A DNA stretch of 64,000 bases from Trinickia fusca (GTDB taxonomy: Bacteria > Pseudomonadota > Gammaproteobacteria > Burkholderiales > Burkholderiaceae): the NCBI RefSeq assembly GCF_003628145.1, contig NZ_RBZV01000002.1, positions 682,001 to 746,000 of the forward strand, in the 5' to 3' direction. The notes under the pieces are model-generated. The model had not been told where the DNA came from and searched no databases. It worked only from the letters and a program-made list of their open reading frames with translations. Shown here one piece after another: positions 1 through 64,000 of the stretch. The translations under genes and the position numbers were made by a program. Numbering within the stretch: position 1 is the stretch's first letter; every line of letters starts with the position of its first letter.

Positions 1-885
1 ATGGCGCTCGAGGATGACTCGCGCCAGATCGGAAAACGCAGCTGCAACGGCAGACGGTTGCTCTACCCATGGAAAATGACCAGCGCAATCGATTTTCGTC
101 CAGGTCACGTTTTTATCGCGGAAGTGCGAAGATTCCCAGCAATTTTGGGCAACGATGCGATCTTCGCTTCCACTAAGAATCAGCACAGGTGTAGCGCGAG
201 GCCACCATTTCGCCGTGTATTGCGCTTCAAAATTGCTCTCTGACCAGTCCACTGCGGCCAAGTTGAAGGGCAGTGTGGCAAGCAGGCGACGCCCTGCAGC
301 AAGTCCGTCTGGCGTGAAGTTCCATTCCGCTGCGGCCAAAGTAAGCTCGCGCAAAGTCTCATTGCTTCTGCACGTTTCGAAGCGATGGCTGGCGGATTCA
401 ACGGCAGGCAATGGGTTGTCGGACACCATCTCGCCAAAACGCTCACGCCAACCGGCATCGGGCGCCGAGCTGATCAATACCAGCCCGCAGATGTGATCTT
501 CCAACTCTGGCACCGACAAGAGATACATGCCGCCGGTGGAATGGCCCACATAAATGCAATTGGGCAGTGCTTGCGCTGCCTCCAATAGAACTTTCGGCCA
601 ATGCCGATAGCATTCGTCAGCGGGAGGTAATGCAACGTTGGACCCGTCTCCGGGCAAATCCACCAGCCAGATAGCGCCGGGCACATCGAGACACGCTGCT
701 AGCCCGGCAAGGGATTCCGAGCCGATCCCGGGCCCTCCGGGAAGTAACAGCCAGTTGAATGGCCCTGGCTGACTTTTGCATAGCCGCAGGCGAACTGCCG
801 CTGGCGTGAAATGTTCTTCAAGCAAATGAATACCCGGAAATTCCAGAAGGGTGTCCAGGATTCGCAAAAGTCCGCCGCGCGTCAA
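1..885 (-). CDS. Alpha/beta hydrolase, C-terminus cut by window edge
   Basis: Reading the minus strand from 885 down to 1 gives 295 codons with no stop. The product is an alpha/beta-hydrolase: an oxyanion-loop-like GGPG motif (LLPGGPGIGS), the nucleophile elbow GHSTGG, an acid-loop candidate LSGSEDRI, and a late His in AGHFPW near the end. These are the Ser/Asp/His positions of the fold; the substrate is unknown, although GGPG also occurs in proline-iminopeptidase-type enzymes. The first in-frame stop upstream is at 892-894 and no ATG lies between it and the conserved core, so the start is probably the TTG at 885 or a second TTG a few codons later. Third-codon positions are visibly more A/T-rich than in the neighbouring genes, which suggests acquisition by transfer. 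The stop codon lies beyond base 1. Confidence 0.78.
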   Translation of the reverse strand, partial: MTRGGLLRILDTLLEFPGIHLLEEHFTPAAVRLRLCKSQPGPFNWLLLPGGPGIGSESLAGLAACLDVPGAIWLVDLPGDGSNVALPPADECYRHWPKVLLEAAQALPNCIYVGHSTGGMYLLSVPELEDHICGLVLISSAPDAGWRERFGEMVSDNPLPAVESASHRFETCRSNETLRELTLAAAEWNFTPDGLAAGRRLLATLPFNLAAVDWSESNFEAQYTAKWWPRATPVLILSGSEDRIVAQNCWESSHFRDKNVTWTKIDCAGHFPWVEQPSAVAAAFSDLARVILERH

Positions 886-941
886 CCTAAGTTACCGATT
901 TCAATGAAAAATCAGTGGTCACGTCGAGGAGGTGAAACGGA

Positions 942-2513
942 TCAAGACAACGTCGACGAAGACGCCCCCACCTTGAACGACCGCGCTGCCTGCGCGAGAC
1001 GCGCCGCCTGATCATGCATATTCTGGGCGGCAGCAGAAACCTGCTCGACAAGCGCGGCATTCTGCTGCGTAGCCGAATCCATCTGCGCCACCGCGCGATT
1101 GACCTGTTCGATGCCGGTGCTTTGCTCGTCGGAGGCGGCCGCGATCTCGCCCATGATGTCGACGACCTGCTTCACCGAGCCGACGATCTCCTGCATCGTC
1201 TGCCCGGCCTGCGTGACGAGATCGGCTCCGCTTTGGACCTTGCCCGTCGAATCGTCGATGAGGGCCTTGATCTCCTTGGCGGCAGTCGCGCTGCGCTGTG
1301 CGAGTGAACGCACTTCGCCAGCGACCACTGCAAAGCCCCTGCCCTGCTCGCCCGCACGCGCCGCCTCAACGGCCGCGTTCAACGCGAGGATGTTGGTCTG
1401 GAACGCGATGCCTTCGATGACGCCGATGATGTCCGCAATCTTCGTCGAACTCGCCGTGATCTCGTTCATCGTGCTGACGACGCGGCCCACGACCTCACCG
1501 CCGCGCCCCGCAATGTCCGACGCCTTAGCAGCCAGCACGGTCGCCTGGCTGGCGTTGTCGGCGTTGTGCTTCACGGTGCCCGTCAGCTGCTCCATGCTCG
1601 CGGCCGTCTCCTGCAATGAGGCCGCTTGCTGCTCGGTGCGCGAGGACAGGTCGGTGTTGCCCGAGGCGATCTGCTGCGCGGCCGCGCTGATCGATTCGGC
1701 GCTAGAACGAATGCTGCCGATCACCGACGACAAGCTGCCCTGCATGCTCGCGATCGCATGCAGCAGGCTTTCGTTGTCGCCCGGTTGCAGCACGACGGTC
1801 GCTTGCAAATCACGCTCGGCGATGCGGCTCGCGACATCGGCTGCATAGGCGGGCTCGCCGCCCAGGCTGCGCAAAATGCTGCGGTTGATCAGCAGCATCA
1901 CGGCGGTCACGATGCCACCGGTCGCGATCAGCACGATGAGGTTCGTCAGCAGCGTGCCGTAGAACGCCTCATCGATGTCCTGCAGGTAGACGCCCGTGGC
2001 GATCGTCCAGTCCCACGGCTCGAAATACTTGACGTAGGTGAGCTTGGGCGCGCGCTGAGTCGTCGAGCCGACGACGAGGGCATCGTAATCGACATAGCCC
2101 TCGCCTTGCGCGCGCGAGGCTTTCACCATCTCCATGAACAGCAGCTTGCCCTTGCCGTCGGTCTGCTGCGCGACGTTCTTGTTCACCAGCTTCGAATTGG
2201 TCGGATGCATGATCACGACGGGACGCGAATCGATGATGAACACATAACCGTCACTGCCGTAACGCATCTGCGCAAGCCGCGTCATCGCTTCTTTCTGGGC
2301 CGCGTCCTGCGTCATCGTGCCCGCCTGCGCGAGGGCCGCATAGCCTTTGACGATGCCCGTCGCCGTATCGACGACGTTCTTGATGTCGGCCTTGCGATCG
2401 CGAATCATCGTGGCACGCTCGTGCAGCGAGCCCCAGCCGGCCAGCAGCAGCAAGCCGAGCCACATGAGAGTGAGCGCTAACAACAGCTTACGATGGAGAC
2501 TTAAGCCTTTCAT
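942..2513 (-). CDS. Methyl-accepting chemotaxis protein with Cache sensor domain
   Basis: A 523-residue transmembrane chemoreceptor that would bind a periplasmic ligand and control CheA at the inner membrane. Visible layout: transmembrane helix about 8-28; a periplasmic single-Cache (sCache_2-like) domain about 30-188 containing [16 protein letters not shown] and [15 protein letters not shown]; second helix about 190-210; HAMP region to about 265; then the signalling coiled coil. The methylation-type segment ([20 protein letters not shown]) is near 290-309, and the invariant hairpin tip, including [20 protein letters not shown], is near 371-390. There is no C-terminal CheR-docking pentapeptide. 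No che genes adjoin it, so it is an orphan receptor. sCache_2 receptors often bind small carboxylates, but the ligand cannot be read from sequence. Confidence 0.95.
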
Positions 2514-2653
2514 GAGCCTTATCTATCCAGGAAGTTTTCGATCACGGTGCCTGCCGAGGTCAACCTCTTGTTTACGGCATGCGCGGGTCGAGCTTGAACG
2601 CTGGAGGATCGGGTGATATGAAACCAGCGCTTAAGAACTGAAGGACATGCGCG

Positions 2654-3376
2654 TCAGCGCGCCGCCAGCGTCACCATCGGTTCGCCTTCGAGCGCCGTGA
2701 CCGTCTCGAAGCCGGCGTCGTGCAGCCAGCCACACACCTCGTCTTGAGCGAGCCGCAGCTTGGGGTAAGCACTTTTCTGCGTCACGTAGCCTTCAGGCGT
2801 GCGACGCGTGACGACGTCGTGAATCATCGCAACGTCGTCGAGGTATTCGACGAAGCAGATCATCGATGCATGCTCGTCGGCGCGCACCGGAAAGATGCGT
2901 GCCACGCCCTCGAGCGCCTTCGACAGATCGCGATAGGTCAGCACGAACGTGCCACCCGGCACGAGCCGCTCGCGCACCGCGGCGAACAGCGCCCTGACAT
3001 CGGCCCTGCCCGGCAGATGCGTGAGCGTATCGCCCATGCAAACGACGACGCGCGGCGCTCCGCCGCCCCAGGCTTGCGGATCGCGCATATCGGCGACGCG
3101 AGCATCGATCGGGCGGCCTTGCGAGCGCTCTTTAAGTTCGGCGATCAGCGGCGTGCTGGTATCGACGGCCGTGACGCGATAGCCGAGCTCGAGTAGCGCG
3201 ATCGACTGGTAGCCAGGACCTGCGCCCAGATCGAGCGCAAGCGCACCGTCTCCAGGACCGATGCCGACCCGCTCGAGCAACGTGCGCTGCGCGTGCATGC
3301 GCGCTTCGAAGTCGCCCATCATCCAGGTGTAGTGCTCGGCGAGCAGCGCGTCGTAATGTTCGATCGGTGTGACCAT
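2654..3376 (-). CDS. Class I SAM-dependent methyltransferase
   Basis: A 240-residue Rossmann methyltransferase. Motif I, LDLGAGPGYQS, lies at about 49-59; the acidic end of beta-2 is AVDTS; VVVCMGDTLTHL matches the motif IV region and LVPGGTFVLTYRDL the post-motif strand. The start ATG at 3376 gives an ordinary N-terminus (MVTPIEHYDALLAEHY), and length is normal for a single-domain enzyme. The substrate is unknown. It stands alone between the chemoreceptor and an unrelated membrane protein, with 139 bases downstream in which no clear hairpin terminator is visible. Members of this broad family act on small molecules or proteins; nothing here discriminates. Confidence 0.85.
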   Translation of the reverse strand: MVTPIEHYDALLAEHYTWMMGDFEARMHAQRTLLERVGIGPGDGALALDLGAGPGYQSIALLELGYRVTAVDTSTPLIAELKERSQGRPIDARVADMRDPQAWGGGAPRVVVCMGDTLTHLPGRADVRALFAAVRERLVPGGTFVLTYRDLSKALEGVARIFPVRADEHASMICFVEYLDDVAMIHDVVTRRTPEGYVTQKSAYPKLRLAQDEVCGWLHDAGFETVTALEGEPMVTLAAR

Positions 3377-3505
3377 AGCGGGCGTTCGACGGAAGGCGCC
3401 TTGAAAGCCGTCCCGTGCTACGAAAGAAGAACACGCGCAGACGTTATGCGTTCGCGCGCCGAATGTCGATTGCGGACTTGCGTAGTCGCCGGCGCGCGGA
3501 CAGCC

Positions 3506-4453
3506 TTATTGGCTTTGCGCCGACGCCTTGGTGGGACAGGCGGGGTCCTTGCCCCAGTGACCGGCACAAACACGCCAGCGGCATGTCTCGCCCTGGAAGA
3601 AGCTCTGCTTGTCGCATTCGCTGAGCTGATCCTTCAAGCTCACGTGTTGCACGCTCGCCGGCTGCGGGGCCTTGGCGGCCACCTCCGATGCGGCAGGCTT
3701 GTGATACGGCTTCGTGCGCGCCACGAGCACCGCCAGCAGATCCGCATCGGAATCGTCGGGCGTTTGCGCGCCATGCGCTTTCGCATGTTTGTTCGGATGA
3801 ACCGATGCCGCATGCGCGGCCGTCCGTGCATTCTTGGCTGTCTCGTGCGGGGCCGGCTTTGCCGCGGCTTTCGGCGCAACAGCAGCCTTGGCCACCGCAG
3901 CGGACGCCGGGGCCGATGCGGCCGCACCGCTCGCCACTTCGGCGCCGTTCGCCAGCGCGCGCGACAGGCGGCTCGCATCGGCGCTGCTCGAGGGGGCGGC
4001 GGCCGCCGCCGAAGCAGGTTTCCCATCGGGATGAGCGGCGTCTTCGGACACGATCACCGCCGCCTGCGGTGCGGACGCGGCCGCCTTTTGCGCCGCCTCC
4101 GCGGCAAGCGCCATCCCACTTGCGGGCGCAGCAACGGCAGCAGAAGCGCTCGCTACGCTGCTTGCGGCACTGGCATGGGCCTGCACGCTGTCGACCTGTG
4201 CGGCTACGCCGCCGTCGTCATCGGCTTGCGACAAATGCTGCCATTGCCAGGCGCCGAACGCGCCAATACCGACCACCGCCGCGACGGCAGCCGCGACGAA
4301 CGGTTTACGGGAACGGGGACGCTTGGCCTGCTGGGACGGGACGCGACCTTCCAGGTTCGCCAGAATACGCGAGCCGTTGTCGGTGGCACCTTGGGCCGTA
4401 TCGGAAAGCAAGCTTGGCCGCGCTTTGGAACTGGAATTGTCCGGCGCACTCAT
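3506..4453 (-). CDS. Ala/Pro-rich single-pass membrane protein, possible T6SS accessory (TagY-like position)
   Basis: A 315-residue protein of unknown function. The first 50 residues are polar and probably cytoplasmic, followed by a basic stretch (AKRPRSRK) and one hydrophobic helix at about 52-69, so an N-in topology with a periplasmic body is expected. Residues about 85-255 are low-complexity Ala/Pro/Lys linker. The C-terminal 50 residues form a compact segment with four cysteines (LSECDKQ, GETCRWRVCAGHW, KDPACPTK) that could form two disulfides. It diverges from tagX across 127 bases. In Burkholderia T6SS loci an accessory gene sits at this border, so a role with the T6SS is plausible but rests on position only. 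Confidence 0.6.
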   Translation of the reverse strand: MSAPDNSSSKARPSLLSDTAQGATDNGSRILANLEGRVPSQQAKRPRSRKPFVAAAVAAVVGIGAFGAWQWQHLSQADDDGGVAAQVDSVQAHASAASSVASASAAVAAPASGMALAAEAAQKAAASAPQAAVIVSEDAAHPDGKPASAAAAAPSSSADASRLSRALANGAEVASGAAASAPASAAVAKAAVAPKAAAKPAPHETAKNARTAAHAASVHPNKHAKAHGAQTPDDSDADLLAVLVARTKPYHKPAASEVAAKAPQPASVQHVSLKDQLSECDKQSFFQGETCRWRVCAGHWGKDPACPTKASAQSQ

Positions 4454-4580
4454 TCACTGTCTCGTTGAATCCGGGTTTAATTCGCCGCGATAATACATAC
4501 AATCCGGCCTGCCTTGCAGCAGGCCAGATTCTAAGTTCAAGCATTACAAAATACAATTTATTTCCCACCCGGGGCTCACC
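4454..4580. promoter_or_regulatory. Divergent promoter region with inverted repeat upstream of tagX
   Basis: AT-rich spacer between the membrane-protein gene and tagX. An inverted repeat with 7-base arms, GGCCTGC (4506-4512) and GCAGGCC (4519-4525), has no T-run after it, so it looks more like an operator or structured leader than a terminator. A -10-like TACAAT at 4552-4557 would place a start site shortly before the tagX TTG codon. The matching -35 is poor, so the promoter call is weak. Confidence 0.35.
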
Positions 4581-5456
4581 TTGATTGCCGTCGCACTCGC
4601 CGCTTATTTCGCCGTTGCCGTGACAATCGCAGCACTGCTGCTATTGCCGCCCGCACGCGCCGCACTATTGAATGTCGCACTCGATTTGCATAAACGGATC
4701 AGTCGACGCACTTCGCGCAACGTCATGCGAGTACGCAGCGGCCTCAATGAATCAGTAAAAATTTCCCAATCGACGCTAGTTAATACGAAAAATTTACTTT
4801 ATCGTCGCCGCTTGCTGATTTTCATTACGGCAGGTATCCTTGCGGCGCCTCCATTGCTAGCAATTGCATTGCGCGGCAAGCAGCTATTCCAGTTCGAAGG
4901 CGACACTCGCGCGCCGGACGAGAAAATCGCCGCGTTGCTGAACGGTGAACAGCTCGTGCCACCGCCGCCGCTGCCGCCCGAGGTGTTTGCAACACAGGAA
5001 GTCGAGCAGGTGCGCCCTGCCTTGGTGGATGCCAGCCGCGACTGGAATCTGCTCGACGCCGACTTCAGAACGCGCTTATTGCTCGTCTACAAGATCATGC
5101 GCGAGCAATACGGATACGAAATGGCTTTGCTGGAAGGTTATCGAAGCCCGGAGCGACAAAACCGGCTCGCGCAGCTGGGGGGCGTAACGAATGCTGCCGC
5201 ATATCAGAGCTATCACCAATACGGGCTTGCCGCCGACAATGCGTTTTTGCGCAACGGCAAGATCGTCATTTCCGAAAAAGATCCGTGGGCCATGCGCGGC
5301 TACCAGCTATATGGGCAAACCGCCGAACAAGTCGGTCTCGTATGGGGCGGCCGATGGAAGCTGATGGATTTTGGCCACGTCGAATACCACAAGCCGGGCT
5401 TCGTGCTGGGCCACCGTCCGCCCGCCGCCCCCATTGCCGGACAAGCCGGACAATAA
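4581..5456 (+). CDS. tagX: TagX-like M15 peptidoglycan endopeptidase of the T6SS
   Basis: A 291-residue, membrane-anchored zinc peptidase of the M15 (VanY/D-Ala-D-Ala carboxypeptidase) family. TagX proteins are described as dedicated L,D-endopeptidases that open peptidoglycan for T6SS assembly. Hydrophobic segments are at about 3-22 and 78-97. The M15 domain fills the C-terminal half, with SYHQYGLAAD giving ligands His212 and Asp219 and DFGHVEYH giving His266. The start is TTG at 4581; no ATG lies near the N-terminus. The first third is visibly more AT-rich than the rest of the locus. It is the first gene of the block tagX-tssM-tagF-tagN and is separated from tssM by a hairpin. The protease family is certain; the T6SS role follows from position. 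Confidence 0.85.
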   Translation: MIAVALAAYFAVAVTIAALLLLPPARAALLNVALDLHKRISRRTSRNVMRVRSGLNESVKISQSTLVNTKNLLYRRRLLIFITAGILAAPPLLAIALRGKQLFQFEGDTRAPDEKIAALLNGEQLVPPPPLPPEVFATQEVEQVRPALVDASRDWNLLDADFRTRLLLVYKIMREQYGYEMALLEGYRSPERQNRLAQLGGVTNAAAYQSYHQYGLAADNAFLRNGKIVISEKDPWAMRGYQLYGQTAEQVGLVWGGRWKLMDFGHVEYHKPGFVLGHRPPAAPIAGQAGQ

Positions 5457-5479
5457 AACGCCTTACACACGCCATACGC

Positions 5480-5512
5480 AATGGCGCTTGCCCTAGCAAG
5501 AAAAGCGCCATT
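5480..5512 (+). other. Stem-loop between tagX and tssM
   Basis: Perfect 10-base arms AATGGCGCTT (5480-5489) and AAGCGCCATT (5503-5512) around a 13-base loop. The loop side can form a competing CTTGC/GCAAG stem (5487-5491 with 5496-5500). No T-run follows, so this is not a classical terminator. It may set the stoichiometry of the low-abundance peptidase against the envelope complex. Confidence 0.5.
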
Positions 5513-5544
5513 CATTGAGACCTGAACGCCATTTAGAACGCCTT

Positions 5545-8500
5545 ATGCAACGCTTTCTCCATGCGCTGACCAACAAACGCACGATGGCCTTCATCGGCGT
5601 GCTCGTCATCGCGGTGATCCTGTTCGGCTGCGCCGCCTACTTCGACATCGCACCGATCTGGCCCGCCCTCGCGCTCGGCGCGATACTCGTGCTGATGCTG
5701 CTCACCTGGCTGTGGCGCCGCCTGGCCGCGCGCCGCGCCAACCGCAAGCTCGGCGAAATGCTCGAGCAGCAGGCCGAGACGGGCAAGGCGACGACCGCGG
5801 CGGCCCCGCCGGGCAAATCGGCGGAGCTCGAGGCGCTGCGCACGCGGCTCGCCGACGCGGTCCGCACGATCAAGACCTCGAAGATCGGCCAGATTTCGGG
5901 CGGCTCGGCGCTCTACGAGCTGCCGTGGTACATCGTCATCGGCAATCCGGCGGCCGGCAAGAGCAGCGCCGTGCTGAACTCGGGCTTGCAGTTCCCGTTC
6001 GCCGAGAAGAACGACGCCGTGATCCACGGCATCGGCGGTACGCGCAATTGCGACTGGTTCTTCACGACCGAAGGCATCCTGCTCGACACGGCGGGCCGCT
6101 ATTCGGTGCACGAGGAAGACCGCACGGAGTGGCTCGGCTTTCTGGGCCTGCTCAAGCGCTATCGCCCGAAGGCGCCGATCAACGGCATCATCGTGACGGC
6201 CAGCATCGCCGAGCTCATGAGCAGCAAGCCCGATGCGACGATCCACCTCGCGCGCAGCCTGCGCCAGCGCGTGCAGGAACTGACCGAGAAGCTCGAGGTG
6301 TTCGCGCCCGTCTACGTGATGTTCACGAAGGCCGACCTCATCACGGGCTTCGCCGAATTCTTCGGCGGCGGCGAACGTCAAGAGTACGACCGCGTGTGGG
6401 GCGCCACGCTGCCCTACGAACGCGACGGCAAGCGTGACGTCGTCGCACAGTTCGACGAGCGTTTCGAAGAGCTGTATGAAGGACTCAAGGAAGTCAGCAT
6501 CGCGCAGATGTCGATCAACCGCGGCAACAAGCTTGCACCGGGCCAGCTGAGCTTCCCGCTCGAATTTCTGGCGATCAAGCCTGCGCTGCGGGTGTTCCTC
6601 GCGACGCTGTTCGAAGAGAATCCGTTCCAGTACAAGCCGATCCTGCGCGGCTTCTACTTCACGAGCGCCTTGCAGGAAGGCCAGGCGAATAGCGCGGCGG
6701 CGCAACGGATCGGTCAGCGCTTCGGCCTCGACATCGAGAACATGCCGACGCCGCAGGCCGCCATGTCCAAGAACGGCTTCTTCCTGCGCGATCTGTTCTC
6801 GAAGGTCATCTTCGCCGATCGCCAGACCGTGCGCCAGTTCGCGAGCCCCGCGAAAACGCGCATGCGCTACGGCACGTTCTTCGCGTTCGTCGCCGTGCTC
6901 GCGCTCGCGCTGGGCGGCTGGACCTGGTCGACGATCGGCAACCAGCAGTTGACCGCCAACGTGCAGGCCGACCTCGACAACATCACGCGGCTCCAGCAGA
7001 ACCGCAACGACCTGCAATCGCGCCTGCAGGCGATGGATATCCTGGCGGACCGCATCGACCAGCTCGAACAGTTCCGCCGCGAGCGGCCGATCTCGGTGTC
7101 GCTGGGCCTCTATCAGGGCGACCGCATCGAGCAACGCTTGATCGGCGAATACTATCGCGGCATCAAGCAGTTGATGCTCGACCCGGTTTCGCAGAACCTC
7201 ACGTCGTTCCTGAAGGAAGTCAACGCGCATCCCGATCAGCTGGCCCCGCTCACGCATCCGCCCGAGTCCGGCGCGATCCCCGTGTCCGCGCGCCCAAGCA
7301 CGGCGCAAACGGCGCAGAACCCGCAAGGCGGCCTCTACAGCGATGCTTCGCCGACCAACGTCGAGGACGCCTACAACGCGCTGAAGACGTACCTGATGCT
7401 GTCGGACAAGCGCCACGTCGAAGCCGCGCATCTGACCGATCAGCTCGCACGCTTCTGGCGCGGCTGGCTCGAAACGAATCGCGGCAACATGCCGCGCGAT
7501 CAGATGATCAGGAGCGCCGAGCGCATGATCACGTTCTATCTGTCGCGCGTGAACGACAACCAGTGGCCGATGATCGACGCGAACCTCTCGCTCGTCGACC
7601 AGACGCGCGAAAACCTGCGCCACGTGGTGCGCGGCATGCCGGCCCGTCAGCGCGTCTATGAAGAAATCAAGGCGCGCGCCTCGACGCGGTTCGCGCCGAT
7701 GACGATCGCGCGCATCGTCGGCGAGACCAACACGAACCTCGTCGGCGGCAGCTACGCGATTCCGGGCACGTTCACACGCGAAGCGTGGTTCCAGTACGTG
7801 CAGCCGGCCATCCGCGACGCGGCGACCAAGGAACTGCAAGCGAAGGACTGGGTGCTCAACACGTCGTCGCAAGACGACCTGACGCTCGAGGGCAGCCCCG
7901 AGCAGATCCAGAAGGCGCTCGTACTCATGTACAAGACCGAGTACGCGCAGCACTGGCAGCGCTTCATGCAGGGTGTCGCCGTGCAGGACTTCGGCAACTT
8001 CCAGCAGGCCGTCGATGCGATGAACCGCCTCGGCGATCCGCAGGATTCGCCGATCCGCAAGATCCTCGAAACGGCTTACGATCAGACGGCCTGGGACAAC
8101 CCGGCACTCGCCGCGAGCACGTTCACGAAAGCACAAAACGGCGTGACGAGCTGGTTCAAGCGCCTGTTCGGTTCGCATGAGCAAGCGGTGCAGAACGCCG
8201 GCGTCGAACTCGACCTGAGCGGCATGGCCCCGTCGATCGGCCCCGTGGGCAGCGCCTTTGCCGGCCTCGCGCGCATCGCCACGACGCAGGACAACAACTC
8301 GCTGCTGCGCGGCTACATGGATTCGCTGTCGAAGGTGCGCACGCGCTTCAACCTGTTGAAGAACCAGGGCGACCCCGGCCCCGGCGCGCGCCAGCTCATG
8401 CAGCAGACGCTCGACGGCAGCGGCTCGGAGCTCGCCGATGCACTGAAGTTCGTCGACGAGCAGATGCTGACGGGCCTCACCGACGATCAACGCAAGGCGC

Positions 8501-9465
8501 TGCGGCCGCTGCTCGTGCGACCGCTGATGCAAGCGTTCGCCGTCACGATCGAGCCGGCCAGCGACGAAGTGAACAAGGTGTGGAACGCGCAGGTGTATCA
8601 GCAGTTCCAGACCTCGCTCGCGAACAAGTATCCGTTCTCGGGCGATGCGAAGGTCGAAGCGGCCGCCGGCGAAATCGCGCAGGTGTTCGGTCCCGACGGC
8701 GCTGTCTCGAAGTTCGTCGGCACGACGCTGGGCCCTCTGGCCGTGCGCCGCGGCGACACGCTGAGTCCGCGCACGTGGGGCGGCATGGGCATCGCGCTCA
8801 CGCCGGAATTCACGAACGGCTTCGCGCGCTGGGTGGCCCCGCTCTCGGGTGCCGCCGCCTCGAGCCAGGCGTCGTCGGAACCGCAGACGGTATTCCAGAT
8901 CATGCCGCAGCCTGGCGCGGGCACGACCGAGTACACGATCCTCATCGACGGCCAGCAGCTGCGCTACCGCAACATGCCGCCGCAGTGGGCGAACTTCGTC
9001 TGGCCGAACTCGCAGGGCAGCCCCGGCGCCTCGCTGACGGCGACGACCCTCGACGGCCGCACGATCCAGCTCGTGAACGAGCCGGGCCACTACGGTCTCG
9101 AGAAGCTCATCAACTCGGCACAGCGCAAGCGCAATCCGGACGGCACGTTCGATCTGTCGTGGACGCAAGGGACCGTGACGGTCGCGTTGAAGATGCGCAT
9201 CATCAGCACCTCGCAGCCGACCGGCGCAGGTGCGGGCGGCGGCGAGACGCCGCAGCAGAGCCTGCGCGGCGCACGTCTGCCCTCCTCCGTCGCCGATGCA
9301 GCGGCGGCGCACTCGGCCGCTAGCGCGGCGATCGGCCTGCCGCAGCCGGCCTCTGGCGCGACGTCCAGCACCGCCGCTGGCGGCAGCGGAGCAGCAGGCG
9401 GCGAGCCGGCCACCACCCCGGCCACGCCGAACGCGGCCGCCACGAACCAGGGAGCGGCGCAATGA
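5545..9465 (+). CDS. tssM: T6SS membrane-complex protein TssM (IcmF/VasK)
   Basis: About 1306 residues, the usual TssM size. With TssJ and TssL it builds the trans-envelope complex that docks the sheath baseplate. Two hydrophobic helices lie in the first 55 residues. A cytoplasmic NTPase-like domain follows, with Walker A GNPAAGKSS at about 133-141 and DTAGRYS as the switch region. A third helix is at about 443-463, then a long periplasmic region. The C-terminus is a low-complexity Ala/Ser/Pro tail. Both Walker elements look intact, so this TssM probably binds nucleotide. The ATG at 5545 (MQRFLHALTNKR) is preferred; an in-frame TTG at 5515 would add ten residues. The stop overlaps the tagF start (ATGA). 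Confidence 0.96.
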   Translation: MQRFLHALTNKRTMAFIGVLVIAVILFGCAAYFDIAPIWPALALGAILVLMLLTWLWRRLAARRANRKLGEMLEQQAETGKATTAAAPPGKSAELEALRTRLADAVRTIKTSKIGQISGGSALYELPWYIVIGNPAAGKSSAVLNSGLQFPFAEKNDAVIHGIGGTRNCDWFFTTEGILLDTAGRYSVHEEDRTEWLGFLGLLKRYRPKAPINGIIVTASIAELMSSKPDATIHLARSLRQRVQELTEKLEVFAPVYVMFTKADLITGFAEFFGGGERQEYDRVWGATLPYERDGKRDVVAQFDERFEELYEGLKEVSIAQMSINRGNKLAPGQLSFPLEFLAIKPALRVFLATLFEENPFQYKPILRGFYFTSALQEGQANSAAAQRIGQRFGLDIENMPTPQAAMSKNGFFLRDLFSKVIFADRQTVRQFASPAKTRMRYGTFFAFVAVLALALGGWTWSTIGNQQLTANVQADLDNITRLQQNRNDLQSRLQAMDILADRIDQLEQFRRERPISVSLGLYQGDRIEQRLIGEYYRGIKQLMLDPVSQNLTSFLKEVNAHPDQLAPLTHPPESGAIPVSARPSTAQTAQNPQGGLYSDASPTNVEDAYNALKTYLMLSDKRHVEAAHLTDQLARFWRGWLETNRGNMPRDQMIRSAERMITFYLSRVNDNQWPMIDANLSLVDQTRENLRHVVRGMPARQRVYEEIKARASTRFAPMTIARIVGETNTNLVGGSYAIPGTFTREAWFQYVQPAIRDAATKELQAKDWVLNTSSQDDLTLEGSPEQIQKALVLMYKTEYAQHWQRFMQGVAVQDFGNFQQAVDAMNRLGDPQDSPIRKILETAYDQTAWDNPALAASTFTKAQNGVTSWFKRLFGSHEQAVQNAGVELDLSGMAPSIGPVGSAFAGLARIATTQDNNSLLRGYMDSLSKVRTRFNLLKNQGDPGPGARQLMQQTLDGSGSELADALKFVDEQMLTGLTDDQRKALRPLLVRPLMQAFAVTIEPASDEVNKVWNAQVYQQFQTSLANKYPFSGDAKVEAAAGEIAQVFGPDGAVSKFVGTTLGPLAVRRGDTLSPRTWGGMGIALTPEFTNGFARWVAPLSGAAASSQASSEPQTVFQIMPQPGAGTTEYTILIDGQQLRYRNMPPQWANFVWPNSQGSPGASLTATTLDGRTIQLVNEPGHYGLEKLINSAQRKRNPDGTFDLSWTQGTVTVALKMRIISTSQPTGAGAGGGETPQQSLRGARLPSSVADAAAAHSAASAAIGLPQPASGATSSTAAGGSGAAGGEPATTPATPNAAATNQGAAQ

Positions 9466-10448
9466 TGCAATCGATCCAGGCGCAACTTGCCTACTTCGGC
9501 AAGATCCCGTCGCGCGGCGACTTCGTCAAGAGCACGCACAGCCCGCAGCTCCTGCAGACACTCGACCGTTGGGTGGCACAGGCGATGGAACTGCTCGCCG
9601 AAGACCCACGCTGGAAGATCGTCTACGAGAACGCCAAGCCCATGCACTTCGCGTTCCTCGGCTCGCAGAGCAAGCTCGCGATCGCGGGCCACATGATGTC
9701 GAGCCACGACGTCTCGTCGCGGCGCTTTCCGCTGTTGGCGGCAACGGCGCTCGAAGTCGAGCGTCCGCTCGCCTTTCTGGCGCGCAGCCCGCTCGCGTTC
9801 GCACGGCTATGGTCGCGTGCGCAAACCCAGATGCGCGAAGCGCACGACAGCGCCGAACCGACCGCCGCGCTGCAGGCGCTAGGCGACACGCAGGTGCCGA
9901 TCGACGTCGGCGTGACGAACTCGCACGACGGCACGTTCGCCGACTTCCTCGAGCACCAGACGCTCGCGGGCCTCGAGCAGATGCTGCTCGGCAGCGGCCA
10001 CCCGGTGCGGCTGCGCGGCGCGATGCTGGCGCTCGGCTCGCTGCTCAAGCCCGTCATGCAGAGCAAGTCACCGCATCTCGAGCGCGGCCTGACCTTGCCG
10101 CTGCCGAACGAGCCCTTCTATCGCAGCCTCGTCGCCGCGTTCTGGCTCGAGCTCGTGGCGCCGTTTCTCGCGCAGGCCGACTTCGAGATCGCGATCTTCA
10201 TCGGCACGATCGCCGAACGCGAGCGGCTCGTGATCGGCTTCAACGGCGCCTCCGCGAAGACGCTGCACAGCGTCATCGATCCGCAGGCCTATTGTGCGCA
10301 CAACATCGACATCGACGATCCCGAGTGGATCGACGAACATGCCCAGAACGAACATGGAATCAGCAAGCTCGTCAGCTATCTCGACCAACCTCAACTGTCG
10401 CTGCGCATCGCGGTCGACACGTTCCGCGAAGCGTTCATCGGGGCTTGA
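9462..10448 (+). CDS. tagF: T6SS-associated protein TagF (ImpM family)
   Basis: A 328-residue ImpM/DUF2094 protein. The N-terminal signature YFGKIPSRGDFVK is at about 10-22, and the family's WV-QAMELL, FLGSQSKLAIAGHMM and SHDVSSRRFPLL segments follow. TagF is a cytoplasmic regulator; in Pseudomonas it represses T6SS assembly post-translationally unless relieved by phosphorylation signalling. The ATG at 9462 overlaps the tssM stop, showing translational coupling; a second Met codon directly follows and could equally be the start. No ppkA/pppA kinase-phosphatase genes are in the window, so if the repressor role is kept its control lies elsewhere or works differently. Confidence 0.93.
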   Translation: MMQSIQAQLAYFGKIPSRGDFVKSTHSPQLLQTLDRWVAQAMELLAEDPRWKIVYENAKPMHFAFLGSQSKLAIAGHMMSSHDVSSRRFPLLAATALEVERPLAFLARSPLAFARLWSRAQTQMREAHDSAEPTAALQALGDTQVPIDVGVTNSHDGTFADFLEHQTLAGLEQMLLGSGHPVRLRGAMLALGSLLKPVMQSKSPHLERGLTLPLPNEPFYRSLVAAFWLELVAPFLAQADFEIAIFIGTIAERERLVIGFNGASAKTLHSVIDPQAYCAHNIDIDDPEWIDEHAQNEHGISKLVSYLDQPQLSLRIAVDTFREAFIGA

Positions 10449-10452
10449 TGTC

Positions 10453-11388
10453 ATGACGTTCTCTGCTTCCCCGCTCTACAAGCGGCCCGCGCTGGCTGCG
10501 CTCGCCGCGGCCAGCTGCCTGCTGCTGGCCGGCTCCGCGTATGCCGACAACGCCGGCCCCGCCAACGTGACGCCCGTCGACAACAGCGGCATCCGCATCC
10601 ACACCACGGTGTTGCCGCCGCCGAGCCAGCCGCAAGCGGCACAGGCTGCGCCGGCTACGGCGGTCACGCACGTGCCGGCCGCGGCCGACGCGACGCCGGG
10701 CCAAGTGGTCGTCAGCGGCAAGGTGCCCGACGAAGCGACGCGTGACGCGGTGCTCGCGCGCCTGCGCGACACCTACGGCGCGGCCAACGTCGTCGACCAG
10801 ATCGAGATCGGCAGCGTGGCGACGCCGCCGAACTGGAGCGCCAACGTGCAAAAGCTGCTCGGTTCGCAACTGAAGCAGATCAGCAAGGGGCAACTGAAAA
10901 TCGACGGCACGCAGATCGACGTGAAGGGTGAAGTCGGCAACGAAGCGCAGCGCCAGCAGATCGCGAGCGATATGGCCACCGCGCTGAACCCGACCTACAC
11001 GATCCGCAACGCGTTGCGCGTGAGCGCATCGGAACAGAGCGTGCTCGATACGACGCTCGCGAACCGCACGATCGAGTTCGAGACGGGCAGCGCGACGCTG
11101 ACGCCGCAAGGCCGCGCGATCCTCGATCAGATGGCCTCCGCGCTCGTGAAGATGCAGAACAAGACCGTCGAGATCATCGGGCATACCGATAACGCCGGCA
11201 GCCGCGCGTCGAACATCGCGTTGAGCCAGGCGCGCGCCGACGCGGTGAAGGGCTATCTCGTCGCGAAGGGCATCGCCCCGCAGACGATGGCGACGATGGG
11301 GGTCGGCCCCGATCAGCCGATCGCCTCGAACAGCACCGATGACGGCCGCGCACGTAACCGGCGTATCGAGTTCCGCGTCGGCCAGTAA
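10453..11388 (+). CDS. tagN: TagN, OmpA-family peptidoglycan-binding T6SS accessory
   Basis: A 311-residue exported protein. The ATG at 10453 gives a normal signal peptide (KRPALAALAAASCLLLAGSA, cleaved near AYA-DN). An Ala/Pro linker leads into a BON-like segment (GQVVVSGKVPDEATRDAVLARL), then a C-terminal OmpA-like domain with IEFETGSATLTPQGRAILDQ and the peptidoglycan-binding signature IIGHTDNAGSRASNIALSQA. It probably anchors the secretion apparatus to the cell wall, a job done in some species by a C-terminal extension of TssL, which TssL here lacks. It starts 4 bases after the tagF stop and ends the tagX block at a convergent terminator. Longer in-frame starts inside tagF are rejected because they would bury the signal peptide. 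Confidence 0.92.
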   Translation: MTFSASPLYKRPALAALAAASCLLLAGSAYADNAGPANVTPVDNSGIRIHTTVLPPPSQPQAAQAAPATAVTHVPAAADATPGQVVVSGKVPDEATRDAVLARLRDTYGAANVVDQIEIGSVATPPNWSANVQKLLGSQLKQISKGQLKIDGTQIDVKGEVGNEAQRQQIASDMATALNPTYTIRNALRVSASEQSVLDTTLANRTIEFETGSATLTPQGRAILDQMASALVKMQNKTVEIIGHTDNAGSRASNIALSQARADAVKGYLVAKGIAPQTMATMGVGPDQPIASNSTDDGRARNRRIEFRVGQ

Positions 11389-11414
11389 CGACGACGAAGG
11401 CCACGCCACCTGAC

Positions 11415-11450
11415 GACGGGGGCCGTGCTCGAGCGAGCGCGGCCCCCGTC
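11415..11450. terminator. Bidirectional terminator between tagN and tssA
   Basis: Perfect 11-base GC-rich arms GACGGGGGCCG (11415-11425) and CGGCCCCCGTC (11440-11450), with a 14-base loop, in the space where tagN (+) and tssA (-) converge. The following T-run is short, so efficiency is uncertain. Confidence 0.75.
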
Positions 11451-11494
11451 GCCATTTGGGAGGCGGCCTGGCCGCTTCCGTTGGTAACTTGCGC

Positions 11495-12610
11495 TCAGCT
11501 CTCGCCGTCGGTCTTCACGCCGAGCAGCTCGCGAATGTGCGCGAGCGAGCCGTCGTCCTTCACGACCGTCGCCAACCACTTGTGCAGCGGCATGTCGGCC
11601 CACTCGGCGGCCTTCTCGGCCAGATAGGCGGCCGGGCTGTGCGGCTCGGTCGCGCGCAGGAATTGAGCGACGGCACGCAATTGGCGCACGCAATCCGCGC
11701 GGCTCTCGATCGCACCCACTCGAACGGTGGGCGTGGCAACGGGCATGGCGATCTCGTCAATGGGCAGGGTTTTGAAGCTCGGCTCGGTGCGCCCGGCAGC
11801 GGTGGTCTGCGCGTTCGAAGAAGGGGCTTCGGGCTTGGACTCAGGCGTCAATGCACCGATCTCACGCGCGAAGCGTTCGGCCAGGCCATACACGGTTTCG
11901 TAGGCGTCCTTCGTCTGGCGAAAGCTCGGCGCCTGATCGCCGGCACGCTGGTCGAGCTCGGCTTCGAGCGCGCGCAGCGCCGACTCGAACGCTTTCAAAT
12001 CGGCGAGCAAGCTGCGATAGAACGCTACCGGCGTCGCGCGCTTGGACGCGTCGATCTCGTCGATCGAGGGTTTGCCGCGCGCAATCTCGTCGGCCTGATC
12101 GGGATTGCGCTTGATAGCCTGTGCGACGTTCATCGCCACGTCCCAATCGAGTGCGCTATAGCTGGCCGAACTGCTTTGCGTGAGCGGCATGTCACGCAGC
12201 AGCTGCACCGTGCGGCCCACGAGCCAGCTCACGTTGCCGAGCCGGTACTCGGTGTCGTCACCTTCCGGCAATGGATGCAGCGCATCCCAGAAGCGTTCGC
12301 TCAAACCCGCCAGCAGCGTGTAGCCCTGCGTGAGACCGGGCACGCCCTGCTTGATCGCCAGCGCTTCGGTGAGCCACGCCGCGAGCCGCAGGTCCTTCGT
12401 CTGCGAGCTGAGCAGCGTCGTGCAGCGTTCGATGACGAAGCCCCAGTCGGCCTCCTTGATTTCGGTGACCCATTCGCCCTGGTCGAGCGAAGGATCGTCG
12501 AAGCGACGCGCATGCGTGATGGCGTCGAAGTCCGCCGAGAACAGCAGATCTTCGCCGCACGGCGAGGACTCCGACAGCGGAGCGAACAACGGAACGAGAT
12601 CGATCGGCAT
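11495..12610 (-). CDS. tssA: T6SS protein TssA (ImpA N-domain)
   Basis: A 371-residue TssA, which helps baseplate priming and sheath polymerisation or stabilises the distal sheath end. The ImpA_N domain is at the N-terminus (LVPLFAPLSESSPCGEDLLF, about 5-24), and WLVGRTVQLLRDMPL and similar segments follow. The C-terminal region carries AAYLAEKAAEWADMPLHKWL. Start ATG 12610 (MPIDLVPL) is preferred to an upstream codon that would run into tssH. The gap to the tssH stop is a single base, so it is translationally coupled as the last gene of the long minus-strand T6SS block. Confidence 0.95.
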   Translation of the reverse strand: MPIDLVPLFAPLSESSPCGEDLLFSADFDAITHARRFDDPSLDQGEWVTEIKEADWGFVIERCTTLLSSQTKDLRLAAWLTEALAIKQGVPGLTQGYTLLAGLSERFWDALHPLPEGDDTEYRLGNVSWLVGRTVQLLRDMPLTQSSSASYSALDWDVAMNVAQAIKRNPDQADEIARGKPSIDEIDASKRATPVAFYRSLLADLKAFESALRALEAELDQRAGDQAPSFRQTKDAYETVYGLAERFAREIGALTPESKPEAPSSNAQTTAAGRTEPSFKTLPIDEIAMPVATPTVRVGAIESRADCVRQLRAVAQFLRATEPHSPAAYLAEKAAEWADMPLHKWLATVVKDDGSLAHIRELLGVKTDGES

Positions 12611-12611
12611 G

Positions 12612-15269
12612 TCAGGCCACCTTGTATTCGAATTGGCCGGACTCGAGCGCACGCGCCTCGATGCGCTCGATGCGCTCGCCTTGTGCGATGCGGCCCAGCA
12701 CGTGCTGGGCGAGTTCCGGCAGCAGCGTGCCGTTCAGGATGTGATCGACGTTGCGCGCCCCCGAATCGACCTCGGTGCAACGCGCGAGCACGGCATCGAC
12801 CAGCGATTCGTCCCACGCGAACACCGCGCGATGGTTGGCTGCGATGCGATCGCGAATGCGCGAAAGCTTGAGCTCGATGATCTCGGCCAGCACGTCGTCG
12901 GAAATCGGGTAGTACGGCACCACCTTCAACCGGCCCAGGAACGCGGGCTTGAACGCCTTGTACAGCTGCGGACGCAGCGTCTCGGCAAGCTCGTCAGCGC
13001 TCGGCAGTTCTTCGGCAGGCTTGTTCAGGCACGCCTGCATGACGTTCGAAGAGCCCACGTTCGAGGTGAGGATGATCAACGCATGGCGGAAATCGATCTC
13101 GCGCCCTTCGGCGTCGTCGAGCGTGCCCTTGTCGAACACCTGGAAGAACATCTCCAGCACGTCGGGGTGGGCCTTCTCGACCTCGTCGAGCAGCACGACC
13201 GAATACGGATTGCGCCGCACGGCCTCGGTCAGTACGCCACCTTCGCCATAGCCCACGTAGCCGGGCGGCGAGCCCTTCAGGCCCGAGACGCTGTGCGCTT
13301 CCTGATACTCGCTCATGTTGATCGTGACGAGCTTGCGTTCGCCGCCGTACAGGATGTCGGCCAGCGCCAGTGCCGTCTCGGTCTTGCCGACGCCCGACGG
13401 GCCGACGAACAGGAACACGCCGCGCGGCTTGTTCGGGTCCTCGAGGTTGGCACTCGCGGTACGCACGCGCTGTGCAATCGCATCGAGCGCGTGGTCCTGG
13501 CCGATCACGCGCGCCGTCAGCAGATCCTGAAGATTCAGCACCGTGTCGATTTCGTCCTTGACCATGCTGCCGAGCGGAATACCGGTCCACGACGCCACGA
13601 TCTGAGCCACGACATGCGCATCGACCTGCAACGGCACCATCGGGTGCGCTTGCTGCAACGCCTGCAATTCGCCCGTCGCCTGGGCTAGCGCCGCACGCGC
13701 GGTCCCGGCCTGATCGGGCGAGGCCGCCTCCAGCTCGCAGCGCAGCGTGCCGATGCGCGTGACGAGCGCACGCTCCTGTTCATAGCGGGCCTCATCGAGC
13801 GCCAGCCCGGTCACGTCGGTGTCGCGCGCGCGGCGCAACTCGGCCAGGCGCTCCTCGTGCGCGGCGCCCGTCATGCCCGTGGCCGTTTCGCGCTCGAGCG
13901 AGGCGATCTCGACGTCGATGCGCTCGATCCGCTTGCGCGCATCGTCGATCGCAGCCGGTGTCGAGCCGTGCGCGAGCGCGACCTTGGCGCAGGCCGTATC
14001 GAGCACGCCGATCGCCTTGTCGGGCAGTTGCCGCCCCGTAATGTAGCGATGCGACAGCCGCACGGCCTCGGTGATCGCTTCGTCGAGAATGCGAACCTTG
14101 AAGTGCGCTTCCATGCGCGCGGCCAGGCCCCGCACCATCGCGGCCGCCAGCATCTCGTTCGGCTCCTCGATCTTCACGACCTGGAAGCGCCGTGCGAGCG
14201 CCACGTCTTTCTCGAAGTACTTGCGATATTCGCTCCACGTGGTCGCGGCGATCGTGCGCAGCTCGCCGCGCGCGAGGGCCGGCTTGAGCAGGTTGGCCGC
14301 ATCGTTCTGGCCCGCCTGTCCGCCGGCGCCGATGATCGTATGCGCCTCGTCGATGAACAGCACGATCGGCACCGCGCTCTTCTTCACTTCGTCGATCACG
14401 TTCTTCAGGCGGTTCTCGAACTCGCCCTTCACGCTGGCCCCGGCTTGCAGCAGCCCCATGTCGAGCACATGCAGCGCAACGCCCACCAGCGGCCCCGGCA
14501 CATCGCCGGCCGCGATGCGCAGCGCCAACCCCTCGACGACGGCCGTCTTGCCGACGCCGGCTTCGCCCGTGAGGATCGGATTGTTCTGGCGGCGGCGCAT
14601 CAGGATGTCGATGGTCTGCCGGATCTCGGCTTCGCGGCCGATCACGGGATCGATGTTGCCTTCGCGCGCGCGTTGCGTGAGGTTGGTCGTGTACGTGTCG
14701 AGCGCCGGCGTTTTCGAGGCGCCAGGCTGCGGGATCGGATCGGACGCCGCATCGAGCGCGCCCGCCCCCTCACCGGCTTCGACCGCGCGCATCGCTTCGC
14801 TCGATCCCGCCGTCGTCTCGTCGAACTTGTGCTTCAGATGCTCGACGGCGATGCGCGAGAACACCGACGACATCCGCTGCGCGAACTGCGCGAGATCGGG
14901 GGCGACCAGCAAAGCGAGCAGCAAGTGCCCCGAGCGGATGCGCGCCGCCTGCGAATCGAGCGAGGCGATGAGCCAGGCCTGTTCGAACAGTGCGATCAGA
15001 TGCGGCGAAAAGACGGGCGTGCGCGTGTTGCCGGTCTTCAAGCCTTCGAGCTCGCGTTCGAGATCGCTGCGCAGCATGTCGACACTGAGCTTGTTCGTGC
15101 GCAGCACGACACACAAGTCGCTCGTCTTGTCCTCGAGCAGCGTGAGGAACAGATGTTCGAGATCCACTTCGTAGTGGCCGCGCGCGAGGCAGAGGCTCGC
15201 GGCGCGCGTGGCCGCATCGAGGCAAAGCGCGTCGAGCTTGGCGATCAGGGTCTTCAAAGGCGTGCTCAT
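12612..15269 (-). CDS. tssH: T6SS sheath-disassembly AAA+ ATPase TssH (ClpV)
   Basis: An 885-residue ClpB-type Hsp100 ATPase that recycles contracted TssB/TssC sheaths. The N-terminal Clp-N-like domain (LKTLIAKLDALCLDAATRAA) is followed by AAA-1 with Walker A GEAGVGKTA and Walker B VLFIDEAHT, a middle domain, and AAA-2 with GPSGVGKTE and LLDEVEKAHPDV; a D2-small domain ends the protein. Start ATG 15269 (MSTPLKTL) is chosen: the reading frame stays open 99 bases further, but that extension lies inside tssG and has no family similarity. All catalytic motifs are intact. Confidence 0.97.
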   Translation of the reverse strand: MSTPLKTLIAKLDALCLDAATRAASLCLARGHYEVDLEHLFLTLLEDKTSDLCVVLRTNKLSVDMLRSDLERELEGLKTGNTRTPVFSPHLIALFEQAWLIASLDSQAARIRSGHLLLALLVAPDLAQFAQRMSSVFSRIAVEHLKHKFDETTAGSSEAMRAVEAGEGAGALDAASDPIPQPGASKTPALDTYTTNLTQRAREGNIDPVIGREAEIRQTIDILMRRRQNNPILTGEAGVGKTAVVEGLALRIAAGDVPGPLVGVALHVLDMGLLQAGASVKGEFENRLKNVIDEVKKSAVPIVLFIDEAHTIIGAGGQAGQNDAANLLKPALARGELRTIAATTWSEYRKYFEKDVALARRFQVVKIEEPNEMLAAAMVRGLAARMEAHFKVRILDEAITEAVRLSHRYITGRQLPDKAIGVLDTACAKVALAHGSTPAAIDDARKRIERIDVEIASLERETATGMTGAAHEERLAELRRARDTDVTGLALDEARYEQERALVTRIGTLRCELEAASPDQAGTARAALAQATGELQALQQAHPMVPLQVDAHVVAQIVASWTGIPLGSMVKDEIDTVLNLQDLLTARVIGQDHALDAIAQRVRTASANLEDPNKPRGVFLFVGPSGVGKTETALALADILYGGERKLVTINMSEYQEAHSVSGLKGSPPGYVGYGEGGVLTEAVRRNPYSVVLLDEVEKAHPDVLEMFFQVFDKGTLDDAEGREIDFRHALIILTSNVGSSNVMQACLNKPAEELPSADELAETLRPQLYKAFKPAFLGRLKVVPYYPISDDVLAEIIELKLSRIRDRIAANHRAVFAWDESLVDAVLARCTEVDSGARNVDHILNGTLLPELAQHVLGRIAQGERIERIEARALESGQFEYKVA

Positions 15270-15294
15270 GAATGGGCAGTCCGTTCTCGTAAGG

Positions 15295-16380
15295 TCAATG
15301 GATGACGTGTAGGTCGTAACGTGCGTCGTCGCGATCGCGTTCGCTCTCGCGCGTGGAAAGGAAGGCATCCCAGCCGAGCCGCGAGCCGTGGCCGAGCCGG
15401 CTCGCGCCGACCTCCTCGCGGGCCAGCACCAGCGATACCTCGTATTCGAGCGTGACGCCGGCGAGCAGCAGCAACATGCGTTCGAGCGCGGCCGCGCGCG
15501 GGGCGCCGGGCAGAAAGGCTTCGTAATCCTGCTTGCTCAAAGGCCCGATCACGAGTCGCGCGCGCATGTCGCGCTGCCAGACCCGCTCGCCGGCCAGTGC
15601 CGTCGCGCCGAGTGCCACGTTCGCGCTCCCGAGCACGCTCAAACGCTCGCGCGGCACGTCGTACCACTTGCCGACGAACTGCTCGACGCGCACGGGCACA
15701 CGGAAATACTCGGCCAGCGTGCGTTGCAGATAGACGGCCGACATCGGGCGATGCCGCACCGGCAGCGCGTAGCCCGCGATCGCCTCGTCGAGCAGCGCGC
15801 CGCGACCCTGCTGCAGCTCGGCACGCGTGGGCGCGTCGGTCACCCCCGCGAGCGCCAGGAGCAGCGGCAAATAGCGCTCGTCCTTGTCGAGCTCGTAGTG
15901 AAACGGCAGTCGGTACTTCTTCCAGGCCGCGTAAAAGAGGGCTGTCGCGCGGTTCGAAAACACATCGAAGAACTCGCGCGCGGCCGAATCGCGCTGGGTG
16001 TATTCGCGCGCGATCAGCTGCTCGGTGTAGTGCAGCGGCAAAGCGCCCTGCTGGCCGAGCAGGCCGAAGAAAGACGGCGTCAGATCGACGCGCGAGAGCG
16101 CGCCTTGCGACACCGCCTCGCGGCGCTCTTCGTCGCCCGCCAGCGCGGCCCCACTCTTGCCGTAGGGCGTCGCGCGCTCGAGCTCGCTCGGCGCGAACGT
16201 CAGCGACAGTGTGTTGCGAAACACGATGCGTTGCGCGACACGCTCGCCCGGACGGCCTGGGGCACGCTGCGAGAACCACTTCTCGAGCATCCGCACGGCC
16301 TGAAAGAACTGGAAGCGATACGGCTCGCTAAGGAGCCGCTCGACTACGCCAGCATCGACTCTGCGCTGCGCGGCTTGCAT
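15295..16380 (-). CDS. tssG: T6SS baseplate protein TssG (ImpH/VasB)
   Basis: A 361-residue TssG, part of the baseplate wedge with TssE, TssF and TssK. The N-terminal signature RLLSEPYRFQFFQAVRMLEK is at about 15-34, and family segments FGLLGQQGALPLHYTEQL and FYAAWKKYRLPFHYE follow. The start is set at ATG 16380 (MQAAQRRVDAG), which overlaps the 3' end of tssF by 37 bases; the frame remains open far upstream, but those residues are Arg/Ala shadow sequence antisense in character to tssF. Twenty-five bases separate it from tssH. Confidence 0.94.
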   Translation of the reverse strand: MQAAQRRVDAGVVERLLSEPYRFQFFQAVRMLEKWFSQRAPGRPGERVAQRIVFRNTLSLTFAPSELERATPYGKSGAALAGDEERREAVSQGALSRVDLTPSFFGLLGQQGALPLHYTEQLIAREYTQRDSAAREFFDVFSNRATALFYAAWKKYRLPFHYELDKDERYLPLLLALAGVTDAPTRAELQQGRGALLDEAIAGYALPVRHRPMSAVYLQRTLAEYFRVPVRVEQFVGKWYDVPRERLSVLGSANVALGATALAGERVWQRDMRARLVIGPLSKQDYEAFLPGAPRAAALERMLLLLAGVTLEYEVSLVLAREEVGASRLGHGSRLGWDAFLSTRESERDRDDARYDLHVIH

Positions 16381-18242
16381 CGCATGATCTCCTCGCCGGT
16401 CCGCTTGGACACGGCAACCAATTGCACAAAGCTGTTCAGGTGGACGTACAGCCCAAAAAACGTGTCGAGCACACGCACGAATGACGCGAGACTCGTGCCG
16501 ACGAAGTTGGCTTCGTCGACCGTCACGCGGATCTCCATGCCACGCACGAACGTCGCGAATGGCTGCCCGGGCAGCCACTGGACGGCGCCGCGTTGTTCGA
16601 TGCCGACGAGCCCTTCGATATGGCGTGCCGACACGGCGCTGCGCCGCAGGTCGTACAGCACCAGTATTTCCTTGAGCGCGGCGAGCCCTTGCTCCGCCAG
16701 CGACACATGGTTCAGCGCCAGATGCGCCACGAGCCGCCAATGCATCAACGGCCCGCGCGGCACGCGCACGCTCGGTGTAGGGCGGCTCAGCATCGCAATG
16801 GGGCCGGCCCGCTTCGTACCGGGCGTATCGTCGGCGCCGTGCGTCTCCTCGACGAACAGATCGCCCCCCTCGAGCCCGATCGCGAGCGCAGCGGGCCAGT
16901 CGCGGTTCGTGCAGGTGAGCGCGAGGCTCAGCGTATCGGTCCGCGACTCACCCGGTTCGAAGTCGGCATCGACCAGCGAGATCTCCGTTTCGTAGCCGGG
17001 ACTCACGCGTGCCACCTCGTCATCGCGTCGCGCGAACCAGTACCGACCCGTGCGCGCGAGCTCGTCGTGATGCAATGCGTAGAACGGCCGGAATTCGGTG
17101 ACGGTCTGCATAGACTGCGTATCGGCGCACTCCTTGACCAGATGCACGCGATCGATCGAATACACCTCGTAGGCATCGGCACGGCGCGCAGCGGCCAGCA
17201 CCGGATACGACACGGCCTCGTGGCTCACGTGGATCGGCTCGCCGCGCTGCGCGAACAGGTTCACGACCGGCGTGCAAAAGAGCCGCAGATGATGCCGCGC
17301 CAGCGTTTCGATCAAGCGCGCGAGGTGTGCCTCGCCGCGCATCTCGCCGAGCACGACGTGCAGCGTGATGCGCATGCAGCGTTCGCTCGCGCGCAGCATC
17401 GCGCCCAGATCGAAGTCGATGAAGTTGAACTTGTCGGGAAACGCGAAGTATTCGGTCAGCAGGCGGTAGGCACTGTGCGACTTCGCAGGGAAGTCGATGA
17501 GCGCCTCGTCGTCGGCGAAACCCGCTTGCGCAACCGGCACCGCGGCGAGCGGCGTCCAGCGACGCCCCGTGCCGGTTTCGACGTAAGCCGCGCTCGCGTT
17601 GATGAACAGGCAGTCGGCCAGCGCGGCAATGAACGATTGCTCGCCGTGCAGATAGGCGCGCAACGTGTCGAGGCCGATGGCGGAGAAGTCGACGCCGCTC
17701 GTCGTCTCGAACGTGAACGAGAGCACGCCCGAGGCATTGCCGGGCAGCACGGCCGCCTCCGGGCCGAGCGCACCTAGCGGGGTGTATTGGGCATCGGCGA
17801 TACGCACAGGCGCAATCGCCACGTCGTAGGCCGTGCGGAAGCGGCACCGCACGCCGCGAAGCTCGCGCGTCTCGAGCAGCGTGCCGCGTGCGATCGTGGC
17901 GACCCGATGCGCGTGCTCGAGGTCTTCCGCGTCTTTCGCCCCTTCGACGTCCTGCGCGCCGAATTGTGCGATCGAGCATGACGGAAATGGCCGCAGATAG
18001 TGCGGATACAGCACTTCGAGCAGTGCTTCGGTGAATTCGGGGTACTCGTCCGCGAGCTTCTTGTTGATGCGCGCGCCCAGCAGGGCGAACGAATCGATCA
18101 TGCGCTCGACGTGCGGATCGTCGCTTTGCTCGCCCCCGGTCGCCAGATGCGACGCGATCTTTGGATATCGCTCGGCGAATTCGCGCGAATACTGGCGCAA
18201 AAACGCCAGCTCGCGCTCGTAGTAAGGCAGCAACGCTTCCAT
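16344..18242 (-). CDS. tssF: T6SS baseplate protein TssF (ImpG/VasA)
   Basis: A 632-residue TssF, the usual length. It begins with the characteristic MEALLPYYERELAFLRQY and FAERYPKIASHL, then DPHVERMIDSFALLGARI and YPEFTEALLEVLYPHYLRPF. The C-terminal domain contains LLMHWRL-type and VDEANFVGTSLASFVRVLDT segments. It forms the baseplate wedge with TssG and connects the inner tube to the sheath. The start is ATG 18242; tssG begins before this gene stops, so the two subunits, which work in a 2:1 complex in characterised systems, are translationally coupled. Confidence 0.96.
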   Translation of the reverse strand: MEALLPYYERELAFLRQYSREFAERYPKIASHLATGGEQSDDPHVERMIDSFALLGARINKKLADEYPEFTEALLEVLYPHYLRPFPSCSIAQFGAQDVEGAKDAEDLEHAHRVATIARGTLLETRELRGVRCRFRTAYDVAIAPVRIADAQYTPLGALGPEAAVLPGNASGVLSFTFETTSGVDFSAIGLDTLRAYLHGEQSFIAALADCLFINASAAYVETGTGRRWTPLAAVPVAQAGFADDEALIDFPAKSHSAYRLLTEYFAFPDKFNFIDFDLGAMLRASERCMRITLHVVLGEMRGEAHLARLIETLARHHLRLFCTPVVNLFAQRGEPIHVSHEAVSYPVLAAARRADAYEVYSIDRVHLVKECADTQSMQTVTEFRPFYALHHDELARTGRYWFARRDDEVARVSPGYETEISLVDADFEPGESRTDTLSLALTCTNRDWPAALAIGLEGGDLFVEETHGADDTPGTKRAGPIAMLSRPTPSVRVPRGPLMHWRLVAHLALNHVSLAEQGLAALKEILVLYDLRRSAVSARHIEGLVGIEQRGAVQWLPGQPFATFVRGMEIRVTVDEANFVGTSLASFVRVLDTFFGLYVHLNSFVQLVAVSKRTGEEIMRCKPRSAESMLA

Positions 18243-18285
18243 CGATATTCCCCGAGCGTGCGCTCGTCTTTACTTTAGGGCCTGT

Positions 18286-18798
18286 TCACCCTGCTTCGCG
18301 CACGCGGCCACGCGTGGCATCGAGGGCCCGGCCCGCTCGCGTGACGGAGTATTGCAGCGTCGATGCCTGCAGCATCGCGTCGAAGCTGACGGGCTCTTCG
18401 GCCGGATGCACGACGAGCTTCGCGCGAATGCCGAAGTAAAGCGCGTTGGTCGATTGTCCGTTTATTTCGAGTGCGACGACGACGTCGCGCAAGCGCGGTT
18501 CGTGCCGTGCGATGGCTTGCCGGATCGAATCGCAGATGAACGTGCGATCGTCGTGGCTGACGAGGCTCAAGCCCGCGAAATCGTTGAGACCGTAGGTCAG
18601 CACCGAGCGCTGGCATTCGGTCAGTTTGACGAGGTCGTGCTCGGTCAACACGATGCGCGTGTTCAGCAGCGCTTCCACATCGCGCGCCACGCGGCTCTTG
18701 AGCTCGTCCAGCGACAATTGCCGCATCGCCGCCGGAGCCGGCGAACGGGGATCGTCGTCGAACAGCTTATCGAGCAAGCTCGGTTCGAATCGCTTCAT
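18286..18798 (-). CDS. tssE: T6SS baseplate protein TssE (gp25-like)
   Basis: A 170-residue gp25-like protein that caps the sheath at the baseplate. The conserved core reads ALLNTRIVLTEHDL, then LTYGLNDFAGLSLVSHDDRT and the VVALEINGQSTNALYFGIRA strand. Start ATG 18798 (MKRFEPSLLDKLFDDDP) gives the typical positively charged N-terminus of this family. It is separated from hcp by 88 bases carrying strong RNA hairpins and from tssF by 43 bases. Confidence 0.94.
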   Translation of the reverse strand: MKRFEPSLLDKLFDDDPRSPAPAAMRQLSLDELKSRVARDVEALLNTRIVLTEHDLVKLTECQRSVLTYGLNDFAGLSLVSHDDRTFICDSIRQAIARHEPRLRDVVVALEINGQSTNALYFGIRAKLVVHPAEEPVSFDAMLQASTLQYSVTRAGRALDATRGRVREAG

Positions 18799-18803
18799 CG
18801 GAC

Positions 18804-18868
18804 AGCGCTCGCGCCCCTCTCGTCATGACAAGCGCGAAGCGCTCAGCGGCTCGAGGGCCGCGAGCGCT
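18804..18868 (-). other. Nested hairpins between hcp and tssE
   Basis: Outer arms of 10 bases, AGCGCTCGCG (18804-18813) and CGCGAGCGCT (18859-18868), enclose a smaller hairpin AGCGC-gaa-GCGCT (18831-18843). In the minus-strand transcript this sits just after hcp and before tssE. There is no T-run. It may trim read-through or protect the hcp message, matching the need for far more Hcp than baseplate protein. Confidence 0.55.
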
Positions 18869-18886
18869 CCACGCGAGTTGCGGCAA

Positions 18887-19390
18887 TCAGACCGCGTAGG
18901 TCTTGTCGTTCTTCGTGAGGCTCCAGGCGCCTTGCGCGTTACCGCCCTGGCTGCCGCCGATCTTTTGCTGCGTGTACTTCCATTGCACGGCTGCGTACTT
19001 GAGCGAGAACTGCTCGGTCGGCAGACCTTCGCCCACGACGCTCGGTGCGATCGACGAGATGATCACGTACTTGAGCTTGATTTCGAGGTACTTGACGCGC
19101 TGGCCTTCGCCGTCCGAACGCATGAAGTCGATCGTCACTTCGTCGAACGTCGAGCCGCCCGACGCGTGTTGATAGAGCAGCGGGCTCACGACGTCGATGT
19201 CCTTCGTGAACACCATGTCGCCGTGCTCGCAGCGCTCTGCCGTATGGCCGCCGGCCGTCGATGCCGTTGCCGAACGCGGCTGCGTGATCTGGTGATTCCA
19301 CGCGCTGATTTCGATCCAGTCTTTGTGGTCCTTGTCGGCCGACTCACCCTTGATAGCAGGATTGCCGAACTTCAAATAAATATCTTTCAT
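18887..19390 (-). CDS. hcp: T6SS inner-tube protein Hcp (TssD)
   Basis: A 167-residue Hcp that stacks as hexamers into the tube inside the TssB/TssC sheath. Recognisable segments: MKDIYLKFGNPAIKGES at the N-terminus, HKDWIEISAWNHQITQPRS, EHGDMVFTKDIDVVSPLLYQ, GGSTFDEVTIDFMRSDGEGQ and YLEIKLKYVIISSI. Length and order match the Burkholderia cluster-encoded Hcp, with no C-terminal effector extension. It has its own 75-base leader after tssC with a small stem-loop, and an RNA hairpin after the stop, consistent with separate control of its level. Confidence 0.97.
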   Translation of the reverse strand: MKDIYLKFGNPAIKGESADKDHKDWIEISAWNHQITQPRSATASTAGGHTAERCEHGDMVFTKDIDVVSPLLYQHASGGSTFDEVTIDFMRSDGEGQRVKYLEIKLKYVIISSIAPSVVGEGLPTEQFSLKYAAVQWKYTQQKIGGSQGGNAQGAWSLTKNDKTYAV

Positions 19391-19465
19391 GACTTCGCGA
19401 CTCCCGGAATGGCGGTTTATAGGTGAGCCCGGGCTTGATGCCCGAGCTCTATACGTTCACATCGT

Positions 19466-20956
19466 TTAAGCGTTTGCCGGCTTCGGCAGATCCGCGACGA
19501 GCCGCAGCGAGATCGACAACTCGTCGAGTTGGAAATGCGGACGCAGGAATGCGACCGATCGATACGCCCCCGGCCTGCCGGGGATTTCTGCAACCTGGAT
19601 CGACGCCTCACGCAACGGGAACTGCGCTTTTTGTTCTTGTGTGGCGTTGTCGTCGAGCAACACGTACTGCGAAATCCAACGGTTCAGGAACACCTCGACG
19701 TTCTGCGCCGATGCGAAGCTGCCGATCTTGTCGCGCATCATGGCCTTCAGGTAGTGGGCCACGCGCGAAACCGAGAAGATGTATTGCAGCTGCGCCGACA
19801 GCACCGCGTTCGCGTTGGCACTGTCGGTGTTGTACTTCTTCGGCTTTTGCACCGACTGCGCCGCGAAGAACGCCGCATAGTCGGAGTTCTTGCAATGCAC
19901 GAGCGGAATGAAGCCGAGATCGCTGAGCTCCTTCTCGCGGCGATCGGTGATCGCGATTTCGGTCGGGCACTTGAGCGCGATTTCGCCGTCGTCGGTCTTG
20001 AACGTGTGCGTCGGCAGATCCTCGACGAGACCGCCGCCTTCCACGCCGCGAATCGCCGCGCACCAGCCGAAGTCGTCGAAGGCCGCCGTCAGGCGCGCAG
20101 CAAAAGCCCATGCCGCGTTGCACCAGAGGTACTTGCTGTGATCGGTGCCGTCGACGTTCTCGACGAAGCTGAAGCCCTCGGCCACCAGACCGTCCTTCGG
20201 GTTGTACGGCAGACGGCCCAGGAAGCGGGGCATCGTCAGACCCACGTAACGCGAATCCTCCGACTCGCGGAACGACTTCCATTTCGCGTATTCGACCGTG
20301 TCGAATACCTTGGCGAGGTCGCGCGGCTTGCCGAGGTCGGCGAACGATTCGAGACCGAGCAGCTCGGGCGAGGCCGACGTGATGAACGGCGCGTGCGCCG
20401 CAGCCGCCACGTGCGACATCTGCTCGATGAAGTACATGTCCTCGGGCTGGCGCGTCAGTTCGAAGTCGCCGATCAGCGTGCCGAACGGCGCGCCGCCGAA
20501 CGTGCCGAACTCTTCTTCGTAGACCTTCTTGAACAGCGCGCTTTGATCGAATTCGGCAGCCGTCTTGAAGTCGCGCACGATCTCGCGCTTGGTGGCGTTG
20601 AACGCCTTGATCTTGATCGTCTGACCCGTGTTGCTTTCCTTGCACAGGTACTCGAGCCCGCGCCATGTGCCTTCCATGCGCTGGAATTCGGGCGCGTGCA
20701 TCACTTCGCTGAGCTGCGCCGACAGCAGACGGTCGAGCTCGGCGATGCGCGCGTCGATCGTCGCGGACAGGTTGTCCGACACGACGACGGTGCCGGCCAG
20801 CACCTGCTGCACCAGCTCGCCGATGAGATCTTTCGCGCGCGCGTGTTCCGATTCCGATTTGGCGACCTTGCTCTTTTCGACGATCTCGTCGAGCAGCGAA
20901 GGCGCCGCGTTCGTTTGCGCATCGGCAAGCTGTGCCGTGGCCGTTTGCTGGTTCAT
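19466..20956 (-). CDS. tssC: T6SS sheath large subunit TssC (VipB)
   Basis: A 496-residue TssC, which forms the contractile sheath with TssB. Family signatures are plain: LDRLLSAQLSEVMHAPEFQR, MEGTWRGLEYLCKESNTGQT, FDQSALFKKVYEEEFGTFGG, PFGTLIGDFEL, then FSVSRVAHYLKAMMRDKIGS and the C-terminal RPGAYRSVAFLRPHFQLDEL. Start ATG 20956 (MNQQTATAQLADAQ). The 27-base gap from tssB fits co-translation of the two sheath subunits. No truncation or odd residues seen. Confidence 0.97.
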   Translation of the reverse strand: MNQQTATAQLADAQTNAAPSLLDEIVEKSKVAKSESEHARAKDLIGELVQQVLAGTVVVSDNLSATIDARIAELDRLLSAQLSEVMHAPEFQRMEGTWRGLEYLCKESNTGQTIKIKAFNATKREIVRDFKTAAEFDQSALFKKVYEEEFGTFGGAPFGTLIGDFELTRQPEDMYFIEQMSHVAAAAHAPFITSASPELLGLESFADLGKPRDLAKVFDTVEYAKWKSFRESEDSRYVGLTMPRFLGRLPYNPKDGLVAEGFSFVENVDGTDHSKYLWCNAAWAFAARLTAAFDDFGWCAAIRGVEGGGLVEDLPTHTFKTDDGEIALKCPTEIAITDRREKELSDLGFIPLVHCKNSDYAAFFAAQSVQKPKKYNTDSANANAVLSAQLQYIFSVSRVAHYLKAMMRDKIGSFASAQNVEVFLNRWISQYVLLDDNATQEQKAQFPLREASIQVAEIPGRPGAYRSVAFLRPHFQLDELSISLRLVADLPKPANA

Positions 20957-20983
20957 CTCAACACCCCCCGCTTGTTGCTTTCT

Positions 20984-21520
20984 TTACTCGCCCTGCTTGT
21001 CGTTGCCGGAGCCGTCGCCGTGCTCGTCGCCTTTCCCCGCTAACGTTTGCAGTTGCTGGGTGTTGGCGAGCACTTCGCTGAGCAGGCTCTCGAGCTTGTC
21101 GTTGCCTGCCAGCTTGTTGCGCAGGTCGGCCAGCTTGGCGCGTGCCTCGAGCAGCTGACGCAGCGGCTCGATCTGCTCGACTACTTCGTCCGGGTTGAAG
21201 TCCGCCATCGAGCGGAAACGCAGATCGACCGCAAAGGTGCCACCCGCGTCGCTGAGCTCGTTCTTGACTTGGAACGCGGCACGCGGCTCGAGGCCCCTCA
21301 TCACGTCGTCGAAGTTGTCGCGATCGATGTTGACGAACTTGCGATCGCGCAGCTTGGGCTGTTCGATTTCCGATTGCCCCGCAAGGTCGGCCACCACGCC
21401 GACTACGAACGGCAACTCCTTGACTTCGATCGCATCCCCGCGCTCGACTTCATAGGTCAACTGCACACGCGGCGGACGCACCTTTTGCAGGCGCTTTTGA
21501 ATGCTTTCTTTCTTCGCCAT
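20984..21520 (-). CDS. tssB: T6SS sheath small subunit TssB (VipA)
   Basis: A 178-residue TssB. Core segments RVQLTYEVERGDAIEVKELP, PFVVGVVADLAGQSE, FVNIDRDNFDDVMRGLEPRA and FRSMADFNPDEVVEQIEPLR match the family; a charged Gly/Asp/Lys tail follows. Start ATG 21520 (MAKKESIQKRL) has a GGAG ribosome-binding site a few bases upstream; an in-frame codon six residues earlier lacks one. It is the second gene of the minus block, 37 bases after tagM. Confidence 0.97.
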   Translation of the reverse strand: MAKKESIQKRLQKVRPPRVQLTYEVERGDAIEVKELPFVVGVVADLAGQSEIEQPKLRDRKFVNIDRDNFDDVMRGLEPRAAFQVKNELSDAGGTFAVDLRFRSMADFNPDEVVEQIEPLRQLLEARAKLADLRNKLAGNDKLESLLSEVLANTQQLQTLAGKGDEHGDGSGNDKQGE

Positions 21521-21557
21521 CGACGGCTCCCCGGACAAAAAAAATCAAATGACCCGA

Positions 21558-22217
21558 TCAGCGAAGCGCACTGAAGGGATCGGATGCACCGCCGCCCGCC
21601 GCGGCTTTCGGCGCGGGCTCGGCAGGCTTGGCCGCGGGCGCTGCCGGAGCGCCTTCAGCCGGCTTTTGCGCAGCGGGTGCCGAGGCGCTGGCAACCGGAT
21701 GGCGCACGATGCGGCGCTTCTTCACGACCTTCTTTTCCTCGTCTTCGGGAAACAGCGTCGACTGCCCCAGCGTGTCACGCAGTTGATGCGCAAGCGCCTG
21801 AGCATCGGTCTTCGCGTCGCCGGCCAAGGCCGAATCCTGACGCAGCTGGCCCAGCGACTCGGTCGCGACGCGCAGGCCGCTGACGGCCAGCACGCTCTTC
21901 GCCTCGCGATCGTTCGAATCGCGCTGCAGCGCCTCTTGCGCGGCGACGATGGCCTGGCCGTAATGCGATTGGGCGAATTGAATTTGCGCAATACGCGACC
22001 ACGGCTCTTCACGAGTCGGATCGCTCTTGGTCAACTGCTCATAAAGCGCCTGCGCGCGATTTTGATCGCCGCCCTTGGCGACGGCATCGGCGTCGGCAAG
22101 CGCTTTGTTAAATGCTTCAGGAGACGAAGCAGTCGGTCCGTCTTGCGTCGCACAACCGGCAATAGCCGCGCACACGAGCACGGCCGCGGAAAACTTTTGG
22201 GGAAGTCCTAGTTTCAT
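21558..22217 (-). CDS. tagM: TagM-like TPR lipoprotein of the T6SS
   Basis: A 219-residue predicted outer-membrane lipoprotein. ATG 22217 gives a type II signal peptide with lipobox AIAGC (Cys near residue 22). Residues about 30-140 form two to three tetratricopeptide-type helical repeats (AQALYEQLTKSDPTREEPWS, QAIVAAQEALQRDSNDREAK). The C-terminal third is a Lys/Arg patch (KKVVKKRRIVRHP) followed by a Pro/Ala-rich tail. It leads the long minus-strand T6SS block and faces the tssJ promoter. Burkholderia T6SS clusters carry a lipoprotein called TagM at this place; its mechanism is not established. Name from position and architecture. Confidence 0.78.
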   Translation of the reverse strand: MKLGLPQKFSAAVLVCAAIAGCATQDGPTASSPEAFNKALADADAVAKGGDQNRAQALYEQLTKSDPTREEPWSRIAQIQFAQSHYGQAIVAAQEALQRDSNDREAKSVLAVSGLRVATESLGQLRQDSALAGDAKTDAQALAHQLRDTLGQSTLFPEDEEKKVVKKRRIVRHPVASASAPAAQKPAEGAPAAPAAKPAEPAPKAAAGGGASDPFSALR

Positions 22218-22537
22218 GATTCTTGATACCGCCAAGCGGTTTATTGACTGACCGAGAAACCGCAGCTTTGCTTTGCGGCGAGTGCGCGCGTATAGTACCG
22301 GCCAATTTTCGACAATTCAACTTCTATTTTGAGATAGAAGAATGACCGAAATCCATTTGTAATTGGCATTGGATCGGCCTTATGCGGAAACAATTTCCGA
22401 GCAAATGCGCAATGCGTCGGAATGCGGAAAAATTTTCCGCATTCCGACGCATACGAATCTGTATGTTTCACCGTAATGCGCATAGCGGAGCCAATGCCGG
22501 GGCAATTCTTTCTCATGTTTTGGACGGGGGCGGCGGA
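22218..22537. promoter_or_regulatory. T6SS divergent control region with a 41-base palindrome
   Basis: The only spacer over 300 bases in the T6SS locus; clearly AT-richer than its surroundings. It must hold the promoters for the tagM block (-) and the tssJ block (+). It contains a near-perfect palindrome with 20-base arms at 22412-22431 and 22433-22452 around one central A; the core reads GCGGAAAAATTTTCCGC. A smaller related repeat, CGGAAA-caa-TTTCCG, lies at 22385-22399. No convincing sigma-70 or sigma-54 promoter could be assigned by eye. Confidence 0.7.
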
Positions 22538-23170
22538 ATGCGCCAGCACATTTCCATGAAGTCTCGTTTCACCCGTTACGCGCTAGCGCTCGTCGCGTGC
22601 GCGCTGCTAGGCGGCTGTGCCGCGGCGGTCCCCATGGTGGGCGCGGCCGCGCAGACGGTCTTGCAGGCCGCCGGGATCGGCAAGCCTGACGTGCCCGACG
22701 CGCAAAAGCCGCCGCGCGATATTGCGTTGACGCTCGCGGCCGCGCCGAATCTGAATGCCGCCAATGACAATCACCCGCTCGCCTTGGTCGTGCGGCTCTA
22801 TGTACTGAAAGACCCGACTTCCTTTCAGCAGGCGCCATTCGACGCCTTTACCGATCCTGACAAGGAAAAAGGCGCACTCGGCGCCGATCTGATCGGCGTG
22901 CGCGAAGTGACGCTGATACCTGGGCAGCGTTACCAAATGACCGAAAAAGTCTCGCGCGAGGCGCAGGCATTCGGCATCGTGGCGCTGTTTCGCGACCCCG
23001 CCCTGCAGCGCTGGAAATTCGCTTTCGATCCGGCGAAATCGGAGAAATCCGGCATAATGGTCGGTCTTCATAACTGCGCAATGACCGTGACGAGCGGCAC
23101 CGTGATACCGGCCAGCCCAGGATTGCCGATGCAGCCATTGAATATGCTTTCTTCCGTTACGTGCGGGTAA
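22538..23170 (+). CDS. tssJ: T6SS outer-membrane lipoprotein TssJ
   Basis: A 210-residue lipoprotein that anchors the TssJ-TssL-TssM complex in the outer membrane. Signal peptide MKSRFTRYALALVACALL precedes the lipobox LGGC. The mature part has the TssJ beta-sandwich features: DIALTLAAAPNLNAANDNHP, PLALVVRLYVLKDPTSFQQA (the 'R-Y-L--F--A-F' signature), LIGVREVTLIPGQRY, then VALFRDPALQRWKF. The start is set at ATG 22538, with a GGACGGGGG ribosome-binding site seven bases upstream; ATG 22556 (MKSRF) would also make a normal signal peptide. The frame is open further upstream through the palindrome, which is judged non-coding. Confidence 0.93.
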   Translation: MRQHISMKSRFTRYALALVACALLGGCAAAVPMVGAAAQTVLQAAGIGKPDVPDAQKPPRDIALTLAAAPNLNAANDNHPLALVVRLYVLKDPTSFQQAPFDAFTDPDKEKGALGADLIGVREVTLIPGQRYQMTEKVSREAQAFGIVALFRDPALQRWKFAFDPAKSEKSGIMVGLHNCAMTVTSGTVIPASPGLPMQPLNMLSSVTCG

Positions 23171-23249
23171 GCGCAACGGCAACGAGCGGCATACGCATCA
23201 TGACGACCGCATTCGCGGCCCATTGAACAGAACTACGGCGAACTTAAGA

Positions 23250-24596
23250 ATGAGTTATTCGGCGAAATTGCTCTGGGGCGAAGGGCTCTTTCTGAGGCCA
23301 CAGCATTTCCAGCAACAGGACGCCTATCACGAGGCACGCCTGTTCGAATCGATCCGCTCGATTCAGCCGTTCAACTGGGGCGTGCGCTCGGTGCGCTTCG
23401 ATACCGATGCGCTCAGCAACAACCAGCTGCGCGTGACCGAACTCTCGCTGATCTTTCCCGACGGCACGCTGTACGCGGCCCCGCAAGCGGACGAGCTGCC
23501 CGAGACGCAGTCGCTCGATACGCTGCCCGAAGGCGTCGGCGAGTTCGTCTTCTACGTCGCGCTGCACCCGCTGCGCGAAACGGGCACGAACTACTCGAGC
23601 GATCCGGGCGAGCACTTCACGTCGCGCTATGCGAGCCGGCAAGTGCCGGTGGCCGATCAATTCACCGATGCGGCCGTGGCCGATCTCACGTTCCTGAAGA
23701 CGCGCGTGAAGCTCGTCGGGCACAACGAGCCTCGTGCGCAGCTCGTGACCGTGCCGGTCGCGCGCGTACGCCGCACGGCCACGTCGGGCTTCGAGCTCGA
23801 CGAAACGTTCGTGCCGCCGAGCCTGTCGATCGATGCCTCGCCGGTGCTGTCGCTGCGGCTGCGCCAGCTCATCGACGCGTTGCAGGCCAAAGTCAGCGCG
23901 CTCTACGGCTTTCATCGCGAGCCCACCAAGAACATTATCGAATTTCGTTCGGGCGACATCGCCTCGTTCTGGCTGCTGCATACGGCCAACGCGGCCGTCG
24001 CCTCGCTCGTGCATCTGCACCAGTATCCGTCGCTGCATCCCGAGCGGCTCTTTCACGAGCTGCTGCGCCTTGCCGGCCAGCTGATGACGTTCTCCAAGCG
24101 TTACGCGCTGACCGACTTGCCCGTCTACCGCCACGAGGATCCGGGCCCCGTGTTCGCGCAGCTCGACACGATCGTGCGCGACCTGCTCGAGACGGTCATC
24201 TCGACACGCTACTTTGCGATCGCGCTCGACGAAGTACGGCCCTCGTTCCACGTGGGCCGCCTCGACTCGGGCAAGATCGACGAAAAGACGACGTTCTTCA
24301 TCGCGGTATCGGCCGATATGCCGCCCGTCGAGCTCGTCGATGCCGTGCCCGCGCGCTTCAAGGTCGGCGCCCCTGACGACGTCGACAAGCTCGTGCTCTC
24401 GGCCATGCCGGGCGTGCGGCTCACCTATACGCCGCAAGTCCCCCCTGCGGTGCCCGTGCGGCCCGGTGCCTGCTACTTCGCGCTAGAGACGCGCGGCGCG
24501 CTGTATGACCGCATGCTGCAGGCACAGTCGGCGATGATCTACGCACCGTCGGGCATCAACGAACTCAAACTCGAACTGATCGCAGTCACGTCATGA
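23250..24596 (+). CDS. tssK: T6SS baseplate-membrane adaptor TssK
   Basis: A 448-residue TssK, the trimeric cytoplasmic adaptor linking the baseplate (TssF/TssG) to TssL and TssM. The N-terminus MSYSAKLLWGEGLFLRPQHF is diagnostic. Further segments: DAYHEARLFESIRSIQPFNW, HPERLFHELLRLAGQLMTFS and the C-terminal YFALETRGALYDRMLQAQSA and YAPSGINELKLEL. Start ATG 23250; an in-frame TTG at 23223 is less likely. The stop overlaps tssL by four bases (ATGA), so TssK and TssL are translationally coupled. Confidence 0.97.
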   Translation: MSYSAKLLWGEGLFLRPQHFQQQDAYHEARLFESIRSIQPFNWGVRSVRFDTDALSNNQLRVTELSLIFPDGTLYAAPQADELPETQSLDTLPEGVGEFVFYVALHPLRETGTNYSSDPGEHFTSRYASRQVPVADQFTDAAVADLTFLKTRVKLVGHNEPRAQLVTVPVARVRRTATSGFELDETFVPPSLSIDASPVLSLRLRQLIDALQAKVSALYGFHREPTKNIIEFRSGDIASFWLLHTANAAVASLVHLHQYPSLHPERLFHELLRLAGQLMTFSKRYALTDLPVYRHEDPGPVFAQLDTIVRDLLETVISTRYFAIALDEVRPSFHVGRLDSGKIDEKTTFFIAVSADMPPVELVDAVPARFKVGAPDDVDKLVLSAMPGVRLTYTPQVPPAVPVRPGACYFALETRGALYDRMLQAQSAMIYAPSGINELKLELIAVTS

Positions 24597-25375
24597 CCGA
24601 AGTCCCTTCCCTTTTCGGCAGCAGCGCCCAAGCGGCGCAATCCGTGCCCGCTCAAGATGCCGGCTTTCAGGCACGCTCGCTGCGCGACCTGCTGTACGAC
24701 GGCTTTTTCATGCTGTTCCTGCTCAAGCACGGTCATGAGCCCGAAGACGGCGCCGCCGAATTCAGTTCGCGCGTGCAGTCGTTCCTGGCCGATTTCGAAC
24801 GTGGCGCGAAAAAGCTCAACGCGCAAGCCGACGATATGTACGCCGCCAAGTTCGCGTTCTGCGCCGCGATCGACGAGGCCGTGCTGTCCTCGTCGTTCAA
24901 GATCCGCACCGATTGGGAACGGCGTCCGTTGCAGCTCGTGCTGTTCGGCGAGCAACTGGCCGGCGAGAAATTCTTCGATCACCTCGAGTCGTGCCGTGCG
25001 CAGGGCGTGGCGCGGCTGCAGTCGCTCGAGGTTTTTCACATGTGTCTGCTGCTGGGCTTTCAGGGCAAGTACCTGCTCGAGGGGCCCGAGAAGCTCGCGT
25101 ATCTGACGGCTCGTCTAGGCGACGAGATCGCGCAGATGAAGGGCAAGCGCGCGCCGTTCGCGCCGAATTGGCAGCTGCCCGATCAGGTCGCACACCGGCT
25201 CAAGCATGAAGTGCCGCTGTGGACGATCGGTGCCGTGTTCGCGCTGGTCGGGCTCGTGGCCTACCTGGGCCTGAACACCTACCTGCGCGACACGACGATG
25301 CGCACGCTGGCGCCGTACTCGCAGCTCGTCAAGCCCGAGGCCGAGTCGGCCAACTTGACGATTTCGCTGCCGTAA
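24593..25375 (+). CDS. tssL: T6SS inner-membrane protein TssL (DotU/IcmH), short form
   Basis: A 260-residue DotU-type protein. The cytoplasmic hook domain spans about 25-195 (FQARSLRDLLYDGFFMLFLL, AKFAFCAAIDEAVLSSSF, FFDHLESCRAQGVARLQSLE, FHMCLLLGFQGKYLLEGPEK). One helix near 205-228 (VPLWTIGAVFALVGLVAYLG) is followed by a short periplasmic tail. There is no OmpA-type peptidoglycan-binding extension; TagN probably supplies that activity. Last gene of the tssJ block; it converges on the next minus-strand gene with only nine bases between and no visible terminator. Confidence 0.96.
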   Translation: MTEVPSLFGSSAQAAQSVPAQDAGFQARSLRDLLYDGFFMLFLLKHGHEPEDGAAEFSSRVQSFLADFERGAKKLNAQADDMYAAKFAFCAAIDEAVLSSSFKIRTDWERRPLQLVLFGEQLAGEKFFDHLESCRAQGVARLQSLEVFHMCLLLGFQGKYLLEGPEKLAYLTARLGDEIAQMKGKRAPFAPNWQLPDQVAHRLKHEVPLWTIGAVFALVGLVAYLGLNTYLRDTTMRTLAPYSQLVKPEAESANLTISLP

Positions 25376-25384
25376 ATTTCCGCT

Positions 25385-26152
25385 TCAATCGGCCACGCCG
25401 CGCTGCAGATAGCGTTCACCGGCCTGCAGCGGCGTCATGCCCTCGCAGGCTATCCACCGGTCGAGCTGCGTGATGTCGGCGTTGCCTGGCGACAAGCGGC
25501 GCAGCGCATCGGCAGCCGATACCGGTAGCTGTTCGAGCGTGCTCTTGCGGATGATCAGCGTCGCTTCATCGCGTCCGCGCAAGAGCCCGTTCGGCTCATG
25601 CAATTCGCGGATGCGATGGGTCGCGTGCAGATACTGCGGCTGCCATAGCGGCACGACGACCCAACGCTTTTCGGCCACCGCTTGCTCGAACGCATTCACG
25701 CAGTCGGCAAGCGAGCCATTCTCGAAGCGATAGCCATATTGCTCGAGCCCGTATGCCTCCATGATTTCGCGCGAGAACCGCGAAATGCCGGCACCCGGGC
25801 CGATGCCCTGAATGCGCTTGGTCATGCGCGCCACGACATCGAGCCGCGTCAGATCGGCCACGCTCGACACCCTCTCGGCCGGCACATAGTCGGGCACGCC
25901 CCACAGCGCATAGGGCGTGTACATCACGCTGATCCCCTCGAAGTGCTCGGCCAGGGGCTCGAAGTACTTCCCGTGGCTGCCGGGCAGCCACGCTGCGCAA
26001 AGCGCATCGGCTGTCCCGTCGGCCAACAGCTCGAACGCGGCTTCGTGCGGCCGACGCCACTCCTCGACGGCCACGCCATGACGTGCGAGCGTGGCCATCA
26101 CGAGGCCGGCGGCCGCGTGATGGAACGACAAATCGATCGTCGCGAGCCGCAT
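25385..26152 (-). CDS. OpuAC-type (glycine betaine-like) binding protein without signal peptide
   Basis: A 255-residue protein resembling the substrate-binding domain of glycine-betaine/choline ABC systems: TIDLSFHHAAAGLVMATLAR at the start, DALCAAWLPGSHGKYFEPLA, IQGIGPGAGISRFSREIMEA, EKRWVVVPLWQPQYLHATH. Tryptophans and an aromatic cluster typical of quaternary-amine cages are present (W in AAWLPG, VVVPLWQPQ). There is no signal peptide and no permease or ATPase gene beside it, so it is probably cytoplasmic and not a transporter part. Start ATG 26152 lies two bases past the stop of the dehydrogenase gene, implying co-translation. A sensor, scavenger or enzyme-like role is open. Confidence 0.75.
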   Translation of the reverse strand: MRLATIDLSFHHAAAGLVMATLARHGVAVEEWRRPHEAAFELLADGTADALCAAWLPGSHGKYFEPLAEHFEGISVMYTPYALWGVPDYVPAERVSSVADLTRLDVVARMTKRIQGIGPGAGISRFSREIMEAYGLEQYGYRFENGSLADCVNAFEQAVAEKRWVVVPLWQPQYLHATHRIRELHEPNGLLRGRDEATLIIRKSTLEQLPVSAADALRRLSPGNADITQLDRWIACEGMTPLQAGERYLQRGVAD

Positions 26153-26154
26153 GA

Positions 26155-27168
26155 TCAAAACCCTTCGAGCACGATCTTGCCGCGCGCGCGGTTGCTTTCG
26201 ATCAGTGCATGGGCACGGCGCAGATTGCTCGCGTTGATCGTGCCGAAGTGCTCGGCGAACGTCGTCTTCAACGTGCCCGCATCGACGAGCTCGGCAACCC
26301 TTTGCAGCAGGTGATGCTGAGCGATCTGATCGGGCGTGTCGAACATCGGCCGCGTGAACATGAACTCCCAATGCAGCGACACGCTCTTGCGCTTGAGCAG
26401 GCGCCAGTCGAACAATTCGGGATCGTCGATGAGCGCGAGGCGGCCTTGCGGCTTGATGGCCTCCACGATCTGCAGGAAATGACTGTCGGTCTGGTTCAAG
26501 CCCGCGACGTAATCCACTTGCGCGCAGCCGATCGCTTGAAGCTGTTCGGCAAGCGGCTTCGTATGGTCGATGACGTGATGCGCGCCAAGATCGAGCACCC
26601 ATTGCGTCGTCTCGGGGCGCGACGCCGTGCCGATCACCGTCACGCCGGTCAGCTGGCGAGCCAGTTGCACGAGGATGGAGCCAACGCCACCGGCCGCGCC
26701 GATCACGAGCAGCGCCGCGTCCTGGCGCGCGCCGCCCTGCGCCACCTGCAGGCGGTCGAACAGCAGTTCCCACGCGGTGATGGCCGTCAGCGGCAGCGCG
26801 GCGGCCTGCGCGAAATCGAGCGTAGCCGGCATCCTGCCGACGATGCGCTCATCGACGACGTGCAACTCGCTATTGGTGCCGGGCCGCGTCAAGGCGCCCG
26901 CATACCAGACGCGGTCGCCGGGCTTGAACAGCGTCACGTCGCGCCCGACGGCACGCACGATGCCGGCCGCATCCCAGCCGAGGACGCGCGGCTGCCCCGG
27001 CTCGGGCTTCATGCCGGCCCGGACTTTGACATCGACCGGATTCACCGACACCGCGTGCACTTGCACGAGCAGATCGCGTGGGCCCGGCTGCGGCTCGGGC
27101 AGTTCGATGTCGACGAGGGACTGCGGATCGTCGATCGGAAGGTTCTGATACAAGGCGACGGCTTTCAT
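26155..27168 (-). CDS. Zinc-type alcohol dehydrogenase/quinone oxidoreductase family protein
   Basis: A 337-residue medium-chain dehydrogenase/reductase. The N-terminal GroES-like domain reads LVQVHAVSVNPVDVKVRAG, then PRVLGWDAAGIVRAVGRDVT and FKPGDRVWYAG. The nucleotide-binding domain has the glycine motif VIGAAGGVGSILVQLARQL at about 157-175, so it should use NADPH. The structural-zinc cysteines are absent, as in zinc-free quinone-oxidoreductase-like members. Start ATG 27168 (MKAVALYQ); the frame extends 45 codons upstream but in Arg/Ala-rich shadow sequence. It diverges from a LysR gene, the usual layout for a regulator controlling an oxidoreductase. Substrate unknown. Confidence 0.9.
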   Translation of the reverse strand: MKAVALYQNLPIDDPQSLVDIELPEPQPGPRDLLVQVHAVSVNPVDVKVRAGMKPEPGQPRVLGWDAAGIVRAVGRDVTLFKPGDRVWYAGALTRPGTNSELHVVDERIVGRMPATLDFAQAAALPLTAITAWELLFDRLQVAQGGARQDAALLVIGAAGGVGSILVQLARQLTGVTVIGTASRPETTQWVLDLGAHHVIDHTKPLAEQLQAIGCAQVDYVAGLNQTDSHFLQIVEAIKPQGRLALIDDPELFDWRLLKRKSVSLHWEFMFTRPMFDTPDQIAQHHLLQRVAELVDAGTLKTTFAEHFGTINASNLRRAHALIESNRARGKIVLEGF

Positions 27169-27561
27169 AGGGCGACTGGCTCCCAAGGCGTGATTGAACA
27201 GGGTCGCGGCGAGCAGCGCTCGCGCGGCCGAGCGGGCTCGTCTGCCCGCTCTCGGTATGGCAATCATCGGCAAACGCGCAGCGCCGAACCAGCCGCACGA
27301 CACGCATTCAGTTTCGCCGCAGGATTGAAAATCTCAGCCGCCATGCGGTGGCGCGCCGATCGCATGTATCGCCCGCCATCGAGCGCGACACCCTGCACCG
27401 ACCCACATCGTTCGCCCGAAAAATAAATTCACCCAATATTCTTTTTTAGGCGCAAACGATTTCCTCGGAACCGCTTCCTGCTTTTGCTCTTCCCTCGACG
27501 AGGTGCACCGCTATAATCTTGACGATAAAGAAAGGCGCAAAAAATAACCGCACCGAGGGCG
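27169..27561. promoter_or_regulatory. Divergent spacer between dehydrogenase and LysR genes
   Basis: A 393-base non-coding stretch. The half near the LysR gene is AT-rich and has a perfect TATAAT at 27512-27517, about 45 bases before the LysR start, with no good -35 at standard spacing. The other half is GC-rich and featureless apart from short Arg-rich open frames. A LysR-type operator is expected here but no convincing T-N11-A dyad was singled out. Confidence 0.45.
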
Positions 27562-28479
27562 ATGATGAATCAGCTCGAACAAATGGCATCGATGGCGATC
27601 TTTGCAAAAATCGTCGAGACGATGAGTTATACGGAGGCCGCGCGCGTAATCGGGGTGTCGAAGTCCGCCGTCAGCAAGGAGCTGGCGCGGCTCGAAGCCA
27701 CACTCGGCGTCACGCTGCTCAAGCGCACCACGCGCAAGATCGAAATCACCGACGTGGGGCGGACGTATTACGAGTACTGTGCGCGCATGCTCGTAGAAAT
27801 GCGCAGTGCCGATGCGTTCATGGAGAAATATCACGCCGACCCGGTCGGCAATCTGCGAGTGGCGGCCCCTGTCACGTTCGGCAATGTCGTGCTGATGCCG
27901 GCATTAAATCAATTCGCCACGAAATACGTGAACGTGCAGGTCGAACTCGATTTAACGGATCGGCAAATCGATCCCGAAAGCCAGAATGTCGATGTCGCGA
28001 TCATGATCAACCGCAGCAAGCCCGAGCATGCGCGCGGCAAGGTCCTGATGGAGATCGACTGGGGGTTGTTCGCCGCGCCGGCCTACCTCGGGCGCCATCC
28101 TTCGATCACCGATCCCGAGCAGCTCTCGCGCCACGGCTTCCTGCTGTTTCGCGGCCCCGCTCACACGAGCGTGGTCGCCATGCAGAAGCACAAGCGCGAA
28201 GTCGAGGTGCGCGCGCGCTGCGTGATGCGCTCGAACAACAGCCGCGCACTGTTGAGCTCGGCGCTCGACGGCCTCGGCGTGGCCTACCTGCCGCGCTATG
28301 TCGCGAACGAGGCCGTCGACGACGGCACGCTCGTACCGATCTTTCCCGACTGGACCTTCGAAAAACGCTTCGCCTTCCTGATGTGGCGCGACGATCCGTT
28401 CGTCGCCCCGCGCGTGCTCTCGTTCATCCAGTTCCTGACCGACCACTTCGCCAACACACACACGCCTAGCGCGGCGTAG
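27562..28479 (+). CDS. LysR-family transcriptional regulator
   Basis: A 305-residue LysR-type regulator. The N-terminal winged helix-turn-helix is clear (MASMAIFAKIVETMSYTEAA, RVIGVSKSAVSKELARLEAT, LLKRTTRKIEITDVGRTYYE), followed by the periplasmic-binding-like effector domain (GNLRVAAPVTFGNVVLMPAL, FLLFRGPAHTS, LLSSALDGLGVAYLPRYVAN). The subgroup with the N-terminal AIFAKIVE usually regulates adjacent oxidoreductase genes. It is divergent from the dehydrogenase/OpuAC pair and convergent with the efflux operon, whose last gene it overlaps by 14 bases. Effector unknown. Confidence 0.95.
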   Translation: MMNQLEQMASMAIFAKIVETMSYTEAARVIGVSKSAVSKELARLEATLGVTLLKRTTRKIEITDVGRTYYEYCARMLVEMRSADAFMEKYHADPVGNLRVAAPVTFGNVVLMPALNQFATKYVNVQVELDLTDRQIDPESQNVDVAIMINRSKPEHARGKVLMEIDWGLFAAPAYLGRHPSITDPEQLSRHGFLLFRGPAHTSVVAMQKHKREVEVRARCVMRSNNSRALLSSALDGLGVAYLPRYVANEAVDDGTLVPIFPDWTFEKRFAFLMWRDDPFVAPRVLSFIQFLTDHFANTHTPSAA

Positions 28480-29974
28480 CTGAAGGGCTTGGCGTGCTCG
28501 TCGCAGGCGTAGCACTCGCCAGCGCGGGCGCGCCGTGCGTCGACGCCTGCGCCTGCCAGCCACCGCCAAGCGCCTTCGCCAGAAAGACCAGTGTCGCCAG
28601 CTGGCGACCGTGAATGGCGACCTCCTGTTCGCGGCTCGTCTGCAGCTGCTGCTGCGCACTGATCACATCGATGAACGCGGTCATCCCGCCCGTGTAGCGT
28701 TCATGCGCCATATCGACGAGGCGACGCGCATCGTCGACGGCCGCATGCGCCTGTCGCGCGGCGACGTCGAGCACCGACAGGCCCGTCACGCCGTCCTGCA
28801 CCTGCTGCATCGCGTCGAGCACCGTCTGCCGATAGCGCGCCTGCGCTTCGGCATAGCCAGCCTGAGCGAAATCGACGCGCGCGCGACGCTTGCCACCGTC
28901 GAACAGCACCGACTCGGCCGATGCGCCGACCGACCACAACAGCGCCGGCGCACTGAGCATGCTGGCGAAGCGCGTCGCTTCCCAGCCGATGCCAGGGTTC
29001 AGCACGAGGCTCGGAAAGTACGCGGCGCGTGCCACGCCGATGCGCGCGTTGGCCGCCGCCATCGCGCGTTCTGCCGACGCGATGTCGGGCCGCCGCTCGA
29101 GCAGTTCGCTCGGCAATGCCAACGAGACAGCCGGTGGCGGCGTATCGATCAGCGGCACCACGCGCTGCGCGATCGAGAACGACGAGGCCGGCAAGCCGAC
29201 GAGCGCCGCGAGCGCATGCTCGTATTGCGCGCGCGTGGCGAAGAGCAGTTGCGCCTGGGTGCGCGTCGCATCGAGCTGTGTCTGCTGCTGCAAGACATCG
29301 AGGCCCGAGACCGCGCCGAGATCGTGCCGCGTGCGCACGTAGTCGAGCGACTGCTGCTGCAGCGCAATGATTTGCGCCAGCACGTCGCTTTGCGCATCGA
29401 CGATGCGCAGCGCCACATAAGTGGCCGCCACGTCGGCCGTGATCACGAGCCGCGCGTTGGCCAGATCGTCCGCAGCCGCTTCTGTCGAAGCATTCGCGGC
29501 CTCCACTTCGCGACGAATGCGCCCGAACAGATCGAGCTCATAGCCCACGCTCGCGCGCAGCACCACATCGTTCTGCACGGTCGAGAAAGTCGGCACCGCA
29601 TAGTTGATGCGCGGCCGCTCGCCCGAGATCTTCTCGCGCGCCACGTCCGCTTGGAGACCCAGCTGGGGCGAGCGCGCCGACGCGACTTCGGCGAGACTCG
29701 CACGCGCGGCGTCGTAATGCGCGCTCGCCGCCCGCAGCGTCTGGTTGTCGGCGAGCGCGGCCGCTTCGAGGCTGTCGAGCTGCGCATCGCCAAAGCCGCG
29801 CCACCAATCGAGCGCGAGCGGCGCATGCGTGGGGGCCGCCGCATGCCAGTAAGCGTCGCTGGCCTCGATGCGCCACGCCGAGGGCGTCTCGACATCAGGC
29901 CTGCGGTAGTCGGGCCCGGCCGCGCACCCGGCAAGCGCCGCCAGCATCGGCAACCAGCCCCAGCGCCTCTTCAC
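28466..29974 (-). CDS. RND efflux outer-membrane lipoprotein (NodT/OprM family)
   Basis: A 502-residue TolC-like outer-membrane channel. The signal peptide ends in the lipobox LAGC (AALAGCAAGPDYRRPDV). Two outer-membrane efflux protein repeats follow, with the typical NQTLRAASAHYDAARASLAE and VGYELDLFGRIRREVEAANA, then LLERRPDIASAERAMAAANA and the second repeat's FIDVISAQQQLQTSREQEVA. It completes the tripartite pump with the two genes upstream; its ATG overlaps the adaptor stop by four bases. A low-complexity Ala/Ser/Thr tail ends the protein. The 3' end overlaps that of the LysR gene. Confidence 0.94.
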   Translation of the reverse strand: MKRRWGWLPMLAALAGCAAGPDYRRPDVETPSAWRIEASDAYWHAAAPTHAPLALDWWRGFGDAQLDSLEAAALADNQTLRAASAHYDAARASLAEVASARSPQLGLQADVAREKISGERPRINYAVPTFSTVQNDVVLRASVGYELDLFGRIRREVEAANASTEAAADDLANARLVITADVAATYVALRIVDAQSDVLAQIIALQQQSLDYVRTRHDLGAVSGLDVLQQQTQLDATRTQAQLLFATRAQYEHALAALVGLPASSFSIAQRVVPLIDTPPPAVSLALPSELLERRPDIASAERAMAAANARIGVARAAYFPSLVLNPGIGWEATRFASMLSAPALLWSVGASAESVLFDGGKRRARVDFAQAGYAEAQARYRQTVLDAMQQVQDGVTGLSVLDVAARQAHAAVDDARRLVDMAHERYTGGMTAFIDVISAQQQLQTSREQEVAIHGRQLATLVFLAKALGGGWQAQASTHGAPALASATPATSTPSPSATPR

Positions 29975-31218
29975 GCGTGCCCCTTCGTCGGCGCGGGCGC
30001 GGCAATGACTTTATCGCCATCGGCCAGCGAGTCGCCGGGATTGACGATGACCTGATCCTTCGGCGTGAGCCCGCTCTCGATTTCGAGCGACTGCCCCAGA
30101 TCGCGCGCGATCACGACGGGCTGCAAATGCACGCGACCGTCTGCACCGACCACCGCCACACGTGGCCCTTCGGCACGAAACAGCAGCGCATTGCCGGGCA
30201 CTTGCAGGCGCGCATGAGCGGTATCGGCGAACGCCACCTGCACGTAGGCCCCGGGCATCAACGCACCATCGCGGTTGGGCAGCGTCACTTCGACCTGCAT
30301 CGAGCGCGTCGTCACGTCGATGGCCTGCGCCGTGTGTGTGACGGTGCCCGCGAACGAGCGACGCGCGAGCTCGGCCTGCGTCACGACGACGTGCGCGCCC
30401 GGCGCCATACCTTGGGCGTAGGCCTGCGGCACGTCGACGTAGACGCGCAGCGGGTCGGTCTGCGCGAGCGCGAACAAGGCACGGCGCGTGCCGCCATTGC
30501 CCGCGTCGACGAGATCGCCGACGTCGACGTTACGCCGCGTCACGACGCCTCCGAACGGCGCGACGATGCGCTTGAACGACTCGAGTTCGCCGAGCCGCTT
30601 CACGTTCGCATCGGCCGCGGCAAAGCTGGCTGCGGCTTCGTCGTAGGCGCTCGAGCGTTCGTCGAGTTCCTGCTGCGAGACGGCGTCGTGCGCGCGCAGC
30701 TCGCGCCAGCGCGTCAGCGAACTCTTCGCGAGACCCAACGTGACGTTGGCCTGACGCCGCTGCGCGAGCGCCTGAGCCAGCTCCTGATCGATCTCGGGCG
30801 TATCGAGCTCGGCCAGCAGCTGCCCTTCCCGCACGCGCGTGCCGATGTCGGCATACCAGTGCTTCACGTAGCCGTTCGCGCGCGCATAGATCGGCGATTC
30901 GACGGCGCCGCGCAGCGTGCCCGGCAGCACGAGCGCATCGCCATGACGCGGCAGTGTCGGCTTGACGACGTACACGTACTCGCGCTGATTGCTCGCCGAT
31001 GCGTCGGCCAGCGCATGCGTGCGCTCGATGCCGACGACAACCGTACGCGCCGTCAGCACGACGAGCACGACCGCGATCAACATTGCCGCGACGCGCAGGC
31101 GTCGCCGCACCGTGTCCTGCGACGGCAACGGCATGGCGCTGCCCTCGGGCGACGTACGCGAGGCGTCGGAGGCAGCGTGCAGCCGCTCGGCGTTGACGGA
31201 TTCCAGAGAGTCGTCCAT
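29971..31218 (-). CDS. RND efflux periplasmic adaptor (HlyD/MFP family)
   Basis: A 415-residue membrane-fusion protein. After a 35-residue cytoplasmic tail, one helix (LRVAAMLIAVVLVVLTARTV, about 42-61) anchors it. The lipoyl half-motifs SPIYARANGYVKHWYADIGT and VREGQLLAELDTPEIDQELA flank an alpha-hairpin (about 145-205), followed by IVAPFGGVVTRRNVDVGDLV and the beta-barrel and membrane-proximal domains. Start ATG 31218 (MDDSLESV). It starts 23 bases after the pump gene and overlaps the outer-membrane gene by four bases. Confidence 0.94.
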   Translation of the reverse strand: MDDSLESVNAERLHAASDASRTSPEGSAMPLPSQDTVRRRLRVAAMLIAVVLVVLTARTVVVGIERTHALADASASNQREYVYVVKPTLPRHGDALVLPGTLRGAVESPIYARANGYVKHWYADIGTRVREGQLLAELDTPEIDQELAQALAQRRQANVTLGLAKSSLTRWRELRAHDAVSQQELDERSSAYDEAAASFAAADANVKRLGELESFKRIVAPFGGVVTRRNVDVGDLVDAGNGGTRRALFALAQTDPLRVYVDVPQAYAQGMAPGAHVVVTQAELARRSFAGTVTHTAQAIDVTTRSMQVEVTLPNRDGALMPGAYVQVAFADTAHARLQVPGNALLFRAEGPRVAVVGADGRVHLQPVVIARDLGQSLEIESGLTPKDQVIVNPGDSLADGDKVIAAPAPTKGHA

Positions 31219-31241
31219 GTCGTTGCGTTTTAAATGGATCG

Positions 31242-34200
31242 TCACGGTGCGTGCCGCGCGTCTCGCTTGCGCGCAAGACGCCCATGCAAGACCGAGAACA
31301 CGAGCGGCACGAACACGAGCGTCGAGACCGTCGCGAACAGCAGGCCACCGATCACGGCGCGCCCGAGCGGCGCGTTTTGCTCCGCCGCTTCGCCGATGCC
31401 CAACGCCATCGGCAACATGCCGACGATCATGGCCGTAGCCGTCATCAAGACGGGCCGCATACGGGTCGCCCCGGCTTCGAGCGCGGCGGCGAGTGGCGTC
31501 GCCCCCGCGGCCAGGCGCTCGCGCGCGAACGACACCACGAGAATGCTGTTGGCCGTCGCCACCCCGACCGTCATGATGCCGCCGGTCAGCGCGGGCACCG
31601 ACAGGCGCGTCCCGGTCAGGAACAGCATCCATGCGATGCCGGCCAAGGCCGCAGGCAGCGCGCTGATGATGATCAAGGGATCGAGCCACGACTGAAAGTT
31701 CACGACGATCAGCAGATACACGAGCACGACCGCCACGGCGAGCCCGATATAGAGCCCCGAGAACGACGAGCGCATCGTCTCCACCTGGCCACGTACGTCG
31801 ATGTCCGAGCCGCGTGCGAGGGTCGGCCGCGCCGCTGCAACGAGCTTGTCGATCTCGCGCGCGACGCTGCCGAGGTCGCGCCCTTGCACCGAGACGAGCA
31901 CATCGATGGCCGGGCGGATGTTGTAGTGCGACACCTCGGCCGGCAACGCGCGCCGCTCGACGCGCACCAGATTGCCGAGCAACTGCGGGCGGCTCGTCAC
32001 GCCCGGCGCCGTCACGGGGATGCGCATGAGGCTGTCGAGCGAGGCCGCGTCGTACTGCGGCATCTGCACGCTGAGCGGGTATTGCACACCGTTGTGCTCG
32101 TTGAGCCAGAACGCAGGTGCCGTCTGCGAACTGCCGGACAGGGCGACGAGCAGATTCTGCGCGACATTTTGCGCAGTCAAGTCCAGCTGCTGCAAGCGGG
32201 AGCGGTCCATCTGAAACACGAGCGTCGGCTCGTCCACGCGTTGCTGGATATGCGCATCAGCAGCGCCCGGCAGCGAACGAATCGCCTTCATGAGGTGACT
32301 CGCCACGGCAAAGTTCGCGCGCTGATTGGCGCCGACGATCTGCACGTCGATCGCGGCAGGCAGGCCGAAGTTCAGGATCTGCGTCACGATGTCGGCCGGC
32401 TGAAAGAAGAACTCGACGCCCGGAAAGCGCTGCGGCAGCAGCGTGCGCAAGCGCTCGACGTAGCGTTGCGCGGGCGCATGCCCCGACGCGAGCGCGATCA
32501 TCAGCTCGCCGTCGAACGTGCCGATCGTGCCGGCATTGCTGTACGACAAATTGATGCCGCTATAGGGCAGCCCCAGGTTGTCGAGGATCGGACCACGCTC
32601 GCCCACGGGGACGACTTCGCGCACGACGCCCTCGACCTGATCGGCCAGGCGCGCGGTTTCCTCGATGCGTAGCCCCGTCGGCCCGCGCATGTGCAAGCGG
32701 ATCGCACCCGAGTCGACCGATGGGAAAAAATCGGTGCCGACGACGAACAGCAGCGTCGTGGACAGCAGACACCCGCCCAGAAACGCGCCACCAAAGCGGC
32801 CCGGCCGCTCGAGCGCCATCGTCAGCAGCACGACGTAATTGGCATGCAGTCGGTCGAACACACGCTGAAAGCGCCGATGCACGCGTGCGAACAGCGAGGT
32901 CCCCGCTTGCGCGTCCTCGAGATGCATGGGCGGATGTTGCGTGAGCAGCAGCGCGAGCGTCGGCACGAGCGTGCGCGACAGCCAATACGACGCGAGCATC
33001 GCGAACACGACGGCCTCGGCAAGCGGCACGAACAGGTAGCGCGCCACACCCGTGAGGAAGAACATCGGCACGAAGACGATGCAGATCGACAGCGTCGAAA
33101 CGAATGCGGGCACGGCGATCTCGCCGGCGCCGTCGAGAATCGCATCGCGCAGGCTGCTGCCCCTATGCAAGTGGCGCTCGATGTTCTCGATCGTGACGGT
33201 CGCATCGTCGACGAGAATGCCCACCGCGAGTGCGAGCCCGCCCAGCGTCATGATGTTGATGCTCTCGCCGAGCGCCGACAGCGCGATCAGCGAAGCCAGA
33301 ATCGACAGCGGAATCGAGATCGCGATGATCAGCGTGCTGCGCCAGTTGCCCAGAAACAGCAGCACCATCGCGGCCGTCAGCGCCGCGGCGATCACGGCTT
33401 CGCGCGCCACGCCCTGCACCGCCGCCTTCACGAACACCGATTGATCGAACAGCGAAACGATCTTCAGATCGGGCGGCAGCGATTGCGCGACATGCGGCAC
33501 GAGCGCGTGAATCGCCTCGACGATCGAGAGTGTCGACGCTTCGCCGCTCTTCATCACCGACATCAGCACGCCGCGCCGCCCGTCCTGCCGCACGACGTTG
33601 GTCTGTGGCGAAAAGCCATCGCGCACGTGCGCGACTTCCCCCAGGTAGGTCGTCGCGCCGTCGACGGTGCGCACGGGAATGCGGTTCAAGCCGTCGATCG
33701 TGTCGGGCGAGGCGTTCGTCATGACCGAATATTCGGTCGCCCCGATCTTCGCGGTGCCGCTCGGCAGGATCAGGTTCTGCGCGTTGACCGCGTTGATGAC
33801 GTCGCTCGGCGTGAGGTCCTTGGCCAGCAGTGCGCGCGTGTCGAGGTCGACCGAGATCACGCGCGGCTTGCCGCCGTACGCGAACGGCACGACGGTGCCT
33901 GGAATCGTCACGAGCTGCGGGCGCAGGAAATTGGTGGCCGCATCGTTGAGCGCCTGCTCCGACATCACGGGGCTCGAGATGCCCAGTTGCAGCACCGGAA
34001 TGCTCGAAGCCGAGTACGTGAGGATCAGCGGCGGTGTCGCGCCGGGCGGCATGAAGCGCAGTTGCGCCTCCTCTGCCGACACGGCCTGCGCCATCGCCGT
34101 GCGCACGTCGGTATGCGGCTGCAAGAACAGCTTGATGATCGCGATGCCGGCCAGCGACTGCGACTCGCTATGCTGGATGTTGCTGACGAGCACGGTCAGA

Positions 34201-34409
34201 TTGCGCTCGTTCACGGTCGTGATGCGGTTGGCCATCTCGTCGGCCGACAGACCGTTGTACGTCCAGATCACGCTGATGACGGGGATGTCGATGTCGGGCA
34301 GCACATCGACCGGCGTGCGCACGAGCGTGAGCGGTGTCGCGAGCACGATCGCGAGCGCCATGACGATGAACGTGTACGGCCGCGCGAGGGCGAGCCTGAC
34401 GATCCACAT
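31242..34409 (-). CDS. RND efflux inner-membrane pump (AcrB/HAE1-type)
   Basis: A 1055-residue AcrB-family proton-driven exporter. The first helix and porter start are visible (MWIVRLALARPYTFIVMALA, LTLVRTPVDVLPDIDIPVIS), then two large periplasmic loops. The transmembrane core around helix 4 reads LGGLALAVGILVDDATVTIE, containing the paired aspartates of the proton relay; helices 10-12 carry GGIMTVGVATANSILVVSFA and RMRPVLMTATAMIVGMLPMA. Full length with no breaks. Substrate class cannot be assigned by eye; the sequence looks nearer to the multidrug than to the metal-ion branch. Confidence 0.95.
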   Translation of the reverse strand: MWIVRLALARPYTFIVMALAIVLATPLTLVRTPVDVLPDIDIPVISVIWTYNGLSADEMANRITTVNERNLTVLVSNIQHSESQSLAGIAIIKLFLQPHTDVRTAMAQAVSAEEAQLRFMPPGATPPLILTYSASSIPVLQLGISSPVMSEQALNDAATNFLRPQLVTIPGTVVPFAYGGKPRVISVDLDTRALLAKDLTPSDVINAVNAQNLILPSGTAKIGATEYSVMTNASPDTIDGLNRIPVRTVDGATTYLGEVAHVRDGFSPQTNVVRQDGRRGVLMSVMKSGEASTLSIVEAIHALVPHVAQSLPPDLKIVSLFDQSVFVKAAVQGVAREAVIAAALTAAMVLLFLGNWRSTLIIAISIPLSILASLIALSALGESINIMTLGGLALAVGILVDDATVTIENIERHLHRGSSLRDAILDGAGEIAVPAFVSTLSICIVFVPMFFLTGVARYLFVPLAEAVVFAMLASYWLSRTLVPTLALLLTQHPPMHLEDAQAGTSLFARVHRRFQRVFDRLHANYVVLLTMALERPGRFGGAFLGGCLLSTTLLFVVGTDFFPSVDSGAIRLHMRGPTGLRIEETARLADQVEGVVREVVPVGERGPILDNLGLPYSGINLSYSNAGTIGTFDGELMIALASGHAPAQRYVERLRTLLPQRFPGVEFFFQPADIVTQILNFGLPAAIDVQIVGANQRANFAVASHLMKAIRSLPGAADAHIQQRVDEPTLVFQMDRSRLQQLDLTAQNVAQNLLVALSGSSQTAPAFWLNEHNGVQYPLSVQMPQYDAASLDSLMRIPVTAPGVTSRPQLLGNLVRVERRALPAEVSHYNIRPAIDVLVSVQGRDLGSVAREIDKLVAAARPTLARGSDIDVRGQVETMRSSFSGLYIGLAVAVVLVYLLIVVNFQSWLDPLIIISALPAALAGIAWMLFLTGTRLSVPALTGGIMTVGVATANSILVVSFARERLAAGATPLAAALEAGATRMRPVLMTATAMIVGMLPMALGIGEAAEQNAPLGRAVIGGLLFATVSTLVFVPLVFSVLHGRLARKRDARHAP

Positions 34410-34433
34410 TGCGTCGTTTCCGCGTCGATACGG

Positions 34434-35411
34434 TTACTGCGAAAACAGCGCGGCGAAGCGCTTGAGCACGGCGTCGCGGCTCGTGCCGCTCTTGCCCGCC
34501 TGCGCGGGCGGCGCCGGCAGCAGCTTGATCGCGTCGAGCCCGGGGCGCTCGGCCGCCACGTCGTTACGCGCGGGGATGATGAACTCGTCGGCGACGTCCT
34601 GCTGGCCCTTGCGCGACAGCACGAAGTCGACGAAGCGCTTGGCATCGCGCGCCTCGCGCGTCTGCTTCATGATCATCATCGGGCGCGCGGTCGCGATCGT
34701 GCCCGAGCGCGGGAAGATCACTTCGATCGGCGCACCGTGCGCCTTATCTTCGAGCGCCGTATGGTCGGCCACCGCAAACAGCGCCGCCTTGCCGCCCTTG
34801 AGCACGGCATCCATCGCCTGCGCATTCGAACCCGACGGCGTGAGGCCGTTCTCTCGCAAGGCGGCGAGCATCGCCCAGATATCGGTGCCATGCTGGGCGT
34901 CGAGCGCCGCGATGAGGTCCAGCGACGAGCCCGATTGCGCGGGATCGACCGTGCCGATACGGTCGCGATAAGCCGGCGCGGCGAGGTCGCCCCAGTCTTC
35001 GGGCCGCGGCGTGTCGCTGTCGATGCGCCACACGAGCGCAAGCGTCGCTACCCCCTGTGCGACGAACTGCGGCGTGCGATAAGCGCTGGCGATATGCTCG
35101 TAGCCGGCGGGCTGATACGGCAGCAACTCGCCGCGCCGGCTCATCTCGAGCGCCGTGTCCCATGAGCCGAGAATCACCACGTCGGCCGGCGCTACGCGCT
35201 TGTCGGCCAGACGCGCGAGCACCTGGCCCGTGTCCCCTTGAAAGACGTCGACCTCGATGCCCGTTTCCTGGCGAAAGTCGGCTGCCAGCCGACGAATGAG
35301 CGGCGCGGGCCCGACGCTATAGACGGTCAATGCCGCCGCATCGGCCGCAGCCGTCGCACACACGAGTGCCGCACAACATGCACTGAGAAGTCGCACAAAG
35401 GGTCGTTTCAT
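34434..35411 (-). CDS. ABC-type periplasmic binding protein heading the RND operon
   Basis: A 325-residue extracellular solute-binding protein of the iron/polyamine (family 1, type II fold) class. Signal peptide MKRPFVRLLSACCAALVCAT is cleaved near ADA-AA. The mature start ALTVYSVGPAPLIRRLAADF, then ETGIEVDVFQGDTGQVLARL, ADVVILGSWDTALEMSRRG and GTVDPAQSGSSLDLIAALDA are typical of ferric-ion or thiamine-type binders. No ABC permease or ATPase is near. It lies 24 bases upstream of the pump gene on the same strand, so it appears to be the first gene of a four-gene efflux operon, an unusual partnership. Confidence 0.88.
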   Translation of the reverse strand: MKRPFVRLLSACCAALVCATAAADAAALTVYSVGPAPLIRRLAADFRQETGIEVDVFQGDTGQVLARLADKRVAPADVVILGSWDTALEMSRRGELLPYQPAGYEHIASAYRTPQFVAQGVATLALVWRIDSDTPRPEDWGDLAAPAYRDRIGTVDPAQSGSSLDLIAALDAQHGTDIWAMLAALRENGLTPSGSNAQAMDAVLKGGKAALFAVADHTALEDKAHGAPIEVIFPRSGTIATARPMMIMKQTREARDAKRFVDFVLSRKGQQDVADEFIIPARNDVAAERPGLDAIKLLPAPPAQAGKSGTSRDAVLKRFAALFSQ

Positions 35412-35513
35412 CGGTATCGATCGAGCCGCTCTTGTTCAAGCTTTAACGAGTGTTGCGTCGCGGCAATGGTAGCGCAACGAATGTTGTCGCCCCCTTGCCG
35501 CGCCGATTGTTTC

Positions 35514-36686
35514 CTACCGCGCGTCGAGCGTAGTCGCAGCGGAAACGTCTGACAGCGCTGAAAGGCGTGCGCCGTCCAGATTGCCGAGACTGCCGAGTCG
35601 CTCGCGCCGGGCCTGGCTGGCCGTGCGCCGACGACGCACGGCCACCGCCAGCTGCTCGACCACGCGCTCGGTGTCGGCCCAGCCGATGCACGCGTCGGTG
35701 ATGCTCTGCCCGTACACGAGCTCGCAGCCCGCACGCAGGTCCTGACGGCCATCGACGAGATTGGACTCGATCATCACGCCCACGACGGCCTCGTTGCCCT
35801 CGGCCACGAGCCGCGCCAGGTAATCGCTGACGAGCAGCTGATTCGCGTGGCGCTTGCGGCTGTTGCCGTGCGAGGCATCGATGACCACGCGCTCGGGCAG
35901 GCCGCGCTGCGCGAGCGCGGCACAGGCCTGCGCGATGCTCTGCGCGTCGTAGTTGGGCTCCTTGCCACCGCGCAGCACCAGGTGGCACGCGGCGTTGCCG
36001 GTCGTGCTGATCGTCGCCAGCGTGCCGTCGGGCGCAGCCGAGAGGAACTGATGCGGGCGACTCGCCACCTTGAGCGCATCGGCTGCGATCGACACGTTGC
36101 CGTCGGTGCCGTTCTTGAAGCCGATCGGGCACGGCAGCCCCGACGCGATCTGCCGATGGATCTGCGACTCGGTCGTACGCGCGCCGATCGCGCCCCACGC
36201 GATGAGGTCGCTCAGAAAATGCGTGGCTGCCGGCTCGAGGAATTCGGTCGCCGTCGGCACGCCGAGCAGATTGATGTCGATGAGCAGGCGCCGCGCGAGC
36301 CGCAGGCCGAGCCGCACGTCGCTGCTGCCGTCGAGCAGCGGGTCGTTGAGCAGGCCCTTCCATCCGTCGGTCGTGCGCGGCTTCTCGAAGTACGCGCGCA
36401 TGACGATTTCGACATCGTCCGCATACACGCGTCGCAGCGCCGCGATTTTCTCCGCATAGACGAGCGCCGCATCGACGTCGTGGATCGAACACGGTCCGAC
36501 GACGAGCGCCAGACGATCGTCGTCGCGCGCTACGATCGCACCGAGTGCGCGCCGCGCCTGCTCGACGGTATCGCCGGCCGCCGCGCCGGGCAACACGGTG
36601 GACAGCTCGGCGGGCGATGGCAGCGGCGCGACGTGCGCAATCCGTCCACCGTAATAGGCACCGCTTTGATGAAGGTCTTCGTTCAT
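35514..36686 (-). CDS. aroG: 3-deoxy-7-phosphoheptulonate (DAHP) synthase, class I
   Basis: A 390-residue class I (AroAI-alpha) DAHP synthase, catalysing condensation of phosphoenolpyruvate and erythrose 4-phosphate, the first shikimate step. Signatures: LALVVGPCSIHDVDAALVYA, VMRAYFEKPRTTDGWKGLLN, LGVPTATEFLEPAATHFLSD, WGAIGARTTESQIHRQIASG, GFKNGTDGNVSIAADA, VIDASHGNSRKRHANQ and MIESNLVDGRQD. Metal ligands (Cys in GPCS, His in ASHGN, the late Glu and Asp) are present. The C-terminus runs about 40 residues past the usual end with an Arg-rich, Ala/Ser-rich tail. Start ATG 36686. It stands 55 bases from the chromate-transporter genes, possibly transcribed with them. Confidence 0.93.
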   Translation of the reverse strand: MNEDLHQSGAYYGGRIAHVAPLPSPAELSTVLPGAAAGDTVEQARRALGAIVARDDDRLALVVGPCSIHDVDAALVYAEKIAALRRVYADDVEIVMRAYFEKPRTTDGWKGLLNDPLLDGSSDVRLGLRLARRLLIDINLLGVPTATEFLEPAATHFLSDLIAWGAIGARTTESQIHRQIASGLPCPIGFKNGTDGNVSIAADALKVASRPHQFLSAAPDGTLATISTTGNAACHLVLRGGKEPNYDAQSIAQACAALAQRGLPERVVIDASHGNSRKRHANQLLVSDYLARLVAEGNEAVVGVMIESNLVDGRQDLRAGCELVYGQSITDACIGWADTERVVEQLAVAVRRRRTASQARRERLGSLGNLDGARLSALSDVSAATTLDAR

Positions 36687-36741
36687 GTCCTCGGTCCTCG
36701 ATGATGATCGTTGCATGCGGCGCGCGTACGCCGGCGTCGCG

Positions 36742-37281
36742 TCAAATGAGCCCCACCGCGCCAAGCAGGCAGCCCGCCGCAATGAGATAGATCGGATTGA
36801 GCTTGCGCGTCATCGCGACGCCCGTCGCCACTGCCGTCAGCAGCAGCGTGCGCACCCAGCGCTCGTCCATGTGCGAGGCGCCGACCGACAGCATCCAGCC
36901 CGTCGCCAGCACGAGCCCTACGGTGAGCGGCGCCAGCGAGCGGCGAATCAGCTTGTGCCATTCCGTGCCGCTGTGGCGCGCGCCGAGCGTCTCGACGGCG
37001 AACGCGAGCAGCGACGTCGGCCCGCACATCGCGCCGATCGAGACCAGTGCGCCGGGCACGCTCGCGACCCAGAAGCCGTACATCGCCACGATCTGCACGT
37101 TCGGCCCCGGCGCCGCCTGCGCGAGTGCGTTCAGCGCGATGAAGTCCTGATCGGTCATCAGGCGCAGATCGTCGACGAGAAAGCGATGCATTTCCGGCAG
37201 CACCGCACTCGCGCCGCCGAACGCGATCAGCGAAATCAGGAAGAAATGCAGTGCCAGCAGGCGGGTCAGACTCAGGTTCAT
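36742..37281 (-). CDS. Chromate-transporter (ChrA) family half-protein, second subunit
   Basis: A 179-residue membrane protein with the ChrA half-domain signature FFLISLIAFGGASAVLPEMH, FIALNALAQAAPGPNVQIVA and YGFWVASVPGALVSIGAMCG; about five to six hydrophobic helices. ChrA proteins of the CHR superfamily export chromate or related oxyanions; short forms work as pairs of inversely oriented halves. Its ATG overlaps the stop of the other half by four bases, supporting obligate pairing. Whether chromate is the real substrate is not shown by sequence. Confidence 0.9.
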   Translation of the reverse strand: MNLSLTRLLALHFFLISLIAFGGASAVLPEMHRFLVDDLRLMTDQDFIALNALAQAAPGPNVQIVAMYGFWVASVPGALVSIGAMCGPTSLLAFAVETLGARHSGTEWHKLIRRSLAPLTVGLVLATGWMLSVGASHMDERWVRTLLLTAVATGVAMTRKLNPIYLIAAGCLLGAVGLI

Positions 37282-37940
37282 GCCGAGCCCCCTCCCTGCT
37301 TACCGCCCTCGATGCGGCTGGCCGCCCAACTCGCGTGCTTGCGCATCGCGAACTCGCAGACGATCGCCGCGGGCACGAGCACCACCATCACATGCACGAG
37401 CGGCAGATGCAGCACGGCGATCGCGACGAACGGTAGCAAACCCAGCACTACCGTGTGAATGCGACGTGTCAGCGCGCGCGCCAGGCGCAAGCCCGTCTCG
37501 ATGCTGAGACCCGCTGCCACAGCGGCCATCCCTTTGAGCGCGCCATGCACCTCGGGCAGCTTGCCGTACCAGCGATAAAGCAGCGCGAGCGCGATGAGGA
37601 TCACGAACGGCGGAATCAAGAGGCCCGTGACGGCAGCCAGAGCCCCGCGCCAACCGCACCGTCGCGCGCCGAACATGACGGCCAGGTGCGTACCGTTCGC
37701 GCCTGGCAACACCTGTGCGAAGCCGAGCAGTTCGGTGAACTCCTGGTCCGTCAGCCATGCTTTCGTATCGACGAGCGTACGCCTCGCCCACGGCAAGATG
37801 CCGCCGAAGCCGCACAGCCCGATCGTCGCAAACGCGACGAACAGCGCGGCCGCCGAAACGGGCGCCGGCACGCGTTCGCGCGACGACGCGCCGGGCTCGG
37901 CGAGCGTCCTCAGATCGGGGGCGGTGCTCTCGACTCGCAT
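37278..37940 (-). CDS. Chromate-transporter (ChrA) family half-protein, first subunit
   Basis: A 220-residue ChrA half-protein. After a 30-residue hydrophilic start, the signature ALFVAFATIGLCGFGGILPW, FTELLGFAQVLPGANGTHLA and VMFGARRCGWRGALAAVTGL is followed by further helices and a basic C-terminal tail. Start ATG 37940 (MRVESTAPDL); the frame opens further upstream into the cytochrome gene but without similarity. It begins seven bases after the cytochrome c stop, so cytochrome and both halves are probably one transcript. Confidence 0.9.
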   Translation of the reverse strand: MRVESTAPDLRTLAEPGASSRERVPAPVSAAALFVAFATIGLCGFGGILPWARRTLVDTKAWLTDQEFTELLGFAQVLPGANGTHLAVMFGARRCGWRGALAAVTGLLIPPFVILIALALLYRWYGKLPEVHGALKGMAAVAAGLSIETGLRLARALTRRIHTVVLGLLPFVAIAVLHLPLVHVMVVLVPAAIVCEFAMRKHASWAASRIEGGKQGGGSA

Positions 37941-37947
37941 CGCGTGC

Positions 37948-38775
37948 TCAGTAGCGTGCGTCGGAAGGCTTGCCGCCCTTGGGCCAATCGTCGACCTTGG
38001 GCGCGTAGTCCGGACGCGGCTGCTGCGTGACATAGGCCGCCACATCGACCGCTTCCTGATCAGTCAGCGTATCGCCCTTGCCGAGCGGCATGTTGTGCTT
38101 GATGAACGCCGCGGCCGGGCTGAGCCGCGCCATGCTCGCGCCGATGTTGTACGACGCGTCGCCCCACAGCGGCGGAATCGCGAACGTGCCGCCCGCCTGC
38201 ATGCCTTCGCCGTTCGCGCCGTGGCACGACGCGCACTGCTGCGTATAAACGGCCTTACCGTGCACGCGATCGGGAGCGATCTTCGAGATGTTCTCGATCT
38301 TGCCCATGCCGCGGCCCGGCACATACTCGCCGCCCTTTACGCCGCGCGACAGAAACGCCATGTAAGCGAGCAGGCCGTTCATCTCGCGCGAATCGAACGC
38401 GAGCGATGTACCACTCTCCGAGCGCACGAAGCAGTTGTTGATGCGCTGCGACAGCGATTCGACGGTCGCGCTGCGCCCACTGTACGCCGGCATCACCCCC
38501 GTGATGCCGCCCCACGGCGACGCGTTCGCTTGAATCCCGCCGCCGATATGGCAGCTCGCGCACGACATCGCGTTGCCGGGCACGTGGCCCGGTGCGTAGC
38601 GCGGCGTGTCGAACGTGATGTTGCGTCCGAGCACGATCGCATCGGTGTCGGGTCCCGGCTTCAGCGCAGCGATGCGCGCATCGAGATCGTCGGCCCCATA
38701 CGCCGCGCCGGCGGCCAACGCCGACAGCACGGCGACCAGCGCAAGCGTCGGCGCATGCTTTCGCTTCAATTGCAT
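37948..38775 (-). CDS. Di-haem cytochrome c, thiosulfate dehydrogenase (TsdA)-like
   Basis: A 275-residue exported cytochrome. The signal peptide (HAPTLALVAVLSALAAGAAY) is cleaved near YGA-DD. Two CxxCH haem sites occur in separate domains: AMSCASCHIGGG and TQQCASCHGANGEG. The segments SGRSATVESLSQRINNCFVR and LLAYMAFLSRGV between them match the TsdA arrangement, where a Cys in the first domain is the distal haem ligand; the Cys in INNCF is a candidate. TsdA oxidises thiosulfate to tetrathionate or the reverse. Start ATG 38775. It heads the chrA pair, so a redox partner role in oxyanion handling is also conceivable. Confidence 0.85.
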   Translation of the reverse strand: MQLKRKHAPTLALVAVLSALAAGAAYGADDLDARIAALKPGPDTDAIVLGRNITFDTPRYAPGHVPGNAMSCASCHIGGGIQANASPWGGITGVMPAYSGRSATVESLSQRINNCFVRSESGTSLAFDSREMNGLLAYMAFLSRGVKGGEYVPGRGMGKIENISKIAPDRVHGKAVYTQQCASCHGANGEGMQAGGTFAIPPLWGDASYNIGASMARLSPAAAFIKHNMPLGKGDTLTDQEAVDVAAYVTQQPRPDYAPKVDDWPKGGKPSDARY

Positions 38776-38803
38776 TGAGAATCTCCTCGCGTGAATCTTG
38801 GTG

Positions 38804-39970
38804 TCATGGACGCGCATCGAGCGGCACGAAGGCCAGATTGTCGGGACCGACGTAGTTCGCGCTCGGGCGGATGATCTTGTTGTCGATGCGTTGCTCGATC
38901 ACATGCGCGCTCCACCCCGAGGTGCGCGCGATCGCAAAGATAGGCGTGAACATCGCCGTGGGCACGCCCATCTGGTGATACGCGATGGCCGAGAACCAGT
39001 CCATGTTCGGGAACATCTTCTTCGTATCGCGCATCACGTGCATGATGCGTTCGGCGATCTCGAACATCTTGCGGCTGCCCGCTGCGTTCGACAGGCGCTC
39101 GGCGACCGAGCGGATCACCTGATGGCGCGGATCGGCCACCGTATAGACGGGATGACCGAAGCCGATAATGACTTCCTTCTTGTCGATACGACGGCGGATG
39201 TCCTCTTCGGCTTCATCCGGCGTGTCGTAACGCTTCTGGATCTCGAACGCGACTTCGTTCGCGCAGCCATGCTTGGGCCCGCGCAGCGCGCCGATCGCGC
39301 CCGTAATGGCCGAATAGAAATCGGAGCCCGTGCTCGCGATCACGCGTGCCGTGAACGTCGACGCGTTGAATTCATGCTCGGCGTACAGGTTGAACGACGT
39401 GTGCAGCGCGCGCACCCACTCCTCGCGCGCGGGACGGCCGTGCAGCAGATGCAGGAAGTGGCCGCTGATCGAATCGTCATCGGTTTCGACCTCGATACGC
39501 CGGCCGTTCTGGCTGAAGTGATACCAGTACAGCAACATCGAGCCGAGCGAGGCCATCAGGCGGTCGGCGATGTCGCGCGTACCCGAGATGCCGTGGTCGT
39601 CCTTTTCGGGCAGCACCGTGCCGAGCACCGACACGCCCGTGCGCATCACGTCGAGCGGGTGCGCACTGGCCGGCGTCGCTTCGAGGGCGTCCTTGACGGC
39701 CGCGGGCAGGCCGCGCAGCGACTTGAGCTTGGCCTTGTAGGCCGCGAGCTCGACCTGGTTCGGCAGCTTGCCGTGCACGAGCAAGTGCGCAATCTCTTCG
39801 AATTGGCACACGTCGGCGATGTCGAGAATGTCGTAGCCGCGATAGTGCAAGTCGTTGCCCGCGCGGCCCACCGTGCACAGGCGCGAATCACCGACCACTA
39901 CGCCTGACAGCGCAACGGACTTCTTGGGCTTGAAGCCAACGGGCTCCGATGCAATCGCACGCTCATCCAT
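38804..39970 (-). CDS. prpC: 2-methylcitrate synthase/citrate synthase
   Basis: A 388-residue citrate-synthase-family enzyme. Features: [20 protein letters not shown] and [20 protein letters not shown] at the N-terminus; the catalytic His regions [18 protein letters not shown] and [20 protein letters not shown]; Asp in [20 protein letters not shown]. The '[15 protein letters not shown]' start and length are those of PrpC, which joins propionyl-CoA with oxaloacetate in the methylcitrate cycle. No prpB, acnD or prpF is in the window, so it is an isolated copy, adjacent to an acyl-CoA synthetase that could supply the CoA ester. Confidence 0.92.
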
Positions 39971-40006
39971 CGTGGGTTCTCCTTGTGCTTTTTGATGCTG
40001 GCTTGA

Positions 40007-41686
40007 TTACTGAGTGGAAACGGAAGTCTCGGCAACGGCTTCGCGCAACACGACCGTGAGCCGAGCGCGCAATTCGTGTTTCTGGATCTTGCCCGTCGAC
40101 GTCTTGGGCAGCGGCTCGAAGCGGATCGCCTTCGGCATCTTGAAGCCGGCCAGCCGCGTGCGGCAGTGCGCGATCAATTCGTCCGCGGTCACCTGCATGT
40201 TGGGGCGCGTCTCGACGAATGCGCACGGCACCTCGCCCCACTTCTCGTCGGGCATCGCGACGACGGCCACCGCGCCCACGGCCGGGTGCTGATACAGCGC
40301 GTTCTCGACGTCGATACTCGAAATGTTCTCGCCGCCCGAAATGATGATGTCCTTGCTGCGGTCCTTGATCTGCACATAGCCGTCGGGCCACTGCACAGCC
40401 AGATCGCCGGTATGGAACCAGCCATGGGCGAACGCCTTGTCGGTCGCCTCCGGGTTCGCGAGATAGCCCTTCATGCACAGGTTGCCGCGGAACATCAGTT
40501 CGCCGATCGTCGTGCCGTCGGCCGGCACAGGCTCTAGCGTCTCAGGGTGCCGGACCGACAAGCCGCGCTGCAATTGATAGGCCACGCCCTGCCGCGCGCG
40601 CTTGGCAGCACGCTCTGCGGGATCGAGCGCGTCCCATTCGTCGCGTGGCACGCAGATCGCGGCCGGACCGTAGGTCTCGGTCAGCCCGTAGCCATGCGAC
40701 GGCACGATGCCGAGCGTTTCGAGCCGCTTGATCAAGGTCGGCGAAGGTGCCGCGCCGGCCAGCAACGCATGCACGGCTCGCGCGCTGCGCGCATGCCACT
40801 CACCGAGCCGCGCGTCGATCTCGTCGGCGACCAGGGTCTGCACGATCGGCGCGCCGCAATAATGCGTGACGCGTTCGCTGCACATCAGATCGACGACGAG
40901 CGCGGCGTCGACGCGCCGCAAGCACACGTTCACCCCCGCCCGCGCGGCAAGTGCCCACGCGCAGCTCCAGCCGTTGCAGTGAAACAGCGGCAGCGTCCAC
41001 AGGTACACCGGGTGCATCGGGATGTCCCAGTCGAGCACGATGCTGAGCGCACTGAGCGCCGCGCCGCGATGATGCAGCACGACACCTTTGGGCTTGCCCG
41101 TCGTGCCCGACGTGTAGTTCAGCGCGATCGCATCCCACTCGTCGAGCGGACGCAGCCACGCAAACTGCGGATCGCCGCCGGCGAGAAAGTCCTCGTAATT
41201 GGTCCAGCCGCGCATGCGATCGAGCGAGAACGCGCCCGGCGCGACGGGATCGGTGTCGACGATCACACGCAAGTTCGGACAGGCGGCCTCGATCTCGAGC
41301 GCGCGCGCGGCGAACTCGGCATCGACGAGCAGCACCTTCGCCCCGCCATGCTCGAGCATGTAGACGAGCGATGCGGCATCGAGCCGGTGGTTCAACGCGG
41401 CCAACACCGCACCGGCCATCGGCACGCCGAAATGCGCCTCGACCATCGCGGGCGTGTTCGGCATCAACACGGCCACCACGTCGCCGCGTTCGACGCCGGC
41501 CTGCGCGAGCGCGCTGGCAAGGCGCCGCGTGCGCGCATAGGTGTCGCGCCAGTTGCGGCGCACAGGGCCATGCACGACGGCCAGTCTGTCACCGTGCACC
41601 TCGGCCGCGCGCGCGATGTAATCGAGCGGCGTGAGCGCGGCGAAATTGGCGTCACGGCGCGGCAAATCGGCTTGGCTGTCACTCAT
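40007..41686 (-). CDS. Acyl-CoA synthetase (AMP-forming)
   Basis: A 559-residue adenylate-forming ligase. Motif A3 YTSGTTGKPKGVVLHHRGA (about 180-198), A5 HGYGLTETYGPAAICVPR, A7 GWFHTGDLAVQWPDGYVQIK and A8 DRSKDIIISGGENISSIDVE, then the C-terminal Lys in LPKTSTGKIQKHELR. All catalytic motifs are intact. The pattern is that of medium-chain or malonyl/methylbutanoyl-type synthetases; the exact acid is not predictable. Start ATG 41686 (MSDSQADLPRRD). It is 36 bases upstream of prpC on the same strand, suggesting a two-gene acyl-CoA unit. Confidence 0.92.
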   Translation of the reverse strand: MSDSQADLPRRDANFAALTPLDYIARAAEVHGDRLAVVHGPVRRNWRDTYARTRRLASALAQAGVERGDVVAVLMPNTPAMVEAHFGVPMAGAVLAALNHRLDAASLVYMLEHGGAKVLLVDAEFAARALEIEAACPNLRVIVDTDPVAPGAFSLDRMRGWTNYEDFLAGGDPQFAWLRPLDEWDAIALNYTSGTTGKPKGVVLHHRGAALSALSIVLDWDIPMHPVYLWTLPLFHCNGWSCAWALAARAGVNVCLRRVDAALVVDLMCSERVTHYCGAPIVQTLVADEIDARLGEWHARSARAVHALLAGAAPSPTLIKRLETLGIVPSHGYGLTETYGPAAICVPRDEWDALDPAERAAKRARQGVAYQLQRGLSVRHPETLEPVPADGTTIGELMFRGNLCMKGYLANPEATDKAFAHGWFHTGDLAVQWPDGYVQIKDRSKDIIISGGENISSIDVENALYQHPAVGAVAVVAMPDEKWGEVPCAFVETRPNMQVTADELIAHCRTRLAGFKMPKAIRFEPLPKTSTGKIQKHELRARLTVVLREAVAETSVSTQ

Positions 41687-41734
41687 GAGGCTTCTCCGTG
41701 AATCGAACACAACGAAGCGGGTGGCATGGCACTT

Positions 41735-41753
41735 GGCCCTCGGAACGAGGGCC
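41735..41753 (-). terminator. Hairpin after the RiPP operon
   Basis: Perfect 8-base arms GGCCCTCG (41735-41742) and CGAGGGCC (41746-41753) with a 3-base loop, 26 bases past the cupin stop and before the acyl-CoA synthetase start. No U-run follows in the minus transcript, so it may be an imperfect terminator or mRNA 3'-end stabiliser. Confidence 0.5.
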
Positions 41754-41779
41754 GCCGGTTAGATCAATCGGTTAGTCGG

Positions 41780-42109
41780 TCAGTCGACGATGAACAGCTT
41801 CGCGCCGGTCGCCGTGCGCGAGCGATGCGGCTCGGCATTGTCGGCAACCTGATAGCTCTGGCCGGCCTTCAGCGTGAAGCAGCGACCATCGTCGAGTTCG
41901 GTGTCGAGCTCGCCCTCGAGCACGTAGAGGATGTGTCCTTTCGAGCACCAGTGGTCGGCCAGGTAGCCCGGCGTGTACTCGACCTCACGCACGCGAATGT
42001 CGCCGAACTGACGCGTGCGCCAGTACGCCATGCCCGTCTCGCCCTTGTGCTCCGTGCGCTCGACGCCCGACCAGTCGGTCACGCCGAACGGAATTTCGCT
42101 CATCTTCAT
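41780..42109 (-). CDS. Small cupin protein (DHCW-motif type), RiPP cluster
   Basis: A 109-residue single-domain cupin. The barrel is plain: GDIRVREVEYTPGYLADHWC, then KGHILYVLEGELDTELDDGR, FTLKAGQSYQVADNAEPHRS. Candidate metal ligands are the His of DHWC, the His of KGHIL, the Glu in LEGEL and the late His of EPHRS. The ATG overlaps the LanB stop by four bases (ATGA), so it is made together with the LanB-like protein. Cupins of this size act as metalloenzymes, isomerases or sensors. Last gene of the run, its role could be a late tailoring or thiol-handling step; this is inference from context only. Confidence 0.88.
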   Translation of the reverse strand: MKMSEIPFGVTDWSGVERTEHKGETGMAYWRTRQFGDIRVREVEYTPGYLADHWCSKGHILYVLEGELDTELDDGRCFTLKAGQSYQVADNAEPHRSRTATGAKLFIVD

Positions 42110-44607
42110 AGCAATGCTTCTTCGTGTTGTTGGGGGAAATGCGCAGGTGCGCCCTCCGCGCCGGTGCTGCCGACGATCGAGGTGCGGAACTCTGCGCAGA
42201 ACGCGCCGCGCTCGTCGGCGAGCCACACTTGGTGCGGTGCCGGCAGCATCTCCGAGACGCCGAGCGTTTGCGCACGCGCCGCGACCGAGGTTAGCGCATC
42301 GAGCGATAGCGGGCAGTCGAAGTCGACGAATACGGGCTTGGGCTCGGTGTCGGCCTTGACGAAAATATGGCGCGGCAGGCCCTGCGCGCTGGCCCAGCGT
42401 CGCCACGCGAGGAACGCCGGCATGCTTTCGCCGACGCGTTCGGCAACCGGCAGCTCGCTCGCTTGCAGCGTCCAGGTGCGGCGCTTGAGAATCGTGCGGC
42501 CCAGGCGGATGCGCTCGGCAATGCCCGCGCCGAGCACGTCGGCGGCCAGCGCGAACGCAGCGCGATGAAAGTCGCCCGGCAGCACCGTCAGCAGGTGCTC
42601 GGTGAGACCGCTCGCGCGGTCTTCGACGAACAGCGTGCCGCTGCGTTCGATCAGCGTCAGCCGCGCAGCCGGCACCCGCCGCTCGCCGGACACGCGCGCG
42701 CTGGCGCCGGGCATCTCGACTTGCCACAGCTCGGGCACATCGAGCCAGTCGATGTGCGAACGCTGGTACGTACTGTCGGAATCGGCCGCGACCATGCGCG
42801 AATTGCCGAGCGTGTCCCGCACTTCGTCACGCACGCTGTCCTGGTAAGGACAGAACGGCTGCGCCACGGGCTGCGATACCGTATGCACGGTCGGATGCAC
42901 TTCGCCGATCACGAGGTCGAACTGGCCCGCTCGGATCGCCTCGACGTTGGCAGCCGCGATCAGGAAATCGGGGGAATGCACGCGTGTGCCGAGCGGCAGC
43001 GGGTCGTGCGCTTGCAAGCCCGCCTGCTCGAACGCCGACACGAGCCGCTCGAGGTCGCCCGCATCGAGCGCGATCTCGCCGTCGACGGCAGGCTTGTCGG
43101 CCACGACGCTGCTCCACGCTGCGCGCAGCAGCGGACGCAGTGCGGCGACCGTCTCCTCGGCCACGCGATGACGCTGCAATTCGCGTGCGAACGACAGCAA
43201 GTCGTGCCGCACCGCCACATCACCGTTCGTGCGGATGCGCACGTAGGCAGCCGAGACCTGCGTGGCGATGGCGCCGGCCAGGCGATCGTAGAGCGCCATC
43301 AACGGCACGAGCTCGGTGTCGATCGCGCGCCTCACCTCACCCGCGATGCGTACACGCACATTGCGCGCGCAGTCTTCATAGAACGGGAAGCGGCCGACGT
43401 ACATCTTGCCTTGTTCACGGCTCACGTCGATGCCGTTCTCGGCCAGCAGCGTCTCGCAATCGGCGAGCGCCGCACGTCGCTCGTCGAGTGTGCCGGTCGC
43501 GAAGCGCAGACGCTCGCGCTCCAGCGCCTCGAACAGTTCGCGCCAAAAGCGCGTGCGCGGATGGCCCGCGTCGAGATGCGCAAGATAGGCACGCAAGGCG
43601 CCGAGCGGATCGCCGAGGCCGGCCGCGACGCGCACGCCGCGCGCCGCGATGCCCTTGGCGAGCACGCTGTCGATGGCGGCATCGACGTTCTGCTCGCTCA
43701 AACCTCGCGCGATGCAGCGCTCACGCAGCAGCGCACGTTTGATGCCATGAGCGCGTTCAGCTTCGAGTTCGTCGAGGACGGCAAGGAGCGCGCCGTCGAC
43801 GGCGATGCGCCGATTGCCGGGGGCGTGCAACGCGCCTTCGATCAGTGCGCAGGCGGGCGACAACGAGATCGGCAGCGTATCGCCGAGCACCGGGTCTTCC
43901 GACATGGCCGTCGCGACGCGCGAGATGACCCAATGCTCGAAGTACGTGCGCCGCTCGCCGATCCAACCGCCTTCGCCGAACGTCACCTCGAACGACGAGG
44001 CCTTTCCGTCGGCCCCATCGGCCGGCGCGAACTCGCCCCAGGCGATCGGTCCGAAGAAGCTCGTCGTGTCGTTCTTCGCGCACAGCCGCTGCACATAGCT
44101 CCACGCCAATCGCAAACGCTGCCGCATGCGGTTGTCGACGCGCTCGGGCGAGCACTCGGCCAACGTCTCGACGCGTTCGAGCGCGCTCGGATTGGACAGG
44201 AACACGGCCTCGCGCAGCAGCGGGTCGCGCAGCGTCTCGAACAGCGCGCCGCGCGCCTGGGTCGCAGCCGTACCGAAGCTCGCCTCGAGCGCCACGCCGA
44301 GCTGTACGAGCTCGGCGCGTTCGGCATAGAGTGGCTCGAGCTCGGCAGCCGCCAGTGCCGTTTGATCGGCGGGCCAGTCCTTGGCCGTCAACGGCATGCC
44401 CTCGGTCAGCTTGCGCACGACCTTCAGCGCCACGGGCGAGCCGGCCTTCAGCAGGCCCTCGCGAATACGCTCGATGCGCGCCTCGATCGATTCGGTCAGC
44501 GCGTGAAAGCGCGCGACCTCTTGCTCATCGAGCCGCACGGCGAAACGCTCGAGCCAGCTGATCGGAAAGCCTGCCGAGCGCATCCAGAAGAACGACGAAA
44601 GCGACAT
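42106..44607 (-). CDS. LanB-like protein lacking the elimination domain, candidate peptide aminoacyl-tRNA ligase
   Basis: An 833-residue lantibiotic-dehydratase N-domain (LanB glutamylation domain) protein. Diagnostic parts are FFWMRSAGFPISWLERF at the start, DNRMRQRLRLAWSYVQRLCA and KNDTTSFFGPIAWGEF at about 178-193, and near the C-terminus LPRHIFVKADTEPKPVFVDF. There is no SpaB_C elimination domain, and no separate gene for one is in the window. Stand-alone proteins of this shape include PEARLs, which use aminoacyl-tRNA to add an amino acid to the C-terminus of a scaffold peptide (TglB adds Cys). Start ATG 44607 is two bases past the previous gene's stop. Amino acid added: unknown, Cys suspected from the neighbouring iron oxidase. 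Confidence 0.85.
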   Translation of the reverse strand: MSLSSFFWMRSAGFPISWLERFAVRLDEQEVARFHALTESIEARIERIREGLLKAGSPVALKVVRKLTEGMPLTAKDWPADQTALAAAELEPLYAERAELVQLGVALEASFGTAATQARGALFETLRDPLLREAVFLSNPSALERVETLAECSPERVDNRMRQRLRLAWSYVQRLCAKNDTTSFFGPIAWGEFAPADGADGKASSFEVTFGEGGWIGERRTYFEHWVISRVATAMSEDPVLGDTLPISLSPACALIEGALHAPGNRRIAVDGALLAVLDELEAERAHGIKRALLRERCIARGLSEQNVDAAIDSVLAKGIAARGVRVAAGLGDPLGALRAYLAHLDAGHPRTRFWRELFEALERERLRFATGTLDERRAALADCETLLAENGIDVSREQGKMYVGRFPFYEDCARNVRVRIAGEVRRAIDTELVPLMALYDRLAGAIATQVSAAYVRIRTNGDVAVRHDLLSFARELQRHRVAEETVAALRPLLRAAWSSVVADKPAVDGEIALDAGDLERLVSAFEQAGLQAHDPLPLGTRVHSPDFLIAAANVEAIRAGQFDLVIGEVHPTVHTVSQPVAQPFCPYQDSVRDEVRDTLGNSRMVAADSDSTYQRSHIDWLDVPELWQVEMPGASARVSGERRVPAARLTLIERSGTLFVEDRASGLTEHLLTVLPGDFHRAAFALAADVLGAGIAERIRLGRTILKRRTWTLQASELPVAERVGESMPAFLAWRRWASAQGLPRHIFVKADTEPKPVFVDFDCPLSLDALTSVAARAQTLGVSEMLPAPHQVWLADERGAFCAEFRTSIVGSTGAEGAPAHFPQQHEEALL

Positions 44608-44609
44608 GG

Positions 44610-45482
44610 TTATCCCCGCGAGACGTCGATGGCGCGACACTGACGCAGCAGCTCGAACGCGCGCGCGTCAGCTTCTGTAACCGGTGCCATGCCGCGCGCG
44701 ACGAGTCGCTCGTTCAGCGCGGCACGATCTGCCTCATGTTCGAGCGCGTCGACAATCTGAGCCGCACGCTCGGGCAGCATGCCGAAGCGATGGGTGCGCA
44801 CGTCGTCGGCGTAGTACGCGACATACACGCCAGGCACCGCCGGCAACGGCTCACGTCCGAGCGTGCCCTTCTCACGCAGCCATTTCGCGAGTTGCGTCGA
44901 CGAGCGGTACAGCTCGCAATACGGCGAACGCACCCACACGACGCTCGCATCATCGAACTGCGCGGCCGATGCGGCTGTGCTGCCCAAGGCTTGCGCTCGC
45001 GTCGCTTCGTCGAGCGCGCCCACGCGCAGCAGCATCGCGACGGCTGCCGCTTCGAGTCCCATCAAATCGCTCATGCCGGCCACGCGCACCGCTTGAGCAT
45101 CGTGCCGCAGGAAGGTCAGCGCCTCGGCACAGTACGTGTAGACGAACGGACCGTAGTCGCGCCAGCCCACCGTGTCCAGGAAGCGCGCGCCGAGCTCGCG
45201 CACGTCGTGACCATCGGCCAGCAACGCACGCAGCGTCAACGGCGCGCCGTTCTCGAGCGCATTGAGGAACGAGTTGCGCATACGGAAGCGATAGTTCTCG
45301 ACGAACCAGCGCGCGCCCGACGATTCGTGTGCGTATTCGCGTGCGACCGCGTATTCGTCGTCGGTCAGCGAAAAGCGCTGTTGCAGATCGTCGACCCGGC
45401 CCGCGAGCACGGCCTCGGCGAGCGGCTGCTCGCACATGATGCGGCGCCAGGTGAGCCAGACCGTTTGTGCGTTCATGTTCAT
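44610..45482 (-). CDS. Probable MNIO partner protein of the RiPP cluster
   Basis: A 290-residue cytoplasmic protein without a recognisable catalytic motif. It is mostly helical at the N-terminus (WLTWRRIMCEQPLAEAVLAG, YAVAREYAHESSGARWFVEN) and contains DVRELGARFLDTVGWRDYGP and PGVYVAYYADDVRTHRFGML. Its ATG overlaps the stop of the iron oxidase gene (ATGA), and MNIO enzymes nearly always need a partner protein encoded next to them (MbnC, TglI and ApyI are examples) to bind the precursor. Role therefore assigned from position; whether it contains a peptide-recognition (RRE-like) winged helix needs structure prediction. The three tight junctions on either side imply a stoichiometric complex. Confidence 0.7.
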   Translation of the reverse strand: MNMNAQTVWLTWRRIMCEQPLAEAVLAGRVDDLQQRFSLTDDEYAVAREYAHESSGARWFVENYRFRMRNSFLNALENGAPLTLRALLADGHDVRELGARFLDTVGWRDYGPFVYTYCAEALTFLRHDAQAVRVAGMSDLMGLEAAAVAMLLRVGALDEATRAQALGSTAASAAQFDDASVVWVRSPYCELYRSSTQLAKWLREKGTLGREPLPAVPGVYVAYYADDVRTHRFGMLPERAAQIVDALEHEADRAALNERLVARGMAPVTEADARAFELLRQCRAIDVSRG

Positions 45483-46411
45483 GCTTGCTCCGCGATCGTC
45501 GACATGTCGTGCTGCGCGCCCTTATGGCGATTCCAGATCTCGCGCGCACGGGTGAGGTCGCCCGCGATCATTTCGTGATCGGCCTGCGCCGTCGATTGAC
45601 CCAGCACGCGTGTGCCGTCGTGATGCGCCTGACCTTGGAATTCGAGGATCACGGCGGCCGGCTCGGCGCGCGAAAGCACGTCTTCGAGCAGGTCCCATAC
45701 GGGCTCCGGCACCTTGCTGTCGTGCCAGTCGTGATAGCTGCCGCCATACCAGCTGCCGCCCGCGAGGTGGATCGCGATCACGCGATCGAGCGGAATCGTG
45801 TCGAGGTAGTCGGCACACGAGAACCCGGCGAGGTTCACCGAGTTCGTATAAATGTTGTGCAGGTCGAGGTGCAGGAACGTGCCTGAGCGCTCGACGAGCC
45901 GCGCCATGAATTCGGCCTCGCGCATTTGCGCGCCGGGCGTCGGCATGTAGTAGGCCGCGTTCTCGTGCGCGAGCGGCATGCCGTAGGCTTCCTGTACGGC
46001 CGCGGCGCGCGCGGCGCAGCGCTCGATCTCGGCGGTCGAGAACTGGACCGGGCTGCTCCAGATGTCGAGCCACGAGTTGTCGCCGTAGAAGCAGTGGTTG
46101 GCGACCCACGGGCTTTCGAGCGCTTGGGCGAGCGGCACATGGCGTCGCAACGCGGCCGTCTCCTCGAGCGGCGCAAAGCCGAAGTCGCAGCCGTAGTTCG
46201 AATGCGCGAGCAGCCGGCCGCGCCCGCGAATCTTCTCGAGTTGCTCGCGTGCGGCGGGACGCATCAGATACGGACCGTCGAGCGGACCCATCAGGTTGTC
46301 GAGCAGCACTTCGAACACGTCGACTTCCATATCCTCGAAAGGAAACCAGTCGAGAATCTCTGGGTTGTATTGCAGCCCGACGCCGATGGCGGACGGCTTC
46401 GCAAATGTCAT
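45479..46411 (-). CDS. DUF692 multinuclear non-haem iron oxidase (MNIO)
   Basis: A 310-residue TIM-barrel enzyme of the DUF692/MNIO family (relatives MbnB, TglH, ApyH), which use a two- or three-iron centre and O2 to remodel Cys or other residues of peptides. It opens with IGVGLQYNPEILDWF. Candidate iron ligands in order: His70 (AHSNYG), His106 (ANHCFYG), Glu150 (AHENAAYY), Asp183 and His185 (LDLHNIY), His215 (AIHLAGG), His227 and His230 (HDWHDSKVPEPVW), Glu257 (ILEFQG). The overall pattern is the family's, but several signature words differ from the common form (NHCFYG rather than EHLSW; LEFQG rather than LERD), suggesting a divergent subgroup. Start ATG 46411; a longer frame would enter the hairpin. 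Confidence 0.9.
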   Translation of the reverse strand: MTFAKPSAIGVGLQYNPEILDWFPFEDMEVDVFEVLLDNLMGPLDGPYLMRPAAREQLEKIRGRGRLLAHSNYGCDFGFAPLEETAALRRHVPLAQALESPWVANHCFYGDNSWLDIWSSPVQFSTAEIERCAARAAAVQEAYGMPLAHENAAYYMPTPGAQMREAEFMARLVERSGTFLHLDLHNIYTNSVNLAGFSCADYLDTIPLDRVIAIHLAGGSWYGGSYHDWHDSKVPEPVWDLLEDVLSRAEPAAVILEFQGQAHHDGTRVLGQSTAQADHEMIAGDLTRAREIWNRHKGAQHDMSTIAEQA

Positions 46412-46429
46412 GATTGCTCCGGAAAAGGA

Positions 46430-46489
46430 ACGCCCCCGACCTGGTGGGTCTTGCGCAACGCAGTTACCCACGCGTTGGCACAGGGGCGT
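46430..46489 (-). other. Three-tier stem-loop between scaffold peptide and MNIO genes
   Basis: Nested complementary arms: ACGCCCC (46430-46436) with GGGGCGT (46483-46489), GTGGGT (46444-46449) with ACCCAC (46466-46471), TGCG (46452-46455) with CGCA (46459-46462). It lies immediately downstream of the scaffold-peptide stop in the transcript and 18 bases before the MNIO start. No U-run. A partial terminator or RNA-stability element that keeps peptide above enzyme levels would fit. Confidence 0.6.
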
Positions 46490-46498
46490 GCGTTTGCA

Positions 46499-46672
46499 TC
46501 ACGCGAAGACCTTGCTTTCGATGACCTCGATGTCGTCGAGCGAAAAGTCTTCGAAGTCCTGCAGCGCGTCGGCCGGCTTGCCTTCGCACGTGCCTGCGTT
46601 CTGCGGTGCGGCGTTCGCTTGCACGTCGGCTGCGAGCTGGCTCTGCTCTTGGGAAACGGTCGTGTCGTTCAT
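46499..46672 (-). CDS. Scaffold/precursor peptide of the RiPP cluster (57 residues)
   Basis: A short acidic peptide. Residues 1-28 are polar (Gln/Ala/Asn-rich), the only cysteine is Cys29 (GTCEGKP), and the C-terminal part FEDFSLDDIEVIESKVFA is Asp/Glu/Ile-rich, like leader regions recognised by LanB proteins and other RiPP enzymes. No repeats, Ser/Thr-rich core or protease site of a normal lanthipeptide follows; the peptide simply ends in KVFA. That fits a reusable scaffold extended at its C-terminus better than a cleaved precursor. A GGAGG ribosome-binding site lies six bases before ATG 46672; a start five codons earlier lacks one. It sits 18 bases after the protease gene and before the MNIO gene. 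Confidence 0.85.
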   Translation of the reverse strand: MNDTTVSQEQSQLAADVQANAAPQNAGTCEGKPADALQDFEDFSLDDIEVIESKVFA

Positions 46673-46690
46673 GAGATCCTCCGTCAACAG

Positions 46691-47830
46691 TCAGTGGGGT
46701 TGAAAAGCAGAAACCGCGATGCGTGCGACGTTGGCCCACACGATGAGCCAACCGCCGAGTGTGCCGATGACCATGGCCGTGTAAGTCAGCGTCTCGCGCC
46801 GCGTGAGCGACACGGGGCGTCCGCGCACGAACGCCATGAAGGCCGAGAACGCGCGCTGCCGAAGCCGTGGCATGTTCAGGAGTTCCGTCATCGCTAGATA
46901 GCCGTCGCCGTTGAAGATCGGCAGCAGTGTCGGAATCAGCGCGAGCGACGGACTGGCAATCGCGACCGTCGCCGCGTAGCGCGCCGCGCTACCCGGTGCG
47001 GCCCATTCCCAGATGAAGACAGCTACCGCGGCGAACACGAGGCTCGCAAACGGGCCTGCGAAAATCGTCACGGCCCGCGCCGTCTTGTCGAGGCGGCTCC
47101 ATTCACGTTGCACGGGCCACGCCCAACCCGTCGCGATGACGACATACACCGCCACCCCGATCTCCGTCACGCGTACGCGATAGGCCCGGCACGCCAACGC
47201 GTGGCCGAACTCGTGCACGACGATCGACGCGATCACGACCCCGTAGTGAATCGGAATCCACGCGAAGCCCGTCGAATAGACCGTGACCAGATCGTGCGCG
47301 AACGCGTGCCCGTTCAACCCGAGCAGCACGCAGGCGGCCATGACGAGCACACCGAACGCGCCGAACGCCGTGCGCGTCGCGAGCCACGGCATGCGCGCCA
47401 TCATCGCGTCGAGCAGCTCGTGCGGATCGAAGCGAAACAGCGTGATCATCAGCACGCGCTTGAACGGACCGTAGGTGATGCCGGCCGATTGCGAGCGCGG
47501 CTTGGCCACGCGCGCAGCCGACGGCTGCAACGGATCGGTCAGGATGCCTAGCTTGAGCATGCGCTCTTCGAATTGCTTGACGGTCGCCGCCGACGCGCGC
47601 ACCGCGTGCTCCTCGCGCAGCCGCTCGACGATCTGGTCGATCGAGCAAATTCCGTCGAACATGCGCGCGACGAGCAGCTCGCGCTTGCCGAGCACGAACG
47701 ACTCTTCCGAGTCGCGATCGCGTAGCACGAAGCGCTCGGGCTGACCGGGCTCCGCGAGGGTCTCGATGTCGAGATCCTCGCGCAAGCGGGTGTAGCCGCC
47801 CACGATTCGCTGAGCGAGATCCTGGTTCAA
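46691..47830 (-). CDS. PqqD-like domain fused to M50 membrane metalloprotease
   Basis: A 379-residue protein. Residues about 12-100 look like a PqqD-type winged-helix peptide-binding domain (YTRLREDLDIETLAEPGQPE, GKRELLVARMFDGICSIDQI). The rest is a polytopic site-2-protease-like (M50) domain: zinc motif VVHEFGHALACRAY with His206, Glu207 and His210, and third ligand Asp309 in FNGDGYLAM. It would release the finished product from the peptide scaffold at the membrane, as proposed for TglG. The start is TTG 47830, which overlaps the methyltransferase stop (TTGA); the frame is open 110 codons upstream but only as shadow sequence. Confidence 0.85.
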   Translation of the reverse strand: MNQDLAQRIVGGYTRLREDLDIETLAEPGQPERFVLRDRDSEESFVLGKRELLVARMFDGICSIDQIVERLREEHAVRASAATVKQFEERMLKLGILTDPLQPSAARVAKPRSQSAGITYGPFKRVLMITLFRFDPHELLDAMMARMPWLATRTAFGAFGVLVMAACVLLGLNGHAFAHDLVTVYSTGFAWIPIHYGVVIASIVVHEFGHALACRAYRVRVTEIGVAVYVVIATGWAWPVQREWSRLDKTARAVTIFAGPFASLVFAAVAVFIWEWAAPGSAARYAATVAIASPSLALIPTLLPIFNGDGYLAMTELLNMPRLRQRAFSAFMAFVRGRPVSLTRRETLTYTAMVIGTLGGWLIVWANVARIAVSAFQPH

Positions 47831-48780
47831 CTGCGCGCTCCCGGCAGCATGGCGACGGCTGCCCGCACCTTCGTCCGTTCCTCGGCCGCCCCTTCGCGTG
47901 CCGCTAGCGCGAACGCGTCCGCGCTCATCGGCTCGCCCGCCCGGCCCAGCACGTAGACACCGCCAGGCCGCGTCGGCCCCGTCAGCGGCTCGTCGGTCGA
48001 GAGGATCGGCTCCCAGCCGTGCTTGCGCATCAAAAGACCGATGTTGCGCAACGTGAGATAACGCCGATGCGTATGGCTGAACGTGCCGAGCGCCACGCCG
48101 CCGCGCAGCGCGCGCCCTTCGATGAACAGCAGCCCGCCTTCGCGCGTCGCGCGCCGGCACAGCTCGAGCGTGCGATTCACGTCATGCACGTGCTCGAGCG
48201 AGCCCGTGATCACGACGAGATCGAAGTGCGCCTCGGGCAACACCATATCCTCGGCGCCGACCGTCTCGATCGTGAGCTTCAGATGACGGGCGCCGTATTC
48301 GGCATAACCTGCGTCGGGATCGGTGCCGAGCACTTCCCAGCCGCGCTTGGCGAACGGCACCATGAGGCCGCCCGCCGAGCAGCCGACGTCGAGCAAGCGC
48401 CCGGTGGCCGGCAGGTAGGGCTCGAGCGACTGGAGCAGCCGCTCGCCGCGCCGCAGCTGATCGACCATGAACGCGCGCTCGGGCTCGGTTGCGCCGAACA
48501 GGTTCACGCGGTAGTGCTTGCGGTAATACGCGTCATAGAACTCGGGCTCGAAGCGCGGGTTCTGCATGACGAAGCCACACGTCTCGCACATGACGACCGG
48601 CAACTTCCAGCGCCGACCCTGCCCGATCTCGACCTCCTCGACCAGCGTGGCGAAGTGCGTGTGACCGCACACGTCGCACGGCTGCTCGGCGCATGCGTAA
48701 TCGTCCTCGACGCCAACCGCACGCAGATAGTCGCGCACCGAGTCGAGCTGCGCTTCGCTCGTTTCACTCACTTGATGCAT
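47827..48780 (-). CDS. Methyltransferase with N-terminal zinc ribbon, RiPP cluster
   Basis: A 317-residue class I SAM enzyme. An N-terminal zinc-ribbon pairs Cys35/Cys38 (CDVCGHTHF) with Cys65/Cys68 (CETCGFVMQNP). The methyltransferase domain follows: motif I LLDVGCSAGGLMVPFAKRGW at about 129-148, then LVVITGSLEHVHDVNRTLEL (motif IV area) and REGGLLFIEGRA. Zinc-ribbon plus Rossmann enzymes of this kind act as C- or S-alkyl transferases on natural products. Being next to a CmoA-like protein, it may transfer a carboxymethyl rather than a methyl group, as proposed for the tgl pathway. It overlaps the CmoA-like gene by 13 bases. Confidence 0.85.
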   Translation of the reverse strand: MHQVSETSEAQLDSVRDYLRAVGVEDDYACAEQPCDVCGHTHFATLVEEVEIGQGRRWKLPVVMCETCGFVMQNPRFEPEFYDAYYRKHYRVNLFGATEPERAFMVDQLRRGERLLQSLEPYLPATGRLLDVGCSAGGLMVPFAKRGWEVLGTDPDAGYAEYGARHLKLTIETVGAEDMVLPEAHFDLVVITGSLEHVHDVNRTLELCRRATREGGLLFIEGRALRGGVALGTFSHTHRRYLTLRNIGLLMRKHGWEPILSTDEPLTGPTRPGGVYVLGRAGEPMSADAFALAAREGAAEERTKVRAAVAMLPGARS

Positions 48781-49505
48781 AGGAAACCTTCGAAGCAGAT
48801 GTGCTTGAAGACGGTCACGACGTCGGAAAAGCCCGCGCGCTTGAGCATGTCGACATTGCCGGCCGTCGAGAACGGCTCGAGCACGCCCTTCAGGCTGCGC
48901 GTCTTTTGCATGATCTGCTCGCAGTCGTAGCCCTGCTTGAGCTTGTACTCGTTGTACAGCGCCACCGAGATGTCCTGAAAGCGCGCATCGGGCGCACGCA
49001 CCTTCTCGAACATCAGGAAGGCGCCGCCCCAGTTCAGGCTCTCGTAGACCTTGTCGATGAGCGCCTGACGCAGCCGCGGCCGCACGAACTGCACCGTGTA
49101 GTACGCGACCATCAGGTCGCTCTTCTCATACGGATGCAGGTTGATGTCGTCGACGAGAAAGTTCACGTTCGCCATCGGGTCCGCTTCGTTCGCGGCCGTC
49201 TTGCGGGCCTGCGCGATCATGTCGGGCTCGACGTCGATGCCGATCCATTTGGCCGTGGGTCCGTGGCGCCGCGCGAGCTTGCGGGTGAGCGCGCCCGTGG
49301 AGCAACCGAGTTCGTAGCAGACCGAATGCGCGCTCACGAAGAAATCGCTGATTTCCGCAACGAGCTCATGACCTTCCGCATAGCGCGGCACCGATTTCGA
49401 CACGTGGTCGTCGAAGTGCTTGGCCGTTTCGCCGGCGAACGTCCATGCGGCGTTGCCCGTGACGATCGAGTCGCCGACGGAGGCGACTTTCAGGTTGGTG
49501 TCCAT
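48768..49505 (-). CDS. CmoA-like protein, candidate carboxy-SAM synthase
   Basis: A 245-residue SAM-fold protein resembling E. coli CmoA along its whole length: WTFAGETAKHFDDHVSKSVP and RYAEGHELVAEI, YELGCSTGALTRKL, WIGIDVEPDMIAQARKTA, VAYYTVQFVRPRLRQALIDK, VYESLNWGGAFLMFEKVRAP and the end FKHICFEGFLCIK. CmoA makes carboxy-S-adenosylmethionine from SAM and prephenate. Where CmoA has a Gln-Lys-Arg that includes its carboxylate-binding arginine, this protein reads QKTRS, so the exact residue match needs alignment. The genome should hold a separate cmoA for tRNA wobble-uridine modification. Start ATG 49505 has AAAGG five bases upstream; GTG 49511 is less likely. Confidence 0.8.
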   Translation of the reverse strand: MDTNLKVASVGDSIVTGNAAWTFAGETAKHFDDHVSKSVPRYAEGHELVAEISDFFVSAHSVCYELGCSTGALTRKLARRHGPTAKWIGIDVEPDMIAQARKTAANEADPMANVNFLVDDINLHPYEKSDLMVAYYTVQFVRPRLRQALIDKVYESLNWGGAFLMFEKVRAPDARFQDISVALYNEYKLKQGYDCEQIMQKTRSLKGVLEPFSTAGNVDMLKRAGFSDVVTVFKHICFEGFLCIK

Positions 49506-49622
49506 ACTCACCTTTGTCGTTGCTGCTTGATTTCGGGGGCGACACGTCCCTTGCCGGCGCTCTCGCGGAAAGAGCGCGGCACGGACGGCCTTGAGGAACT
49601 GCGGGGGCTGACTGGCCCGGCG

Positions 49623-50486
49623 CTACGGATGCGGTTGAAAGATGTCGCGCTGACCGCTGCGGCGGCGCTTGCCGCCGAACCACACATCGCCCCAATGCTT
49701 CACGCTGATCGGCAGGAGCGGCAGCAGATGGAGCCCGGCGAGCGAGTAGTCGGGATGCTCGTCGAGCCCGTTCGTAAAGCCGGGCGGACGGCGCGTGACG
49801 GCGCAGCGCGTGCCGGTGAAGTAATCCCAGACGCTGAGGATGGCGCCGTAGTTCGAATCGGTGAAATTCTGCGTGCGGCCGTGATGGATGTTGTGATAAA
49901 GCGGCGTCACGAGCACCTTGCCGAGCCACTGCTCGAGCCGGTCCGGCAGGCGGATGTTGCTGTGGTGGAAGATGCCATAGCAGAACACGAACGCTTCGTA
50001 GGCCCCGACGGTCTCGGGCGGCACCGCCAGCAGGAACAGCACGGGCAGCTTCGTGGCGAGCGCGAAGAACTTCTCGGCGAAGTGATTGCGGATGCCCGTC
50101 GTCACGTCGAGATGCTCGTCGATGTGATGGATGGCATGGAAGCGCCACAACAGCGGAATGCGGTGCGCCAGCATGTGCTGCAAGAAATGCGTGAGGTCGA
50201 GGATCATGAAATCGATGACGACCGCGAGCACGCCGTGATACCAGTCCGGCCGATGCAAGCGATACGGGACATCGCGCACGATATAGAGCACGAGCGGCGC
50301 AATGACCATCGGCGAGAATATGATCTTATAGGTTATGCCGAGGCCAAAATTATTGACCAATCGACTGCGCTTATTACCCTCGAAAATAATTCGCGGAAAG
50401 ATTCGCTCGAGGATAAAGAAGGCCGCAAAGACTCCAACCGAGACGATCAATGACATGCTGATCGTCGGAGGTAGCAACGATTTCAA
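49623..50486 (-). CDS. Sterol desaturase/fatty-acid hydroxylase family membrane diiron protein
   Basis: A 287-residue membrane oxidase with about four hydrophobic segments and the three histidine boxes of the family: HFLQH (100-104) plus HMLAH, HAIHH (117-121), and HNIHH (198-202). These bind a non-haem diiron centre that hydroxylates or desaturates using O2. The TTG start at 50486 has a very strong AAGGAGG ribosome-binding site five bases upstream; no ATG has one. It is the first gene after the divergent promoter region and 117 bases upstream of the CmoA-like gene, so it probably leads the RiPP operon. Its substrate could be lipid or the peptide-derived product. Confidence 0.88.
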   Translation of the reverse strand: MKSLLPPTISMSLIVSVGVFAAFFILERIFPRIIFEGNKRSRLVNNFGLGITYKIIFSPMVIAPLVLYIVRDVPYRLHRPDWYHGVLAVVIDFMILDLTHFLQHMLAHRIPLLWRFHAIHHIDEHLDVTTGIRNHFAEKFFALATKLPVLFLLAVPPETVGAYEAFVFCYGIFHHSNIRLPDRLEQWLGKVLVTPLYHNIHHGRTQNFTDSNYGAILSVWDYFTGTRCAVTRRPPGFTNGLDEHPDYSLAGLHLLPLLPISVKHWGDVWFGGKRRRSGQRDIFQPHP

Positions 50487-50832
50487 AATATCCTCCTTCA
50501 GGCTACGTCAGTGCATTTAAAAAGAAGCGATGCCATTCGCAGCTCTCATCGGATAATGCAGCAATTCATCGCCGCAATAGCGGCGAGACCTTCTGCGATC
50601 ATTGGAAGCTACGATTTATACATAGAACTGATAAGCATATGCGCAGCTACGATAAACACTAACCATTACCGGCGCAAGATGCTTGCCGGGCTTGTCCAAT
50701 TGTTTCCATGTGGAAACGCAAGCGGGCGATTTTTCCGGCGTCAACCTACTATAAAATATAGGTTCATCAACCATTTATGCCTGTTGAAAATGACGCGCCA
50801 CGTAATCCTGGTCACAATTACCGGCCAATGCC
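50487..50832. promoter_or_regulatory. AT-rich divergent promoter region with palindrome
   Basis: A 346-base spacer, the AT-richest of the window, between the RiPP operon (-) and the ATPase/VWA pair (+). It contains a perfect palindrome GTTTCCATGTGGAAAC (50702-50717) and a TATAAAAT-type -10 candidate (50750-50757) about 80 bases before the ATPase start. Small open frames occur but lack a ribosome-binding site and family features. A shared repressor site controlling both directions is plausible. Confidence 0.5.
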
Positions 50833-52065
50833 ATGAATTCACCTGAAATTACCGAGAGCGATTCGCTCGGCTTTTATCGCCGTTCTACCGAAGCGGGCGA
50901 GCAATGGTGGCGCGTGACGATCGGCGATCGTCCGCAGACCTATCGCATCGAGCAAGGCATCGGGGACACGCCGGGCGACATCGATCTCGTCGTCGATGCC
51001 GAGAACCTGCGCGCGAAGCTCAAGAAGTGGCATCGCGAGGGCTTCGTTCTTGACGCACACGCCCCACTGCGGGAACAGACCGCCGATGCGCGCGTCGCAT
51101 TCATGGGCGAGCTTGCGCGCGTGGCCGCCAACTACCGCGCCGCCAAGCGGGACAACGGCGAACGCAGCGACGGCGGCGACTCTCCCCTGCCCGACACCGT
51201 GCGCATCGGCACCATCGAGCTCGCCTGCGGCGCCGGCCATGCGCTGGTGCCGCGCATCAATCCGGCCTACCTGTTCTCGCCACGGTTCGACGACATCGTC
51301 GAAGACATCCTGGAGAACAAGCGCGTCATGCTGATCGGTCACACGGGCGCCGGCAAGACGAGCTTCATCGAGCAGGTGGCCGCCCGTGCACGCTACGGCG
51401 TGTTGCGCTCGAACATGAACGGACAGACGACGGCCGGCGACTTCGTCGGCTTCTGGACCGTCAAGGGCGGCGAGACGATCTGGGTCGACGGCGTGCTACC
51501 CACGGCGATGCGCGAAGGGTTGTGGCTCATCGTCGACGAGATCGACTTCGCCGAGCCCTCGATCCTGGCCGCGCTGACCGCCGTGCTCGAACCGCAAGGA
51601 CGCCTCGTGCTGAAAGAGAAAGGCCACGAGATCGTCGAGCCGCATCCCGACTTCCGCCTGTTCGCAACGGCCAATGCCGTCGGCGCCATGAGCCGCTTCC
51701 GGCATCTGTACCAGGGTGCCAACCTCATGAACGAAGCGTTTCTCGATCGCTGGCGCGTCTATCGCATCGACTATCTATCGCCCGACGAGGAAGCCGATGT
51801 ACTGGTGCGCACGCTCGCGCCGCATATGACGCGGCCGCTCGCCGACACGCTGGCCAGCATCGCCGCCGAATGCCGCGCGGCGTTCATGCGCGAAGACTTG
51901 TCGAGCGCATTCTCGACACGGCGGCTGATCGACTGGGCCGAGCTCATGCTGCGCACGGGCGACCCCGAGCGCGCGGCCGAGCCCGCCATCTACGCGAAGG
52001 TCGCGCCCGAAGACGCGGCGTTCATCCGCGCGATCGTGCGTCACCACATCGCACCGAGCTCATGA
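50833..52065 (+). CDS. MoxR/CobS-like AAA+ ATPase
   Basis: A 410-residue AAA+ protein. The first 110 residues form an unrecognised domain (WWRVTIGDRPQTYRIEQG, LRAKLKKWHREGFV) faintly like a WGR fold. The ATPase core follows: Walker A GHTGAGKTSFIEQVAARAR at about 170-188, Walker B LWLIVDEIDFAEPS at about 229-242, sensor 1 FRLFATANAVGAM, and the arginine-finger segment FLDRWRVYRIDYLSPDEEAD. Similar to the ATPase half of CobS/CobT and MoxR/VWA pairs that remodel or insert metal into target proteins. The stop overlaps the VWA gene by four bases. Target unknown; adjacency to a metalloenzyme-rich operon is suggestive only. Confidence 0.88.
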   Translation: MNSPEITESDSLGFYRRSTEAGEQWWRVTIGDRPQTYRIEQGIGDTPGDIDLVVDAENLRAKLKKWHREGFVLDAHAPLREQTADARVAFMGELARVAANYRAAKRDNGERSDGGDSPLPDTVRIGTIELACGAGHALVPRINPAYLFSPRFDDIVEDILENKRVMLIGHTGAGKTSFIEQVAARARYGVLRSNMNGQTTAGDFVGFWTVKGGETIWVDGVLPTAMREGLWLIVDEIDFAEPSILAALTAVLEPQGRLVLKEKGHEIVEPHPDFRLFATANAVGAMSRFRHLYQGANLMNEAFLDRWRVYRIDYLSPDEEADVLVRTLAPHMTRPLADTLASIAAECRAAFMREDLSSAFSTRRLIDWAELMLRTGDPERAAEPAIYAKVAPEDAAFIRAIVRHHIAPSS

Positions 52066-53849
52066 GCACGGCCCGTGCCGCACGCGCCGCGCGCGAGCCC
52101 GAGGGCTTCGCCTTCGAATCGACGCTCGGCAAGATCGCGCGTGTCATCACGGGACGCTACGGCGTCTCGGTCGCATTCAGCCCCGACGGCCCGCGCGTCG
52201 AACAGGGGCGTATCGTGATTCCCGATCGTGCTGCCGACGAAGCGCTGGAGAAAGATGTGCTCGTCGGCTATCTGGATCTGCTCGCCGCGCGCGCCAAGCA
52301 TTCGTCGCTCGACGCGCTCGCCGCGCAGCCGCCCGGCGTGACGGCCGAGCTCGCGCAAGTCATCGAGGACCGCCGTGTCGCGCGGCTGCTGATCGAAAGC
52401 TATCCCGGCGCGCGCTGGTTCCTCGGCGCGCTGCGGGCACATGCGGCGCGCCAGGCGGAGCAGCGCTGGCCACGCTTGCATTGGCGCGCCCGCCTGGTGT
52501 GGCGCATCGAGCGCGCGCTATGGAACGAAGCGCCGACCGCGATCGAAGCGCAAAGCTACTCACTGACGGCCGCCCTGCACGCGGCCAGCGAACTGATCGA
52601 CGCGGCGCGCACCAGTCGCTCGAGCCGCGAAAGCATCGAGCGCGCGCAGGCGATCGTCGCGCGTGTGCGTGCGCTGTCGGCCGGTGGCGCGAACAACATG
52701 ATGTTCACGACGCAAACGGCCGAAGACATCGAAACCGACCGTGCGGCGGCCACGTTCGAATCGTTCGACGACACGTTCGCACTCGAAGCTCCGCTTGCGG
52801 CCGACGGCACCCAAGCGGAATTCACCGAACGCGCATCGGCCGATTCGTCGCGCGAAGCGGTCGGCATGGGCCGCTCGCCGCTCGGCGCAGCGGCGCTCGA
52901 CGAAGCCGGCGAGGCAGGCGACATGGCCGGCCGTGCGCCGCGCAGTAGAACGGCTGGCACCCGCCCGCAGTTGTCGATCCCGCTGGCCACCGAGTTCGAC
53001 GTCGAAACCGATCTGACCGGCGCGGGGGAATCTGCGGCCTGGCGCGCGCTGCGGCAAGCCGCGCGCGCCCAGACGGCGCCGCTGAAGGACCGCCTCGAAC
53101 GCGCACTGAGCGCCGACGAGCGCGTCCGCTGGCGCCGCGAGCAGGAGCGCGGCGAAATCGACCGCGCGGCGCTGGCCAAGCTCGCGACATCACCGGGCTA
53201 CCGCACGCCGTTTCGGACGCTGCGCGCAACCAAGGGCCGCGACGTGGCGATCACGCTGCTCCTCGACCGCAGCGGTTCGATGGCGGGCAGGAAGATCGAG
53301 CTCGCGCGGCTCTGCGTGGCGGCCCTCGCCGATGCACTGACGCAGTTGTCGTTCGAATGCGAAGTGCTCGGCTACAGCTCGGTCGACTGCGCGCCGATGC
53401 AGGCACTGCTCGAACGGCAGCGTGCCGCCGGCGCCGACCTGAGCCGCTACAACCGTTTCGTCGAACGGCTCGATCTGAAGATCTACAAACGCTTCGGCTC
53501 GCCCGACCTCGCCGGCCTCGCGTGCATCGACTGCGGCTACGAGAATCCCGACGGCGAAGCGCTGGCCTGGGCCGCCGCCCGGCTGGCCGAGCAGCGCGCC
53601 GCGCGCCGTATCCTGATGGTGTTCTCCGACGGCTACCCGTCGACGGGCGACGGCGATCCGCAGGTGCTGCGCAGCGACTTGCGCGCACGCGTCGCGGCGA
53701 TCGGCTCACGTGGCATCGAACTCGTCGGCGTCGGCATCCTGACCGATGCGGTCGAGTCGTTCTACCCGCACAACATCGTCGTGAGCCGGCTCGCCGAGCT
53801 GCCGTCCACCGTGCTCGGCGTGCTGAGCCGCATGCTGCTCGACCGGTAG
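52062..53849 (+). CDS. VWA-domain protein, CobT-like partner of the ATPase
   Basis: A 595-residue protein. The N-terminal half (about 20-190) is helical and resembles the CobT scaffold region (DVLVGYLDLLAARAKHSSLD, VIEDRRVARLLIESYPGARW). An acidic, low-complexity middle (about 225-330) is followed by a C-terminal von Willebrand A domain with the MIDAS motif DRSGSMAG at about 402-409, and RRILMVFSDGYPSTGDGDPQ carrying the later metal-site residues. In CobT the analogous layout couples ATPase action to magnesium or cobalt chelatase activity. Start ATG 52062 (ATGA overlap with the ATPase). It converges on the SulP gene with four bases between. Confidence 0.88.
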   Translation: MSTARAARAAREPEGFAFESTLGKIARVITGRYGVSVAFSPDGPRVEQGRIVIPDRAADEALEKDVLVGYLDLLAARAKHSSLDALAAQPPGVTAELAQVIEDRRVARLLIESYPGARWFLGALRAHAARQAEQRWPRLHWRARLVWRIERALWNEAPTAIEAQSYSLTAALHAASELIDAARTSRSSRESIERAQAIVARVRALSAGGANNMMFTTQTAEDIETDRAAATFESFDDTFALEAPLAADGTQAEFTERASADSSREAVGMGRSPLGAAALDEAGEAGDMAGRAPRSRTAGTRPQLSIPLATEFDVETDLTGAGESAAWRALRQAARAQTAPLKDRLERALSADERVRWRREQERGEIDRAALAKLATSPGYRTPFRTLRATKGRDVAITLLLDRSGSMAGRKIELARLCVAALADALTQLSFECEVLGYSSVDCAPMQALLERQRAAGADLSRYNRFVERLDLKIYKRFGSPDLAGLACIDCGYENPDGEALAWAAARLAEQRAARRILMVFSDGYPSTGDGDPQVLRSDLRARVAAIGSRGIELVGVGILTDAVESFYPHNIVVSRLAELPSTVLGVLSRMLLDR

Positions 53850-53853
53850 GCGG

Positions 53854-55569
53854 CTAAGCGGCGCCCTTCCCTGCGGGCCCCATGATCGACTGCACGCATT
53901 CGTCGACGCTCAGTTCGCGCAGCGCGTCGGCCTGCAGCGTGTCCTCGTCGGCGGCTCGGGCCAGCACCGCGAGAGCGCGCGGCTTCAGGCGCGCGAGCAC
54001 GAGCCTTTGATCACGCGAGCGCAGCTCCGCCGCAAAGATGCGCAACGATTCGATCGCCGAGCCGTCGACATCGGGTGTCTCCTCGAGGCTCAGCATGACC
54101 GTCTGCGGCTTGACTGGCTGCGCGGCCACGAGCGCGCGCACCTTGCTGAGCACGCGTTCGGTGTTGGCGAAGAACAGCGGCACCTCGGGACGCACGATCG
54201 CGATGCCGGGAATCGGCTTGGCGTCGGCATGCGCCGACACGTCGACGAAATCGTGACTGTCGCGCAAGCGGCCCAGCACGCTGACGGTCGGCTCCGACAG
54301 ATTGCGCAGCGTGACGAGCAGACTCACGCCGATCGCGACGAGCAGGCCATGCAGCACGCCGAACACGAGCACGGCCGCGAGCGCCGCCAAGACGACGAGC
54401 CGGTCGCGCTGCCACCGCCAATACGGCCGGAACACCTCCCAATGGAGCGAATGACTGACCGCATAGATGACGATCGCCGCGAGCACGGGCTCGGGCGTGC
54501 GAGCCAACTGCGGCAGCAGCAGCCACACGATCAGCGCGATCACGATCGCGGCGCAGGCGCCGGCCCGGCGCGTCTGCGCGCCCGCCGCCTCGTTCGCCGA
54601 CGTCGCCGAATAGCCAGCACCGACGGGCATCCCCTGCAGCAGCCCCGAGACGATGTTGGCGCCGCCGAGCGCGATCAGGTCCCGATTGGCCACCACCTGA
54701 TCGCCGTGCTTGAGCGCGAAGCTGCGGATCGAGCCGTACGACTCGGCGTACAGAATCAGCATCAGCGCGAAGGCGAGCTCGGCCGTTTGCAGCCACTCCG
54801 TGCGCTCGAACGCGGGCAGCCCGAAACGCACATTGTTCAGATCGATCGTGCCCACCACCCTGATGCCCCAGTGGTGCCAATCGACCCAATAGCCGAGCGC
54901 GATGCCGAGCACGATGACGACCAGCGTGGCCGGAATGCGCGTGCGCCCGCCCAGCGTGAACAGGATCGCGAGCGACAAGGCCCCGAGCACGACGCTGTGC
55001 CAGTTCCACGCTTGCAGTTGCGCGAGCAGATCGTAGGCCACGCGCGGCACGTCGGCATAATGCGAACTCACGCCGAGGATCGTGGGCAGCTGCTTGATCG
55101 TGATCGTCAGCGCGAGACCGAACGCGAAGCCGCGCAGCACCGGCCTCGAGATGAAGTCGGACATACCGCCCAGGCGCGCGAGACCGGCACCGACGAACAG
55201 CAGCCCGGTGGCCGCCACGAGCGCGGCCGCCACCGCGAGCTGGGCGCCGCCGTCGCCGTGTGTGGCGCTGACGGTCGCAGCCAGCACCGCGGCTGACGAC
55301 GATGTCGCCGAGACGATCGCGAACCGGCTGCTGCCGATCGCCGCATAGACGAGCAGCCCGGCCAGCAACGCGACGAGCCCCGCCTGCGGCGGCAGGTTCG
55401 CGATGCCGGCATAAGCGACGGCCTCGGGCAGTAGCAGCCCCGCGATCGACAGGCCTGCCAGCACGTCCATGACGACGCGCCGTCCGGGCGGCGGCGGCTC
55501 CGCCGGCTGCGCGTAGTGGGCCGGATTCTGCAGATGCGCCGCGGCGGCGTGTCCCGTGTCGATGGTCAT
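53854..55569 (-). CDS. SulP-family anion transporter with STAS domain
   Basis: A 571-residue SLC26/SulP permease. Multiple helices with the family signature LLLPEAVAYAGIANLPPQAG and LVALLAGLLVYAAIGSSRFA, then GGANIVSGLLQGMPVGAGYS, and a cytoplasmic C-terminal STAS domain (about 430-560) containing VMLSLEETPDVDGSAIESLR. Bacterial SulP proteins carry sulfate, bicarbonate or dicarboxylates; sulfate is only one option. The STAS domain lacks an attached anhydrase. Start ATG 55569 (MTIDTGHAAAAH); a codon 18 residues earlier is possible. Confidence 0.92.
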   Translation of the reverse strand: MTIDTGHAAAAHLQNPAHYAQPAEPPPPGRRVVMDVLAGLSIAGLLLPEAVAYAGIANLPPQAGLVALLAGLLVYAAIGSSRFAIVSATSSSAAVLAATVSATHGDGGAQLAVAAALVAATGLLFVGAGLARLGGMSDFISRPVLRGFAFGLALTITIKQLPTILGVSSHYADVPRVAYDLLAQLQAWNWHSVVLGALSLAILFTLGGRTRIPATLVVIVLGIALGYWVDWHHWGIRVVGTIDLNNVRFGLPAFERTEWLQTAELAFALMLILYAESYGSIRSFALKHGDQVVANRDLIALGGANIVSGLLQGMPVGAGYSATSANEAAGAQTRRAGACAAIVIALIVWLLLPQLARTPEPVLAAIVIYAVSHSLHWEVFRPYWRWQRDRLVVLAALAAVLVFGVLHGLLVAIGVSLLVTLRNLSEPTVSVLGRLRDSHDFVDVSAHADAKPIPGIAIVRPEVPLFFANTERVLSKVRALVAAQPVKPQTVMLSLEETPDVDGSAIESLRIFAAELRSRDQRLVLARLKPRALAVLARAADEDTLQADALRELSVDECVQSIMGPAGKGAA

Positions 55570-55653
55570 GAGTGGAGTGGATGCGCGTGAAGACGTGGAT
55601 CGAAAATGAGCCGCCGCGCTCATGCGATGCGGGCGGCGCCGGCGATGCGTCGA

Positions 55654-56280
55654 TCAGTGGGCCGAGAACTTGCCCGACCAGCCCGGCAGATAGCGCGCAT
55701 CGTCGCCGTGCGCGAGCGCGAGCGCATCCTTGAGCGCCTTGTCGAAGTTCTTTTGCAGGCGCTTCGCCGAAATCTTCAACCGCAGATAGTCGGCCCAGAG
55801 AAATTCGCTGAATGGCGTCGCATCCTTCGCATAGCCGCCCGCGCGGCGCAGCTCGCCGGCGAGGCTGCGATACGGATCGTCGGTCAGCCCCGTCAGCGAA
55901 TCGGGCAAATGATCGTAATCGTGACGCGTGCCGTCGGGCCCGAACGGGTGCGCCCACTGGTTATGCTCCATGACACGCCAGAACATCGTGGGCTCGAGCC
56001 ACGACAGATCCTTCAGCACCATCATCTGCACGGTCTGCACCCCCTCCTCGATCAGCGCAAGCCCAAGATGATGATGGTCGACGACGAAGTACTCGTTGCC
56101 CGGCCCGTGCACGGCCGGGAACCAGTGCGTCGCGATCGCCTGCGCGCGGGCCTTCTTGTCGAGCGTCTTCCAGTGCTCCCGCTTGGCCGTGACTTCGAAG
56201 TAGCCGACCGTCATCTGCGTGGGCCGCAGCTTCTCGAGCTTGGTCGTAATCAAGTGCACGTCGGCGCTCGTATGGTTCAT
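55654..56280 (-). CDS. ParB-like (PF08857-type) putative nuclease
   Basis: A 208-residue protein of the short ParB-like family. Signatures: LEKLRPTQMTVGYFEVTAKR, ATHWFPAVHGPGNEYFVVDH, HHLGLALIEEGVQTVQMMVL and WRVMEHNQWAHPFGPDGTRH. The His-rich DHHHLGLA corresponds to the ParB/sulfiredoxin-type NTP-binding motif region. Such proteins are annotated as nucleases without solid biochemistry. No chromosome-partitioning genes are nearby, so it is not a plasmid or chromosome ParB. Monocistronic by spacing on both sides. Confidence 0.85.
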   Translation of the reverse strand: MNHTSADVHLITTKLEKLRPTQMTVGYFEVTAKREHWKTLDKKARAQAIATHWFPAVHGPGNEYFVVDHHHLGLALIEEGVQTVQMMVLKDLSWLEPTMFWRVMEHNQWAHPFGPDGTRHDYDHLPDSLTGLTDDPYRSLAGELRRAGGYAKDATPFSEFLWADYLRLKISAKRLQKNFDKALKDALALAHGDDARYLPGWSGKFSAH

Positions 56281-56353
56281 TCTCTCTCCTCAGGTTGCCG
56301 GCCATTGCGCGTTCGCGCCGCCGCGATGAACAGTTGATATACCACTGATGCTC

Positions 56354-56392
56354 AAACAAAAAGGGCGTCACGCATACGCCGCGACGCCCTTT
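56354..56392 (-). terminator. Rho-independent terminator of the dedA gene
   Basis: Arms AAAGGGCGTC (56360-56369) and GACGCCCTTT (56383-56392) with a 13-base loop; on the minus strand the stem is followed by TTTTTGTTTG. It lies about 30 bases past the DedA stop. Classical intrinsic terminator. Confidence 0.85.
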
Positions 56393-56420
56393 GCCATGCC
56401 GGTGCCGTGCGGCACGCGCC

Positions 56421-57113
56421 TCACCGGCTGCCCGAATTGCGCGCGATCGGCGCAGCGCCCCGCTTGCGCCAGATCTTCCACAACGCTCCGAGCGCGACCG
56501 GCACGACGGCCGCGCCGACCCCGACCAGCACGATCACGTTCAGGTACTGCCGGATGAACGGAATATTGCCGAACCAGTAGCCGGCCAGCACGAGCAAGAA
56601 CACCCACAGCGCCGCGCCCGCGACGTTGAACGCCTGAAAGCGGCCAGCGCGCATCCCGGAGACACCCGCGACGAACGGCGCGAACGTGCGCACGACGGGG
56701 ATGAAGCGCGCGAGCACGATCGTCTTGCCGCCGTGGCGCTCGTAGAAGTCATGCGTCTTTTGCAGCGCGGCGCGATCGAGGAAGCGCTCGAGCACGGGAA
56801 TATGCGTGTTGAAAACCTTGGGCCCGATCGCCTTGCCGATCAGGTAATTGATGCTGTTGCCGCCGATCGACGCCAGGAGCAGCAGGCCGATCAGCGAGGC
56901 GAGGTTCATTTGGCCTGTCGCGCAGAACGCGCCGCCGATGAACAGCAGCGAATCGCCGGGCAGGAACGGCAGGATCACGAGCCCCGTTTCGCAGAACACG
57001 ATCAGGAAGAGCACCGCGTACACCCACGCGCCGTATTGATGGACAAATTGGTCGAGGAATTTGTCGATGTGGAGAATCAAAGTGGCGAAATGAAGCAGCG
57101 TGTCCAAGTGCAT
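56421..57113 (-). CDS. DedA-family membrane protein
   Basis: A 230-residue DedA protein (VTT/SNARE-associated family), a class linked to undecaprenyl-phosphate recycling and membrane homeostasis. Signatures: FVHQYGAWVYAVLFLIVFCE, TGLVILPFLPGDSLLFIGGA, GNSINYLIGKAIGPKVFN, FYERHGGKTIVLARFIPVVR, TFAPFVAGVSGMRAGRFQAF. The conserved E...PGDS and R-FIPVVRTFAP acidic/arginine residues are kept. Start ATG 57113 (MHLDTLLHF); an upstream open stretch is not conserved. It is divergent from mutL. Confidence 0.92.
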   Translation of the reverse strand: MHLDTLLHFATLILHIDKFLDQFVHQYGAWVYAVLFLIVFCETGLVILPFLPGDSLLFIGGAFCATGQMNLASLIGLLLLASIGGNSINYLIGKAIGPKVFNTHIPVLERFLDRAALQKTHDFYERHGGKTIVLARFIPVVRTFAPFVAGVSGMRAGRFQAFNVAGAALWVFLLVLAGYWFGNIPFIRQYLNVIVLVGVGAAVVPVALGALWKIWRKRGAAPIARNSGSR

Positions 57114-57268
57114 TCCTTCTCGAGTAGTGCGGTCAACGACACCTCGCGGCCGCGCAGGCGAGGTGGATCGCGCCATGATACCGAAACTGCCCGGCCACGC
57201 CGCCAAATCGGAGGAATCGGTGGCGTGGCGGGCCCGGTGCGTGGCCGACGACGCGGCAAGCGGCCCGC

Positions 57269-57274
57269 TATAAT
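57269..57274 (+). promoter_or_regulatory. Possible -10 box directly before mutL
   Basis: A perfect TATAAT ends only six bases before the mutL ATG (57281). A start site about seven bases downstream would fall on the ATG itself, giving a leaderless message, or indicate that a later Met is the real start. No -35 match is seen. Confidence 0.35.
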
Positions 57275-57280
57275 CGCGCC

Positions 57281-59317
57281 ATGTCCGAATTTCCCGATCT
57301 GCCGTCCGACGCCGAACCGGCCACGGACGCCGCGCGCCCCATGCCGTCGGCACCTGCCATGCGCCGCACGATCCAGCCGTTGCCCGACCAGCTGATCAGC
57401 CAGATCGCGGCCGGCGAAGTCGTCGAGCGGCCGGCCTCGGTCGTCAAGGAGCTGCTCGAAAACGCGCTCGACGCGGGCGCGAAGACGCTGCGCATTCTGC
57501 TCGACGGTGGCGGCGTCAAACGCATCTCGATCACCGACGACGGCTGCGGCATGCCGCCCGAAGAATTGCCGCTCGCGCTCATGCGCCATGCGACGAGCAA
57601 GATCCGTTCGCTGGCCGAACTCGAATCGGTCGCGACGCTCGGGTTCCGCGGTGAAGCGCTTGCCTCGATCGCCTCCGTGGCCGAAACGTTCATTACGAGC
57701 CGCACGCCGGACGCGCCGCACGCGACGCGCATCGACGCGCAAACCGGCGTTTTGTCGCCTGCTGCCGGCGCGGTCGGCACGACGATCGAGATCCGCGAGC
57801 TTTACTTCAGCACGCCCGCGCGCCGCAAGTTTCTCAAGAGCGAGCAGACCGAGCTCGGCCATTGCGTCGAAATGATCCGCCGCGCGGCGCTGGCGCGGCC
57901 CGACGTGTCGATTTCGGTGCTGCACAACGGTCGCGCGCTCGAGCACTGGAACGCGAGCGAGCCGACCACGCGCGTCGCGAAGATCCTCGGCGAAGCGTTC
58001 GCGCTCGCCCACTTGCCGCTCGACGAACAAGCGGGGCCGCTCGCGCTGTATGGCTGCGCGGGCTTGCCGACCGCGAGCCGCGGCCGCGCCGATCAGCAAT
58101 ACTTCTTCGTCAATGGCCGCTTCGTGCGCGACAAGCTGCTCACGCACGCGGTGCGTGCGGCCTATGAAGACGTGCTGCACGGCGACCGCTACCCGTCGTA
58201 TGTGCTGTTTCTCGACCTGCCGCCCGAGGCGGTCGACGTGAACGTGCATCCGTCGAAGATCGAAGTGCGGTTTCGCGATTCGCGTGCGATCCATCAATTC
58301 GTGTTCCATGCCTTGCAGCGCGCGCTCGCGCGTCATGCGGGGGCTTCGCCCGAGACGACGGCTGGCGGCCACGCTGCTCATCTGCAAGCGAGCGAGACTG
58401 GCGCGAGCCACATCGCTGCCGGCCCTGCCGCGGCCGGCAGCGGTATATCGGCCTCGCCCGTCACGAGCCGCACCGGCACGTTCTGGATGCGCGATGCGCG
58501 CATGACGCAAGGCACGCTACCGGTCGGGCAGCCGCTCGCACTGTATGACGCGCTGTTCGGCCGCAAGGACTCGTCCGGCTCAGCCGGTATCGCGCCCGCA
58601 AGCAGCGCACCCGGCGATGCGGGCGCGAGCCTGCCGTTCGATGGCGCCGCCATGCTCGAAGCGCGCGACGAAGGCACGCCGTTCGCTTATGGCGGCCTCA
58701 AGCCGTCGGCGCCGTCGTTCGATGCCGCCGACGACCATCCGCTCGGCTTCGCGCTCGGCCAGGTCCACGGCATCTACGTGCTGGCGCAGAACACGCGCGG
58801 CCTCGTCATCGTCGACATGCACGCCGCCCACGAGCGCATTCTCTACGAGCAGTTCAAGCGCGCGCTGGCCGAGCGCACGATCGCCGTGCAACCGCTCCTG
58901 ATCCCGCTGTCGATGCCGGCCGACGCCGTCGAGATCGGCACCGTCGAAGAGGAGCGCGAAACGCTCGACGCGTTGGGCTTCGATCTGGCCGCACTGTCGC
59001 CGACGACGCTCGCGATCCGCGCCGTCCCCGCGTTGCTCAAGGACGCCGACTTGCCGACCCTCGCCCGCGCGGTGCTCGCCGATCTGCATGCCTACGGCGG
59101 CTCGCGCGTGCTGACCGAACGTCAGCACGAGTTGCTGGGCACACTGGCTTGCCATCATGCGGTGCGCGCGAACCGTCGGCTCACGCTCGACGAGATGAAC
59201 GCGCTGCTGCGGCAGATGGAGGCAACGGAGCGCGCCGATCAATGCAATCACGGTCGCCCGACCTGGTATCAGCTGACGCTGGGCGATCTCGACCGGCTGT
59301 TCATGCGCGGGCAATGA
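57281..59317 (+). CDS. mutL: DNA mismatch repair protein MutL
   Basis: A 678-residue MutL, the GHKL ATPase that links MutS mismatch recognition to downstream repair. The conserved core begins with [20 protein letters not shown] and [44 protein letters not shown] and [15 protein letters not shown] form the ATP lid and motifs. [20 protein letters not shown] and [13 protein letters not shown] follow. The C-terminal dimerisation domain has [16 protein letters not shown] and [14 protein letters not shown]. No DQHA(x)2E(x)4E endonuclease motif: the place reads DMHAAHERI. The N-terminus carries about 26 residues before the usual start. The stop overlaps miaA by four bases. Confidence 0.97.
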
Positions 59318-60294
59318 GCGATCCCAAGCACAGCATGACGACGATTGCGATTGCCTGCCTGCTGGGCCCGACCGCGTCGGGCAAGACGGCTGCCGCGCTG
59401 GCGTTCGCGGCACGGCACCCCACTGAGATCATCAGCGTCGATTCGGCGCTCGTCTATCGCGGCATGGATATCGGCACGGCCAAGCCGACGGCCGAGGAAC
59501 GCGCGAGCGTGCCGCATCATCTGATCGACATCGTCGACCCTGCGGATGCCTACTCGGCCGCTCAGTTTCGCGCCGACACGTTGCGGCTCGTGGATGAGAT
59601 CCGTGCGCGCGGACGCGTGCCGCTGCTCGTGGGCGGCACGATGCTGTATTACAAGGCGTTGGTGGAAGGCCTGAACGCGTTGCCGTCGGCCGATGCGGCC
59701 GTGCGTGCTTCGCTCGAAGCCGACGCTGCGCGTGAAGGCTGGCCGGCGCTGCATGCGCGTCTCGCCGGCATCGATCCCACGACGGCAGCGAGGCTTGCGC
59801 CGAACGATGCACAGCGCATCCAACGTGCGCTCGAGGTGTTCATGCTGACGGGGCAGCCGATGTCGGCACTGCTCGACGCGTCCGAGCGTGAACGTGAACG
59901 CGACGCCGCGGGTGCGCTTTATCGCTTCGTGCCGATCGCACTCGAACCTTCGAATCGTGCCGTACTGCACGAGCGCATCGCGGCGCGGTTCGATGCCATG
60001 CTCGAAGCTGGCTTTATCGATGAAGTGAAGCACTTGCGTGCGCGCGGCGACTTGCACGCAGGCTTGCCGTCGATGCGTTGCGTCGGCTATCGGCAGGCAT
60101 GGGAGTATCTCGACGGCGCGATCGACTACGCGACGATGCGCGACAAGGGCGTCTTCGCGACGCGCCAGCTGTGCAAACGCCAGCTCACGTGGCTGCGCTC
60201 GATGCCCGAGCGCGTGATCGTCGATTGCTGTGCCGAGACTGCCACGCACGATGCCGTGCAGGCGATCGAGGCGGTGGTGGGGCACGCCGGGTAG
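59314..60294 (+). CDS. miaA: tRNA dimethylallyltransferase MiaA
   Basis: A 326-residue MiaA, which adds a dimethylallyl group to A37 of tRNAs reading codons that start with U. The P-loop [19 protein letters not shown] is at about 15-33; [40 protein letters not shown] and [20 protein letters not shown] are typical; the C-terminal part has [18 protein letters not shown] and [17 protein letters not shown]. Start ATG 59314 overlaps the mutL stop, the standard coupling of these two genes in beta-proteobacteria. A strong terminator follows. Confidence 0.97.
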
Positions 60295-60360
60295 CCAACA
60301 CGGGACAGCGACAGCGCCTCCTTCCTGCCGTCACTCGGCACACCGACAGTAGCGATGAAA

Positions 60361-60393
60361 AAAAACCGCTCGGCCAACAACACCGAGCGGTTT
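60361..60393. terminator. Bidirectional terminator between miaA and purM
   Basis: Arms AAAACCGCTCGG (60361-60372) and CCGAGCGGTTTT (60382-60393) with a 9-base loop, preceded by an A-run and followed by TTG TTTTTC. It can stop transcription from both miaA (+) and purM (-). Classical intrinsic terminator. Confidence 0.92.
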
Positions 60394-60446
60394 TTTGTTT
60401 TTCTTCGATTGCCTGACCGACGAATCAGTCCGTCGGTCAACCAATG

Positions 60447-61514
60447 TCAGACCACGACCGTCTGCGCCTCGCCTTCCCCACTTGCACGCACGGTACCGAT
60501 CTTCCACACCTGCTCACCGGCTGCAGTCAACTGACGCACGGCTTCATCGGCATCGGCCGCTGCGACGACGACCGCCATCCCGATCCCGCAGTTGAACACG
60601 CGGTGCATTTCCGCATCGGCGACCCCGCCGTGTTGCTGCAACCATGCGAACAGCGGCGGCATCGGCCACGCATCCTTGTGCAGCTCGGCCGTCAGCCCAT
60701 CGCGCAGCACGCGCGGAATGTTCTCGACGAGCCCGCCGCCCGTGATGTGCGCCATGCCCTTCACAGCGATGTTCTGCATCAGCGCCAGCAGCGGCTTCAC
60801 ATAGATGCGCGTCGGCGCCATCAGCGTATCGGCCAGCGAGCGGCCATGGAAGTCCGCCGAGAGATCGGGATTCGCGCGCTCGATGATCTTGCGCACGAGC
60901 GAAAAGCCGTTCGAGTGGATACCGCTCGACGCCAGACCCAGCACCACATCGCCCGCCGCGATCGTGCTGCCGTCGATGATCTTGCTTTTCTCGACCGCGC
61001 CGACCGCAAAGCCGGCAAGGTCATATTCGCCGTCGGGATACATGCCCGGCATTTCGGCCGTCTCGCCGCCGATCAGCGCGCAGCCCGAGAGCTCACAACC
61101 TTGCGCGATGCCCTTGACGACGGTGGCCGCGATGCCCACGTCGAGCTTGCCGCAAGCGAAGTAATCGAGGAAGAACAGCGGCTCGGCGCCTTGCACGAGG
61201 ATGTCGTTGACGCTCATCGCGACGAGATCCTGGCCGACCGTGTCGTGCTTGTTCAGATGAAATGCGAGCTTGAGCTTCGTGCCGACGCCGTCCGTGCCCG
61301 ACACCAGTACCGGTTCGCGGTACTTCTTGGGCACTTCGAACAGCGCGCCGAACCCGCCGATGCCGCCGAGCACGCCGTCGCGCAGCGTCTTCTTCGCAAA
61401 CGGCTTGATCGCATCGACGAGCGCGTCGCCGGCGTCGATGTCCACGCCCGCGTCGCGATACGACAAACCTTGGGCCGGAGTCTGCGCATCCGGAGCGGAT
61501 TTCGGTTGATTCAT
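60447..61514 (-). CDS. purM: Phosphoribosylformylglycinamidine cyclo-ligase PurM
   Basis: A 355-residue AIR synthetase, step five of purine synthesis. Features: [20 protein letters not shown] at the N-terminus, [80 protein letters not shown] and [16 protein letters not shown]. All family motifs are intact. Start ATG 61514; no good ribosome-binding site precedes it, and an in-frame TTG four codons earlier is an alternative. It is divergent from the PerM-type gene across a palindromic promoter region. Confidence 0.96.
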
Positions 61515-61533
61515 GGGGAGGAGCAAGAAGGTC

Positions 61534-61552
61534 GGTAAAATGCGATTTTACC
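61534..61552. promoter_or_regulatory. Palindromic divergent -10 region between purM and perM-like gene
   Basis: GGTAAAAT (61534-61541), GCG, ATTTTACC (61545-61552): an exact dyad that places a TAAAAT -10-type hexamer on each strand. Start sites would fall about 20-25 bases before the purM ATG and well ahead of the permease gene. The same TAAAATGCG word occurs at 63474-63482, just before the HAD gene. No -35 matches. Confidence 0.45.
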
Positions 61553-61637
61553 CGATGTCGATCCGGGGTTAGTGCTTACCGCGGTCCCCTATACGGTTGT
61601 CGATCCCGGGGATCCCCAACACACCAGGGAAAACGCC

Positions 61638-62714
61638 TTGTCGCAAAGTTCTCCGCTGCTCACGCCCTATCAGCGCCAGGCTCTGTTCTGGGGCACCGTC
61701 GCGCTCGGCCTCGGCATCCTGCTGTGGCTGCTGCGTCCCGTGCTGACGCCGTTTCTCCTCGGCGCGATCCTCGCGTACATCCTGCAGCCCGGCGTGGCCT
61801 GGCTCGTACGCCGTCGCGTGCCGCGCACGCTCGCCGCGTTGCTGATGATGCTGTTCTTCGCGCTCGTCGTCACGCTGGTCGGGCTGCTGATCATCGCGGT
61901 CGTGCAGAAGGAAGGCCCCGAGCTCAAGCAGCAGATCCCCGGGTTGATCGCGCATCTGCACGACTGGGCACAGCCCAAGCTCGTGTTCCTGGGGCTCGGC
62001 GATTCGTTCGACTTCTCGAACCTGCGCGACCTCCTCACGAGCCAGCTCGAAGGCAGCGCGCAAACCGTCGCGCTCGCTGCGTGGAAGTCGCTGCGCACGA
62101 GCGGCAACGTGATGATCACCTTGATCGGCAACGTCGTGATGGTGCCGCTCGTGCTGTTCTACCTGCTGTACGACTGGAATACCATGCTCGCGCGCGTGGC
62201 CGGCTTCATCCCGCGCCGCTGGCTCGCCAAGACGGTCGAGCTCGTCACCGAGATGGATCGCACCCTGTCGCAATACCTGCGTGGCCAGCTGCTCGTGATG
62301 GGCGTGCTCGCAGCGTTCTACGCCATCGCGCTCGCGATCGCGGGTTTCGAAATCGCTTTGCCCGTCGGCATCTTCACGGGCCTGGCCGTGTTCATCCCGT
62401 ACGTCGGCTATGCGACGGGCCTCGCGCTCGCGCTGCTCGCGGCGCTGCTGCAATTCGGCGACTGGTACGGCTTCGGCGCGGTGGCCGCGATCTACGGCGT
62501 CGGGCAAGTGCTCGAAAGCATGTTCCTGACGCCGCGTCTCGTCGGCGAACGCATCGGCCTGCACCCGCTCGCCGTCATCTTCGCCTTGCTCGCGTTCGGC
62601 CAGCTGTTCGGCTTTTTCGGTGTGCTGCTCGCGCTGCCCGTCAGTGCGATCCTGTCGACTGCGCTGCGCGAAGTGCGCCGCGGCTACCTCGCGAGCGCGC
62701 TTTACAAGAATTGA
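61638..62714 (+). CDS. AI-2E/PerM-family transporter
   Basis: About 358 residues with seven to eight helices; an AI-2 exporter-like (PerM/TqsA) permease. Signatures: LRPVLTPFLLGAILAYILQP, RTLAALLMMLFFALVVTLVG, MTLIGNVVMVPLVLFYLLYD-like segment, FIPYVGYATGLALALLAALL and VGERIGLHPLAVIFALLAFG. Substrates are mostly unknown; a few members act as Na+/H+ antiporters or signal exporters. Start chosen as TTG 61638 (MSQSSPLLTPYQRQ) with AGGGA eight bases upstream; GTG 61572 in the same frame would add 22 residues of unlikely sequence. hda follows 17 bases later, a conserved pair. Confidence 0.9.
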   Translation: MSQSSPLLTPYQRQALFWGTVALGLGILLWLLRPVLTPFLLGAILAYILQPGVAWLVRRRVPRTLAALLMMLFFALVVTLVGLLIIAVVQKEGPELKQQIPGLIAHLHDWAQPKLVFLGLGDSFDFSNLRDLLTSQLEGSAQTVALAAWKSLRTSGNVMITLIGNVVMVPLVLFYLLYDWNTMLARVAGFIPRRWLAKTVELVTEMDRTLSQYLRGQLLVMGVLAAFYAIALAIAGFEIALPVGIFTGLAVFIPYVGYATGLALALLAALLQFGDWYGFGAVAAIYGVGQVLESMFLTPRLVGERIGLHPLAVIFALLAFGQLFGFFGVLLALPVSAILSTALREVRRGYLASALYKN

Positions 62715-62731
62715 TTGACCACGTTTCAACT

Positions 62732-63475
62732 GTGACTGTGCATCGCCAACTGGCGCTCGATCTCGGCACCCCGCCGCCTTCGACGTTCGATAACTTCTTC
62801 GCCGGCGCCAACGCCGAACTCGTCGCGCGTCTCGCCGAGCTCGACAGCGCGCTCTCGGCCGGCCCCCTCGCCGACCGCACGTTCTACATCTGGGGCGAGG
62901 CCGGCTGCGGACGCAGCCATCTGCTCGCCGCGCTCGTGCATGGCGCAGGCCCGGGCCGCGCACGGTTCCTGGGCCCGCAAAGCGCACTGACCGCGTTCGC
63001 GTTCGACGCGCACGTGCCGATCTACGCAGTCGATGACTGCGACAAGCTCTCGGCGGCCCAGCAGATCGCGCTGTTCAATCTGTTCAACGAGGTGCGCGCG
63101 CATCCCACGAGCGCGCTCGTCGCCACGGGCAACGCGGCGCCGATCGCGCTGCAGGTGCGCGAGGACCTGCGCACACGACTCGGCTGGGGGCTCGTGTTCC
63201 ACCTTGCGCCGCTGCCCGACGAGCACAAGGCGGCCGTCCTCAAGCACGCGGCGAAGGAGCGCGGCATTGCGCTCGCCGACGACGTGCCGGCCTACCTGCT
63301 CACGCACTTCAGGCGCGACATGCCGAGCCTGATGGCCCTGCTCGACGCGCTCGATCGTTTCTCGCTCGAGCAAAAGCGCGCGATCACGCTGCCGTTGCTG
63401 CGTACGATGCTCGCGCTGCCCCCCGTTGACACCGGCTCCCATGGCCCCGCCGACCCGGCAGGCCGCTTCAAGTAA
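62732..63475 (+). CDS. hda: DnaA regulatory inactivator Hda
   Basis: A 247-residue DnaA-like AAA+ protein. With the sliding clamp it triggers ATP hydrolysis on DnaA to stop re-initiation. The N-terminus has a clamp-binding word, RQLALDLG, followed by STFDNFFAGANAELVARLAE. The nucleotide loop is WGEAGCGRSHLLAALVHG, where the usual Lys of GKS/T is replaced by Arg (GCGRSH), as in Hda proteins. Further parts: IYAVDDCDKLSAAQQIALFN, LFHLAPLPDE-like and FRRDMPSLMALLDALDRFSL. Start GTG 62732 (VTVHRQLALDLG); a GTG two codons later is also possible. The HAD gene follows by 11 bases. Confidence 0.93.
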   Translation: MTVHRQLALDLGTPPPSTFDNFFAGANAELVARLAELDSALSAGPLADRTFYIWGEAGCGRSHLLAALVHGAGPGRARFLGPQSALTAFAFDAHVPIYAVDDCDKLSAAQQIALFNLFNEVRAHPTSALVATGNAAPIALQVREDLRTRLGWGLVFHLAPLPDEHKAAVLKHAAKERGIALADDVPAYLLTHFRRDMPSLMALLDALDRFSLEQKRAITLPLLRTMLALPPVDTGSHGPADPAGRFK

Positions 63476-63486
63476 AATGCGCCCTC

Positions 63487-64000
63487 ATGACGAATCTTGC
63501 TCTCTTTGACCTCGACCACACGCTGATCCCGACCGACAGCGATCACGAATGGGGCCGCTTCATGGTGAAACTCGGCATCGTCGATGCCGAGACGTTCATG
63601 CGCGACGTCGACCGTTTCTATGCCGATTACAAGGCCGGCCAACTCGACATCCATGCCTACCTGACGGCCATGCTGACGCCGCTCGCCCAGTTCTCGCGCG
63701 AGCAACTGACTGCATGGCACGAGCAGTTCATGCATGAGGTCATCAAGCCGGCGCTGGTGCCGGCCGCGCTCGAGCTCGTGCGCCAACACCAGGACCAAGG
63801 TGACCTGTGCTGCATCGTCACGGCGACGAACGAGTTCATCACGCGCCCGATCGCCGACGCGTTCGGCGTGGACATGCTGATCGCCTGCGAAGTCGAGACC
63901 GTCGACGACCATCCGCACGCCCAATTCACGGGCCGCGGCAAGGGCACGCCGAGCTACCGCGAAGGCAAGATCGTGCGCGTGCAAGCCTGGCTCGAGTCGC
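63487..64000 (+). CDS. HAD-IB family phosphatase, C-terminus cut by window edge
   Basis: Open from ATG 63487 to the last base (171 codons). HAD motif I is at the very start: MTNLALFDLDHTLIPTDSDH, with catalytic Asp8 and Asp10. Motif II is the Thr in CCIVTATNEFITRP, and the lysine-containing YREGKIVRVQ region follows. A helical cap sits between (HEWGRFMVKLGIVDAETFMR). The family includes phosphoserine and histidinol-phosphate phosphatases; its place after hda is conserved in Burkholderiaceae. TAAAAT lies seven bases before the start. The remaining residues are outside the window. Confidence 0.9.
   Translation, partial: MTNLALFDLDHTLIPTDSDHEWGRFMVKLGIVDAETFMRDVDRFYADYKAGQLDIHAYLTAMLTPLAQFSREQLTAWHEQFMHEVIKPALVPAALELVRQHQDQGDLCCIVTATNEFITRPIADAFGVDMLIACEVETVDDHPHAQFTGRGKGTPSYREGKIVRVQAWLES

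Follow-up and report, generated by a model that had tools for sequence, protein, structure and literature searches.

The tgl gene cluster directs the synthesis of the pearlin 3-thiaglutamate, which resembles glutamate and is assembled on a recycled carrier peptide, and is listed in PMC10880893 as tglA, B, H, I, F, E and G. In P. syringae and other pseudomonads these genes are arranged as tglE-F-G-A-H-I-B, with the same order and strand in all ten loci compared, and an MFS gene or a close homologue lies beside tgl in each of them. The tmo cluster of Tistrella mobilis, which is described in PMC9303977 as the source of 3-thiahomoleucine, includes a carrier peptide, a PEARL, an MNIO with its partner, a methyltransferase and a metalloprotease.

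Our analysis of a 64,000-nt stretch of the Trinickia fusca genome (the window) revealed nine ORFs, all on the minus strand, spanning positions 41780..50486; reading from 50486 to 41780, these are genuine ORFs, as an earlier note on this DNA had claimed. Seven of the nine correspond to Pseudomonas tgl genes and share their order (E-F-G-A-H-I-B), and one-way phmmer searches from the window matched 7/7 members of the tgl gene set. These comparisons make it highly probable that the cluster is a tgl (3-thiaglutamate) pearlin cluster in a Trinickia species, and 3-thiaglutamate is most likely its core product. The earlier note was right to call the cluster pearlin-type, as counterparts of TglA, the PEARL, TglHI and TglG are present; however, its proposal that the cluster is distinct from that for 3-thiaglutamate was not supported for the core by the gene-by-gene comparison, which yielded a core with all seven tgl counterparts in Pseudomonas order, including the TglE/TglF carboxymethylation pair.

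The ends of neighboring genes had been described as overlapping or near-touching, which holds for most junctions (overlaps of 13 nt at E/F and 4 nt at F/G, H/I and B/cupin; gaps of 2 nt at I–B and 18 nt at G–A) but not for the gaps of 117 nt between the hydroxylase gene and tglE and 87 nt between tglA and tglH. Of the 16 loci from our genome scan, 13 contain all seven core genes side by side, which argues that the array is not due to chance. Since the scan relied on two exact peptide patterns, the number of loci is a lower bound, i.e., at least 16. A gene was scored as absent when phmmer gave no match at E 1e-3 within 10 kb or less of tglH, and two loci (L007 and L019) are truncated at contig ends. 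A comparison of three Trinickia gave dN/dS values of no more than 0.44 for all nine genes. Scans for promoters (two promoter-like sites against 1.3 expected, none on the operon strand) and terminators (four terminator-like sites against 6.5 expected) gave nothing usable. Among the gene labels given previously, two had no Pfam match: PqqD for the N-terminal part of the protease, and the zinc ribbon assigned to the methyltransferase.

The TglA counterpart (46499..46672, minus strand) is a 57-residue carrier peptide that contains one Cys and has a conserved C-terminal tail with a VFA end (DDIEVIESKVFA). It scored below the cut-offs of both the TglA model NF038377 (35.2 bits; cut-off 45) and the TmoA model NF050126 (36.9 bits; cut-off 70), and its last 12 residues are identical to those of P. 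cerasi TglA. Among the ten Pseudomonas loci, the tail is identical in three (P. cerasi, L010 and L017) and differs by one residue in seven. For TglB, the final 12 residues are reported to suffice as substrate (PMC11962472), and TglHI to require residues 33-51 of TglA-Cys (PMC10880893).

The TglB counterpart (42106..44607, minus strand) matched PF04738 (Lant_dehydr_N) alone in Pfam, with no elimination domain, as expected of a PEARL, a homologue of the LanB glutamylation domain. The positions of TglB mutagenized in PMC11962472 (10, 542, 801 and 803) correspond to R10, D547, E806 and R808 here and are invariant in 14/14 rows. PMC11962472 prints Glu542; by our own count, the P. cerasi residue at that position is Asp. 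The domain and residue comparisons, in which the PEARL residues are kept and the elimination domain is missing, did not group the protein with Ser/Thr dehydratases, the outcome that would have contradicted the earlier reading, and the TglB counterpart probably adds Cys. Identity to TglB reaches only 35-36% in the two Pseudomonas rows compared, and PEARL specificity is described as not predictable from sequence (PMC9303977); both points count against the tgl reading.

The TglH counterpart (45479..46411, minus strand) is an MNIO that is 69% identical to TglH of PDB 8hci_D (E 5e-149) and 65-69% identical to TglH of Pseudomonas tgl, and scored 149 bits with MbnB_TglH_ChrH (cut-off 25). Pairwise alignment showed that it keeps 10/10 active-site residues, namely the nine iron ligands given in PMC10880893 (H71, H107, E151, D184, N187, H216, D229, H231 and E258) plus N73, with window numbering one lower. 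Its partner, the TglI counterpart (44610..45482, minus strand), matched PDB 8hci_C (E 1.8e-35) and scored 162.3 bits with NF058584, below the cut-off of 450. The P. cerasi and P. protegens proteins passed the NCBI curated cut-offs for TglI (491.9 and 541 bits, respectively) and TglA (88.1 and 94.9 bits), which were also failed by those of Sorangium and T. diaoshuihuensis. That TglA and TglI of T. fusca fall under cut-offs passed by two tested Pseudomonas loci counts against the tgl reading.

The TglE counterpart (48768..49505, minus strand), a carboxy-SAM synthase of the CmoA family, scored 149.2 bits with TIGR00740, under the cut-off of 193.3, and shows 59-66% identity to TglE in the 11 rows L007-L017. 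PMC10491745 reports that TglE produces carboxy-SAM. A search of the genome with the CmoA model gave TglE as the sole match above 26 bits; thus, if our reading is right, carboxy-SAM is probably used here for this pathway and not for tRNA. The TglE residue aligned with Arg199 of CmoA, which we take to be carboxylate-binding, is Thr, and the neighboring residue is Arg; this counts against the tgl reading. The TglF counterpart (47827..48780, minus strand) has a SAM methyltransferase fold (Methyltransf_23, 59.8 bits; cut-off 27), a zinc-ribbon-like N-terminus with CxxC...CxxC pairs, and a predicted role in S-carboxymethyl transfer. Identity is 46-52% across the three rows compared, which are L007, L009 and, for L008, the second ORF piece. 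The residues given for carboxy-SAM in CmoB are K91, Y200 and R315 (PMC10491745); CmoB was not among the 13 PDB matches of TglF at E 0.001, and the CmoB model scored 21.8 bits (cut-off 275). The TglG counterpart (46691..47830, minus strand) is an M50 membrane protease with HEFGH and NGDG motifs (Peptidase_M50, 35.9 bits; cut-off 27.2), which scored 92 bits with the daptide protease model NF041824 (cut-off 300) and is 34-43% identical to the proteins of L007-L009 (34-38% in two Pseudomonas rows).

By orthology, TglHI would excise the beta-carbon of the Cys to leave a C-terminal 2-mercaptoglycine, the thiol of which TglF would carboxymethylate with carboxy-SAM made by TglE, and TglG would then free 3-thiaglutamate and regenerate TglA. 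The hydroxylase and cupin would be accessory genes travelling with the cluster. As the earlier note had recognized, these two are not tgl parts; they are extra in T. fusca and are carried by 0/10 Pseudomonas loci. The T. fusca operon, unlike the Pseudomonas loci, has no MFS gene, which counts against the tgl reading.

The first gene of the cluster (49623..50486, minus strand), which starts with TTG behind GAAGGAGG, encodes a membrane diiron protein of the fatty acid hydroxylase/sterol desaturase family (PF04116, 80.9 bits; cut-off 31), in which 10 His are invariant in 15/15 aligned proteins. The cupin gene (41780..42109, minus strand; NF038084, 183 bits; cut-off 70) encodes a DHCW cupin, and its start overlaps the tglB stop (ATGA), an overlap also kept in L005 and L006. 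A 26.4-kb block containing tgl and the cupin gene (27490..53854, no strand assigned; blastn to L044, L045 and L093-L098) lies at a different genomic location in the two other tgl-bearing Trinickia, and tgl and the hydroxylase gene apparently moved between two Trinickia clades in this block; the mutL tree is that of a single gene. In the cupin tree, the three block cupins (support 89/89) and the four mutL-site cupins (94/91) form separate groups, and the deeper forks are weak. Both observations led us to reject a simple insertion of the tgl block beside a resident cupin and indicate that the cupin is now part of the block. Carriage of tgl by plasmids was rejected: a TglH search gave 308 records, the best of which (53.6%) belongs to a Burkholderia stagnalis cluster and the other 14 listed were at about 32% or less, and a TglI search gave one record.

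What the two extra genes do can be read in two ways. There is about an even chance that the hydroxylase modifies lipids, was inherited along with tgl and contributes nothing to the structure of the amino acid, and that the cupin is a passenger. Lipids or other hydrophobic molecules are the usual substrates of the hydroxylase family, and the only NCBIfam match of the protein is the lipid hydroxylase OlsE, at 70.6 bits far below the cut-off of 475. The DHCW cupin occurs near mutL without tgl in four tgl-less Trinickia and in 42/150 family genomes (36 full length), three of the 42 being known tgl carriers and 12 having been searched for TglI. Sixteen such cupins that were sampled had no tgl gene within the 9-15 kb retrieved around them and no neighbor family common to more than 5/16 genomes, so a conserved neighborhood for DHCW cupins was rejected. 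Against this reading of a lipid enzyme and a passenger cupin, both extra genes stay with tgl in the block common to two clades and are under purifying selection (dN/dS 0.065-0.09 for the hydroxylase), and the cupin recurs beside Sorangium tglE and a TglH/CmoA-like cluster on a B. stagnalis plasmid, which we informally judged to be above chance. It is rather doubtful that the hydroxylase instead oxidizes 3-thiaglutamate, either while carrier-bound or once freed, to give a new end product. In favor of such tailoring are its position at the head of the gene run, its purifying selection and apparent co-movement with tgl, its orthologues in 3/3 tgl-bearing but 0/8 other Trinickia, and its closest relatives elsewhere, only 29-40% identical among the matches listed. 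The family's usual substrates, the OlsE match, the 117-nt gap to tglE and the absence of a hydroxylase from the ten Pseudomonas loci and the Sorangium locus (the 5' side of which is cut by the contig end) argue against it. Still more tentatively, a new pearlin might arise if 3-thiaglutamate, TglA-bound or just released at the membrane, were hydroxylated or S-oxidized by this enzyme, with the cupin handling the product or a reactive by-product. We favor, as a guess, a hydroxylase that oxidizes a lipid on the membrane side; the product is a less likely substrate.

A cluster for 3-thiahomoleucine or another pearlin, in which a methyl rather than a carboxymethyl group is transferred, is very improbable: the carrier scores similarly with the TmoA and TglA models and the tmo carrier also ends in VFA (PMC9303977), but profile searches found no TmoD among the nine genes, and TglE/TglF stand in the tgl gene order where TmoS and the B12 radical SAM TmoD are described for tmo (PMC9303977). 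A class I lanthipeptide-like bacteriocin cluster, suggested by the Lant_dehydr_N match, is scarcely conceivable, given that the peptide has one Cys and a pearlin-carrier tail and that the nine genes encode no elimination domain, ABC exporter or cyclase.

Under the tgl reading, a genus of the Burkholderiaceae has the 3-thiaglutamate pathway, which would seem to pass from species to species as a unit. The bacteria that carry it here are unlike the plant pathogen that yielded 3-thiaglutamate, which allows the function of this compound to be compared between carriers. For a new tailoring step, the co-travelling hydroxylase is a candidate; if it acts on 3-thiaglutamate, it would be the first membrane diiron enzyme known to us from any pearlin pathway. 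More distant TglH/TglE-like clusters (L018-L020 and L052, the B. stagnalis plasmid) encode an MNIO (54-55% identical), a CmoA-like protein (53-58%) and a TglI-like domain; no PEARL was seen in them, and they carry radical SAM and methyltransferase proteins and a peptide with Cys mostly at every seventh residue. In the Sorangium sp. MAG (L007), tglE lies after tglB and no hydroxylase was seen, the contig ending just 5' of tglF; the locus nevertheless has the F-G-A-H-I-B core, the CmoA-like gene and an adjoining DHCW cupin.

The window covers 682001-746000 of contig 12 in a Trinickia genome of 6.1 Mb. Nine intact ORFs run along its minus strand from 50486 to 41780 and encode, in order, a membrane diiron hydroxylase, a protein resembling CmoA, a methyltransferase containing CxxC pairs, a protease of family M50, a peptide of 57 residues, an MNIO, the partner of this MNIO, a protein resembling LanB and a small cupin. 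The earlier note had given this list and order correctly, although the PqqD domain that it placed in the M50 protease had no Pfam match; its description of the gene ends as overlapping or near-touching does not hold at two wider gaps, 117 nt 3' of the hydroxylase gene and 87 nt 3' of the peptide gene.

The MNIO matched TglH of PDB entries 8hci, 8hi7 and 8hi8, presumably the P. syringae protein, with 69% identity (E 5e-149), and its partner matched TglI in these entries (E 1.8e-35). The nine ligands of TglH given in PMC10880893 (H71, H107, E151, D184, N187, H216, D229, H231 and E258) and Asn73 were all present in the window MNIO, numbered one lower. The carrier peptide ends in DDIEVIESKVFA, identical to the end of P. 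cerasi TglA, and ESKVFA was present in all 13 related carriers; TglB reportedly needs no more of TglA than its final 12 residues (PMC11962472). Pfam assigned only the N-terminal (glutamylation-type) domain to the LanB-like protein. Arg10, Glu801 and Arg803 of TglB and an Asp at position 542 were conserved in 14 of 14 aligned rows, including the window protein; this position is printed as Glu542 in PMC11962472, but P. cerasi has Asp by our count. In the SYVQR segment of the LanB-like protein, Y171 and R174 match the Tyr205/Arg208 pair of BhaB by spacing only.

In the pathway described in PMC9016710, TglB adds Cys, TglHI excise its beta-carbon, TglE and TglF carry out carboxymethylation, and TglG is responsible for release; TglE makes carboxy-SAM according to PMC10491745. 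The window core would very probably build TglA-bound 3-thiaglutamate the way Pseudomonas does, and we infer each catalytic step. Since TglE alone scored above 26 bits with the CmoA model in the window genome, it is probably the sole carboxy-SAM source there.

Several results run against this reading. TglA, TglI and CmoA scored below the NCBI curated equivalog cut-offs (35.2 of 45, 162.3 of 450 and 149.2 of 193.3, respectively). The TglA and TglI cut-offs were reached by P. cerasi and P. protegens and missed by Sorangium and T. diaoshuihuensis, which suggests that these models were drawn on Pseudomonas. Identity to the proteins of the Sorangium MAG, P. cerasi and a further Pseudomonas locus (L007-L009) was only 35-38% for TglB and 34-43% for TglG. 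Window TglE has Thr, with an adjacent Arg, at the position of CmoA Arg199, a carboxylate-binding residue. These contrary results name no other product, and 3-thiaglutamate is the product that we infer.

Two peptide patterns of TglH, run against genomes of 84,980 species, picked out 16 loci, two of which, both in Trinickia, contained the hydroxylase gene. There is an even chance that the hydroxylase acts on lipids or is irrelevant to the product. Matches at E <=1e-30 occurred in 105 of 369 class genomes, the window's own included; the others among the matches listed were 29-40% identical, the top-scoring one 35%, and plasmid relatives were 29-35% identical among the 15 matches listed. That the hydroxylase oxidises the product is an unlikely alternative. 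A close hydroxylase (91-93% identical, or the window's own) occurred in the same three of 11 Trinickia genomes as TglI, and the other eight had relatives of 24-35% identity only. Its ten histidines were conserved in 15 of 15 rows, and its dN/dS (0.065-0.09) was similar to that of the tgl genes.

The DHCW cupin was found in three of the 16 loci (both Trinickia and Sorangium), and in seven of 11 Trinickia; across 150 genomes of the family, 42 had a match (E 0.001; 36 full length). Four tgl-less Trinickia carry it near mutL without tgl, and a sample of 16 family genomes showed no tgl-core genes near it. All three tgl-bearing Trinickia keep the ATGA overlap between tglB and the cupin gene; in addition, a DHCW cupin adjoins tglE in Sorangium (L007, 7702-8097), and another is next to a TglH/CmoA-like cluster on a plasmid of Burkholderia stagnalis (L052, 14873-15202). 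This recurrence, judged with no formal test, hints at a link to such clusters. Relatives of the CobT/AAA pair flanking the window tgl genes also have a DHCW cupin nearby in another Burkholderiaceae genome (L064, 7152-11998).

Window positions 27490-53854 have a counterpart in both T. dabaoshanensis and T. diaoshuihuensis, which aligns as one block with 83-89% DNA identity; the T. dabaoshanensis copy is longer by about 2.4 kb, which follow window position 28454. The block lies at mutL in the window genome and elsewhere in the other two; at their mutL sites, about 50 bases separate the window flanks (25.4 and 53.9 kb) in T. diaoshuihuensis, and only a 1-kb stretch (window 26154-27168) lies between them in T. 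dabaoshanensis. The single-gene mutL protein tree grouped the window with three tgl-less species (100/99) and paired the other two carriers away from it (99/97). For mutL and the 53.9-kb gene (five comparisons), dN was 0.11-0.17 between the window and the carriers but 0.03-0.045 between carriers. Within the block the two comparisons were approximately equal (hydroxylase, 0.036-0.038 and 0.034; tglB, 0.054-0.055 and 0.063). On this evidence the block, with its hydroxylase and cupin genes, most likely passed from one Trinickia clade to another. This 26.4-kb block also contains genes for an AcrB-type pump (31242-34409), a solute-binding protein, a chromate transporter, citrate synthase, a putative AMP ligase (recognised by its motif) and a CobS/CobT-like AAA and vWA pair.

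The three scan loci with H, I and E only (L018, 9692-15874; L019; L020, from 9635) and the B. stagnalis plasmid (NZ_CP156687.1; L052, 8701-15202) hold a TglH-like MNIO (54-55% identical), a TglI-like domain, a methyltransferase, a radical SAM protein and a CmoA-like protein, with no PEARL in view; the Pfam search covered L018 and L052. Three of the four show a short peptide, rich in Ala, in which Cys mostly recurs at every seventh residue (CAATAAKCAANAARC...); the L019 sequence ends there. This cluster type suggests TglHI-type chemistry on ribosomally encoded internal Cys, and it may be of greater novelty than the tgl cluster of the window. We found no open-access paper that names both pearlin and Trinickia, and none that combines Trinickia with any pearlin term among the matches listed.

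According to PMC10880893, the tgl cluster comprises tglA, B, H, I, F, E and G. All seven core genes were present in 13 of the 16 loci (two Trinickia, one Sorangium MAG and ten Pseudomonas), P. cerasi tglF (L008, 7637-8611) being counted from two ORFs of one frame split by an in-frame stop; it is a single ORF in the other nine Pseudomonas loci. Pfam identified two MFS genes in P. cerasi, one on each side of tgl, and tblastn placed these or their close homologues beside tgl in all ten Pseudomonas loci (3' side, 8/10; 5' side, 3/10; P. cerasi counted at both), whereas the Trinickia tgl operon contains no MFS gene. In the TglH tree, the three Trinickia formed one group (100/99) adjoining Pseudomonas (95/91). 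The order E-F-G-A-H-I-B of the window recurred in 12 of the 13 seven-gene loci; in the Sorangium MAG, unlike in the window and Pseudomonas, tglE is placed after tglB.
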